DNA of 64,000 nucleotides from Haliclystus octoradiatus. Lineage: Eukaryota; Cnidaria; Staurozoa; Stauromedusae; Haliclystidae. The position numbers and the translations under genes are program-made. Numbering within the stretch: position 1 is the first letter of the stretch; the number at the start of each line of letters is the position of its first letter. Below the pieces are notes generated by a model. It did not search any database. It saw only the letters and a program-made list of their open reading frames with translations, and had not been told where the DNA came from. Positions 1 to 64,000 of the stretch are shown here, in pieces. The stretch covers positions 16,207,103-16,271,102 of the forward strand of contig OU744452.1 in the NCBI GenBank assembly GCA_916610825.1, read 5' to 3'.

Positions 1-514
1 ATATTCTTTTGTCTAAAATACATTCTTCAGTCATGCAAAATAATTTCAAATCACCAAACTGTTCTTTTGATACTAGTTATATTCATAAACGTCATTCAAA
101 GTAAATAAAAGATTTTCATCTAAAGCGTGTCACGTCGCAACCATTTCTCATAAGTTACTATGACAACATTCAAAACAAAACTTTTCGAAGTGAGAACTTT
201 ACGAATATTGTGAAATTTTGATTTCTTTGGCAGCTAATAAGTGTTAATTAACATTGTATTAAAATGAATACGTCTTTAAGATTTCATGATTGATTAATAA
301 CATCATCATAATATCATTAAATTGTAAGAAAGGAAATTGTTTATATGCTACATTTTTCTCGAAAATATGTTTTCGGATTGTAAAGAGCAAGGTATATAGA
401 AGAAAAGAGTAAAGGGACTCGAGGCTATGCACAAAAGGAGACAGACATTTGTAAAGACTTTGAGGTATGATGAGCTGTCAATCAAATCAAAGAGAAACTC
501 GCGTTTATAATCTA

Positions 515-592
515 TTCTGATTGGTTAAAACTGTTTTATCCCCGCCCCTTTATCTCTGCTGATTCAACAATCGAATCCGCCGACATATAAAT
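515..592 (+). promoter_or_regulatory. Probable core promoter of the EGR gene
   Basis: Upstream of the EGR start codon there is an inverted CCAAT box (ATTGG near 520), a GC box CCCCGCCCC at 540-548 that could bind Sp/KLF-type factors, and a TATA-like CATATAAA at 584-591. Their order and spacing suit a TATA promoter with transcription starting near 615, leaving a 5' UTR of about 200 bases. I looked for CArG boxes (serum response elements), common at EGR1-type promoters, and saw no perfect one in bases 1-822. The promoter call is inference from motifs. Confidence 0.5.
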
Positions 593-822
593 TGCCTCGC
601 GCATGTCACATCTTCATTTAGTATAGGCTGTGCCTACTAACAACTGCTTAGTAAAATTTATACGGGTCGCTGGTCGACTCCGGTTTTGCGTTCAATAAGT
701 TCTTACTTTACAAAATATTACCCCAAGGAAATAGTTATTGCTGGGCAATAGCATTTCTTTGAAAAACAACAGCAAGAAGTTTAAGTATAACAGTTTTGCA
801 AACTACACTTTAGTTGATCAAC

Positions 823-2377
823 ATGGAATCTTTTGATGGTTTTCTTCAAGCAGCCGCCATGGAACATTTCCTCGGTTATGATGGTATTACAAATTATCAA
901 CAACAACAACAAGTTATTCAACCAGTGAAACAAATTCAAGTTCCTGTTTCATCTATGTTGGATGATTTTTGCTTGTCACAAACTGTGCCCAATTCTGAAG
1001 ATGGTAGCAATTACGGATCATGCGATTTAGATGACAATTTGACTATGACCAGTAAGTAATTAACAAGGATATTGTGTTCATTTCATAGTCATGCTTCTAT
1101 CAAATCAATATCTTCTACTTTTTTAAACTATTATGTACATTACGCCATCATTTCGGGGCATTCCAAGATGGAGACACGTTTTTTTGTGGCGACTTGACGT
1201 GCATTGTTTTGTCAATATTGCACCTCTTTTTGTTTTAACCAATCGTATGCGTTTCCGGTGTTCTTTTCAACCAATCGTTGGCTTACTGAAATGATTGATT
1301 GACGTTGTTCTCTTTGTTGTAGGTGACGAATACGACTGTTCCGTTCCTGATCTAAAGCCAGACGTCAGCGTATTGAAACAAAACCTTCAGAAATGCTCTC
1401 GTGGCCCAATTCCATCTTACCAAGATTATCCACAAGCAAATTCACCATGTTCTTCGTATCATGATTTGGGATCCGTTGGCTCACCATGTTCAGCACCACC
1501 AAGTCCATACTCTGCTGGCTCGCCGCAATCATTTTCGGCTGGATCACCACAGAACTATTGGATGCAAGAACAAACCAGTTTGATGCCACAGCAATCTCCT
1601 AGTGCTGAATCATGGTATTCCGCTATGTCACAACAAGCAAGCATGTCACAGAGATCAATGAATGATGCTATGATCATGGAAAAATACCAACAACAACAAC
1701 AACTCCTTGAAAAAATGCATCATGTACAACAACAACTTCTTCTAAAACAACAAATTCAACAGGAACAACAACGTGTTATGTTCAAACCACAACAAGTTAA
1801 TCTTAACATGAAATGGCCTGGTATGTCAGAAAGTTCTGCTTTTCAACCACAAAGTACTCTAATCAACATCAAAAGTACCTACAATGATGGTTGTCAAAAA
1901 ATTCGTGTTGTCAAATCTACTGACATGTTGAATAAGCGTTATGATCCACTCCGTACCAACCAAAAATGTAAAGTACCACCAAGTGAACGTCCATATGGAT
2001 GCCCTGTTGAAAATTGTCCTCGTCGTTTCTCCCGATCCGATGAACTTACTCGTCACATGAGAACCCACACCGGACAGAAACCATTTCAATGCCGAATCTG
2101 TATGCGTAATTTCTCGCGTTCAGACCATTTGACAACACATATTCGTACTCACACTGGTGAGAAACCATTCGCATGTGATGTCTGTGGTCGGCGATTTGCC
2201 CGTTCAGATGAAAGAAGACGCCACATGAAAATTCACTTACGTGAACAAGCCAAAAGAGATGATGAATTAAAGAAATCAATGAATTCATCCGATCATTTGG
2301 CTGTCCTTAGCCGTCAAATACCATCACCACAAGGTCAACAAGTGCCATCTCTTTCACCTATGTCTCTACACATGTGA
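823..2377 (+). CDS. EGR-family (early growth response) C2H2 zinc-finger transcription factor
   Basis: Nuclear DNA-binding protein of the EGR/Krox/zif268 family, an immediate-early regulator that binds GC-rich sites. Two exons: 823-1051 (ends at donor GTAAGT, phase 1) and 1323-2377 (acceptor TTGTTGTAG), giving 427 residues. I start at the ATG at 823; the open frame extends slightly upstream only through a non-ATG codon. Residues 77-290 are rich in Gln, Ser and Pro, including Q runs, as in an activation region. Residues 299-381 hold three C2H2 fingers joined by TGQKPF and TGEKPF linkers, with the recognition helices RSDELTR, RSDHLTT and RSDERRR. These match the EGR DNA-contact pattern exactly. 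A short tail ends at LSPMSLHM. The gene is tail-to-tail with the phosphodiesterase gene. The family call is firm; which vertebrate EGR it corresponds to cannot be said. Confidence 0.95.
1052..1322 (+). other. Intron of the EGR gene
   Basis: A 271-bp intron with donor GTAAGT and acceptor TTGTTGTAG. It interrupts a Ser codon (A|GT). A single intron well before the zinc fingers is the usual arrangement in EGR genes. No internal gene is seen. Confidence 0.85.
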
Positions 2378-3202
2378 AAACATACATCATTATATTAAAA
2401 ACACTCTTTATTTGATGTAGTTGTGAGAACCCATTTATTTTGATAGCAGCGCCGTTCGATTTATTTATATAAATTGGACATCAATGTATCGTCGCTGTAT
2501 TTTATATATCACATGGGTCCGGTGGCGTTTAATATTTCTGCCGCTGGTTGGTTGAGCAGGTTCACGAAGAACATTTTTATATAATTTGTTTTAGTTTTAG
2601 AAGAACAGTATAAATAATATCAATTTATCAATAGTGTTACTTTATCTCTTCGAACGATAATAATTACCATCATGTAACACAATAATTGTTTATTACTGTT
2701 AATATTATTGTTGATATTTTAACCTTACAAAAAAAAGATGTAGTTTCAAAGCTGTGCGTTGAAAAGGCTGGTTCCTTTTCTTCGCTCAATTATATGTAAT
2801 TTAATTTGAAAAAAAAGTATTCCAATCTTTCAACCTTGGATATCGTCGATCAGATAAAATGATAGAATTGTGGTGTTCTTAACAACCTTTTGTTGGTTGC
2901 CAAACGCAAAGTAAAATTTCATTGGTTGATTACCATTTTTATTTTGTTATTTTATTCTTTTCAAATTGATTTGAACTGACTGCGTAGGAGTATCAGTCAT
3001 GGGGATTAACGAATATCCTGTGTTTGAAGGCATATCAATAAGATAGGTGTGTTCGCTTTAAATCTTTTTAATTTCGAACCAATCTTTTTCGTATCACTGT
3101 AAAATATATTGACAATCTTTCTTAAACTGATATTTTTAATATTTTATATACAAGGTTTATATTGACAGTATTTACAGCCACTTGGGCTTTTCTCTTACAT
3201 AT
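2378..3202. other. Convergent intergenic region between EGR and PDE
   Basis: Contains the 3' UTR of EGR on the plus strand and that of the phosphodiesterase on the minus strand. I see no reading frame worth calling. No canonical AATAAA is obvious for EGR; TTTATT at 2434-2439 could serve as a minus-strand signal for the phosphodiesterase. Confidence 0.6.
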
Positions 3203-3366
3203 TTACATTACTGTGCAAAATTTTGACTTTCGTTTGACCAAACCATTTTGACTGGCGGCAGAGTCATTATTACTATTCAAAAGCTTTTTGTCTCTCGATG
3301 ACGTCGGTTTCTTTCCGTTCTTATTCAAATTTGGGTCGTTTGATAAATCACCATAGGACGTTGGCT
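3203..3366 (-). CDS. PDE: C-terminal tail exon with CaaX prenylation motif
   Basis: The last exon begins by completing a Glu codon and encodes a hydrophilic Asn/Ser/Lys-rich tail, then [10 protein letters not shown] and TAA. The final CTVM fits the CaaX consensus with Met at the last position, which favours farnesylation. The preceding basic cluster would add membrane affinity. Prenylation is known for vertebrate PDE6 catalytic subunits and for an insect PDE6, and not for PDE5 or PDE11. Membrane attachment here is inferred. Confidence 0.9.
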
Positions 3367-6300
3367 CTGAAAAATTAAATTTTAAATACGTAAATTGCAT
3401 TACTAAACACGTGAAAGTTTGGCATCATTTTCGTTTATGACATCGTGCTATTTCGTTAACCTTTCAAATCAGGATTATCAGCCAGCTCTTGCCATTTTCG
3501 TCGATTATTCGAGACACCGTCGTATAGGCCTTTCATGTTTTCATTTATTTGATAGAACAACTGGAGAACAAAAGCATTGATTTTATATTGATTATATAAG
3601 CTCAATAGCGGTATATATACTATGCGCTTATCAGCGGGATACACCATTTAATACCCAAAAGTGCGTATGTTTTGTGAAATTAACAAAACCTAACCTTGTA
3701 AACAGGCATACAAACGAAATCGATGAAACCAACTTGCATTTTCGGTAGGTCCCCTTTCTTATCCCTATCCATCATCGGCTGGAAAATATAAAAAGACAAT
3801 TTTATTTATAGTTCAGTATTACATAATGATTAAAATATTAATTTATCAACTACGCATGATGAGACTTCGTCAACATAAAATGTAAATTACTTGAACAACG
3901 AAGTTGAATTTGAAAGCCAAAAACAGGATTTGAGAGTATAACATTTTTAGGAAAATATAAACTCACTGTAATTCTAATTTAATTTAATGAGAAAACTATG
4001 TCAGTGAAAATGGACATTTATCAGTCTATCAAATACATTTGAATATTTTCAAAAAGAAATTATATGATGTAATATATAGCCATAGGTAGCAAGTGGGCGA
4101 ATGATATTATTTGAACAAGTAGGTAATTTATTTCATACAAACAACCATCTATATAGTTCCACATGGCAAGAGACACACATTGAACTTGCGTTGGATCATT
4201 ATATTATGATTGAACAAGTTTTATCGATAAAGATTTCGCAATGTCCAGAAAGAATATCACTTTTATCTTTAGCTTGCAGCTATATCTTTCAAAACATTTT
4301 ATCATTCTACAGTATATGCTTTCACAAATAACAATCAATATATTTCTTTATGTATTGATAAATGTTGATACGATCGATCATTTTTGCTCGACAATATAAA
4401 TTATAAAGCAAATGTTTGCAAATTGCAATGAAGAATCAACAAAATCTTTTTCAATAATGTTTACAGGGGCTCAGTATAACATCTATCAAATTTAAAGCGA
4501 AAAGTCTATTCTTTTTAACCAAATGATTATTTTTGTAGAAAATTTGCCATTTATATGTTCAATTGTTCATAATCGTTTTACAAGAAACACAGTTTCATAA
4601 CTATCGTGGAATGGAAACTACCCTTAAATAATATTTTGAATAGGAGACACACCCTTGGAAATCTTTGATTATCAGGGCCAATAACAACCAGCTGTTTCGA
4701 TTAAAATCAATTTATATAACGGATGAATTATATATAGTTTCATTATTAGTTCGGTATAGATACAAATATTTCCCATTAGACATAATATATTAAAAAGTGC
4801 TTTGAATCGTTACTAACACAAACACAATATATTTACTTACAATAGGTTCAGCATTGAGATGGTCTCGTTCCATATCCCCTTGTTCAAAAAACTCACTTGC
4901 TACCATTTCGGCAACCTAGAAATGAAGAAGTGTGTAGAACAGTAAATCCCGGATAAGATAATTAATTGCCACTTTTTTAGCATAATATTTTTATAAATTG
5001 GGGTAATTTAGTGCCTAAGCTTCCTCGTTCCTTGGGATTTATATAGGCATTTGAAATACCTTTTCTGTACGATATTGAGGACGACGAGGATCCAAATTGA
5101 GAGACTCTAAATTCAATTCACCGGTGTTAAAAATATTCGATCAACTCCCCCATGTCTAGTTCGAAACATTAATAGATTTTTCGTTTAATATTTATATTTT
5201 TACCGTCAAAACATATTTCTATCTAAGCAACAGCTGTATAATGTATATTGTATTAAAAAATAGAACAATTTTTATATCATTACCCGTTGTTGTACTTTCC
5301 ATGGTTTTGCGATGGCAGAAACATCACACGCTGTCATTAACATTGCCCTAAAATAAAACATGAAAATATAATCCCTGTTGTTAACGATCGTTTTGATAAC
5401 CGTACAACACAGGTAAATTATAGTGTGAGAAATAAAGTAGAAATACAGTCGAGCTTTGTTTTAACATCCCCTCTTTTAATGTCTCACCTTGGGCTCAGCA
5501 CCCCCCGACATCAAACTGATTTCTAATTTATTTCAATTATACGTAGTCATAATGAAACGGTCATACTGAAATCACCCTTGCTTATCACCCCATTTTCCAT
5601 CTCGCCAGGGGGGGGGGATATTGAGTCAGTTCGACTGAAATTGTTAAGGTGCGTTGTACTGGTCTGTATAATAATAATAACTTGTTTAACTTGTTTACCT
5701 TAGCAGACTTTTATTTTCATCTGTTGTCCAATCGGGGTTTTCTGAGTCTGCAACTTTTTGAAAAGCACCTCGTTTCCTATCGTCAACAGATAATATGATT
5801 AATTGATATGCATGTCTATACCTAGATGTTACCAGTGTAGACATTTGAAAGTATAATAAATCAATTTCATGTGAAGGTGTGCAGAGAAGAGACTTTAGAT
5901 CAAACGTACTTCTATGTATTTTATGCCGGGCCTTCAGCTTAGAACAACACTATCGAAATTGATCATACAGTGTTTACATTTATTTAATTATTCAATCCAT
6001 ATGTTTAATTAGCTGAAATTTTCAGTTTTATAAGCGCTATGTTACATTTAAACATTTTTTTTATACATGGCATGTACATTTGATTTAGAGTTATATTATT
6101 CGTATGTTTCTCAAATAGTTTTCTTTTACATAAAATGTGCTTTCAGAATTTTAACGTGTTTGGATTTGATTTGCATTTATTCAATTGATTATAATTTAAT
6201 ACATTTGATTCGATTTACTCCTGTTTACATATTATGAGCTTGAATAACCGTGAGTCAAAAGGTACATAACATTCCCCGACACATGGAATTTGTTTATAAA

Positions 6301-9300
6301 TCCTGCGTATTGTATAAGTTGTAAAGAATGTGAAAAATCAGACGAGTGTAATTAAATATGAACTTAATTAGTGGAAGTAGTCCGCATGCAGAAGAATGCA
6401 AATAGTAGCTTTATAGATTAATCACAGGGAAATAAAGTTGAACCTTTGTTCGCTTTTCAACACAATTTTAAATCAAAACATCTTGACCGACATCTATATT
6501 GAAACAAAATCAATCAGTTTGAATCAAAGGAAATAATCATACAAATCTTTGTACAAACTTCGGTATGAGCTCCATTCTCAATATACTGTAGTTCAAGTTT
6601 CCAAGTTTCATAATAGTCATGATTGTTGTATCGACGATGTCGTAATTTGTATTTGACCGATACTGACATAAATTATCTGTGAAAGAAAATGTTACTGACA
6701 TGAACATAGCATGCTAGATCGAGCGTACGTACTTCATGAATAGACCGATATCGGTTGCGATGATTGCATGTTCGAGCATAGCTATAAATTGTCGATATTT
6801 TGCTGGGCTGAGATTTGCTAGAATGTTATTACCCTGTAAAGAAATGAATGATTTAAGTTTTAATGATTATAAGTTTAATAATTTACACATGAATTGGAAT
6901 ATTAATTGTTATGCAGAATTAATATTTGCATTTTGCAGTAGCTACAATTAAATTTATTTATCGGTTGAAATTTAAAAATTAAACTTTATTGGTTTAAGCA
7001 TTGTGTTTAATTGGTTGTTTTATTTTAATTTGTTACGATATAATTGTCAACGTTCAATCTTGGATTTTATTTATAAAAATAAATTTTTAAACCCAAACGT
7101 AATAGTTTGCGAAAGAAAACTGTTTGTTGTCGTTTGAGCTGCGGGATGTCATTAGAAGTACGGAGAAACACATCGTCTTTTCTCAGCTCATCTTCGTTTG
7201 GTGTTTCAACCATCAATTAAAAACCTACTGGAAATACAATGCCAAATCCGTTGATAAAATCGCATGTTCTAGAACTTCAATGCCCTCACGATATTGATCA
7301 GAACTAAGACCAGCAAGAATATTATTACCCTGGAAATTAATAGTATCAAATAGACAAATCACATTAAATCAATCAATATTCCATTTGGAGAGAATACAAT
7401 CCTAAAAAGCCATTCCGGGGAAATTTACATTAGCGAAATCATTGAGATAAGGCACTCGAGATCATTTGCAATGTTTCCGAATAAAAATCGAAATCGTTAG
7501 GAATATAAATGATCATTCCACGCGTATGAGAAATATTGTAATTTAAGATTCTTAATATAGTTTCCGATATTAAAAAATTGATCGGATCGGAAAGTTCGTA
7601 TCGAACTGGAAAGTGGAAATACTACGTAGTTGAAATCAAGCGACGGTAAAGCATTGTCATCCTTAAATCCGGACAAGAAGAAATCGGAATGCTCGTAGGC
7701 GACCGATCACGACGACTCCGGGCTTCCAAATCGGATAGAGAGGTATCATCAGGACTGGTACACGATGGATTTCCTTTATTGAGAATTTTAGGGGTTCAAT
7801 CGGTGACAAGTATTCTGTAGCCTGCCGATACTTTCTAATCCCAAATGGAAACCGTGACTAGCATTCTACAAATCGATATCATCGAATCGACATTCGACAG
7901 CCGAGATTACTCCCGATGCATCCCGATTCGATATTAAAACCTTACAGAGCAGTTGAGATGCGATAGTATACCTCGCTGTTTAAGATCATGATAGAATGAT
8001 CAAAATGATGATGTTCCATTGTTGATGTACTGTACAGTTTCGAAATTGGTGAATCACTCCTGAAATTTGATGTGAGTAATATAATCATTAATCATACAGT
8101 GAGCTAATGTAATAAATAAATAGAGCATTGCACGGTACAACAACTAAAGACAGCCAGATCAGCAATTAAGCAAATTGATTTGTCCTTGTATTCAGTACGT
8201 CAAGCTTTCATTATATATTGCAGATCCAACGTGCCAACTTTTAATAAGACCACCCGATGAGCGTAATCATGCGAAACTCCGAGAACGGGAGAAAGCGTCT
8301 TATTTATGATTTATTTAAATACAGATCTACCAACCAGCAAGTGGGCATTGTAGTAATTATATTGATGTTTTAGCTTCGATCGATTTGCATTGGAATGAGT
8401 TCCCCTGGTGTTGTTCCCCCATCGAAGGACAACTTCTTCTTTACTCCCAAAGAGTTCCTTGGGAAAACCCCGAGGAAAACAAGGGCCGTTACGGAATAAA
8501 AGTATAAAGGTACCATTGATGCCCTGCAAAACATATCTCCCCATGTCCACAATGTCCGGTAATTATCATTGGAAAATAAAAAACCGTCCAAAGAAGCAAT
8601 GCTATGATATAAAATTGACTTACTTGACTTGAAATGTATTGTTGGTTCCTCTGTGGTCAAGATCATGGCATAAACAACCCACCATCATCACAAGCAATTC
8701 AAGATCACTAAACCATGATTTCATTCGACCAGCCTAAAAAAAAAAAAAAAAATCAATTATCAATTGGTCCATATAAATGAGGCTTACGCACACCGTTTCT
8801 TTTTATATGAATCATACTAAATTTCCGATAAAACTAACTACTGTAGATGTTTACGTCTGGAGCCTAAAAATAACCCTTCTTGTGCCAACAGTGCCATTGG
8901 TGGTAATAAATACGTTGCGGGTTCTGGGGGTTCTTTACTCAGGAAATTAATGGATTTCATTGAATGATAGTCCAACATTCGTAGTATAGTTGTCATAGTT
9001 ACTTCATTTGTACATTTATTAATTTGCACTTACCTCAAATATTGCAAACATTGTTTGAGCAACATTGAAAGCGTGTCGCCAGTTATGATATGTTACAGGT
9101 CGATAATTTTTCTTTACAGATAATAACCAACGACACATCACCTAAGTTGACATTAATACACATATTAGTTGAAGCTATAAATATAGTACTGTGTAGGAGT
9201 TGCAAGAGGTGATATTTGAATGCGCGTCCAATCACGTTCTACGGACGCGTAAACGGTCCAGAATTGTTTCCGATTTATGGAGAAGTGAGCAGCAGTCAAC

Positions 9301-12300
9301 AATTTATTCAAACAGATAGAGGCAATGAATACTGTTTTTATTACAATGATATGGCAATAGTAGAATCGTAACTACCAATCATCGCATCGAACAGTACCTT
9401 TAATCTCAGAGGGGCTTATATAGTAGTTACCGCGTGCAAAATTTTGAATACCATGAGCGATGTTGAGTTTTAGCTTTTCTATATATGATATAGCTAATAG
9501 GAAATAGGATAGGATACAATGCATGACTGTGACCGTTAGCGCTTACCGTTACCATTACCAGGCATATGGATTTTTTCGTTTCACTTTGTCAAATTTGTTT
9601 TTTATATAATAGTTGGACCAATTATAGAGTAAAGTGAATTCTGTATATAGTAAAACATCCACGTATAAGATCTAGATAATTGACCACTATCGACAGGTGA
9701 CAAACAGTGTTAATTCAAAAAATGAACTTTTCATATATTATCGAGGTGGTCACTGTGGACAGGTGGTTGTTACATAAGGTCTGACTGTAATTCATGTATT
9801 AACAACAAAACTTATGAGTGATAGGAAGGGCCGAAGAATAATATTTCAGAATTGGATGTAAATACATAGGCGTAGAAAATTGTTAAGAGACAGCTCTGCT
9901 TGCTACACGGATATACAAGGTGTGCACGTAGTACATTTTCAGTGGATGCATGTTGCGGTACAGAGGTAAAAATCGTTCCACGAAAAAAAAAATGGATTAA
10001 AAATTGTGTGTAGGAATAAGCAATTCCAATTTTGATAACTTTTGATGGTCGATTAAACACAGAAATATTGCCATAAAAACTTGTATGACGACCTACCTTG
10101 CTTGGAATATGAAAAGTATTGAGTAAATCCAAATCAATAAACATACGCATTGATGCGAGGCAAGTTTCTTCTTCAGTTAAGATGATATCGTCAAATTCAA
10201 AAGTTTGAAGTTCCCATTTATCACAATCAGGAATAGCGGATTTCTAGAGGGATTATAGCAATATGATAAAAAAAATCATCAAGATTGGTTCGTAATTGCA
10301 AAAATATATATAGAATTTGAGAAACAGCAACTACAACATACACTCAGGGCATTTGCCTCATCTTCATTAGCACTTGCATGGTAGGAGAGTACCTAAAATA
10401 TATTTACATCAAATAATCAAATATTAAACACTTCCATACAAGAAATATGAAATGAGAGATTAAAGGATTGTCAGATAATTCTGTGCATTATTTCAAACCA
10501 TGATCTTTCACAGAAAACTCATTTTAAACATTTAAGAGGAACCAAAAATTTCACTGTAAGTACTCATACATTGAAAAAAAACATTAAAAAAATTCACATT
10601 TATATACATTTTCAGATCATTTTCAAGATTTATAAATTTATGCAAGAAAATATCAGAACACTGTCGTAAAAACTTGAAAATCATCTAAACATATGGTTTC
10701 AATAGAAACAAATTCGTTACAGGAATACACAATTCATTTTTCAATTCAATGTTATCATTGAAACTTGTGATTAATATTAATAATATAAATACATGATACA
10801 TTGCATAATTGTCTCACTAACCTCCATTGCTAATGTTTGTTTAGCTAACAAACGACATGCATCTTCGTAAGCTTGCGTGTTGTGGATACCAAGACCACAA
10901 AACATTGAAAAAGCCTGATGAAAACAAAACAGGAAATCATACAGGAAAACTCATGCATAAGAATCTATTCTTCAGGTTAATGAAAATGTTTTCTTGGACA
11001 AGAAAACCAACTGATCAAAAGTATCCCTTACAATTGGACAGTGATACTAGTGTAAAGGATAAATCCAATACAATAAATTAGAAAAAATTCTGGCTAAAGA
11101 GCCCACAAGCGCGAAACTCTGAGTCACAATGAAACTTGACTAATCTTTGTTTCATTTATACATAGCTCTACTTAAATGCACTCTCTTGAAAGGCACTCTC
11201 TTAGAATCCCATTTTCATTAGAGACATTAGAGCATGTTGACAATATTAATCCCTGCGAAACAAGTTCATGAATTTTTATAAACGTTCAGGAACTGTGAAG
11301 AGCAGCTCGTAGTTCATTAAGTCTTACAGTTCATGGGAGTTTATGAACTTTGGTGGGCTCATTACAGAATGACTTACAGAATCCGAATTTGGTTCTAAAA
11401 CCATAGCCTTTTCAATAAACAAGACATAGTTAGCAGCGGCCATACTCATAACAGCCCAAATAGCAGATAAATTACTACCAAAGCTCTTTAATTTTGAACA
11501 AAAATCAGTATGACAATACAACACTACTGAACATCAAAACCATGAACAAAAACTGTGAAATTTCATTGCGTTTTCATTGCGTTTTTAAAGCATTTTCACA
11601 TTTGAATATTGTGAAAATTGATGTTTTCATGGTTTTTAAACTTTTTATGGCTTAATAAATTTATCTTTTTCATTTTTTTTTACATTTTCATGGTGTTTTC
11701 ACAACACTTTCATGGCTTCTTCATTGGTTTGGCGTTGGCAGTGCCAGAGTCATTGATATCGATGTATATCGTATATCGATGGCTTTGAGAAGTGCTGGTT
11801 GATCTAGACACCTTCAGTGTGATTGTTACATACCTCAAACATGCTCTCTTCATTTTCAGCAAAAGGATGTCCATTATGTTTATTAATCAGCTGAGCAACA
11901 CCTAAATGGAGAATTATTTAGGAAGTACAGTGAAACTGTGTAAACCTGTATATAACACTTGACAGCCAGCTACGGAATATAGAGAAATTGATCTGTGTAT
12001 GCTGGTAGTCCTTAATTATCAAGGACATTTCATGACATTTTATTAAATTCTGTTTTCAACCCATTTTCAATATTATTTTTGCATCTGGTATCTTTGTACA
12101 TTTACTACAAATCTACCATGCATCAAATGAAAAATAAAAAAGTTATCCTACTTTCAAACTGAACTTGGTGGCTTGTTGCAATAACTATTCTTTTTTTCAT
12201 TTTATGCATGATAGATTTTACAAATAAAAGCAGCAATAAAATGTCATAATATCCCCTTGATCTAGCCACAACCCTAATTAGGTTATCTTACACATCCGCT

Positions 12301-15300
12301 AAGGTTTCATCTAATTGCAGTCTAGGGTGATTTATGAAAGATAAACATCCAAGAAAAACAGCTGCCAATAGAACCTTCACTCTATAGGTTAAGATGAAAG
12401 GAACGAACTTGTATAACAGTTTTCCTGTAACTCTAATGACTGAAAATAAGCGGTCCAACCTCTTCAAAGTTTAGTAAATTTGTTAACAAAATCGTGATTA
12501 TGCGCATGAACAATGTTAGGAGTACAAGTGTAGCTGCTACCATATACTGGTTTCAGTGGTCTGTATATATAGCTGTTCGTGAACTCCCTAAAATTTCGTA
12601 GGAGTCTAATCCTGTATAAAACAACCTATTCATATTTTTCCTGAATAACTTAGTAAACAGAAAGCAATCAAATATTTTGGAGAAGTTTTGAAACCTCGTT
12701 TATTTATGGGATTGTTGTATCTGATGTCTGAATAGAAGACTACATACCAATAACTTTATGAACATTGTTCTTAATAGGGACACAAAGCATGCATTTGGCT
12801 TTTGTTCCTGCTTGACAATCAACTGCAGCCTGTAAATTTTTAAGATAATAGAATTAAAACATATATCGTTAAATACTTTTAAGGGGGAAAAAAGTGCTTT
12901 AGTGGGCGCTAACACGCTTAGAATCTTGTGCCTGTTTACACTGTGGTCGTCATTCATATTGTTTCTGTGTCTAAAACTTCAAATTTGAAGTCATGATTGA
13001 CATTGATCATAGAAAGCCTATTTCAAAATAAAGCTGGCAGCAGCAGCCGGCCAATGTTGTCCCCATAGATAGTGCTATGTAGCAGTTCATGAAGATTTAT
13101 TGACACCTTTTTCCGTCAATAGTTTATGAACAGTTCGTAAAACATTCATCAAAAAATTAAAGAAAAATATAACATTTTAACATTCATGAACTGCTAAGAA
13201 TCATGTGTTTCATGAATAACAAATCTCTAAAAATTTATGAAAAGTTTATCAAAATGATCATGAAAATTATGCTTATTTTTAAAAATCATGAACTGCTTAT
13301 AAAGTATAATGAGCAACTTTATAAGTTTGTGAAAAAGGTTCATGTTCATGAAATTTAAGACGCTTTGGTGAACAATAAATGACCAAAATTTTATGAAACT
13401 TGAAGCATGTTTAATGTTTATGAGCTACTAGCTATTCAAGCTATTCAAGCAAGACTGTTTAATAAGCCCTTTGTTATAAAAAGTTCATGAAAAATTGATA
13501 AAAAAACAGGTTAATTAAAGTTCATGAACTGCTCATTAATGGGTTACGAACATTTAATGTGCTATTTTTAATAAATGTTCATGGAAAGGTTGATAAAAAC
13601 AGGCTATTTACAGTTCATGAACTGCTCATTAATGGGGTACGAACATGTAATGTGCTATTTTTAATAAATGTTCATGAAAAGGTTTATGAAAACAGACTAT
13701 TTAAAGTTCATGAACTGCTCAAAAATTGGTTACGAACATTTGATGTGCTATTTTTAATAAATGTTCATGAAAAGGTTGATAAAAACAGACTATTTACAGT
13801 TGATGAACTGCTCATTAATGGGATACGAACATTTAATGTGCTATTTTTAATAAATGTTCATGAAAAGGTTGATAAAAACAGGCTATTTACAGTTGATGAA
13901 CTGCTCATTAATGGGATACGAACATTTAATGTGCTATTTTTAATAAATGTTCATGAAAAGGTTGATAAAAACAGGCTATTTAAAGTTCATGAACTGCTCA
14001 AAAATTGATTATGAACATTTAATGTGCTATTTTTTATAGAAAGTTCATGAAAAAGTTGATAAAAACAGGCTATTTAAAGTTCATGAACTGCTCATTAATG
14101 GGTTATGAACATTTAAAGTGGGAATAAACCCCCAGATTATCTTTACATATGTAGTAGAACCCAACGTGAAAAAAACAATGGCGTAATTTTTTTTTCGGTC
14201 TGGAAATTATTTCTTGGTGAAAATATAAAGAAAAATATATCCAAATAATAAATCAAATAAAAAAAGGAAAAAATGTTACTGCAGACTGATGGGATTGAGC
14301 TTCAAACCCCATGCGCCTGATGCAGACGCTCCACCACTAGACCATACCAAGATAAAATAAATGAAGTGATTTCCACTACTTATAATACAGGTGTGAGTTG
14401 TAAATGACGTGCGAAATTGACTCATCTTAAGCTGATGTCGCAGCAGAATTAAAAAAATTTAATAAACCAAATAAAACCATGACGACTGGCTTAGCAGTTT
14501 GATGTAAAAAATAACTTCAGAAAACAATACAAACAATAAATATATAATACTGTCTTGTCTAAGCCCCCAAACAAATGATGAATTGTCGGTTTAAAAGTTC
14601 TAATGGTCAAAACACAACAACAATTATCTTCGAAGTTTCACCTCTCAAATAGTGATGTTACAGAACGATTAAAACCTTTCATTAACCATTTCAAATGACG
14701 AGAAGAAGAAAACAATCATGTGTTCTACCAATGAAGAGATAATCACGATGTAAACTAATCCAAGAGCATAAGAAAACATTTCATTTAATAATGCAATTGT
14801 AATCTCGCCAAGTCGACCATCATGGCGGGCAATGGAAAAATCCAGCAAAAAATTTGGAATTATCACACAGCTTGCCCATTGTATTTTTAACAATAAAATG
14901 GTGTTTCTTGCGCAATCGTTTTTTGTTCGGCCTTTGTTAACACGCAAAGCAGTATGTTGAACGTTATTGCAAAAGAACAAAAGATTTAGTCAAAAATGAA
15001 GTGAAATGAAATGAGAAAATCAACGTTTCTACCATGACATCATAGACTCAAGGTCACTTACGTAACCATGAGTCAAAAACAGGTTAATTAAAGTTCATGA
15101 ACTGCTCATTAATGGGTTACGAACATTTAATGTGCTATTTTAAATAAATGTTCATGAAAAGGTTGATGAAAACAGGCTATTTAAAGTTCACGAACTGCTC
15201 ATAAATTGGTTACAAACATTTAACGTGCCCTTACAATATAATGGCATTACATACAATATACTGACTATTGCAAGTGACCTACCTTATTTGTATCTGTGTT

Positions 15301-18300
15301 TGCATCTTTTGATAAATCGGTTATATTCATTGCCTTAATTAAACAAAAAAACGCATGAAGTAGCAAGTAATTGTAGTAATGTGATTTAATGTATAGATAA
15401 TAAACGTGTGTATTATTATCATGTGGACAAATGAATAATGTGTTATGCTGTTTGTTTCCTGATGTATTTAATATTGTATTGTTTGTCTACTGTTGATTGT
15501 GTAGCCAAAGGATGTGATATTGTGATTATGAAGTATTACCTATTGTTTGTACAATGTAATGGTAATATTGTAAAGATGGTTTATGTGAATGTAAAACAGA
15601 ATTTTTGTGAATGGGAAATGAGAGTTTCAAGAAGTCAGTCGTCGAATATGGTCAATAAAAAAGTTTACTAAGAAAAAGTGCGTCTTTTCTGTATGCCTCA
15701 CATGGACCCTAATGATGCAACAGTACTTAACAGTCTGCTCAAGTGAAACCATGTTGAATGCAATTCTGATTGTATTTGTTGTGGTATAACATTGTTGATG
15801 CGTACAACCCTTGTGAACTGTTCATGAAATTGGGGCATTTAAAAATCATGAACTGTTTACGAACTGCTCATGAACTCCTGAACTGTTTTTTGCAGGGGCA
15901 ATGGAACGATTTCCAATCTACAATGAAGGAGGTTTCCAGAAGGACAAGTTTCAAAAGTCTTCTTGAGAAGCATGAGTTACAGACTGTGATTCATTCACGA
16001 AAGAATAGGGTCTGTGTGATTTGGCAGTTCTCTGTCCAGCCACTTCACGAAAACCTGAAGCGGAAGTTTCTGATCAATGCATGGTAAATCTATTGTTCTT
16101 AGTGAATAACTTAATCTTGCATAATTATGTGACATCAATCTTATTCTGATACGAGGCCCAGACAGAGAAAGCGAGCAATTCACATAGACCCTATTCTTTC
16201 GTGAATGAATCGCTGTCTGTAACGCAGACTATGAGAAGCATTGAAGCGACAACATATGCACTGCCTCTTAATTTGTTTTAAGCTTATATTATTGACATAA
16301 CTGTATATTATTTAAGTTTTGTTACTGTATATCATATATTTCAGCATTATAACCAATCCTGTGAAAAAATCTTTGCCAGCTTCATCCCTGTCAATTATAT
16401 AATAGCTTAGAAGATCTACAAAGAAGCTTACCTCTCCTGATGTTGCTACATATGTTGCGATACCAGTATACATATCTTTTGAACCTTCACTCCTATTATA
16501 CAGTAATTAGTAAATTGATAGTATGAAACAAAATGTTGCAAAAATTATTAAAAAAATAATTTCATAAATTACAAATTCTTACGGTTCTTTAATTCTTCCA
16601 TCAGCAGTCATTTGAAGATCAAATACACGAGAAAATTCAATTTCCTAAATTTGAATAATACAAAATGTTCAAAACAAGTTTGGATTTTCAAGTTAACAGA
16701 AATTATTTCATTGCATAAGGCCCTAGGGTAAATTTTGCTGATTCTGAATAACAACAGTGTTATTGTTGACAATGTAAAAGCACTATCTGCATCTGTATCG
16801 TGATCCAGTATATAGAAAATACTATTTTAAACATTGCAGGGGTGACCACTATAGACAGGTAGCCGCTGAATAGAGGTAAACGCTATAACAGGTTTGACTG
16901 TAATGTTAATGTTAAATTATGAGTGATATCAAGATACTATAATGACTAATGAGAACTAAGAATGTGCAACTCAAACTTGCGTTTTAAATAAAAAGGTCAT
17001 AATATTATCTTACCCTGGTGTAAATAATCCAATTAAACTGCAATTAGCATCTTCAAACATTGAATAGTGCAAATCTTAAAACAGCTTTTCCAGCCTATAG
17101 GCCTATCAATAACATCTTCAATAATGTTTTTATTGATCTCAGTTACGAAATTTTCACAAAAAGATATCACTGTTGTTTGACCAGAAATATTAAAAATGAG
17201 GTGTTTACGTATTTTTGGATTTTCTCGTTTGGATGCAAAAAAATATGGCGGACACATTTTGTTTTCGATATTCTTCATTCAAACGAGAAAATCTAAAACT
17301 ACTTAAATCCTCTCATTTTTAATATATTTGGTCGGACAACAGTGATACGTTTTTGTGAAAATGTCATAACTGAGGCCAATAAAAACACATTATTGAGGAT
17401 GGTATTGATATCCGCCGTAGAAATAATTTTACATTTTAATTATTATTCAATGTTTGAAGATATTAATCAAAGTTTAGTTTGATTATTTACGCAAACGTAA
17501 GATAATACTGTAGTATGACCTTTTTATTTTAAAACTCTTGAAAACACAAATTTGAGTTGCGCTATCTTATTTCCTAATATATTATTATGGTGATATTCAT
17601 ATACCCATTCGATGTAGTGATATTTTGATGGGGGAATGGCGTTTCTCACTATTGGAGGATACTGTCCTCACACTCAGCTCGCCATTTTCAATTAAAATGA
17701 AGCCTAATGTATTTCTGCTGTCATTATTATTATCATTTTTGTTGTTATCCTATAACATTCCATAAATAATGTTGTGCAAATGATGAATAGCATTGTGAAA
17801 GAGCTTTAGCTGGTTTGACAGAAACGTTGAAAAAGGTTCAGGTGGTTTGTTCTTTGAATTTTGCTTGATATAAGCTATTGTATTATAACAAAAATGATTC
17901 AATCAATCTGATTGGTTTAGAGTTTGACGTCAAATCACCATAACAAAACTAGGTTCGAAAACACAATCAATCTTACAATTCGAACTTGATATCACGAAGA
18001 GTTTTCAAAAACATTTTATGAGCAAGAAAGTCATTCAGATGCTTGTAAAAGTTGTGCTAGTTATAATACATACAAAGCAATTGGCGCACAGTCTCCTATT
18101 AACTATTGGTATTTGACACACTCGAGTCACTTCAGGAGAAAACTCGAAGGCAAAAATTACTTGCTGAGGCGGCTCATAATTTCCTGATGCCTTCTTTTTT
18201 TCTTCTTACGTGCCTCTTGTGCGCCAAACATTAATAGCTCAAAGGAAACTGTGAGCCAATCGCTTATTATTATATGACTTCCTTAATTAATGACATGGCA

Positions 18301-21300
18301 TCAAGGAAACCCCTGCGAAAAACAGATCAGGAGTTCATGAACATTTCATGGAAGGTATAATTTTATTTAGGTATCACAACTTACCTGCTCCTCCGATGAT
18401 TGATCCACAATATAAACTGAGCATCTCTCACATTTAAGTAATTCTTGCGCCTGTGTAATGATTCGTCTGACAACTGTATCTAAGCATGCAGTTTCTTCAA
18501 AAATATTTCGAGCTAGATTTAACATCACCTGGATAAAAAATATTAATTGTTGCATTTTTCAATCGATCAACTGTGAATTTACGATGAAATAAAAGTTATT
18601 TTGGCATTTAGATTTACCTGGTTTCTTTTGTATTCTGATACAGAGATTTCAAATAACTTTGCATTTGTTAATCCAATACCACAAAATGTAAGATACTTTG
18701 CAAATATCTGAAAATTAAATTAAATACGCTCCTTGCATGGTGTGGCAGACATATATGACATTTAATAATTCATTACCAAATGGAGGGGTAGTATTCCCCA
18801 GGAAAAATTAAAAATCAAAATAATGTGAGTGATATAAATATTAAAAATCACTCAATCAAATGCTTACATCTTCATCTTTCTTATTGAACGCATGGTTCCC
18901 TGCCTTTTTATTGATGACCTGAGCAACACCAATGACCTAGACCATACAGAAATGTTATATTATGATTAAAAAGCAGACTCTTTTTGATTGACATAGACTG
19001 TTCAAAATTTCCTATCATATCATGAATGTTGATTAATAGCAATTGAGGCCCTCTTGAGAATGATTCACCTGTTTATAATAACCTCCATCAATTGGATCAG
19101 AGGCAACTAAATGACTGTGAATCCATTACATCAATACCCTCAGTTGTGTTTATCAGCAACCTTTTGATTTTGTTGAAAACTTACTAATACCTACTAATTT
19201 TTATTATAATTGTTGCTGTGACTGTTTGACCGGCAGTCGCAGCCATTATAAATAGCAACGCATGCAAATGATGATTCAAACTATTAAGATCTGCACACTA
19301 GTCAGACACACTTCCGATGCGCTATGCGGTCGAAAGATGATGAAACAGTTCACAAATTCAACCTCGACCGGTTGGTTATCACGTGATCAGACCCTAACAC
19401 TAACCTAGCCTCATTCCATCACGGCCCTCATTTCCGCGCGGCGCTCCAGTGAGGGCCTAATAAAACTAAAGGTTAAAAAGTGTGATCTATCAGTTTGCAG
19501 CAGTGTTTTGCTTACCTCTCCATCGTAACTTTTGATTGGCAAACATAAGATACTGTGAGTGGTGTAGCCAGTATGTTTGTCAATTTCAGAATTGAATCTT
19601 GGATCCTACAATAAAAGTAAACAATATAAAGAAATTAAAATAATATATCAAAATAATGAAGACAATAAAAACGTTTATGTAGGTTGTTATGATTAACACA
19701 GTCAATCGTGTTATCACCTCATATAATGGCAACCTGCATATAGTGGTCACTATTGGCGCATGTCTAAGCTATTACTTTCTATTGAGTCAACCCTTAATAT
19801 AAAGACTACCTACCTGCATACAATGGTCAATTAATCTACCTCTCATAGCTGTTTGTAAGTGCAAAATTCAGATCCAGTGAATGTTACAAATTTGACAAAG
19901 TCACTCCCAATTTGACTTAAAATAGAACAACTTTCTCTAAAACAAGTTAGATTTTGCTTTTGTTATGTTTTCATCAGGGGCGGATCAGTTTTAAAATAGG
20001 GTGAGTCTCGAAACTGAAATCGGACAATAAAGGGGCGAAGCCCCGTCCATCTAGGGGGGTGCGGGGGCATGCCCCCCCGGAATTTTTTTTGTAATTTCAA
20101 GCTCTTAGGAGCTCTCTAAAAGCAGTTTGGTCTCAACTTTACTATATTGAAGCATTACTAAAACACTGGTCATTCAAGACAAAACACATTTCAATTTTTT
20201 GATTGATGATTTTCGATTTCGTATATTTTTCAAACATTTTTTTACAAGGTCAAGATTAAGATTATACAAGGCCTTGATTTAATACAGTCTTCAGAGTATA
20301 TTGATAATGTAGCTAAGCTATTACAGTCTAAATTTTTTACATGTATAATTGGTATACCTGAAATTACAAAAAGAAAACTATATTGACGTGAACCATGTGT
20401 GAGAATGAGACTGAGAGACTCAACATTGACATCATGTGAGCTTAGATATATGTATCGAATATTAACCTCCGTTATTCAGCATAATCAAGTCCTTTCTCGA
20501 AATCTCGGACCTTTAACATATAGAAGAATATGTGTATTAAAAAAAGACAAACAGCACGATATTTCAAATCGCAAGGCTTTGACGGTCTGCCTTCCCCTAT
20601 TTGCACATTATCATGTACATGTTAATTAAACATATAAACCACCATGCTCAGTCTAAGGCTGTATGAATAAACAAACACAAACTTTACATAGCCATTCTAA
20701 TCCGTGTCAGAACCTTTAACAATAAATTAACAACATAACCAAACAAAATAATACGTACCTTAAAGCAGTGCCTAGCTCCTTCTTGGATTCTTAGTAATTA
20801 GCAGAAATGTAAACAGTAAATGTAAATGTAAATATCTTTCAGCATGTAGATTTCCGAATTTACGATAAAAACATTATAAAATAAGATTTTAGCAAAGAAA
20901 ATAGCGAAAAAGAAGACAACTTCGCCATAAGACGTTGCTGACTGTTGTTGATATTGTCCAAATTACCAGCCTTTCATATGTGCAGGGTATATCCAGCCAA
21001 ATTTAACTTCGTAGCAAAATGTGTGTGCCACAAGCAACATGAAGATTTGTAGTTAAAGCTCCAGACTTTCTCAGACTTGTACAACAAGAAATCGATAAGG
21101 CGCAGAAGTCTCTGACTAAATCGAGGCATGGTGGGTAAGTCTCAAAAATCACGGTCAAAACTCTGCTAACTATTGCTCTGCCTACGTCAGACAACGGTCT
21201 GCGAGGCCATTTCACAAGTCTCGGGGTAAGTCCTTTTGAAGCTCCTCTACGAGCCGCTCCAATCACACGCAAGAAAAATTTCGGCAGACCAATGAAAACA

Positions 21301-23312
21301 TCAGAAAAATATTCAAAATTTGCAAAAATGTAATCGAGGCTTTAGGGTAAGTCCTTTTGTGTATATGAAACCTCAATACCAAACAAACCAATGAACAACA
21401 AGTAAAATGTGGTGTCTGGACTGCGTGCAGCTAGAAAAGTCGAATAAAGTCACGAAACATTTCAATCCAAAATTTAGTAAATAAAATGAATTTGCTAGAG
21501 AAAAAGGGTAAGTCTTGGGACTTTTTAGACTTACCCTCTATCCGCGCCTGGTTTTCATATCTCTATTTTCTTATGGTCTGAAATATTGGGATATTTACTG
21601 AGTACGTACTTTATGGATGGCCCCTAAGTTAGTAGTAGTATAGACGTCACATTATAGGAATGTGCCGTCCCTCTTATGCCTTACATATTAGCTACACAAA
21701 GAACGCCACAAAACACGGTCAGAAATAGCTGACAAAGAAACTTTTAAATAACACAATTCACGATACAAAACATTATGAAAAGATTAGTTAAGCCCCTAAG
21801 TTAGGCCTACTCTAATCAGGATTGACAATTTAATAGCCCTGTTGTCATGTGCGCACTTCAATATTATTAATTCACCAAGCGCAGGTACATAATCCATATC
21901 TCCAGCACAGCTTGATGCAAGCTGCAAGCACTGAACCCATTCCATACCAACCCTTGCTATTCCTGATATTGAGGTTACACTGTATGATGGTACATCGGAC
22001 CTGTCTGCAGACCATACAAGATATAATAGCCTCAATTTGATTTTCAATCGCATTTCCCAGCAAAATATTTTGATGGATGAATAATATTTTCGCACATGGT
22101 TGTTGAAAAATTGTAACTTAATTGTCAACTTAATGAGAAGCAAGCCAATATCACTTGAGACGTATGTCTAAAAACAGTCATATTTTAATAAGATGTTAAT
22201 GAACGTAAACAGATTTTACCAGATTCTGTTATACAACGTTTAAAAATAGACAAAACTTGAGTTTGTGTTCACGACCAAAAACAAGAACAAAACACATTCA
22301 ATAATTATATTTTAATTGATAATAGACAAGGGGCGGATACGGAGACAGTAGTTAACAAAAGGTCTGGTTGTTCAAACTCAATGTCCCTTGGTAACGCACG
22401 TAAACAGCACTTTATTTTGATTGAAGTTGTAATGAAAATTGATGTAAATGTTGACTACGACTTGGAGATTCTCATAAACAATCAACGCTGTGATTTCGTT
22501 TGAGTTCAGAGTTGAAGTTACATGTTTTCAGGACTTAGATATATCTGATAGTTCAAACCGCAAAACAGGTGAAATAAAATAATGTACACAACTCAAAATA
22601 GATCAAACTCGACTATTCTAACCTCATAAGCGTCGTGTATGTTGATCATTTCTCCTGTAGCAGCCGTATGCCCAGCAATCCCAACTCCAACTGGTAAAAT
22701 AATTTCTGACCCTTCAGGTCTTATTGAATCAGAAACAGTTGAATCTTGAGTCACATCAAATAATCGAGAAACAAGATATCGGCGATCTTTGCTACCATGA
22801 ACAAGAAATAACGAGCATCTATCACCATTTGTTAGAATACTAACATTGACCAGGATTTTATGAGATAAAGCGTTGATGTCTAATTCGTTTGAAATGTCCC
22901 GAATGAGTGCCATAAGCAAGTCCCCCTCGTCAAGTTTTTTAAGATCTTTCGGGCTAACTGGGCTACTCTTTTTTGGTGTAATAATTGTTTCATCGTCCTC
23001 TGGTGCAGTAGAATTCGAAGTAACATCATCTCCTTCATTTTTCTCTCCAAATAATTGCTTCAATTTTGTAGCTGAGCTACCAAGTGATGTTCTGCGAAGA
23101 GGACGTAAAACAGAATTGGAAGAACTAGTAGAAATCTTTTTTACAGTACTTATCTCTGGAGCTGAAAGTTTGTGTGATCTCCTTGACATCCATAGCTCAA
23201 TAAGTCTTGATGATGCTTTTCGTAAAAAGTAATCTTCACATAGGTCAATGTTGTCATCCAAAAGTTTGTCGAACTCGGCAGGATCTGACCACGAGTTATT
23301 CTTCGTTGTCAT
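3203..23312 (-). CDS. PDE5/6/11-group cyclic nucleotide phosphodiesterase with C-terminal CaaX box
   Basis: Hydrolyses cGMP and/or cAMP. Exons, 5' to 3' on the minus strand: 22623-23312, 19516-19605, 18868-18936, 18618-18707, 18385-18528, 16583-16644, 16432-16492, 15283-15333, 12748-12829, 11834-11901, 10822-10914, 10342-10392, 10097-10243, 9034-9141, 8624-8733, 7972-8059, then either 7229-7329 or 6733-6833, then 5699-5776, 5284-5347, 4841-4915, 3695-3778, 3461-3560, 3203-3366. All junctions are phase-consistent and give 889 residues, close to the PDE6 family length. Order: N-terminal helix, GAF-A (about 133-315), GAF-B (about 315-500), catalytic domain (about 545-840), Lys-rich tail ending CTVM. 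GAF-B (LLKCERCSV) looks most PDE11-like; the region PMMDRDK...[10 protein letters not shown] and the CaaX look PDE6-like. Assignment within the group needs a tree. Confidence 0.95.
3461..10392 (-). CDS. PDE: HD-type catalytic domain exons
   Basis: The catalytic domain opens with VLSYHAS and continues through FRMF-like [10 protein letters not shown] to the metal-site motifs. Visible ligands are TYHNWRH (His585, His589), CHDLDHRG (His625, Asp626, Asp628, His629), [21 protein letters not shown] (Asp736) and QVGFIDFVC, whose Gln789 should be the invariant purine-clamping glutamine. No key residue is missing, so the enzyme should be active. The segment GNNILA..LY between HHHFD and KRGAFQK is encoded by one of two alternative exons. 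The last domain exon ends [11 protein letters not shown], as in PDE6/11. Confidence 0.93.
6733..6833 (-). CDS. PDE alternative catalytic exon, version b
   Basis: A second 101-bp exon about 400 bp downstream of version a, with acceptor TTTACAG and donor AA|GTACGT. It encodes [14 protein letters not shown] and ends [10 protein letters not shown]. By my alignment it is identical to version a at 19 of 33 residues, with the same length, the same start codon triplets and the same exit phase. Its core TDIGL replaces TDLAL. Inclusion of both copies (202 bases) or neither shifts the frame, so the pair should be mutually exclusive. Confidence 0.87.
7229..7329 (-). CDS. PDE alternative catalytic exon, version a
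   Basis: A 101-bp exon with acceptor TTTCCAG and donor CA|GTAGGT. It encodes 33 residues starting [14 protein letters not shown] and ending [10 protein letters not shown], plus two bases of the next codon. It matches the family consensus (in PDE5, ILATDLALYIK) better than version b does. It joins in frame to the upstream exon ending HSIMILNSE and to the downstream exon starting KRGAFQK. In PDE5 the equivalent Leu of TDLAL lines the substrate/inhibitor pocket (recalled from structure literature). Confidence 0.9.
7400..7971. other. PDE intron between exon 7972-8059 and the alternative exon pair
   Basis: Between about 7560 and 7945 the base composition is less AT-rich and richer in CG than the rest of the intron, with many GATCGG/CCGAT words. 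This suggests a foreign repeat, but I could not find convincing ends or a coding frame. Confidence 0.35.
10822..18528 (-). CDS. PDE: GAF-B exons
   Basis: Seven exons. The order of motifs is [73 protein letters not shown] and [17 protein letters not shown]. The NKFDE-type signature here ends in Glu-Glu rather than Asp-Glu (F-A-E-N-E-E). The introns are large and hold most of the repeats described separately: the foldback near 17 kb, the 93-bp array near 13.8 kb and the inverted-repeat segment near 16.1 kb. Confidence 0.9.
11378..11485 (-). other. Possible in-frame cassette exon of PDE (weak)
   Basis: An open stretch of 36 codons with a phase-0 acceptor (TTAAAG) and a good donor (TCT|GTAAGT) lies between the exons at 11834-11901 and 10822-10914. 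If used, it would insert 36 residues without shifting the frame. Its middle ([22 protein letters not shown]) aligns without gaps, but weakly, to the next exon's [15 protein letters not shown], hinting at a diverged duplicate. The joined protein is already complete without it, the acceptor has a poor pyrimidine tract, and it may be chance. Confidence 0.25.
11530..11735 (-). repeat. Dispersed ATGAAAAC-rich repeat, copy 1
   Basis: About 200 bp of repeated TTTTCATGG/ACATTTTCATGGTG words. It aligns along its whole length with the segment at 24633-24830 in reverse orientation: shared blocks include CATTTTCATGGTGTTTTC, CACAACACTTTCAT and TTCACATTT.AATATTGTGAA. No coding frame. Probably a non-autonomous mobile element of unknown class. 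Confidence 0.6.
13085..14118 (+). repeat. 93-bp tandem array and related GTTCATGAACTG repeats in a PDE intron
   Basis: Seven units begin with GTTCATGAACTGCTC or close variants at 13520, 13613, 13706, 13799, 13892, 13985 and 14079, a period of 93 bp with one 1-bp slip. From 13085 to 13520 there are irregular relatives of the same unit. Because 93 is a multiple of three, the frame stays open from 13559 to 14008 and would encode a 31-residue repeat. I see no ordinary gene structure around it. A partial copy recurs at 15076-15232. Confidence 0.85.
14280..14350 (-). repeat. tRNA-like SINE head (minus strand)
   Basis: Read on the minus strand, TGGTCTAGTGGTGGAGCGTC resembles a pol III A box and GGGTTTGAAGCTCAATCC a degraded B box. 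The acceptor stem does not close and the loop is divergent, so this is a tRNA-derived repeat or tRNA pseudogene, not a working tRNA gene. It lies in a PDE intron inside the gap between the 93-bp array and its partial copy. Confidence 0.45.
15076..15232 (+). repeat. Isolated partial copy of the 93-bp repeat
   Basis: From AACAGGTTAATTAAAG onwards the sequence repeats the start of the array at 13506, continues for about one and a half units, then stops 50 bp before the PDE exon at 15283. About 960 bp of unrelated DNA separates it from the end of the array, so an insertion or segmental duplication split the block. Confidence 0.7.
15960..16245. repeat. Inverted-repeat element in a PDE intron
   Basis: Two imperfect arms of about 75 bp (roughly 15970-16045 and 16155-16240) are reverse complements. 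They share the blocks CCCTATTCTTTCGTGAATGA and CTGTCTGTAAC. Just to the left, TTTTTTGCAGGGG at 15885-15897 mirrors CCCCTGCGAAAAAC at 18312-18325, suggesting ends of a wider TTCATGAACTG-rich element family. Confidence 0.6.
16835..16902. repeat. Fragment of the CAGTNAAACCTG TA-flanked MITE family
   Basis: Contains GGTGACCACTATAGACAGGT and ends AACAGGTTTGACTG followed by TA, the same right end as the complete copy at 30766-30877. Other partial members lie near 9610-9792, 11935-12010, 19690-19855, 48480-48545 and 48740-48830. Confidence 0.6.
16955..17575. repeat. Long foldback element in a PDE intron
   Basis: About 620 bp forming a large imperfect hairpin. The left arm (from about 16955) has CAACTCAAACTTG, AATAAAAAGGTCATAATA, ATCTTCAAACATTGAATA and TTTTTATTGATCTCAGTTA. 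The right arm carries the reverse complements in mirrored order up to about 17575. The loop is near 17240-17275. Small frames on both strands are by-products of the symmetry. No transposase frame is visible; it is probably a non-autonomous DNA element. Confidence 0.75.
18618..23312 (-). CDS. PDE: N-terminal region and GAF-A exons
   Basis: Four exons. The first (230 codons, starting at the ATG at 23312 in a good AAAATG context) has the FDKLLDD...EDYFLRKA helix typical of PDE11/PDE6 starts, then a Ser-rich stretch (residues 48-125). GAF-A runs from RDISNELDI through [24 protein letters not shown] and NIHDAYE. The next exons supply DPRFN..IDK.TGY and LCLPI, then GVAQVINKK. The GAF signature N-K-x(n)-F-x3-D-E is intact (N269, K270, F277, D281, E282), so cyclic-nucleotide binding or structural integrity is plausible. 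The fourth exon carries [19 protein letters not shown]. Confidence 0.92.
19975..21550. mobile_element. Non-autonomous hAT-type DNA transposon, 1.58 kb
   Basis: The left end is CAGGGGCGGATCAG and the right end, read inward, is CAGGCGCGGATAGAGG. It is flanked on both sides by the 8-bp direct repeat GTTTTCAT (19967-19974 and 21551-21558), the hallmark of hAT insertion. GGGTAAGTC/GGGTGAGTC words near both ends look like subterminal transposase-binding repeats. A G/C-rich inverted segment with runs of G and C occupies 20030-20085. I see no transposase frame, so it would need a partner in trans. It sits in the first PDE intron. Confidence 0.85.
22320..22350. repeat. Possible solo hAT end
   Basis: CAAGGGGCGGATACGGAG resembles the left terminus of the hAT element at 19975. 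No matching right end or target duplication was found, so it may be a fragment or chance. Confidence 0.25.
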
Positions 23313-23534
23313 TTTCAAATTTATTCAGTGAAATCAACTTGTTCAGTCATTTTCAAATACAAATTGATTAAATAATTAATGCAGCTGTCTTCTGAGATTC
23401 TATAATATTATGTCAATATTATGAGAATAATGCGAATGTCAAAGATATATCAACAAACTCTTGGAAATCTCCCAAATGGGATTTTGTTGCTCGACTGACT
23501 TTTTGATTTCTGCGCTGTGGTAATTATGACGCAA

Positions 23535-23592
23535 TTTGATTGGTTTATATCAATGCGTTGCTATGGTGATTAATATCATCCTTACGTCATAA
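23535..23592 (-). promoter_or_regulatory. Candidate PDE upstream element: CCAAT, X-box-like site and CRE
   Basis: About 225-280 bases upstream of the PDE start codon lie an ATTGG (inverted CCAAT) near 23539, GTTGCTATGGTGAT at 23557-23570 and TTACGTCA at 23582-23589. The second resembles an RFX X-box (consensus GTTGCCATGGNAAC); the third is a CRE half-variant. Clustering suggests the promoter. A cAMP-responsive element upstream of a phosphodiesterase would make a feedback loop; this is inference. Confidence 0.4.
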
Positions 23593-24359
23593 CAATGATG
23601 ACTTCATACTAATCGACTTTATCTATCTATCTTTAGTTTTGATCATCAAAGTTGATTGCTTGATTGAAGAGTTACATTCAAGCAAGTTAACACTTAACAA
23701 ATACTGTTTCCTTATAATATAGGAAGTAAATTATTTTCAGGTCGCACGAGCTTTTGTAGGACTTGACTAGAATTTGAGAAAATTCAGAGTTTCAGACTGG
23801 GCATTGATTTAAACTTTTTCAAGACTCATTCATAAATATATTCTTAATTTAATAAGTATTTCAAATTTCTACCAGATGTCAGGATTATCTTATCATTTAA
23901 GATTAAATGCCTGCGAATATGAATACTCTTATCAAACTTAGTACACGCTCTTCATTATTACAACACCTTTTGTATAAGAACATCATATATGACGTATATG
24001 CATTATGAGAACTTACTTTACCCCCTAAATGGAGAACAAATGAAGCGCACGTACTCTGATTAAATCCACGCAATTATTTTCCAACTCCTGTGATTTTAGA
24101 AACATTTTTCATCCCATGTTTTTGATATGTTACATATAAATTCAAATAATGAATCTTGGTTTGATGTTTTAAATTGTATTAGGGACTGTATATACTTCTT
24201 GAAAAACAAGTTGAAGATTGCGCGCATTGCGACATGGTCAAGATGGCATGGTTAGATCACGAGTGAAATCAATCACGTTAAGAAATACAATGATGAATAT
24301 ATATCTTTAATATTATTTGTATTATATTTTAAACACAAATTTAATTAGTATATCTGCTA
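23593..24359. other. Intergenic DNA between PDE (5' end) and LRRC27-like gene (3' end)
   Basis: AT-rich sequence without a supported reading frame. The two genes are on the same strand, so it holds distal PDE upstream sequence and the region past the LRRC27-like poly(A) signal. Confidence 0.6.
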
Positions 24360-24369
24360 TTTATTTATT
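24360..24369 (-). terminator. Poly(A) signal of the LRRC27-like gene
   Basis: TTTATTTATT on the plus strand gives overlapping AATAAA hexamers on the minus strand, about 55 bases past the TAA stop at 24424. A good distance for a short 3' UTR. Confidence 0.55.
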
Positions 24370-24423
24370 AATTGGCATATTCATCATTACACAGTTTATT
24401 TTGAATTAATGTTTAATTTCGTA

Positions 24424-27400
24424 TTATTTCGTATGTGTGCTGAATTCGTCAGCTGTAAAAGCCCGTAATCTATACTCTAAAGCTCGTTTTTCTTCCAGTT
24501 CGCGTTGCAATGTCAGCACCTAGAAATTCACAAATAATATCATATAGTTACAAGAAATAGACCTATTCCGCCAAATAAAAATATGCTATGATTTATCGTA
24601 CGCAAGCTAGATACTTATATCACTACTGTACCAACATGAAAACCCATGAAAATGCTATGAAAGTGTTGTGAAAACACCATGAAAATGTAAAAAAGTGAAA
24701 ATCACAAATTTTTTCAAGCCATGAAAAAGTTTGAAAACCTTGAAAACATACATATTCACAATATTAAAATGTGAAAATGCCATAAGAAACAGAACGAAAT
24801 TTCACGGTTTTTTAATGGTTATGGTGTCAGTAGTTACGTACAGTATGCCTTATGTCTTGCTTTGGCCTGTGCTCTGTGCACATGTTTGATCAGCCTAATA
24901 TTTTATGTGCACCAAGCAAAATCAACTAAAACAACCATAGTAAAAAAGTTCCTAAGCTGCTCTCTCATTAACAACCAACAATCTTTTTTTCAATATATTT
25001 TTCTATGAAGTAAAACCGCCATTGCGTTAGATTTATCAAAATGGAGCATCGTTTGTCCATGAGGTCTGCACGACAACGGACCATCTGAGAATAATAAATT
25101 AAAAATCGCCAGGCAAGACTTTCAAACTATTTATAAAGAAATGTAATGTAGACAATATAATAGGAACTTTGAATTTGGATTATTTGAATTTAGGATGACT
25201 GTTTATAAAGAAATAACATCTTCACATACACCATCAGATTTTTCCATTTTATAGCTAGCTTACATCGAGGCTGAAGTTCGGATAAATATGCTGATTCTTT
25301 AGTACGTACAAACATATATAGTCTACTGATTATGTTCTATATACTATTCTATACAGGGGATCATGACCGATGGGCTATATAAAGTAGAAATAGGGATATA
25401 TTTCAGTGCCATTGTAATGGCTGCTGTACGAAGGTAACCTTTAAAATAATGATTAACTATATACTGCAAATCTAATAGATGGCATCCTAATTACCACTCC
25501 TTTGAATCTACAGTATACAAAAGTGGTGATCTATTCCCTATAAGGGCAATACTTTTGAATGAAAAATTTTCTGATCTCAAGCGTAACACTGTAAATCAAT
25601 TTCAACATAATTCACGACAGATGTAGGACCGCAGATACCTTTGGTTGTCTAGGCGTAACAGTAGACCGAAGTTCTTCATAATAAAACTCTATTTGGATCA
25701 TTCCACACACCGTCACAATATTGTGCTTGATTTTATACCCGGGGGGGGGGGGGGTAACTCAAGAACTTCAGGGACGGGGGGGGTGCCAATTTGAATTTGA
25801 AAATACCCCCCAAAAATATTTTTTTTATCTCAAATTGGTACCTCAAATATTTTTTTCACACCAAAATGTATACCCCAGAAAATAATCCACAAATGCGGAG
25901 AAAGCATTTTATGTTCTTTAAGCATTATTTTCAAATTGATACCTGCAAATAATTTTTTTTTTGAAAACTAATACCCCAAATATTTTGAAAATCATGAAAT
26001 GTATACCCTAAATATTCTACAAGACGATGAAAAGGTACCCTCAATAATTGGCACGTCCCCGTATACCAAACCATATGGAGTTACCCCCCGGGTTTTATAC
26101 GTTCAAATAAAATCAAAGATAAATTGATCTATACGGGAGAGTTGAACCATTCCATCAGATATATGGCCATTTGTCCCCGAGAAAAACTTGCATGGTCTAG
26201 TTAGTAAAGATAATTCAATCTGGTCCAAAATAATTCTAACTGGGTGATGGCCAGCGTGACAAACTCTTATTGACTCCCACAACAGATAATCAATATCAAT
26301 ATCAGGTTCTGAGATCATTGGAGAACAAGTCAATGCATATATGCTATATATTGTATCCCGGGCGTTGGACACAGCATCTGCAACTGTTTGAAACTATCAC
26401 TACACTTGATAATATCATCACCTTTGTGTAGAAAAGGCATAATGATAGCGAACGGTTACTTTTACATCTCAGACAGGGTGCCATTGCAGTTTTTAATCAT
26501 CCCAAATATTGCAGCTTCTGGAGAAAACTATACTCCGAAATTGCTGAAAACGGCAATTGATACTACGAAATTGCCAGCCCTATAAGCAAAAATAGTACCT
26601 CCAAATGGCACACCTCAGTATATAGCGACTATATGTAAGTACCCCGTAATAAAAAAAAGTAATGTAGACGGTGTCGCCCTACCGAAGGCACCCGGAACCA
26701 CCCCCCTATTTCTAGAAGATTGGCTCTTTTCGCTAAGAGCAATGATGTTAAACGCTCCTTAGATCTCAGCCGCGACACTGCAGATCAATTTCAACAGATT
26801 TCATGGCAGATAGGCCTTGATTTTCAATGCGCAACGATGCGCCGCAGCTACTCGCAATACAATTTCTGCTGAACCATTCCATCCGCCATCCTTAGATGGT
26901 ACTCATTTGATATTTCAGATAAAGTCAAGGCTGAGTTGACCTGAGGGGGATTTGAACCACAGTCGATCAGATAGGATACGATCTGAAGTTCGGTTGCTCT
27001 ACCATCTGAGCTAATCACCCCCAAATTGTTACAAAGTACCCCGTGGGTGAGTGACACAATGTTACATCTTATTCAGGTCCATATTACTACACCCTTTACC
27101 GTTTCAAGATTTGTTTTTGTCTCTTCCAGTTCCTCCCTCCAATCGGCCGCTGTTGTATTGTATGATCTTCGTCTCTCTTGAAGCTTTTTCATGTGTACAT
27201 GGATCTTCGTCTCGACCTCTTTATCGCGTAGCTTCTTAATGATGCTAGCTTTATCGTTACCACGTAATGCAGAAGAAACCAACTTACCATGCTGTGGAAA
27301 TAAAATCAATGTTGTAGGCAAACGATATCTATGAAAACATTTTGCATCCGTTTGAAAATGGAAAGAAACAGAATATACCCATTTAACTTTCGAATGGCAG

Positions 27401-30400
27401 CTACATAGTTTATATCCAACCAATATTACTTTCGCAACATTCATTAATATACCCATTTAGCTTTCGAATGGAATGGTAAGCTATACATCCAGTTATATCT
27501 TACCTTGGTGACATTCATATCGTGTTTCTCGTCGTTCGATGTGGCAAATGGAGGTTTTGTCGTTTCTGTGATAAATCATAAGAATAGATTCAATAGCACA
27601 TTCAACGATCAACATGAATTAACCGGATTTGCTTCCAAATGAACACAGTATTTTTGGCAACATAGCCGAAGCCTAGCTAAATAGAAGATTCATTGTGCTG
27701 TCACCAATTCAGGCATTTACTGATAGAGACTTGATTTTGGCATACTTACCTAATGGCAAAGAACATGGAACTGAGTTCCTGTGTTTCTTAACTTGAATTT
27801 GCCTCGTTTCAGTCCTCCACTCAGATAACGCTCGACGATCTCTAAAAACCAATAATTTTCAGCTATGTCAGATTTATAACTTCCACTTCGAATAGAAGCG
27901 GTTTATCTATTAACATCAACATTGCATGTAGAGCAAAATAGAGGAATAGAATTTATAAAATTTGAATCTACGATGCTTCGTGCAGCAGGCTATGAATAAT
28001 TTGAAGTAAACATGTAGACGGCGATCATACATACTTGAGTTTTTGTAAGCTTGATTCTGTTTGCTGTAGAAAGCGTTTCCTTTCCATCTTTTCAAGATCT
28101 TCCATAATTCTTGTGTCAATAGTTGAAGTATCTATGGGATTTAATGGTGCCTTTTTCATCCCAGAACGAGTATCTGAAGCTGGAAGTATTTTCAAAAGAA
28201 CAATGCATGAATAGATAATAAACTTTAATATTTAACAAATTTCACATCAGAATTATTCGTTCAAACAAGTTAAATTGAGTTTGGGACGACTTAACACGAT
28301 CTACTTATTGAGACGTTCTGAACACAATCTGTAATTTCTGATTACAGGGCATATGAGATCGGGACATGCACAGGTTGGCGTATGAGCTAGGCTTTCCAGA
28401 GTTCCGCACTATACATATGATTCCACATTGCATAATTGCATTAATGACCCTGTCTAGACCTCTGCTACTCTATACTACACTGAGACTGATGAAGAAAGTA
28501 AACTACACCTTTGGAAATATTCCTTTTTTCCGGCCTCTGTTTCATCTTTGTTACTTGAGAATAGTATTGTTTGCCTCTCCATAGAGTTGGCCTCTTTATT
28601 ACAGCTGGTAATGTTTCATAACGAGGTTTATTTGACCTTTGAATGAGACGTTCAGGTGATGAAATTCTTGGAAAGTTATGGAAATCACTTCTAGCGGCTG
28701 TATGCATGTTCTCATAGTCTATGTTGGTCTGCACTGTCTGGTCAGAAGCATCTATCTGTTTTGACTTTCTACGTTTTCTGACTGACCCTATACACAACAA
28801 AACGCCATACTAAACTGATTAAAATCTGCATGTCTAAGAGCTACTCAACTAAACTACTCCCGTGATATTAGTTTGAATAATTTCCACTTTCCATTCATTA
28901 TATGGGCACATTCTCATATTCGTGTCGTCACATAACGGTCCTACATTTTAGTTACACAAAAGGGGGAAGTTCAACTCTACGTCTATTGATGCCCAATAGA
29001 GTGCTTTATTAGGATCAACGTTTCGATCACCACTAGTGATCATTTTCAAGATAACTAAACAAATACAGTACTACATGAAGTATACCCTGTTTTTCAGACC
29101 TTAGGTATATGATATAACTTGTTGGTGGCCCTCGTTAGTGTGTTTTTGATCCCGTAAAGTATAAAACAGATTATTTTATGGTGAAGCACTATATATAGAG
29201 TCCATGAATGCATTTTGAATGGACATCAGCTTCAACAAAGAGTAATCAATGACATGATATTGGTTTAAAAGTTGATCGCAACGTCTATATTTATATTTAC
29301 AATACTCTAATAATATTTTTATCTAAGCAAATGTTTGATATATCCGGGGATATATCTTTAATTGAGAATTTTACCTATATTACACCAAGATACGAATTCA
29401 TAACTATGCAAAATATACTATAAATTCAAAATGTACGATTCTGAAAATAAAATATTATTTTTGTATCTTTAAACTAAAGCATAAGAATAATATAATATAA
29501 AAATAAAATATTCCAACCATCAACTACATGATTTTATTGTTCATTTTTAGCATATATTGAAATACTTTTGGAATCTTCTCAATTAAAATTCTTGAATTAG
29601 AAACCAAAGCGATGCAATTTCTCTACACTTTCTGCTTTCAAAGTCATATTTTCATTGAAAAACAAAACAGATGAAATCGATTTCAAAGGGAACGTTTTTA
29701 AATAAGGACTGGATCTACTCATCATTTGCCGCCAGTTTGAGCCTAGACTTCCAGAATATAAATGCACGATTATAATGCGTTGCCTTTCTTGAATTTCTAA
29801 AATTTTACCAATGCATGGTTGCCCTGGGATAGTATATCCTGTTGCTATGTAAACCATGTCATTAACTTTGATATCTAGTGTCACTCGTTTTTCTTGTTTT
29901 TCAGGCTTTATATTTCCTTGGTTGCTGTTTCCTGTTTCTTCAACGCTATCTTCAGATTCTCCAAGATGAATATTCTTACACGGTGACTTTCTATTTTCAA
30001 AGTTTGCTATTTCAAAACACGTTGATCTGTTTTTATTTGGTGATACCAATGAAAACATTTTCCGTCTGGGATCCTTTTTATTAGTTTTCTCAATATTTTG
30101 TATGTTCCTTTTACCGGGTCTTTTTCTTTTACTTTTCAAATCATTCCTAGTTATTGGCCTTTTTGCTTCTTTTTCTAAAGTCTCCATTTTGTTAATGTCT
30201 TCATTCTTACTATTGTAATTTCTACATAATCTAGGTGCCTCTTTTGAAGTAAACGTTGAAAAAGGAAGCTTCGCTGGTTGTTCATTGCTGGTCTCAATTA
30301 CTGCGTTTGATAAATTATTATAATCTAGCTTGGGAATGGTTTCTATAACAGGTCGTTGCTCTTGAAGTATATTTTCTTCCATTTTACTAATTTTCATATT

Positions 30401-33400
30401 TTCCGTTAACTTCTTGATATTTTCTACCTCTGATGATGCAATAATATTGTCTCTACCTGTCAATGAAAGTATATAAGATAGTATAGTCCAAGTTAGTTGA
30501 CAGAAATCCAGCATGATTTAAATAATTGAGCTATAAAGACAACATTTTCAATTTCCCATCTCACCTGTATTGCTTTTTAAAACTAAAGAATTTGCTGACA
30601 TCCGCTATACTCTATATAAAATTCTTCTCTCAATCTTTGGAAATCGTAATAGAGTCATATCTTTATGTCGAGAAGAATATCATTTTATAATGGATTTCCA
30701 ATGTATCGGTATTTGGCAAATAGTTCGCAGGCTCAATCTTGACCATATTGTATGGAATTCTAATACAGTGAAACCTGTATATAGCGGCCGAGAAAATACT
30801 ATTTTAGACATTTCAAGAGTGACCACTATAGACAGGTGGCCGCTGTATAGACGTGATCGTTATAGCAGGTTTGACTGTACACCTAATTATGCGTAAGCCG
30901 ATATGTACCAGAGCCTTCTGTTAGGGCATGATTTGGGTTATTGGGAGGCTCTGATTTGTAGAAGTGCCGATCCCATTCAGCAGATACCGTCTCAAAGATT
31001 TCATGTATAGCCTATACATTAGGCTGTAATATAATATATATACTGCATTAGCATATCCTACGGTTATATCTATAGTCAGTAATTATACAAGCCTGTGTAT
31101 GTCTTATATACATCACTACTGTTGATGTATCAAGGATTTCATTAATGGAAAGTGCGTCGTTCCGAATAGGGCGTATAAGATGTTCGGAACTCCTTCATTC
31201 GAACGCATTTTTCAAGGCGTTCTTCTTTTGTTCAATTCGATACTTGAGCGTTAGTTCTACCGTTATGTAGGATCGGCAAATACACAACACAGATCGGCGT
31301 ACTTACACAAATCTACATTCTACAATCTGTAAGTAATGTAGACGGTGTCGCCCTACCGAAGGCAGCCGTACCACTCCTCTATTTCTAGATGAGTGGCTTT
31401 TTTCGCTGAGAGCAATGATTTTAAACGCTTGTTGATCTCAGCCGCGACACTACAGATCAATTTCAACAGATTTCATGGCAGATAGTTCTTGATTGTCAAT
31501 GCGCAACGATGCACCGCAGCTACTCACAATGCAATTCCATCTGGACCATTCCATCCGCCATCCTCAGATGTTTCAGAAAAAGTTAAGGTTGAATTGACCT
31601 TAGGGGGATTTGAACCACAGTCGATCAGATATGATCCGATTTGAAGTTCGGTTGCTCTGCCATCTGAGCGAATCCGCCGTTGTGTAAGTAGTATAGTCCC
31701 ATAGGAAAAATCAGCCAACATAGATTTGCGCGTATTTACACGTGCTGATATAATTTCCTCGGCCATGTCTATACTTTTATCGCTGACATTGTACTGTGTG
31801 GAGTGATGCTGTAGAATTCGATGACCACATTACATGATATTGGTTATGCAGCAACGCATGCTATCTGCCACATGAGTACCGTAGTTCTTAAACCATTATA
31901 TTGCTTCGCTTTCTGAAATGTCACGTACTAGTCCTTTATAGGAATTATTGGTGTCCAAAATAGATTATTAATGACACCAATGGACATCTTTGTCTTTATC
32001 AACAAATGCATAGTTCCATTGAAAACCGGCTGATTTTGCAGTTATAGAAGGAAATTTTTTATTCCGAATTGGTAAACGTTATAAAAGAACGTAAAAGAAC
32101 TTGTCAAGAAATAATTCGTTTTCTATTTTCACGTATAAGGCACCGTCCGTTGTTATTATAAACGCGGATGTTGCATTGCAGTGTCAGTTAACTATATTTG
32201 AAAGATATTTATGTCATACATCGACAAGCAATATGGATGTGTATGTATTATGTACGTAATTTTTATTAAATAATATTATTACATTTACAGTCATTCGTTA
32301 CTGAAAAATTCACCCCCCTTAAGCACTAGTAGTGCTTGTTTATTGGGGGGTAACTTTAAAACCAATAAAAATAAATGTTATATTAACAAATTTAAATTCA
32401 AATTATAGTACAAATGATCAACATGGAATCGAACCCCGGTCTACAGAGTATGTATTGCGGACCCTCTTCCACTGAGCTTACAAGCGTACACGAGGGTATA
32501 AGGATAGTATAAGGAGCATACAGTAAAACCTGTTATAATGGTCACCTCTATAAAGCGGTCACCTGTCTATAGTGGTCACTTTTGCAATGTTTAAAATAGT
32601 ATTTTCTATTGAATCAAACCTGTATATAAAGGCCACCTGTCTATAATGGTCAATTTATATACCTTCGTAGCTGGCCGTTATATACAGGTTTCACTGCAGT
32701 ATATCAAATAAGCAAAAAGGCTTGTCTCCCTTGTTGTCCTCAACACGGGCCTCAACATAAGTAAATATTTATAAATAATGTGTTAACGTATACGTAAAAG
32801 AAGGGTAGAATAAATATCATTACTTACTGTGTTGTTGAGAAGCGAATCTTTCTTCGTTGATTGCTTCGGCATCGTCGCCTACACAGTAATCGAGTCAATA
32901 TATCAAGATTGAATGACATACGGATTTAAGCCTAAAATCAATCGAAAATTCTGAGCCTTAAGGGGAGGGTGATCGTAGACAGTAAATACTTCCGATCTGA
33001 AAGGGAAAGAGGGTGTAAGAGTCCATGGAATTACTATCGATCTCACATGTGAGGTGAATTTACATATAGGCCATGAAGTAGCACATATTATGCTCCGTCG
33101 TGACAAAATCCTGATCCCGAATCTCAATGTTTAGAATCCAGATAAAATCTAGATAGTGTAGAAAGTCATGGCTCATATCCAATTCGATAATTATTACACA
33201 CTTGCATTAGTCATCATCAATAATGCATATTTATTTAGATTAACAGCTGAATAGCATGTCGAGTACAACGGTGATGATTTCAAACTTTAAAATTGTCAGG
33301 GTCAGCTGTCAGACCATAATTAACCCATATGTCAACACACAAGATAAATCAACGCTCTTCTAGTCTATTTTCAGCCGGTTTTCAGCTCTATTCCATCTCA

Positions 33401-35374
33401 CATTCATATATTTGATAATTTGTGTTGTATCGACTGATGTTCACAGAGCTGATATTTATTGTTTATAGTTTATTGGCTTTCTTGGATTTGGTACACAATT
33501 ACTTTGTGAAAATATCATTTATTAATTTATCGATGGGTGTCACACAGCCGTACACTGAAGGTCCGTATTGGTAATAATATTCGAATAGGCTGCATTTGAA
33601 ATCAGTTCATTTGATACGATGAAGGCTGTACGTACTTGCAGAGGATGTGAGTCTTGGTCTCAGCTTCGCTTCTTCGATAAATTGACGCAGAAATTTAAAA
33701 ATTGCCTTAAAGAAATGAAGATAAGTAATGTTTGTGGTGAAATAATCTCAATCTTTATTACATTAAAGAGTTCAAAATTGTATTATCGTTCAATCGATCG
33801 TCATATATACCTGGATTCCTGAGTTGATTACATCAGATGGGGGAAAACAAATTGGATTTCCAAATAAATGCAATCCAGTTAAAGATAATACCAATCCTTT
33901 GATAAATACATAGAGATATAAAAAGGATTACAATTAACCATTGACCACCAATATCAAACTGATAAGCTGTAAAGGTTTTCCAAATATATTGGGGTTACAA
34001 CACTTGGGGTTAGGGACCGCTCATTATTTATGACCGGGGTTGGGGCTGAAGAGATTGGGGTTGGGTAAATAATAGTATTTATTGTCAAAAAAGGTTGGGT
34101 AAACAAAAAAATGATGTAATGATATCACCAATTCCATTTGATGCAAAATGGAAGGAAGTGATGCATTATTACCTCTCATTTTCATCTAAACCAGTAATTC
34201 TGGCTGCTAGCTAATTGAAACAAAAAACTTCCATATCCTTGTACAAGGAGTATCAAAAACAAAGCACCTCGATATATCAGTTAGGGTTGGCTAAAATTTT
34301 TTTGACTTTCTTTGTGGTTGGGTAACAGGAATATATAGTGCAAAAATTGGAGCTCTTCGGCCCCAACCCCGGTCATAGATAATGAGCGGTCCCTTATTTA
34401 GAATTTAACACGCTAAGTTTGTACATGTCACTGACTCGATCATTGTTGCGTTTTTTTGCATATATAGCGAGATATTCTTTCCCCGTTAAAATTGATTGTG
34501 AACATATGTTATTTTGATCTCCCAATAAATTACAGTAATTTTAGTATAAATTTGTAAAATATTTAATAAAAACTTTACTCTTAAAAATGGATACAGTAGA
34601 TTTCCGAAACGTTGAGGTGCAAGATAATAAAATTAGAAAACTGTTGCCACTGACTTTTGTTGTCAAATTACACTCTTGTTTGTAATAAAAACATTTAACA
34701 TTGAATTGAGCCTGGATTTTGCTCTTATTTTATTACGGTCAAATTCAGCTAATTTACTTTGACTTTTCTCAAATTTGAGGCTCAGTGTTTCTTACAAACC
34801 ATGTTCTTATAAAAAAAGAGTGTAATTGGTTGAAAATACTGACTCACCTAGCTCAACCGGCAATGATTCAATATGATTACCATCCAAAAGAAGTGATTTT
34901 AATGCTCTATAAAATAAAATTGTAGAATATACATGCCAACACTTAGCCTGCGTTTCATCATTTTCATAATACGAATGTAATTTGTTCTGTTTTACATTAC
35001 CTACATTCTCCTATTGAAGATGGAATACATGTTAATTGATTGTTTCTAAGATCTAACCATTTTAATAAGGGAAGACTCACAAATAGTTGTTCTGGTATTT
35101 GACATATCAAGTTTCCCTCTAAATAAAGGAGCTGAAATTCGAAGAAAAAGTTCCATACAAATACTATACAGTTACATGTATATGTTGCAAAGAGAAAGCT
35201 ATCAAGAAAATGATGGCTGACCTGTAGATTTCTACACTTCAAGATATCATCTGGTATATATAGAAGAGAACTTTTACATAAATCCAATCGTTTACAATTC
35301 GAAATATCTTTTATTTCTATAGACGATGTTGAAATTGCAGGTAAAATAACACTGTCGATGTTCTCCGCGGCCAT
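24424..35374 (-). CDS. LRRC27-like leucine-rich-repeat and coiled-coil protein
   Basis: Ten exons on the minus strand: 35222-35374, 35001-35131, 34848-34906, 32828-32878, 28509-28787, 28035-28179, 27750-27841, 27504-27565, 27100-27291, 24424-24519. All phases agree and give 419 residues. The start ATG at 35374 is in a strong AAGATGG context. Residues about 20-115 form LRRs: LDLCKSSLLYIPDDIL, LLYLEGNLICQIPEQLF, LKWLDLRNNQLTCIPSSIG, LKSLLLDGNHIESLPVELG. The C-terminal half is charged coiled coil with DRRALSEWR and KIHVHMKKLQERRRSY, which resemble human LRRC27 (recalled REKRALQEWRE and KIKQHVLQMREQRR). LRRC27 is poorly characterised, with a testis/ciliated-cell expression pattern; function here is unknown. 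An intronic alternative end is described separately. Confidence 0.85.
24633..24830 (+). repeat. Dispersed ATGAAAAC-rich repeat, copy 2
   Basis: Reverse-complement partner of the element at 11530-11735, in the last intron of the LRRC27-like gene. The match runs from the TTTCACGG/CCGTGAAATTTC end to the ATGAAAACCCATGAAAAT end. The arms lie 13 kb apart in inverted orientation. Confidence 0.6.
25440..26200 (-). repeat. Old, diverged SINE copy split by a MITE
   Basis: The two flanks (about 25480-25730 and 26101-26170) line up with successive parts of the younger SINE at 26648-27033. They share CAATTTCAACA...TTCA.G.CAGAT, then after the interruption TAAA.TCAA.G.T.A.TTGA.CT and TTGAACC. The 354-bp MITE at 25739-26092 sits exactly in between. 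Divergence suggests this copy is much older than the other two. Confidence 0.55.
25739..26092. mobile_element. hAT-type MITE with poly-G/poly-C ends, copy A
   Basis: Starts CCGGGGG...GGGTAACTC and ends GGAGTTACCCCCCGGG. It is flanked by the 8-bp direct repeat TTTTATAC (25731-25738 and 26093-26100). The interior contains repeated ATACCCCAAA/TTTGAAAAT words and no coding frame. Same family as 43537-43842. It inserted into an older SINE. Confidence 0.8.
26648..27033 (-). repeat. tRNA-derived SINE family 1, copy 1
   Basis: On the minus strand it starts with a tRNA-like head: A box TTAGCTCAGATGGTAGAGC and B box GTGGTTCAAATCCCC. A family-specific body of about 300 bp follows, with a short A-rich tail at the low-coordinate end. 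The 11-bp repeat AAGTACCCCGT flanks it (26637-26647 and 27034-27044), showing LINE-type retrotransposition. It lies in the last intron of the LRRC27-like gene. Confidence 0.85.
29597..30464 (-). CDS. Intronic open frame: possible alternative last exon of the LRRC27-like gene
   Basis: A 0.87-kb open frame inside the intron between exons 32828-32878 and 28509-28787. It begins at a good acceptor (TTCATTGACAG) in the phase left by the upstream exon and ends at TAA/TAG near 29597, about 288 codons. An ATG at 30514 would be an independent start. Residues are Lys/Asn/Glu-rich, then the final 95 or so form a compact, beta-rich module with VNDMVYIATGY, CIGKILEIQ, IIIVHLYSGSLGSNW and FPLKSISSVLFF. This reminds me of Tudor/BAH/chromo-like barrels found in many multicopy animal genes and transposon-derived proteins; I cannot name it. 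It could be an alternative end, a nested gene or a domesticated element. Phase-1 donors inside the frame also allow an internal exon. Confidence 0.5.
30766..30877. mobile_element. Complete 112-bp TA-flanked MITE
   Basis: Terminal inverted repeats CAGTGAAACCTGTATA and (reverse) CAGTCAAACCTGCTATA, flanked by TA on both sides, as in Tc1/mariner or pogo insertions. The interior has GTGACCACTATAGACAGGTGG. Too short to encode anything. Confidence 0.8.
31336..31682 (-). repeat. tRNA-derived SINE family 1, copy 2
   Basis: Closely matches the copy at 26648-27033 along its whole length, with the same tRNA-like head (B box TGGTTCAAATCCCC) and body. Flanked by TGTAAGTA (31328-31335 and 31683-31690). It lies in the LRRC27-like intron, just upstream of the intronic open frame. 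Confidence 0.8.
32419..32500 (-). repeat. tRNA-like sequence (pseudogene or SINE head)
   Basis: On the minus strand: TAAGCTCAGTGGAAGAGGG (A box) and GGGGTTCGATTCC (B box) at tRNA spacing. I could not fold a proper anticodon arm, so it is probably a decayed tRNA gene or another SINE family. Nearby, 32308-32347 has a small palindrome (AAGCACTAGTAGTGCTT) between C6 and G6 runs. Confidence 0.45.
32521..32696. mobile_element. 176-bp MITE of the CAGTNAAACCTG family
   Basis: Starts CAGTAAAACCTGTTATAA and ends ATACAGGTTTCACTG. TA precedes it; the right flank is CAG, so one side of the target duplication has changed. Inside, GGTCACCTGTCTATAGTGG is repeated twice, making it a two-module version of the 112-bp element. 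Confidence 0.75.
34013..34393. mobile_element. PIF/Harbinger-type MITE, 381 bp
   Basis: Inverted ends GGGACCGCTCATTAT.TATGACCGGGGTTGGGGC, flanked by the 3-bp repeat TTA on both sides, which is the PIF/Harbinger target preference. The interior repeats GGTTGGGTAA. No coding frame. Lies in the third-to-fourth exon intron of the LRRC27-like gene. Confidence 0.75.
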
Positions 35375-35391
35375 CTTGTTACATAAATAAT

Positions 35392-35405
35392 GTCGCTATG
35401 GTAAC
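35392..35405 (-). promoter_or_regulatory. RFX-type X-box upstream of the LRRC27-like start
   Basis: GTTACCATAGCGAC on the minus strand, ending 18 bases before the start codon. It matches the X-box consensus GTTNCCATGGNAAC at nearly every informative position. X-boxes mark genes of ciliated cells. The position just before the ATG suits a promoter with a very short 5' UTR. Confidence 0.5.
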
Positions 35406-37379
35406 ACAGAATTGCATAACTTTTATTTTTAAAATAATTTTTGAAGAGACAAAAGTAGGAGGATTTTATTAACAATAACATACTGTGGACGTTTACGTGT
35501 CTGTAAGGGTATTATGTGTCTTCATTTTGGAACTTTATGGGGGTAGTGGCTAGTGGGCCCTAGAAGAGAACTATAATGATGGGAACTGGGAAGCACAATG
35601 AGAGTGTAGATGCAGAACCATGTTTATTAATTGATCTTGAAATATAATCTGCTATAAATGTCATAAATGCCAGCACTGAAAGAAAACTGAACTGTTCACG
35701 AAGAACAATATTGCCAAATTCCTTTTTCTACTACAAATATGTTTCTTCAATAATAGATTTTGTAAATTTGACATCTGTGCCAATGACGCCAAATTGAATC
35801 AGTCACAATAATATTTATTATTAAAATAATTTCCCAATTTTATTTTTGAGAAGACAGATGTCACCATCTGTTCACCTATGAAGGTGTAGTCGACTCTAGA
35901 TAGACTTTATTTTTCCCGAATGAAACTATGATCACGATAAATACTTGTTTTTCACGAGTATTTGTAATAAATAATTGTATAACTTATAAAAGTAAAATGA
36001 AGAAAAATAAAATGTGAACATATAAAACATTGATCAAATTATTAAACATTTCTATACATTTTATTTTATTTTATAGTTTTGAACAACAACAAAAAGACAA
36101 ACAGCTGATGAATAATAGCCATATGATATAGCAATGATTATCACTGACATCGATTACAATTATTCTAAATGCTTATAATCACAGAAAACATAAGTTATTT
36201 AAAAAAAATGTTGCTTGTTGGATGTAAATTAGGAATTCATCATAATAAAACGGATTGTATTTTAACGATATATTCATTATCCGAATTTAGTTATGTGGTA
36301 AATAAAGTATAATAAATATCCGACAATAAATATAACCTGCTTACTAACTAACTTATTACCTGATGTGTAAAATAAAATGTGAATTATCTGTAGCATTTGT
36401 AACATCTATCTAATTGGCTGTTACGGTATACTCTATAATCGACATTACAAAAATTAATTAACTACTATTATGGTAACAATACGAGGAAATGAAGAAAAGT
36501 TTATGGCAAAGGAAGCAAATGGAATCTATTTCTTCGTTGAATTTACTAAGAAAAAGATTTTTAGAGGAAAACTAATTTCTGAAATTTAAGAAAGAGAGGA
36601 TTTTAGTTTTAAACCAAGTTGATTTTCTCAGACCACCAACTTAAGGCATAAATTTTTTTCTTGTTTTATTGCCCATTCGAATTGAAGCTTAAGCATAATC
36701 ACGGCACATACAACATCATCACACGAGGCGTAAGACTTCCAACATTACAATTCAATAAGATAGAAATTATATATGTAATGTATTTGTAAATAAACTAGTC
36801 AAATTTTCTCTTGATTTTTGAGGAATCAATTTTGGAAAAGTCATATTTGAGTTTACACGTGTACTCTAATACAACTTCTCGATATGTGTAAAACTTTGAA
36901 TGGCGGTCTTATGAACACATTTCCAAATTGACAAATATTATTATCATTATTTGAAGGAATAAATTTTACAAATACTTTTTATAATTCTTATGTATTCCTT
37001 CATTTATTTGGCTTGAATATTCTCAAAGTCATTTATTGAACAGGGCCAGATAGAAGTGATAAATAAAGCACGCGAATAAAGCACGCGTCCTAACTACATG
37101 ATTCTGACCAGGGTTTTTGTTAAATTTTGCCAGAAAAAAAGGCGTGACATTAGTATATTTCCTTCAAAATTGCACTATTTTGCAATTTTTTGTCTCAAAA
37201 TTGCCCCAAATATGAGTCAAAAATTTTGATTGGGGGTATCGTGTCACACATCCTGGATAATCCATTAGGATTTGTAGGATAGTTGGATTCACTGCCGTGG
37301 AGTCAAGGAAATGAAACTGTATGTAACGATTTGTTGTGCTAATGGCGCATTCAAATCGCCACCATGCAGACATCAAACC

Positions 37380-37575
37380 TTTTTTGTAAGATGTATAACT
37401 GTATATAACTCGTTAAACCTGGAAACACGTCAGGCACCCAATGTTTATAAATTTAAAATATATCTCTCCAATGAAAATCTATCTAAATTCTTAATTATGT
37501 AAATCTATTTTATCACTTGCTAATTATTATTAAATTATTCTGTATGTAATTCACATTTATATGCTGTTATGCAGG
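37380..37575 (+). mobile_element. Possible LINE 3' end remnant
   Basis: A short frame reads C-I-T-V-Y-N-S-L-N..TRQAPNVYKFKIYL, which resembles the WNSLP...S...FK..L motif at the end of many non-LTR retrotransposon reverse-transcriptase proteins. It is followed by AT-rich DNA. Without a longer match this is tentative. Confidence 0.3.
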
Positions 37576-37805
37576 AATAAACCAATCATTGTGGGATTCA
37601 TATGCGATTGTTAAATAATTATACCAATATACTACGTTTACGATCTTATAACTTCAAATATATCCTTTAGCTTGATTTCAACCTTTTCTAATGAAATCTA
37701 TAATATGGAACATTAACCAAATCAAATCATGAACAATGATTAAGAATCTATGCTCTTCATAGTTTCTTTGTAGCGAGAAGTCTAACTGTAAATGACTTAC
37801 ATACG

Positions 37806-38020
37806 TAAACCTTGATGTAGTAGGTATAGGACGTTGCACCACGGCCCACAGGGTCTCGGGTTCAATTCCTGGCCGGAGCACTATAGGTTGGCGTCAGGAA
37901 AGGCATCCGGCTATTAAATGCACACAAGCTTCAAAATACTAACCAATTTAAACAACCACCCCGGTGAAAAAAAGCTGCAAGCTTACCCGGATAAATGATG
38001 AATCAAAAAAATCAAAATCA
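37806..38020 (+). repeat. tRNA-derived SINE family 2, copy 1
   Basis: Has a tRNA-like head with B box GGGTCTCGGGTTCAATTCC, then the family block GTTGGCGTCAGGAAAGGCAT, CCGGCTATTAAA and ACCACCCCGGTGAAAAAAAG, ending in (AAAATC)n. Matches 54058-54305. The ATCAAAATCAAA tail resembles the tail of the LINE ending near 56905. Confidence 0.8.
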
Positions 38021-39633
38021 AAATATATATATATATATATATAGGTGATGATATAGACATGTGCGTCACATTTGATAACATGTCAATATTTGTTTTGTTT
38101 TTTTAAAAAGTTTCTCAATAACATTCTATTTATAATGGGAGCTGGATTCAATTAAAACGATATATGTTTTCGGATGCTTTTATATTATAAACCAGCTTCA
38201 ACATCAGATAATATTAAATGTGATAATAAGGGAATTATGCCACTCACAAAGACGAAATTTAATTAGTATTATGGGAACTTTCAAATATGTATATATAATT
38301 TGAGATCTGTTTATATATACAGTAAAGTTTTTGTAATTAACAATAATCATGAGCAGTAATTGTAAAAACGTTTTTTTTTTAATAGAAAGTGATAATCAGT
38401 TTTCTTTTTGATGATCATCTAAAAATTATGTTTGTTCGAAACATCTTTTATTCTATTAAACCTAAATCTTGCTAATTCAGATGTATAAAGAAAGAAAAAA
38501 ACAGGCCATGGTGTGTTTGATAACAATTCTGATAACAATTTATGTAAAAAAAATATGGTAATATATACATTAGTATATATACCAATATTAAAAAAACATA
38601 ATATGAATAAAATATCAATCATTTTTTGTGAAATTATTATAAAATTTGATAACAAGTTTTGGGGTCAATCTGACGTATATATAATATAAATATGTAGTAA
38701 AACACATTTATGCATGGATTGCATGTGCTATAGCATATTTTTTTTATCATTTTCGGGACGTAGGTTTGTGGCTAGACAGATGTCTCTATAGATATATAGA
38801 TGTGGAAATTATGTTGATGGAAGTACCATAGATATATAATGTATTTTCAAATTTAAGGAAGCATTTTGAAAAATGATGATATTTAAAAAACAATGTTAGA
38901 CCGTATATATACTGTGATAAGCAAAAAGATTAGACCTTTACAAGCTGTTTTCCTGTTATCATGTTATAGGCCAATTTAGCTAAACTATTTTGCTACAAAT
39001 CTCATAAAATAGTTACCAGTTCTCTTACTTATAAACGATTCCATTAAAAAGACAAACAAAATATACATGATTTGTTATGAGTCTTCTTGATCACAATGCT
39101 TTTAAAGAAAGGATTTTAGACAATGATTAAATAAATAGAATTTAGATTATACCAGTAACAAAATTTAAACCATATGACGTCTTGGTTTTAGCATTTCTTT
39201 ATAGTGAGTTGTTCATTTATTATTTATATATTTCACTGTGGTTTATAACTTATTATGAAGTGTTAAAAAAAGACATTTACCATATGTTATTCCTTGATGG
39301 ACACACAACACTATAATTATGAAGAGCAAAAAACACTGATATCATTCAATAATACAAAATAGAAGTAGACATTATTAAATGTTGACGTATGTATAGCCAC
39401 GTCTAAATCTGGATGAAAGGTATTTCTCTTCTACTTTATATCTTAACAAGTAATTTTTATGATCTTTTGGGTGTTTTATTCAAAAGCTGGTAGATTCATG
39501 TCTTGTCAAAGTTGAAGCTATATAATAATAAAGACTTTTATTTATTATTACTATTCTTCATTTTCAAAAAAGTTTAAAAAAAACTTGATCAAACGCTTCA
39601 TTGGATCTAAAATAAGAATATCATATTGGTATC

Positions 39634-40842
39634 ATGTCCAATTGTACATTTTTATCCCTTATTAATTATAATACGACATTAAAATTATGTCCGAATAAAT
39701 CAGCAAATGTATTTTCACCACGTGATAAAGATACACAAGCAAATGAATGGATGTCTATGATAATACTTGGTTTATTAACAGTTATATCCAATAGTTTCAT
39801 ATGCTTAGCATTTTTAACAAGTCAAAGTATGAGAACAAGAGCTGCCAACATATTAGTATTTAGCCAGGCGTGTATTGATATTATCAATGCAGTCATTTTT
39901 ATCCCAGCAAATTCCATTGAAAAATATCAAAATCAACAACTTGTTACACCTTATGTAATATGCTATGTTTTATTTGTATCTATATTCAATTTATTTGCTT
40001 TGGCAATTGATCGCTCGTTGGCATTATTAAAACCATTATATCATCATTTACATATTGGAAGAGGGCAAATGATGAAATGGTTGATTGTCATTTGGCTTGC
40101 ACCGTTATTCCTTACATTAATACCTTTAACATGGCATTTTGAACCAATGGATGTACAAAGCTTAGCTATTCGTGTTTATCTAGCATCACTTTGGTTGTTT
40201 ATGTTCGTTATTTGTGTTGTCATGGGATGCATGTACTTGAAAATTTATTTTGTGGCACGTAAAATGATTCGACAACGTCATGTAACGCTGGCAGGAAATC
40301 AACATCGTAAGCCAACGCGTAAATCTATTGCTAGAAAAGAACTTAAAATAGCTCATCTATTCGCATTATTACTGCTTTTCTTTTTTTTGGCTTACTTTCC
40401 TATATTATATATCAACTTTGCCAATCTTATAAATCGAAGGGATTTAGTGCCTGTACAATTAGTTGATATATCATTATATAGCTTAATTTCAAATTCAATC
40501 GTCAATCCATTACTATGTATTTGGTTTAAAAAAGATTACCAAACAGCGATTGTGAAAATGTTTCATCGCAAAGCAGAAAATCCAAGACCTACTCTTGGTG
40601 AAAGTATACGCTCAAGCGTTAGTCGCGTCGATGATTACTCGCCACGTGCGTCTCATTTTGAACGCACAAATGGAACAGCAAAATCTATTCGCATTTATGA
40701 TTTACCTGCTCTTATCGAAGGCGAATCTGCAGAAACACGATTTTCTGATGATAGAGCTACAAGCCCAAATAATTCAGATATAATTCTGCTGGAAAAAGGT
40801 GAAGCTAGTCTATATCATAATGAAGATATAAAAGAATGTTAA
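39634..40842 (+). CDS. Intronless class A (rhodopsin-like) GPCR, orphan
   Basis: 402 residues, ATG at 39634. Predicted segments: TM1 about 41-62, TM2 72-92, TM3 105-127, TM4 148-167, TM5 181-205, TM6 238-261, TM7 272-297, then a 105-residue Ser-rich tail. Class A marks are visible: Asn53 in TM1, Asp82 in TM2 (SQACIDII), DRS at 126-128 in place of DRY, and NPLLC at 291-295 in place of NPxxY. N-terminal NCT, NTT and NKS are glycosylation sites. TM6 has FFLAYFP, lacking the CWxP tryptophan, and the second extracellular loop has no Cys to pair with Cys110. Ligand unknown; the sequence is too divergent for me to place in an amine, adenosine or peptide group. Confidence 0.88.
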   Translation: MSNCTFLSLINYNTTLKLCPNKSANVFSPRDKDTQANEWMSMIILGLLTVISNSFICLAFLTSQSMRTRAANILVFSQACIDIINAVIFIPANSIEKYQNQQLVTPYVICYVLFVSIFNLFALAIDRSLALLKPLYHHLHIGRGQMMKWLIVIWLAPLFLTLIPLTWHFEPMDVQSLAIRVYLASLWLFMFVICVVMGCMYLKIYFVARKMIRQRHVTLAGNQHRKPTRKSIARKELKIAHLFALLLLFFFLAYFPILYINFANLINRRDLVPVQLVDISLYSLISNSIVNPLLCIWFKKDYQTAIVKMFHRKAENPRPTLGESIRSSVSRVDDYSPRASHFERTNGTAKSIRIYDLPALIEGESAETRFSDDRATSPNNSDIILLEKGEASLYHNEDIKEC

Positions 40843-41226
40843 AAGTGTATGGTTTTAGAACGAAACAGTTTGACAAATTACCAAGGTAACAAAACAACAT
40901 TCAGGTAAATATTCTGGGTTACTATCTACAACGGCATGATATCAACACTTCAAATAGATTTTAAATGGAGACTATGACGAACGAAGACATTACTATATTC
41001 AAATATTTTTGATTCTAGCAACAACGAAGAGAATATTCAAGTCCATTTGCGATGTTTTTTTGGGGATTAGAAAGTCGTGTATAATGCTAAAGATTGTACA
41101 GTAAATTTGCAAGGGGTGACAGCAATTTGATTAAAACAAAACAGAAATTCAAATAATTGCAACTCTTCAACATTTCAGCAATATTATTTTGCTGTCCTCA
41201 TATACATATATAGGAGTACGTTATCA

Positions 41227-41232
41227 AATAAA
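41227..41232 (+). terminator. Candidate poly(A) signal of the GPCR gene
   Basis: AATAAA 385 bases past the stop codon; another AATAAA follows near 41305. Either would give a short AT-rich 3' UTR. Confidence 0.4.
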
Positions 41233-43089
41233 AGGATTGTTAAAGATGTTGAACATTATTTATTAATCTCATGAATTTATTTGTAATTATTCAGATTTCA
41301 GTGAGAAATAAAAATTGATCTAAATAATATATATAGATAGTGTAGATAGTTCATTAAAATAGCACAGGATTGCTATAACTAAGAATCTGTTTGTGGATTG
41401 TGCATTTTATCCATGATATACAATCAATGATACAATTTTGCAGTGGTGATATAGTAATTATAGCTCAGTTACCAAACATATTATACTCTAATAAATTGAG
41501 ACAGCTTGAATAAAAATCTCCGGATCCGTAGGAGTAACGAAAAAATAATACTGTAACTATTATCTCCGACATATATCCGTGTTTCAGCTGGTATTGGAAA
41601 TATTATGGCAGCTGTGCATGCTTCGCATTCTAGCTTGATTTCTCTGATTATGCTGCTTTATTGAGAGAAGTAGTTTATACTATCTTTATCTATCTATGAT
41701 TCTATCAAGGTCACGGGATCACAAGGAAACATGCATGCATATAAATATCACGCTGTGTATACTGTTAAAAAATGATTTTAATATTCAATTACTCTGTTGG
41801 GGTTACCTATTTCAAAACGTAGATAAAACTTCACAAAAAGAACTTCCTAATTAAGTACTGTACCTACTCATAAAAATTGTCACGGTTTATAAACTCATAT
41901 AAAATATGCAAAGAAAATATATATTGAAACTGATGAAAAGACAACAATAATTTACTAAGTTTAAAAAACGTAAAAGATGAATATAATAATTTATATTATT
42001 GTAAAAAAATAATTAAAGAATAAATAATAAATATTTCTAAGGGACTTCCTCATGAAAATAATTTAGTAATTTCCTTATTCCTTTTTAAAAATCGGCTATA
42101 TTTTCATTATCGGAAGTATATTCATTCTGTTAATTAGAAATGTACTGCTTATCGCAAAATGTCTAATTGGGAATATAATTTCCTTTTGCGACTATGTGGA
42201 AATGAGCAAAATCAAAACGGTAAATAAATTAGAACGAACAAAAATATCATGTACTACAGGTCTTGTTCGAAAACATCACGATACAACATTCGGAAATTTA
42301 CCTTTGAATTAACAGGGCTACATAGCACTCTGAGAATTTATAAATACTTTTTAAAGAACAAAATGGCTACTAACTCCTCTCAGAAGCATTTTTGAAAAAA
42401 TATTTTTTCCCTATAATTTTGAAAATATAATTTTTATATCTATAATTGCTTAAAGTTAAAAATACTTGTAATTGTGTTAAAGGTAAATATTTTATAATAA
42501 TTACAAATTCATCTGACTCCTCCAAAATTTATAGCTTGCAGGAGCTTTCCATATCAGCTTACTATATTAATGTATCCAAATCGTATCAGCAAGGTGCTTA
42601 TATATTTTGTACATTACATTTTAACATTCAACGTCTATTTTCTAAGGAAGCAACATTCATCATCATAATTTATTCAAAAACCTGACTGATAAACTATATG
42701 CTTTTTTGATATAAGATTTATAAAATACAGTATAAGTATTGTGAAATTATTATTCAATTCTATCGTTAGCAAACAGACTTGAAAAACTAACATAGACTTT
42801 TGCTGTTCTTAAAACCACAAATCCAATATACATGTGGGTCTATATATTATCTTGAAATGAAAGATAATAGCCCGTCGGAAAATTTGAGATTTCAGAGGTG
42901 TTAACCTATCATTAGCTGTAATCATTGTCTGCTAACGTCTTACTTTCTAAATCTGTGTATTAGATACGACTTTACCGACTTATCAAAGATAAGAATATTG
43001 AGTAAAAAGTATTTGTACGCAACAGATATTATAAGATTTGTTGTACGAGAACATTCACTATATGAACGTAGATCCTGTATTAGATAATA

Positions 43090-43243
43090 TAACATATTAT
43101 AAAGTCATCGAATGTGATACTGATCGCTGATTGGACAGTATAACATATTATAAAATCATCGAATATGATACTGATCGCTGATTGGACAGTATAACATGTT
43201 ATAAAATCATCGAATGTGATACTGATCGCTGATTGGACAATCT
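43090..43243. repeat. 51-bp tandem repeat, three copies
   Basis: Units start at 43090, 43141 and 43192 (TAACATATTATAAA..TCATCG, then GATACTGATCGCTGATTGGACA). They differ by only a few bases. Followed by a short TA-rich microsatellite near 43338. Confidence 0.9.
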
Positions 43244-43536
43244 AATAGAATATCAAATATACAATTATCATAATCAGACAAATAAAAGGAAAAGCTTCCA
43301 CCTTTATATGCATTGCTTTTATAAACTGCATCTGATATATATATATATATAGAGAGAATTATCTTACACCAATTATGGTATACAAGACAGTACTTGAATG
43401 ATGTAATATGACGTAATATGACTTTTAAGGAGCGAATCACAAGGCATGCTTGGATTTTAAATGAAAGGTATAGCCACGTGGAATAAATGGCTGCTACTAT
43501 AGACAAACTACTATCCTGATAAATATAGATGTAGAT

Positions 43537-43842
43537 CCGGGGGGGGGGTAACTCCACTATGACGGCTATACAGGGACGTGCCACTTTTTTTGGGTCCATA
43601 TTCAAGCTGAGAAAAACTTTTTGGGTATGAGATTTCAAATTTGGAGCTTTTGGGTATCCTATTTTTAACATTTTCAAGAATTTTTGAAAATATTTTGCAT
43701 CATTCTTGTGTATTTACTTAAAATCAATCAACCTGCTGGAATTTTTGGGTAGCATCAAGAGAATTTTTGGAACTTTTTGGGTACGTCACCTTTTTCCAAA
43801 GTGGCACCCGCCGTGCCTGAAGAGCTGGAGCTACCCCCCCGG
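43537..43842. mobile_element. hAT-type MITE with poly-G/poly-C ends, copy B
   Basis: Starts CCGGGGGGGGGGTAACTCC and ends GGAGCTACCCCCCCGG, flanked by the 8-bp repeat ATGTAGAT (43529-43536 and 43843-43850). Interior words TTTTTGGGTA repeat several times. Same termini as copy A at 25739-26092, with a different interior. Confidence 0.85.
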
Positions 43843-44740
43843 ATGTAGATGATATATTACTTTATTTGGAGGTTTACAAATATACATGACGTTATAGGGC
43901 ATATTTTGCTGTTGTTTCTTGAGATCTGAGATGATCATCTAATCTAATTTTGTGTAGTTTATAAAATGTTAATTACATTTCTTGCCTGTATTTGATTTTG
44001 ATTGTAACCATGACAAATGATATTATTGTTAATATGTTATAATATATAGTGACTGTGATTCTTGAATCAAATAGTCATTTTAGATAGTTAATTATTATTT
44101 TTCGAACGGTTGAGGAGCAGTATATAGACGCTGATTGCAATGTGCAGCTCTAATTTAAATTCAAATCGATGGCCATTATTTATATGTTGTATTATATGGT
44201 GATAAATCTACGTGGAATGATATGATATATTTTGTCACTTTGACTTGCAAATAAAGGACACTTTACGCTATAGAAAGTGTCACTTACATAAAGCCTCAAG
44301 ATTAAGAACGAAGTTAATAAAGGTTACTAATTAAAACATGAATATGACCCTATTGTTATATGCATAAATACATATGACATACAGTATCAGGTTAAAACCT
44401 GTTAATGTAAAGATATGTATCTATATATTAGCTATATGTAATACTATACGACTGATTATTTTATCTATATGAAGACTTTACAAAATGCTGACATCTGGAC
44501 GGATTGTAAACGCGGTATTTGTGGAACAATAAGTTTGTAAGTATGACCACGCATTGAGTACTTGTTAATATTAAATATCATATTTCAAACTTAAGGTATC
44601 TATTGATAAATCTGTAAAACTTGCAGATGCGTTATTAAGGTTATGCGTGATTTTAAAAACAGTGCAGAGATCAAGAAACACTCTCCTGCACCCTAAACAG
44701 AATGTGAAATTATGAATGAAATGACTGAGAATTGATACTA

Positions 44741-44925
44741 CAGTGTAACCCACTTATGTGCAATTCGGATAAGTGAAATTCCCGTTTATCTGCAACCTGG
44801 CTTTGAAACCCGTTATACAATTTTCCGGTCAAGTCCTTGGTAAACAATTTCGGATAACTGCAAATTCGGATACATGCAATTAAAGCCGTTGGCAATTTTG
44901 ACTTGCACTTTAGCGGGTTACACTG
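44741..44925. mobile_element. Pogo/Tigger-like MITE, 185 bp
   Basis: Ends CAGTGTAACCCACTTATGTGC and (reverse) CAGTGTAACCCGCTAAAGTGC, flanked by TA. The interior has repeated GGATAA.TG.AA words. The terminal sequence and TA target fit the pogo/Tigger group, which mobilises such non-coding derivatives. Confidence 0.8.
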
Positions 44926-45040
44926 TATGTATTGCCTAAATTTGACTCGATCGATATGGAGTTCTTGTAACGACTAAGTTCCGTATAACGATGATATAAA
45001 TTAGAATAGTGAGTCTCCACATAACCGATGTATAGCTCTA

Positions 45041-45136
45041 GCCTGCGCGCAGACCCAAATCTTTTTGATGATTAGTAGGCAATTATGAATCTCATAGTAA
45101 CCATCTAAAAGAACAGATTTGGGTCTGCGCGCAGGC
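45041..45136. mobile_element. 96-bp palindromic mini-element
   Basis: Terminal inverted repeats GCCTGCGCGCAGACCCAAAT, perfect over about 21 bp, enclose a loop of about 50 bp. The GC-rich ends stand out sharply from the AT-rich surroundings. Confidence 0.75.
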
Positions 45137-45739
45137 CAATGTAGCTCACGCCGGAAGAAAACACAGCCTTGCGCATCGAACTCGGATTTCAAAATTTCTA
45201 GTCGGAATAAAGCAGAGCTCTTTATGTTTAAGTTGTATGTATGTTTATTTATCAACAAGATTGAAAGGTAAATACAGGGAGGTTTTGTGGCTATTCCTTA
45301 TGCATAGCCATTTAAAGAGTAAAAAAATCAACGCTAAGAAATAAGCAGCTGCACTTCCATGTACATTTTTATTGAAATATTTCATTAAATTGAAAGACTG
45401 AAGTAATATTGAAGAAATTCACTTCTATTAGCATAATCAAAATGCGAATTTAAACCCTCTGAAACCATAATAAATGCATTATTGTAAACTCCTGAACATT
45501 TAATTGTTAGCAGCAATCAAGAAGACGTTGATTATTAGAATTGGAAATCACACGTAATTTGTTAGGTTTTACTATTTCGGGACCATTCTAAAAACGTAAA
45601 ATATGGTCTCATTAATAATTGATTTAATTAAAAGTTGATTAAATCGGAGACTTAAAATTGTGATAATTTCAATCAGAAACTATACTTTTACATATGTAGC
45701 CCCTTTCCACAACAGCCCTCAACTCCACTCAACGAACGT

Positions 45740-47052
45740 CCACGTGAATAAAAGGGCCGTTTTGGAAATATATTTTATACTAAAATAGTGTGTTTATGAA
45801 TCGCCATATTAGTCATTAATAAATTAAAGTTTTTCAAATCTTCCTAGTCTGATTTATTGTCACGGTTAATGCCCTGTCAACCGATTGACTGTGACAGACT
45901 AATAAATCACATTGGAATGAGGCTACTATATCATGTAATCTCGTTTGCAAATACCTTGACTTACATACAACAACTGAGGAGTGTAAACGGAATATCAAAA
46001 ATTCTAAAAGAATATATTCAAAAAGAAAAGATATTTCAGTGAAAACTGAGAAGTTATGTCAGTTATTCATCAAATTTGGCAGTCCAATAATGAATCAAGC
46101 AAAACCGATGAGGTAAACAGAAAATTCAACAGGCTGCATGGAGTCATGCGCAGTAGCACCCTGTCCCGTCTGATATTTTGGCCACATCTGAATTAAATCT
46201 GAATCTCGCACGATTGACTGTACTTCGGTTTGATTTCTATTTCAAACTCAACTTGACTTTGAGATTTCTTTCAGATTTAATTCAGATGTGGCCAAAATAT
46301 CAGACGGGACAGGGTGCTACTGCGCATGACTCCATGCAGCCTGTTGAATTTTCTGTTTACCAACCGATGAACAGCAAATCTACAATCTATAGTATTTATA
46401 AGTCCCATAGAAAATATCAAGCAATCATACAGACACTTCTACTATCAGATAGTTATTGGGAATGGTTTAGAATTATTCACCATGATATTCTGAACTAATT
46501 AGAGTCAAAAAATATTTTAAAACGCGCACCGGAACTAGTTCCAGGCTCTTATCATTAAAACTCAGATAGAAATGAAAAAGGTCTGGAACTAGTTTCAGTT
46601 TCGGTGCACATTTTGAAATATTTTTTGACTCTAATTAGTCCAGAATATCATGGTGAATAATTCTAAACCATTCCCAATAACTATCTGATAGTAGAAGTGT
46701 CTGTATGATTGTTTGATTAATTCTACGGGACCATACTACGACACATATCGTAGATTTGTTAACCAAACAAACATAAACGTCTCTGATGAGTTCAACACGT
46801 GAATCCGGAAAATGTGGTGTTTATTTGCACTTGTATAATGTATTTGAAAAAAAATGTCGATCGGATAATACGGTATAATAATACGGGGAAGAGTAAATTT
46901 CCATTTACAGAAGTCTTTAAAATATGTGATATACTAAAACATGTGTTTACGGGTTTTATCCATATTAGTTATCAACAAACTTAGAGCATTCAAATTTTCC
47001 CTGTCTAACTTATCACCATGAGAGTCAACCGATTGACTGTGACATACTAACA
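45740..47052. repeat. Nested direct and inverted repeat block
   Basis: Two foldbacks sit side by side: arms 46112-46203 with 46270-46361, and arms 46376-46543 with 46582-46760. Both are flanked by a diverged direct repeat (about 45740-45905 and 46790-47052) that shares CAACCGATTGACTGTGACA and GTGTTTA.G...T.CCATATTAGT. The arms are highly similar, so the hairpins are fairly young. No coding frame explains it. Confidence 0.75.
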
Positions 47053-47685
47053 AGGGACTGTGGTCTAACGGAATAATGAAACAATAGAACGAGCATTTCA
47101 GAGGGACGAAATTTCAGGCAAGAAAATAAACTACAGTAAAATGTTAGTTGTGATAAATAGCTACAGATCACATTCTAATAAAATCTGACGATACAGTAAT
47201 ATTTTACAAGCTTTTGTTGACTATTTATTTAAATGACTATTTCTCAGCGCAGTTAAAACTTTTTCCTTATTTCTTTCTTTCTAATTTACAACAAACTTAA
47301 AGTTTGAATTAGAAAATATTAAACCAAAAACGCCAAATCGTTATAAGGTATTTGTTGTCGTAAGATAAATAATATCAAAGTGAAATTTACAAACAAGATA
47401 AAACAAACAAAACAAACAAACAAAACTACAACACTGACAATCACAAAATGACACACTATAGTAAAAGATAATATATGAAGTCTTAAATACCGTATACAAA
47501 GTAATGCATAATTTAACTTGTTGATGTAATTATGCGAATAATTTGCAATAAAAGCGTTTCAATGTCAGTGATTTGCTTTGCCTTGTTAATTATGTACTAA
47601 ACAGTGTTCTAATAGTACATAGTAAATCATGCACTGACAACTAAACTATTTAAAACTTATATCAACATCACAATGTCTTTGCTGT

Positions 47686-50600
47686 CTATTTTTTTCCTTT
47701 TTTCATGAAGTTTTTGAAACTTTTTTGTTTTTTCACTTTTTTGGGTGATTTTCCAGAAGGTAATTCATCAGCATTTGATCCATTTTCACTTCCAATCCCT
47801 GTGGCAGTCGATGGAGTTGCCATGGTATCAACAGGTGAATTGGGTACACCTTCACCTTCAACGACTACAAAATCGTCACCGTTCGACGCTCCGTTAACAA
47901 AAACGTGACTATCATCTGTCACGACTTCTTTACCATCAATAACTTCAACTGTTTTATGTGAAACCAATTTGATAACGTTTGTCTTTGTCGTTGATTGACC
48001 ATCTTGCGTTGACGTTTTTTCAGTTGTTTCCGTTACAACTGTTGTTGTTTCTGGTGCTTTCTTTGGTGTCTCCGTGACTACATCTGTTACACGTGTACTT
48101 GGTGCAATACGTTCTTCTTGATCGACTACATCTGATGGTTCAGCGTCTTTAATACCATTTTGGACAGGTGCTTCATGCTTGACTTTTGCTTCCATTTTTG
48201 GAGGCTGAGTGTGTAAAACAAAACAACACTCAAAATGTGACCTTTTCTAAATCATCCTGTCTAACGTCTAACTATCCGGTCTATCCCCACTTTAAAATCA
48301 CTGTATCTTCATAATTTATAGCTTTCCAAATATAATACTGTACATTACAAGCATAATCTTTATTCAAAAGTTAAAATATATATTGAATCAATATGCATTA
48401 TAATTTTGTTACGACGTAATTAGATTCTCAACAAATGTTGTAAACTTTGTAACAACCTTGGTGGTGTTTGTTTGAAAACCAGCCCTTGCTGGAGTGGCCA
48501 CTATAGACAGGTGACTGTTGCATACAGGGTCAATCCAACAGATTATTACACTTACTCTAGATTATAAACTTGTAACCTTTACAAGACTGGATTAAATAGA
48601 ATATTGTCATAAATGAGGCAATTTAACAACCATCATAATCCTAATCACTTTTCAGAAAACCTGATAAATATTTTCCCTCAAGGAATCGACTGATAATGGT
48701 CTACGGTTGAATAATTTCCAAAGATTTATTTTCCATATTCTATTGAATCACCTATATATAAAGGTCACCTGTCTATAGTGGTCAATTTATCTACTTTTCG
48801 TAGCTAGCTGTAGGTTTCACTGCAACATTATATAAGAACATTTAGAGGAATTCGATTGTTCAAAATTGAAATTAAAATATTGAACTCCAAGTAAATAAGC
48901 ATTTTGGATTTTCAATAAAGTTTGATGATGATGATGAGATTGTGTAAAAGCACTTTGTTTAATTTAAGTTTACATTAACAAAAATCTCATAAGTCAAACA
49001 GATTATGTAAAAAAAACTCTCCAAAATATATCTCATGACACAAATAGTTAGAGTACTTACCGGTACTTCCTTTTCTTTTTTATATTGCGTTGCCATAACA
49101 GGACTGTTTAACCATTTTATACGGTTCCTGTATGTGTTGGCACGACTAACTGATGCTGACCGATGAATGGGACTACCACGCTCAATTTCATATAGTAAAT
49201 CAAATGGTGTTTTAAGTGATTGAGTTGTTAACGATGTTGACGTTGGAGGGATTTGACTTTCTGGGATCTTCTTAGTATTACCCTCGCGAATGAAGACGTC
49301 AGGAACGCGATATATATATCCAGTACAATAACCCTGTAAACAAAGTTGAAATTGAATAGATAAAAAGGTGAAGATAAACATACCAGCTGATTATACACTG
49401 AATTTCACACAATGCGTGATCATCAGGCCATTTCCAGGCGTTTAATATCGAACTACAAATAAGATATCCATGTTGCTGGGTTTAATGTGGGTCAAGTACA
49501 ACGTCCGACCATAGGTTCAGCCTTCTGGAATCCTAGAGGCATTTCAACATATTCTTCTGATTTGTTTTGTTGAAGTTTGACCAATAAATCATGAAATTAT
49601 CAATTTTCTTCTTAACTTTTTCTAGCCATCTGGAATCCTAGAGGCATTTCAACATATTCTTCTGATTTGTTTTGTTGAAGTTTGACCAATAAATCATGAA
49701 TTTATCAATTTTCTTCTGAACTTTTTCTAGCCTTCTGGAATCCTAGAGGAATTTCAACATATTCTTCTGATTTGTTTTGTTGACGATTGACCAATAAAAC
49801 ATAAAATTATCAATTTCCGTCTGAATTTGCGCTAGTTTTCTGGAATCTACGATTCCAGGATTTCTACCGTTATTGGACCATGGCCAAGTTGGATTGGGGA
49901 GATCTCTCACAAGCAATAGCAAGTTAATGACATAAACCCGCAAGGACAGCAAACTGAAACAATACATGTTTTTCGATACAAAGAGAACAAAACGAAAATG
50001 AAACAGCAAGCAGCCATATAAAAACATAGACCACAAACACAGTGATTCTAATGATACCAATGTCCTATATTTTGATTGAGAAAATGTAGATACAGTAAAG
50101 ATATAATGTAAGCTGAAATGGGATAATTACCATGGCATCCATTTTACGCATCATTGCTTCCCATTCCATTTGCATAGTTGTCATGGAAGTCCTCTGTCCC
50201 ATCTTCACCTTTTGGTTTTGTGATGAATCCTTGGCTGTTTCAACCATCTCTTCAGGTAGAGTAATAATGTTATCCAAACCAGCTGGCATCATTTTCACCT
50301 AATAGGTTTGAAATACTTGAATTATTTGAGTCGACCTGACTCATAAAAATCAAAACAAAAATTTTGTACTTTGATTACTTTGTCAAGTTTTTTTCTTCTC
50401 GATAAATGGATAAGTATTTTTCGAGGAATAGGCGTTTGAAAAAGTGACATTTACAAATCATAGGATAGACATTATGACGTCACTTAACTTTGAATCTCCG
50501 TTTTGCAAGATCTGTAGCTGTCACTTATTCAAATATCTAATTTCTTAAAAACTCAAAACTAGGGCCTATTTATCTATTTGCCATTCAACAAAGACTGATT

Positions 50601-53600
50601 AGGCTAACAAAATGTATCGAGGTTTAAATTAAAATTGTCCAAGAAGCAGAGCAAAGAAGGACAATTAAAAAGAAAGATGATTTTCTCTTTTAGAAATTTC
50701 TTTCCGGCATCGAATCACTGGTGCTCGCCAAACGATGTGAAAATGTTGGCCTCATTTTGTCGGGGCTTTACCGTAAACAAGGAAATTGCAGTTATTTTTC
50801 AGTATACACAAGAAACATATTGCGTGTCATATTGGACTACTGTGTCAAAACAGAGTCGGATTGTCATCCAATTGGAGGTTATTAACTGAAGCACATCAAT
50901 GCGAATTATATGTTTATATTTAAATCGTAATACCTGTGTCTCGCATGCTTGAACCGTGAGATACAGCAACTGAAATACCTCTTCAACCGAATCACCAGCA
51001 ACAAGTACGCCATGATTTCGCATCATTAAAACCTGAAAATTGAATAAGAAAAAGTAAATAATTATTAATTCTCTCCTAGGATCAAAAAACTTTGTTGAAG
51101 TAATAGCCGAAGAAAGTTGCCCGTATTTTTGTTATGTAACTAACTTCCATTAAATGTCTCAAATATCTGTAAAATACTCATACAATTATCTGAGGATCAT
51201 TTACATTGTAGTAAAACAAGCATGCTGCTGTATTGATAAATTAACAGATTAGCGAAGTGAATTAGGTGGTGGTGTCAACTGCTTTCCAAGACTCCAAGCA
51301 AAACCTACTAATCCTAATCCTAATCCTAATCCAAGCCCAATCCTAATCTTGTTTGAACATCACCTATCACTCGATTGAACTTCACAGCATATAGCAAAGC
51401 CTTTATTCACCTTACATGGATGCTATATGATGCAGAACATTCCTGAAATTGGCTCAATATTTAATGAATATGGTAATGAAAGTTGAGAAAGTCGGTGATT
51501 CGATGAGTTGACTTTTGTCCCCCACCTCCGTAACTTTGACTGCATTTTTGGGGGGGTAATGACTGCGCGTGGTAAAAATACAAGTAGTAGATGAACGAAT
51601 AACAAATAGAAAATGTTTGTCTAACTGAAGAAGCAATTTGTTTCTTCTCGACATCAAAAAACCCACGGCTCTTTATAAATTGAAATTTGAGTGTCACAAT
51701 TAGATTTTCAAAACAATTTTTGATCAATTCAAAGAAAAACTTATAACCAACATACTTTTCTGGGATTATCGTGATACCTTATCCTCAGGTGACAATTAAC
51801 AATCAGATAAGCTATATAAAGAATGTTGAATAGGCTATATTAGAATGCTATGAAAATAAGTAATTCTTGCGAGAGTAATAAAATCATGACCAACTGCGGG
51901 CCTATTGCATATTTCATAATGTTTTATAGCTGTTGTACCTTACTATCTTTTGTGAAGCATGTTTTGACGTCTTCCATTTCTTCTGGTGTAACAAATAATC
52001 CATGAAAATCCATATACGAAATTTTCCCAAGCTGACAAAGACAAACACAAACCAAAGTAAATCAACATTTTTTACCTGCATAACATGTGTTATGCAAAAT
52101 GTAGCAAATTCCTTCTTACTTAGGATACCAATCATTCACTGCGGTTTAAAGTTAACGGTCGTAAACAATTAATTATAATACCGGTATAATTGATGACAAA
52201 AAGTTGATGTGAATCCGCAAAGAGAGTTTATATGTCATATTAAATCTGCTTGTGCACATTTGATGTGTAGAATGTGCCAAACAAAGCACTGACTAGGATT
52301 AACTATTGATTATCCAAAACTACAATAAAAAAACTGATTAATCAATTCAATTATCTTCAAATCAATTAGTGCACATCTCATTTCCATCAATCTGCACATG
52401 GTGTACCTTCAGGGTGGGTGGGACACCACCCAATTTAATGTTTTCAAATCGCAATTTAAAATAGACTAAATATTATAAAATAGAACACGTGAAATTTTCA
52501 TTTAAACCCTAATATCGAAACGCTGTCAATAAAGCGTAACACAGACACTTTTGAATTTGTGATTTGACATGAATACAAATATCATGCTTCGGCTATGTCG
52601 AGCGGTAACCAGGGTAAACAATAACATTGCTTCGAATCATGGTTCGAAGATTCAAGCTATTCTCATATTGATACAATGCTTGTGATATTTACGACCACAT
52701 TATATTTGTGATAATTTAAGAACATAATTTACATAATATTTGTCGTCAGACATGAACGGGAAGGTTTGTTGAAATTATCTACAGAATATTGTAAATAAAG
52801 TATTAGAAGATTTTAGTTATATGAACACTCCGGCTGCTAAGAGGCACTTTAGTTAAAGGCTTCAAAAATCCTTTGCTGTGGCAGCTCTTGATTTTCTATC
52901 GCCATCCCCGTGCCTCTTCATGCAGCACCTGTATTTACGTAAGCCGTATTGCACCCATAGAAAGCGTAAAATATTTGCTTAATATTACAATTCTAAGTAA
53001 AGAGTAATTCAGGACTCAGTAGAAGGGGCACATACGTGTATAGTACAGTGATTGATGGGTATGTTCTTATCTCATAACCAGTTACTGTAAACATATACTA
53101 TATATACATACAAATAGTGATTCTTGGTTAATTCTAAGCAAACCACATTTCATACTAGCAACCTGAAAAAAGGAATAAAAATAATTTGAATCCATGATTT
53201 AACATGACAATTTTAGCATTATGACAATTCATGCAAAAACATATATTTTCAAGATTTGTAAGGCCTAGGTTATACGTCGTACTTTTGAGAGGCGAACCAC
53301 AATGGTAAGACGCACCTGAAAGTACAGCGTATAATCTGGCAAAGTACGGTGACTAAATCCAAAATCGAACACGGTTGATTAAGGCGTATCTAACTGAAAA
53401 TTCGCCTTAAAACAACAGTTGAAATATGAGCGTAATGTTTCATAAATGATCACACATAAAGGGGGAGATTTCTGTTTTAATTTCCTATTTTGTTTCATTT
53501 CAATTCTTAAGGAAAATCCAAGGGATAAAAATCTGCATATATTTTCAAGTAAAATGGATGCTTTTATCCCCCTGAAGAACAATATATTTTAAAAACTAAG

Positions 53601-56600
53601 AGAGAGCTTATTAGATTTAGAATAGGCCTAAAATATACTCTATAGTTTTATTTATATTGATTCTCAGAACAGAGTATCAAAGCTCTTTTTACAAGCAGTA
53701 AAATTCAAGCAAAATTCAACTGGTATGCCACTTTTCTCTACGGATTTTTAAAAATCTGAAAACCAACTGAAAACATACTGAATAGGCTCTGATTTGGGGT
53801 CTTTTTAGTAGCTTTCAAATTTCAATGTGCGTTTCAATAGTTTTTTTCAGTCAGTAGAATGAGAAGAATTTAGATTTCAGTATGGTTTCAGCACTCAGTC
53901 TCATTCCAGTGTGTTTTCAGTTACAATTCAGTATATCCATGATTCATCCCACTTTTGTGTGAAATTTTGGGCTTGGACAACTTGGGATGGAATATCTACG
54001 GTAAGTATATGTAGGAGTACGGTTTATACTGAAGCCAAGACAACTATTTTCATTGAATCTTAAGTGCGGCCTTGGTGTAGTGGCTAGGGTGTTGGACCAC
54101 GGCCCGCAGGGTCTCGGGTTCAATCCCTGTCCGAAGCACTATAGGTTGGCGTCAGGAAGGGCATCCGGCTATTAAACGCACACAAGCTTCAAAATACTAA
54201 CAAATTAACCAACCACCCCGGTGAAAAAAAGCTGTAAGCTTACCCGGTTCGTGGAAAAATGATAAATAAAAAATAAATAAATAAAAAAATAACAAAAAAA
54301 AAAAATCATTGAAACTGCAAAAAGTAATCCCTCATTTATAATTACAGGGGATTGGTTCAACAAAAATCCACTGACAGTACAAAGTTTTTGAGATTATTAC
54401 AGTATTTATAATTTGGGGATATGAAAGATGAACTGTTTACTGTTGAGTTGCATTTTTATACAACATAAATACTGGCATATATATGTCTGTCAGCTTTATA
54501 AAAATTTTAACGAGTACAGCGTGTATTAGATAGTGGGATATTTAGTGATGTTTCAATAGCATTATAGATGGTCACATTTACTTGTGAACGGTTAAACGAT
54601 ATCAATATCTGCTACAAGTACTGGAATTGAAGTGAAAAGTAAATCCAAAAAGTTACCCAAACGTGTTGGCTCATTAATGAGTTTTTTGAAATTGTTTCTA
54701 ATAACACTATTCAAAAATAAATTGTGGTATTGGTCACCATATCTCTTTGGTATAGTCTCATCAATGGAGGGAAAATTAAAATCTCCAAAAATAAAACAAA
54801 GGAAATAACAACCTGAGGAAATAATAACAATAATGTATTGATCTGAGACGGACTAGAAGTAGTCGAAAGTGGATTGTAAACACGTACTAATCGTTGATGC
54901 TCTCTTGATGATAATTGAATATCTATTATAGCTATATTTGAAAAGTTTGAGGCTAACTCAGGAACTGTATACTTAAACGCCTGTCTTGAAACAATGACAA
55001 CACCACCTCCGATTCCATTCCATTCTTTTTACCGATTAACCGGCCGATTATTATAAATAACCTGTAAATTTTGTGATCGGCTCATCTCTAATAATAAATC
55101 GTCTGAATCTTTACTGGCCTTCTTGAACCTTTGTGTGTTTATTTATTGATTTACCAAACAGTAGATTAGTTTATCATATACAAAGACTGCAATCGAAACG
55201 TTGACTCATTTTGTGGAATTGTATTTCCTATATTCTTAATGCTGCCATCGAATTATATGTTCCAAAATTGACCAATAGCTCGAGAAAGTCGAAGTACCCT
55301 AAACCAATCCGTAACTTAAATGCAAAAACACCGATGTGCTTATAGATCAAGTTAACCATTCTGGTACAGCAAAACAGTAATAACATTATCTCAAGAATAT
55401 GATACCGCTGTAAAGAGTTTAATGTAGAACGTGAACAATCACCCTTGGAGGATGTCTCTCTTACAAGATTCTATTTGTTTGTAAATTCAAAGTTACATCA
55501 ACAGTCTTTGATACCTACTATACACAACGCTGAAGGTGAGCTGAAAATTGAAGACTCCGACAAATCTGCTATACTTATGTACTATTTCATCACAGTTTTT
55601 AGCAAGGACGATGGGAACACCCCTGAATTTGGAAGCTAAGGGCAGCCAGAGCACAACCTCAATTTTATTCAATTTTCTACATCAAATGTATTGAAAGCAT
55701 CAAGATGCCTTCCTAATAAAACATTCGGCACTCTTTTTGAAGTCAATAGACAAGAAATAGTGTCGCCTTTATCTCTATTAACTGGTCAATTACCCTCAAT
55801 TATAGCCATAAGTAGTTGTTTGCTTATAACAACTTCAGTAAGGCATTTGACACAGTTTGACAACAGAAATATTAATCAAGTTGAAGACTTATGGTATATA
55901 TTTTGTACTATTGGCATGGATTTCTTCTTTTTTAATTGGCAGAACTCAATCTGTATCAGTTGGAAATTGTTTGTCATCATCATCATTGTATGTTGTCAGG
56001 GTTCTGTTCTAGGGCAATTATTATTTATTTTATTTATTAATGACATTGTGCATTGTATCGAAGGCGAAATTTGTAAAATTATCTTGTTTGCAAACGATGT
56101 CAAATTTTATTTCTCCCGTGGCAATACAACTTCAACCGATTTGACAAAGACATTAGTGAATCTTTAAGAATTGTCTCAAACGTGGCAGCTACGGATAGCT
56201 TTTGAAAAATGTTCAGTTTTAACTACTAATAAGCATAATGTAGACGATGTTGGATACACTTTGGGTGGTCACACCCTGCAATTTGCCGGAAGAATCCAAG
56301 ATCTTGGGATAATTATAAAGTGAGACTCAAAACCCTCATCTCATTGCTCGATGATATATGATGTTCTTGGAACCCTTGTCTATTCTACAAACTTGGCTTT
56401 CAAAGGTTATAGTGACCGGTTAAAGCTTCTGAACATCGAACCGCTAGAGCTAAAAGACGGCTAAAGATAGATTTAATTATGATGTATAGAATAACGCATA
56501 ATTTAGTTGATTTATCTCTTTCCTCTCTTAATTGTAAATTTATTGCAAATAAATATTCAATGAGTGGTCATTCCCAACGACTTTATTCGATGCAAACGTG

Positions 56601-59600
56601 CCGGTTAAGCAGCACAATTAATTTACTTAGTCAGAGTGATACCTACATTTTACCTGAGTCTGTGGTAAGTTCAAAAACCCTGCAAAGTTTCAAGAAATCC
56701 CTCGTGGAGATGGACTAGTCGGAATATTTTGATATTGTAAAATATTTTCTTAACTATTCTATATTCATCAACTTTCCTTTAATATCATTTTTATGTTAAT
56801 CTCACTTTTGTTATCTCGTAAGGCTGTATGTAAGTGGAATTATCTGTGAATTTAATCCCCTGTATTTGCCTGTTATATTTTATATGACGAATAAATCAAA
56901 TCAAATCAAAATCAAAGAGAAAATTTAAGGTATTGATGTATTTCATTGAATTTATATTGATTTGATTTATTATCAAGATTGCTTCGATTTAAAACTATGT
57001 GTTGAGCAATAAATTAGCCGACTTCATCAGAGTTAGATCCGGATATGTAACTGTAAATTGCCAAATTGGAAGCAAGTTAAGGTGCGGTATCCGCAGTTGA
57101 ATCCGCTACATGAAGTTTTGCCTTGTATGTTCAAATTGTACACTGACTGTTTTGATTAAGTAATTAGATGTATTTCCATAGAAATTATTGTTTAGATCAA
57201 TTGTTAAATGTGTTCAATAAATAGATAAATAAAACATGACATCATAGTTATTTAGTTAAAAATAGAGCACTGTGTGAAGTTGTATAATTAAAAAATGCCG
57301 ATGTAAACTATGTAAATTGTATACTTATAGAAAATGATGTAAATGTATATTAATGTTTTGATGAGACCATCAAATGTAAGTAATTATAGATTATTAATGC
57401 TTAATAATGTAGTAAATTAGTATAAATAACACGCTGTTTCCTATTATTATTCAGTATGGGAATAACGTTCAAAACCACTCAGACTTAGACAATTATAATC
57501 AACATTACAGTAACTTGGTATTATTTCAATTGTGGGAATTATATGTACTAATAATGGATATGGATTGTGTTTGTTTGAGTCTTAACTGTATTTGACTCTG
57601 CCCGTACTCATTAGAAAATAAAGAAAAGTCGTAACGACGAAACACTGACCAGAAGTCATCATTAGAATACTTTCCGAGTGTAGCGATAAAACGTCTCAAC
57701 ATTTCTCTTGTCTGTCTTAGATCAAACACAAAAAGTTGAAGACAATTGTCTCTATATACAGTATTCACCATTTGTGTAGACACGAATTAAAAGAAACTCT
57801 CTTACTTCCACTCTTAGAAAGCAAACGCCACAATATTCCTTTGCCATTTCTTCCCTCTTTGCAGACTGGAGGCATTTCAAGGAAGATTTGCAGACTGACT
57901 AGTCGTCAGAGGGGATGTTACACCCTCAATACCCTCATACCAGGAACAGCCCTGACCCTAAGCTTATGTTATAATTTTAATCTGGAAATGACACAAGTTG
58001 ATCTAAAACTGAGAGGGTACACACTGGGTAGACAAGGAAGGATTTTTCAACTGGAGAACTATTACGTATGGTAGTATATAAAGATTTCGCACGTAGTTGC
58101 AAAATTCTGCCTGAATTAACAAAACGGACACAACAAATTGAATATCATTTAGCAGCATATCATTACCTATTTCACAGCAGCGATAGCGATAGTTTTTCAT
58201 CGTTGTTATTGTTAAAATGAGGAATCTCCTAAATAGGCTAATTAATTGATGCGGTTTACGAAGCCGTCCTAAAATTTACACTATCGCGCTGTGGGTGTGA
58301 GTTTGTTTCGATAAAACTACCCAATTAATTGAAAAACGTAGGCCAAACTATTCGAGGTTGAATGTACAATTTAGTTTGAAAACGTGCTGACCGTATAACC
58401 CCGAGTAGCTTTCAAAGCAATGAATTAAACATCGAATATCAAAATGTCAATTGTCTAGAAACAATAAGTGTTGTTTACTTTTTGACAGAAAGACTTCGAG
58501 AGAGTGTCATCAAGTCCTTAGACAAGTCATTAATTTGAATACAGACACGATGGTTTAGAACGCCTTCACCAACCATAACAAAACAAAAACGAATGAATAT
58601 TTTCAAGAAAATGAAATTATAAATAACTGGGCTATCACTTACAGCTTGAATGGCAGGGTAATGAATGTGTGCTATACATTTGACGTCTGGTCTTTCTTGA
58701 TAAACAGCAGCGTGGATATAAAAACCAGCAGTATTAACATCAAGACATGTACTACCGTGATCAAGTACATTTGCATTTAAATCCATCGCGGTAAGTGATG
58801 AAGCAGTTACTTCACCGTCTAATAAACCCAAAGGCTTGATAAGAAAACCATTGTCAGCTCCCGGGATACGAACCTTTTGGAAAAAAAGGAATTAAACAAA
58901 TAATATTTTCACGTGTCGGCACGTAGTATGAAAAGGCAACATATCAGATGAAATCAATAAGATAAGAGAAATCACAAATATTTTATTGAATCGTTCTACT
59001 ACAATTGCATGAATATTGGATAAAGCTGCACACAAAATTTCCATAATCCGCTTCTACAGTAGTTGTTATCTAAAGGCTATGTTGGAGATTTTCTAAACTT
59101 AAATTTGCGGCAAACGAGAGCACCTGGTCAAAATGATGGTAGGGCGGACGTTTAGATCCATTTCAAGCCCTAAAATACTTTACTTTACGATGAAAATTTA
59201 ACAATAAATTAATACTAACCGTTATATGGTTGTAAATAAGAAAACCCCAATCATGATAATCGACGACCCGATAAAGCGAAGCCAATTTGCAACGAATGTA
59301 TTTTTCTCCTTTTGAATAACGTAGAGATTCATCACCACGCAAATCGTTAATTGGTAAAATACGACCAGAATCTGCGCCTCTATTTAAACCAGGGAACACT
59401 GTTGGTATTAAAAAGTCTTGATATGTTCGTATTGATGCTTTATTTGATCCATTTTTAGTTAATCCACGTGTCATATCCTCAAGGTCTTCGCGTAAAATCT
59501 CATCCTCGAGGACAAGCGAAACACGCCGTCGAGCTTTTAAACCACGCACATCTCTAGAAATTTCTTCAGGACGACGAACAGATCTACCAATGGCGGAATC

Positions 59601-59666
59601 AGAATATCTTCTTGATTTAATGTGAGTCAATTTCTGGCCTTTCAATGCCTCTTCTAAATCTCCCAT
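47686..59666 (-). CDS. Adducin (membrane-skeleton protein)
   Basis: Caps actin filaments and recruits spectrin under the plasma membrane. Eight exons on the minus strand, all phase 0: 59220-59666, 58643-58873, 53112-53162, 51939-52031, 50934-51032, 50131-50298, 49061-49333, 47686-48204; 626 residues. Start ATG at 59666 (GAAAATGGG). The head (residues about 95-310) is the aldolase class II fold: INDLRG, RCKLASLYR, YNHIT, GLLDGEVTASSL, PDVKCIAHIHYPA, MKCGLL, MDFHGLFV, MMRNHGVLVAGDSVEE. Next come EWEAMMRKMD, GYCTGYIYR and KWLNSP, as in vertebrate adducins. The tail is Thr/Glu-rich and ends KKQKSFKNFMKKGKK, the basic MARCKS-related domain with its PKC-site serine. A conserved stretch after KWLNSP that I expect in other adducins was not found (see findings). 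Confidence 0.95.
48480..48830. repeat. Fragments of the CAGTNAAACCTG MITE family in the last adducin intron
   Basis: GGCCACTATAGACAGGTGAC at about 48495 and AAGGTCACCTGTCTATAGTG ... GGTTTCACTG at about 48760-48828 match the family modules at 30766 and 32521 in opposite orientation, so a larger or doubled copy has been disrupted here. Confidence 0.55.
49521..49860. repeat. 105-bp tandem repeat in an adducin intron
   Basis: Units start at 49521, 49626, 49731 and 49836 with CCTTCTGGAATCC or close variants; period exactly 105 bp, about 3.3 copies. On the minus strand each unit has an open stretch of about 31 codons (DSR..L...IDNFMIYWS.FNKTNQKN) closed by TAG. It lies between the exons at 50131 and 49333. 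Confidence 0.85.
51305..51350. repeat. (CTAATC)n microsatellite
   Basis: Runs of AATCCT/CTAATC over about 45 bp in an adducin intron. The hexamer is close to, but not the same as, the (TTAGGG)n telomere unit. Confidence 0.7.
54058..54305 (+). repeat. tRNA-derived SINE family 2, copy 2
   Basis: Nearly complete: head GGCCTTGGTGTAGTGGCTAG (A box), B box GGGTCTCGGGTTCAATCCC, body GTTGGCGTCAGGAAGGGCAT, and an A-rich tail. Flanked by TCATTGAA (54050-54057 and 54306-54313). Lies in the long second intron of adducin. Confidence 0.85.
54640..55085 (-). pseudogene. LINE endonuclease fragment, inverted
   Basis: On the minus strand the translation reads like the apurinic-type endonuclease of non-LTR retrotransposons: GGGVVIVSR, SSREHQRLVRVYNP and GDFNFPSIDE followed by NLFLNSVIRNNFKKLINEP. 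A stop and a frameshift break it. It sits next to the reverse-transcriptase part on the opposite strand. Confidence 0.75.
55440..56905 (+). pseudogene. LINE reverse-transcriptase remnant
   Basis: Plus-strand fragments in order: a linker (FYLFVNSKL...AEGELKIEDSDKSA), the RT block CQGSVLGQLLFILFINDI, then FANDVKFYF, where the catalytic FADD has become FAND. Near 56479-56718 comes the usual C-terminal end (MMYRITHNLVDL ... VVSSKTLQSFKKSL). Stops and frameshifts separate the pieces. The 3' end is AAATCAAATCAAAATCAAAG at about 56895-56925, a short-repeat tail. Inactive. Confidence 0.8.
56930..58470. other. Rest of the second adducin intron
   Basis: No exon found between the LINE and the exon at 58643. 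A less AT-rich stretch at 57600-57980 has short frames on both strands that I do not recognise; it may be another decayed element. Confidence 0.4.
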
Positions 59667-59810
59667 TTTCGGAAATCTCCAAAAAATCAATGTTACAGAC
59701 AGACTACAGACACTCCTTCCAAAATGTATTTCAAAAGTCGAGAAAATACGAATGTTGATTTTTTACGGCAGCTAGACAGATGTCAATCATAAAAGTCATT
59801 TTAACCAATC

Positions 59811-59840
59811 ATCTATGAATAAAATTTGAATAAGCCAATC
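59811..59840 (-). promoter_or_regulatory. Two CCAAT motifs upstream of adducin
   Basis: CCAAT at 59815-59819 and 59835-59839, about 150-175 bases upstream of the adducin ATG. They read on the plus strand (CCAAT boxes work in either orientation). No TATA box is evident. Weak promoter evidence. Confidence 0.3.
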
Positions 59841-60946
59841 AGCATACATTTCTTTTGTTCAAAATTGAACAGCTGGAAAACGCGATTTTTAACGGGGAAT
59901 AACAAATCCAAGAGCCGGACGAAATCTACTGTGCTGAACAATACAATTGTCTAAATCACAGCACGAACAATATATACTGGGGAAAGGGGAACAAAAGGGT
60001 TGTATACTAATAATATAGTTCAACATCTCTATGGTTACGCTCTGAATTCAAAATATTCCCCTTGATACATTCTATGTACATTTTGAGATTCCGTGTTGAA
60101 GATGTACTGCACCTTTGATTTACGCAAAATGAAAATGTTTTCATGTCATGTTTGCACTGCTTTGCTAGTATCCTCTCAACATACTATAGGTCATCCAATT
60201 TCGTGATGTTTTGTTAACAAGTCAATTCTTTTAGACAATCAATTAGCGAGATAATTAATTCGCTCCAGACATTTGCACTTGGATTTCGCTTTATCATTTA
60301 TTCAAACTGCATTTACCCGTCTACAAAACACAAACGCTTTTGATAATATCGTTTTTCTATATAATTGAGGCTCGAAGTTAACGCCTAGTATTGTTTGTTG
60401 GCAAAGGCGTGGACTGTAAAGGGTCATCGGAGATACGCTACGTTTCGGTTGAGAGAGAAAGGGTCAACAGGATATATCATACAATGGTATATCGAGTAAA
60501 TCCGAATACACTATATAAATGCAGTTTACTGTTTCAACTTTAGACTTTAGCAACAATCTATAAACTATCTATCAGACAACAGGGCGAAATTCTGGAATAT
60601 GATAAACACCGAGTTTTCTATTTTCAAAGATTTTATGAAAATGATACATTTGTTGCAGAAATCAAATAAGGAGAGTTTACAGTCAGCAGGGTTAAACCCT
60701 GTGGTTTTCAACTATATATTCCGGACGCGGCATATTTCCGGAATAAATTAAGCGAGGAGGAACAAGAGTTTAATTAGTACATTATGTACAGTACATATTA
60801 CGCCAGTACAATACAATATCTATTTATACATTGCTATGTACGTACGACGTACGTACATACTTACCATTATTTACCTCACGCACAGAAAACCTTCAATAAT
60901 AAGATAGCCCTCTTAAAAAGGAGGTACCTAACACCTAAGATACCTA

Positions 60947-61044
60947 AAGCCCCGGCCAAGTTACTTTTTATCGGATTCAACATACATCGGATTTTGTTGA
61001 ATTCATGAACGTTTGCGAAATAAAAAGTCATTTGGCCGGGGCTT
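60947..61044. mobile_element. 98-bp palindromic mini-element
   Basis: Inverted ends AAGCCCCGGCCAAGTTACTT and (reverse) AAGCCCCGGCCAAATGACTT, continuing TTTTAT, around a loop of about 45 bp. GC-rich ends in AT-rich DNA, like the element at 45041, but a different sequence. Confidence 0.7.
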
Positions 61045-61379
61045 AATACATAATACAGCATAACGAACACAAGTGCAAATACTTGGATAATACCGGCAGT
61101 CTATAATAATCGATTTACTTGATATCGTTTGATATGCTACTCATTTCTAAATTATAATTGAATCACCTTGATCTACAATTACTCCTTATTAAATTGTACG
61201 TGACAAAACCTTCAAGATACATATTTATGTACTTGCATATATACAGTGTATATTATTATATAGACAGCTGGAATTCTGATACAGTCAATTGGGCCACCTG
61301 AATTTTTTCTGACAAAAAACGCGAAAAACAAAAACTGGTCGCGACAATGATGTGGCAGGTCAATATTTTACACGTGGTA

Positions 61380-61421
61380 CCATAGTCAATAGAATAGAAA
61401 TTTCTATTCTATTGACTATGG
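61380..61421. repeat. Perfect 42-bp palindrome
   Basis: CCATAGTCAATAGAATAGAA is followed immediately by its reverse complement with an AAATTT centre and no loop. All 21 base pairs match. Confidence 0.9.
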
Positions 61422-63208
61422 TGATACTGACTGCAGTACGAAACATTTCAAAACAAAAACAGATCTATTTATAGCGTATCAAAAGGGATCAATCTCAAGT
61501 AATCGCATTTTGGTATTAAATCGGCATATTTGAATATGCAGTATGATATGCTTATTGTTCACAAACATGTCAATTAAATATAGATAGTATAATTTGTATC
61601 ACAATTCATGATTTTTGAAAAAAAATGATAACGATGAAGGGTTAACATTTTGTATTTATTATTTAGATTTCCAAAGTGAGGTCTCAGTGGTGAAGTCCCT
61701 TCGTGGTTGATTTTTTTTTTTTTACAATATATCAAAACAAATTTTTATGAAAACATATAGAAGGTTCACAAATATATTTATATTCAAATTAATTTTTTAT
61801 TTTAATTATTTTTACTTAATATGTGGTTAATAGGTTAACAAAACAATTATACAACGAGTCATGACGTATCATCAGATAATTTCCTATACGCATTGATTGT
61901 AAGATCATCAATACAAATTAATGAGATATTCAAAGTAGCTAGGCAATATTTATAATATGCTGACCCAATCTATCTTAAAAAAACCGTTCAATAATATCCG
62001 AATGATTTGAAAAGGGCATTGTAATGGCAGATATTGTAAAGAGCCTATCAAAGGCAATGACATTGTGTGCAGCTGTCAATCAAACAGTATACTTGATAAA
62101 AGATATCTCGTCACATACAAAATAAAAATGGTAAGCATTAGTGATACTCAATTTAAATCAAAGATTAAATTAAATTAAATTAAGACTAAATCGATCAATC
62201 GGAATCCCGTTGCATTCTGTCCAGTTTGAAATAAAAACAGGATTAATTTTTCAACGTCTTGTTTTAATATACAGATCGTATATTCTGAGGTAAAGTGTGG
62301 TGTTAAGGGAACAGAAATGACAGGACTATATTATTATATGATACTAATAATATCAAACGTGGATTCATAGCAACGAGTCCGCAAAAAAGATAAACAAAAT
62401 CAGGCTTAATAAGAAATTCAATAGTTTTCAATTGGCTTTGTGATGAGTTGTTACTATGTGTATTGATGGACGTCAGACACATGGATCCACGAGATAAATC
62501 AATACATTTTATTTAACTCTGATTATGTTATATATTCTGGTTGCATGTAGCAACGTACAACGAATAGTTGGTATACTTCAGTTCGGGATTTATCCTTAGC
62601 TAGAAGAGAGGCGACATCGTTAAGAGGCCATGTCCAATATCTCTACAGGCTTATTTCGCCTAGGAAAATACGTGCAAAATAATTAATAGTAATCTGGAAT
62701 TCTGGGTCAATCCCAGATCCCCATCTACACACCAAGAACAGCTAGTGCTTGTCACATAATTATATATAGTCCTGCTTTTGCGATTGTTCTTACACTTTTC
62801 TTATCAAATTCATTTAGTAGATACTTATAGTAATTATGTCATTTGTTACAAATTTAAAATTTAATAAGCAAGAACTTATTGATTATCATAGTAATTCATG
62901 TCAAATAATGTATAGCTAAAATGTGAGAATGCAATAGGCTGTGATTAAAGGAGCAAAAATGACCGGCAGGCGCATGTTTGGCGTAGGATCACGTGCATGT
63001 TTATTGTTTATAACACAATGTTCATTGTTGACATGAATTTATTACAAATTAGGCTAGCGTATAACAATAGTTTCAAAGCGAGACGGTTGAATTACGCTAA
63101 GCATAAATTCAAATTGATCTCGCAGCGATCGCCGGTCAATTTTGCCCCTTTAAACGGAAAAACAATTAAACAGACTGAAACTTTCGAAAATTTACAAGGA
63201 AATTTATA

Positions 63209-63372
63209 ATGGGCTTCGTGGTGAATATCTCTCCAAATACGGGAGCCACAGACTACCTGGTTAGCTGCATCGCTGACCCTTCTAAGAAGATAATAGTATC
63301 AGAAGAAGACTACGTTTACGATCACGTCACTGGGCATTATACCATGGTCCAAAATATCACGGTCAGGGTTAT
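63209..63372 (+). CDS. Candidate coding exon, possible fibronectin-III-like segment
   Basis: Open from ATG 63209 to a strong donor (GTT AT|GTGAGT), 54 codons plus two bases. The composition is protein-like and less AT-rich than its surroundings: NISPNTGATDYLVSC, VSEEDYVYDHVTG, YTMVQNITVRV. The pattern of alternating hydrophobic residues around a Cys resembles a beta-sandwich (FN3-like) repeat, but I cannot confirm it. There is no signal peptide. A second possible coding piece, after the acceptor TTTGCTGCAG at 63922, reads LLETAATSPAPLPDPSSES in a different phase, so the two do not join directly. Either this gene continues past the window or the call is wrong. Confidence 0.35.
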
Positions 63373-64000
63373 GTGAGTGACTTTCTAATCTAATCTGATA
63401 ATCACATTTAAGATCGAAATAAAATTAACGACACAAAAGATAAAATGTATTTTGCAGTGATCAGTTACAATAACAAAATCATAGTATTTTGAATATTATT
63501 AATACTATAGTAACGTATTCTCAATTAAATCAATAGCGTTTAAAAAGGTAGATGTTTAATACGACGAAGGTATACTACAGTATTACAGTACAACGGTTAA
63601 TTGAAAGTCCAGCTCCCAGCATGTTCGGATAAACAGTTTAGAATAAATCCAACTTTTCCTACATTGTCTATTCCCGTAACAAATTATATCTACACAACAA
63701 TATTTTAACATCTTTAAATTAATTTAGATGTCAGAATCGTATGGTTTTTATGTATATCACTTTCCGTATCACGTAATACTGGTACACACCCAGTGCGGAG
63801 CCGGGACCCTTTTGCCAATGATTGGAAAGGATTTCAATTGAGTAATGCATAGGATAGCAGCATAGCTAGCATATAATACGTAAAGATATATATTCAGATT
63901 AAATTAATTATTTTGCTGCAGGCCTACTTGAAACAGCTGCAACAAGTCCAGCGCCTCTTCCTGACCCATCTTCAGAAAGCATTAACTTGATTGTATGTTC
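63373..64000. other. Right edge of the window
   Basis: AT-rich DNA, then a possible acceptor (TGCTGCAG) at about 63915-63922 followed by an open, Pro/Ser-rich frame running to the end. It could be another exon of the gene starting at 63209. Confidence 0.3.

What the first reader, a model, noticed from the sequence alone, without database searches (positions are those of the whole stretch)
6733..7329. Mutually exclusive exons inside a phosphodiesterase catalytic domain
Two homologous exons, each 101 bp, stand in tandem (7229-7329 and 6733-6833). They start with the same triplets (GGTAATAA.ATTCT.GC), share about 19 of 33 residues, enter at phase 0 and leave at phase 2. Using both or neither would shift the reading frame; using exactly one keeps it. 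They encode the helix with TDLALYF or TDIGLFM, next to the substrate pocket in known PDE5 structures. The gene may therefore make two enzymes with different nucleotide preference or inhibitor sensitivity. I know of no such exon choice in vertebrate PDE5, PDE6 or PDE11.
Basis: partly seen in the sequence, partly recalled or inferred. Interest (0 to 1): 0.85.

Follow-up and report, generated by a model that had tools for sequence, protein, structure and literature searches.

The report
Swappable active-site exon in animal phosphodiesterase
An animal gene for a cyclic-nucleotide-degrading enzyme (the family targeted by sildenafil) carries two ancient alternative versions of the exon that lines its active site, so one gene probably makes two enzyme forms by choosing one version at a time.

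Summary
A PDE5/6-type gene on the minus strand (GAF domains, PDEase_I, CaaX-like end CTVM) has two homologous 101-bp exons in tandem: A 7329-7229 and B 6833-6733. Both have AG/GT borders, phase 0 in, phase 2 out. Using one keeps the frame; using both or neither gives an early stop. They share 19 of 33 residues, but third codon positions agree at 10 of 33; dS is saturated, dN 0.32, and 0 of 20,000 neutral simulations kept 19 residues. Both isoforms fit PDEase_I equally (281.1 and 279.6 bits). So this is an old, selected, mutually exclusive pair; exclusivity is inferred, as no transcripts were available.

New point: of 11 exon columns invariant in PDE5A, 6A, 6B, 6C and 10A, B departs only at L725I, A726G and Y728F (PDE5 numbering); A departs only at A722S. 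Positions 725 and 726 line an inhibitor cleft in PDE5A (PMC12907935, passage); cAMP-specific PDE7A has Ile at 725. Changed nucleotide or inhibitor preference is plausible, untested. My paper searches found no such exon choice in a PDE. The closest analogue is the coq-2 exon switch.

The parts
7229..7329 (-). Exon A, 101 bp, phase 0 to 2: [33 protein letters not shown](Q); the canonical copy
   Evidence: AG/GT borders and frame; 17 of 34 residues as in PDE5A
6733..6833 (-). Exon B, 101 bp, phase 0 to 2: [33 protein letters not shown](K); departs from the family at PDE5 positions 725, 726 and 728
   Evidence: AG/GT borders and frame; 14 of 34 residues as in PDE5A; 85-residue stretch with B matches PDE5 at E 6e-18
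7972..8059 (-). Constitutive upstream exon ([29 protein letters not shown]), ends at phase 0
5699..5776 (-). Constitutive downstream exon ([25 protein letters not shown]), entered at phase 2
6834..7228 (-). 395-nt intron between A and B, 26.6% GC; longest AG-free stretch before its acceptor (106 nt) of 15 acceptors measured
5777..6732 (-). 956-nt intron after B; GCATG 18 nt into the intron and TGCATG 342 nt into it (Rbfox-type motif, name recalled)
   Evidence: not tested against chance
3204..12838 (-). End of GAF-B, catalytic domain and C-terminus: exons 12838(approx.)-12748, 11901-11834, 10914-10822, 10392-10342, 10243-10097, 9141-9034, 8733-8624, 8059-7972, A or B, 5776-5699, 5347-5284, 4915-4841, 3778-3695, 3560-3461, 3366-3204, ending [10 protein letters not shown]
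   Evidence: spliced model of 14 exons open with either A or B; PDEase_I 281.1 or 279.6 bits; exon 12838-12748
18385..23312 (-). N-terminal part: first coding exon 23312-22623 and further GAF exons near 19605-19516, 18936-18868, 18704-18606 and 18525-18385; GAF-B middle exons between 18385 and 12838 not modelled
   Evidence: tblastn with a PDE5A GAF query typed from recall; donors checked; GAF in Pfam 21.9 bits, just under its cut-off of 22.4

Best explanation
Exons A and B are a tandem-duplicated, mutually exclusive pair inside the catalytic domain of a PDE5/6-type cyclic nucleotide phosphodiesterase. Each mature mRNA carries exactly one of them, because both or neither shifts the frame into an early stop (and so, by inference, nonsense-mediated decay). 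A gives the canonical pocket helix (TDLALYFQ). B gives the same helix with Ile, Gly and Phe where PDE5, PDE6 and PDE10 have Leu, Ala and Tyr (725, 726 and 728 of PDE5A). The cell therefore chooses between two versions of the pocket wall on an otherwise identical enzyme. I infer that this changes catalytic rate, nucleotide preference or inhibitor and regulator fit rather than destroying activity. Shown: anatomy, homology, frame logic, constraint, position. Inferred: exclusive splicing in cells, regulation, biochemical effect.
For: Equal length, same phases, AG/GT borders, reading frames. A-B homology far above background. dS saturated (pS 0.89), dN 0.32, third positions 10/33, 0 of 20,000 neutral simulations. 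PDEase_I score 281.1 with A and 279.6 with B; four neutrally changed copies of A (4 of the 9 generated, those with 11-12 residues kept) score 247.4-261.7. Only the A/B pair is duplicated: of 19 query peptides of this gene, the other 17 have no second hit with E below 0.05. B departs at 3 of 11 family-invariant columns, all within four residues at 725-728, and keeps the other 8; A departs at 1 of 11. Residues 725 and 726 line a cleft of PDE5A (PMC12907935); the matching Leu770 of PDE2A forms its hydrophobic pocket (PMC6696243 and PMC13095499). Exon pairs with these features are rarely anything else: 90 of 16,180 non-exclusive fly X exons shared them (PMC3228551). Donors of both lack a final exonic G; B's has the weakest predicted U1 pairing of 19 donors (-1.9 kcal/mol), A's is tied fifth (-4.8).
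Against: No RNA evidence. No relative genome carrying the pair could be searched: none held for the window, no relatives in viral contigs or genome contigs. No significant RNA pairing (shuffles as good in 5 of 40, 6 of 40 and 1 of 25). Weak donors could also mean weak or little use of B. The changes at 725, 726 and 728 are conservative in kind, A itself departs at 722, and PDE2A has His, not Tyr, at 728, so that site is not universal.
Confidence: 0.9

Rival explanations
1. B (or A) is a relic copy that is no longer spliced.
For: B's donor has the weakest predicted U1 pairing of 19; no transcript data.
Against: Both copies are open with intact AG/GT; the differences sit in third positions; 0 of 20,000 neutral simulations matched; B fits PDEase_I as well as A.
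Confidence: 0.05
2. The exons are used together, or one as a poison exon that switches the gene off through an early stop.
For: Double use or skipping gives a stop, so a regulatory off-switch is possible as a by-product.
Against: A poison exon need not keep PDE-like residues; both copies do.
Confidence: 0.04
3. Exclusive splicing is real but neutral in function: B is simply a drifted, interchangeable helix.
Against: B's departures from invariant columns fall only at pocket residues (3 of 3 within 725-728); saturation at silent sites implies long retention of both.
Confidence: 0.25

Closest known systems
coq-2 exons 6a/6e in helminths, annelids and molluscs (PMC7434440; abstract and passages seen)
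   Same: Two mutually exclusive exons of exactly equal length (134 nt there, 101 here), not a multiple of three; swap of helices at the enzyme core; the alternative exon changes residues strictly conserved in the family close to the substrate (Phe204 and Ala243 there; Leu725, Ala726 and Tyr728 here).
   Different: Different enzyme; there splicing, conservation and function are shown, here they are inferred from DNA alone.
PDE5A (solved structures, e.g. 1udt, 9lss)
   Same: Best sequence match (455.6 bits); two GAF domains and PDEase_I.
   Different: CaaX-like end CTVM in the window gene; no such exon pair in PDE5 came up in my paper searches.
PDE6 catalytic subunits (6mzb chains A and B, 9cxg)
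   Same: Close match (376.0 bits for the alpha subunit); PIPMMDR and VGFIDFVC stretches; CaaX-like C-terminus as in prenylated PDE6 (PMC13095499 passage).
   Different: Lower score than PDE5A; inhibitory subunit reported absent from invertebrates (PMC4906994 passages).
Splice variants of other PDEs (PDE4 N-terminal variants; PMC2929239 abstract start and PMC12346295 passages)
   Same: Alternative splicing diversifies PDEs.
   Different: Those reported alter the N-terminus through alternative starts, not the pocket helix.

Membership tests
Mutually exclusive exon cluster (criteria of PMC3228551, passages) | Similar length | tested here: met
   101 and 101 bp
Mutually exclusive exon cluster (criteria of PMC3228551, passages) | Compatible splice sites and same reading frame | tested here: met
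   AG/GT, phase 0 in and 2 out for both
Mutually exclusive exon cluster (criteria of PMC3228551, passages) | Sequence homology | tested here: met
   19 of 33 residues, E 8e-10
Mutually exclusive exon cluster (criteria of PMC3228551, passages) | Transcripts with exactly one exon | not testable with these tools
   no RNA data
Exclusivity by frame shift and decay (PMC5740500, passages) | Joint use shifts the frame | tested here: met
   stop soon after the A/B junction; also on skipping both
Exclusivity by competing RNA pairings | Intron pairings stronger than shuffles and conserved in relatives | tested here: inconclusive
   5/40, 6/40 and 1/25 shuffles as good; no relatives to test conservation
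Exclusivity by splice-site incompatibility (U2/U12) | Unlike intron classes | tested here: not met
   GT-AG borders at both exons and their neighbours
Exclusivity by too short an intron | Intron between the exons too short for splicing (threshold of some tens of nt, recalled) | tested here: not met
   395 nt; a distant branch point is not excluded, the AG-free zone before B is 106 nt
PDE5/6/11 group | PDEase_I catalytic domain | tested here: met
   281.1 and 279.6 bits, cut-off 24.8
PDE5/6/11 group | Two GAF domains | tested here: met
   GAF-A and GAF-B stretches align to PDE5A; Pfam GAF on the first exon alone 21.9, just under the cut-off 22.4
PDE6 | Prenylation signal at the C-terminus | tested here: inconclusive
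   CTVM motif read from sequence; modification itself not testable
PDE6 | Inhibitory gamma subunit, G-protein activation | not testable with these tools
   one window only

The most novel reading that the evidence does not exclude
A single PDE5/6-type gene switches the chemistry of its active site by splicing: isoform A is a canonical cGMP enzyme, isoform B, with the Leu725-Ala726-Tyr728 wall replaced by Ile-Gly-Phe, has a different cGMP/cAMP preference or is insensitive to PDE5-type inhibitors (or to an endogenous regulator that fills that cleft), and the choice is made by tissue or stage.
Probability: 0.35. Interest if true: 0.8.

Novelty: new variant of a known kind. Interest (0 to 1): 0.58.

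Why it matters
If true, one animal gene provides a natural matched pair of PDE isoforms that differ only in the pocket helix. That would let the role of residues 725, 726 and 728 in nucleotide choice and inhibitor binding be measured directly, in a family of major drug targets. It would also be a second case, after coq-2, where exclusive exons retune an enzyme's active site.

Tried and rejected
Competing RNA pairings among the three introns: best duplexes were no better than many dinucleotide shuffles. The same GC-richer patch of the A-B intron (about 7196-7145) appears in the top pairings with both flanking introns, which is what a docking site would do, but a single GC-rich patch in an AT-rich intron explains it. 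Rfam (0 matches) and tRNA (0) scans gave nothing. Other duplicated exons: 19 query peptides of this gene, no further pair (one search printed only part of the list). Relatives: one scan each of viral contigs and genome contigs, none confirmed. Structure prediction was not attempted, because spliced proteins are not letter-for-letter products of the window. Species could not be named. Assembly artefact or haplotype duplication rejected: 41 of 101 bases differ.

Printing slips: one search misplaced three N-terminal donors (19513, 18868 as typed, 12743) and misplaced three (19511, 18866, 12742); one search replaces both.

Full report
Observation. The finding lies on the minus strand of an animal genome window (no whole genome held). 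Exon A (7329-7229) and exon B (6833-6733) are each 101 bp, follow AG, precede GT, enter at phase 0 and leave with two bases completed by the G of the exon at 5776.

Gene. I built a 14-exon spliced model from 11901 to the stop at 3204; it is open with A and with B (443 residues each). It scores best with PDE5A among solved chains (455.6 bits; 155 distinct sequences matched, 60 shown), then with PDE6 alpha (376.0). PDEase_I is found at 281.1 bits with A and 279.6 with B. Upstream exons align to PDE5A GAF-A and GAF-B, the first coding exon starting at an ATG at 23312. The middle of GAF-B was not modelled. The protein ends [10 protein letters not shown], a CaaX-like end of the kind that is prenylated in PDE6 (PMC13095499, passage).

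Frame logic. Both exons together stop soon after the junction (...FQVITF*); neither stops in the next exon (...RLDNR*). Only a single choice makes enzyme.

Selection. 60 of 101 bases agree; by codon position 22/33, 27/33 and 10/33. pS is 0.89 (dS saturated) and dN 0.32; of 20,000 neutral simulations with 41 changes 0 kept 19 residues and 3,472 avoided stops. Four of nine generated neutral versions, those keeping 11 or 12 residues, score 247.4 to 261.7 against PDEase_I, against 279.6 for B; these controls keep fewer residues than B does, so the comparison shows the effect of unconstrained drift. Upstream flanks agree at 23 of 60 and downstream at 14 of 60; random intron 60-mers average 16.9. 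Of 19 query peptides from this gene only A and B find each other; the other 17 have no second hit under E 0.05.

Position. By alignment exon residues match PDE5A 697-730. Of 34 columns, 11 are invariant in PDE5A, PDE6A, PDE6B, PDE6C (9cxg) and PDE10A; B departs at 725 (Leu to Ile), 726 (Ala to Gly) and 728 (Tyr to Phe), A at 722 (Ala to Ser). Outside this panel PDE2A keeps Leu-Ala at 725-726 but has His at 728; PDE4D has Met-Ser; PDE7A, cAMP-specific, has Ile-Ser. A passage of PMC12907935 names Ala726 and Leu725 as the upper face of a hydrophobic cleft in PDE5A; passages of PMC6696243 and PMC13095499 name the corresponding Leu770 of PDE2A as part of its inhibitor-induced hydrophobic pocket (the correspondence 725 to 770 rests on the TDL motif and recall). 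A is nearer PDE5A (17 of 34) than B (14 of 34).

How it is chosen. Joint use and skipping are removed by the frame. Splice sites are all GT-AG and the intron between is 395 nt, so neither class incompatibility nor a too-short intron applies. Both donors lack the usual last exonic G; B's predicted U1 pairing is the weakest of 19 donors, A's tied fifth weakest, which fits exons that need a regulator. The AG-free stretch before B, 106 nt, is the longest of 15 and that before A, 70 nt, the third longest. GCATG lies 18 nt, and TGCATG 342 nt, into the intron after B, a possible Rbfox site (recalled, not tested against chance). RNA pairings were not significant.

What is known. Searches for exclusive or duplicated exons with phosphodiesterase terms listed no paper on such a pair in a PDE; listings only, capped at 20, in an open-licence library. 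PMC5740500 (human), PMC3228551 (fly X) and PMC7954323 hold no 'phosphodiesterase' or 'PDE' in their main texts (supplements not searched). The best analogue is coq-2 (PMC7434440, abstract and passages). PMC4906994 (passages) places one PDE6-family gene in Ciona and none in amphioxus; the species of this window is unknown.

Verdict. A real, old, constrained exon pair, very probably mutually exclusive; the effect on the enzyme is a good hypothesis, not a result.

Noticed in passing
814-2374, + strand: Three-zinc-finger protein gene, EGR/Krox-like by eye (C2H2 zinc fingers in Pfam; the name is recalled), downstream of and facing the PDE gene.
   Followed up: partly
39616-40839, + strand: Single-exon rhodopsin-type 7TM receptor (7tm_1, 72.5 bits).
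   Followed up: partly
about 47689-59762, - strand: Adducin-like gene: Aldolase_II/adducin domain at 58891-58478 (60.5 bits); ends in KKSFKNFMKKGKK (seen).
   Followed up: partly
13502-14005, + strand: Open frame made of a tandemly repeated unit ([31 protein letters not shown]) within an intron of the PDE gene.
   Followed up: no
55640-56164, + strand: Stretch resembling a reverse transcriptase by eye (GSVLGQLLFILFINDI); Pfam gave no match.
   Followed up: no
7196-7145, - strand: GC-richer patch in the AT-rich intron between A and B that takes part in the best predicted pairings with both flanking introns; not significant.
   Followed up: partly
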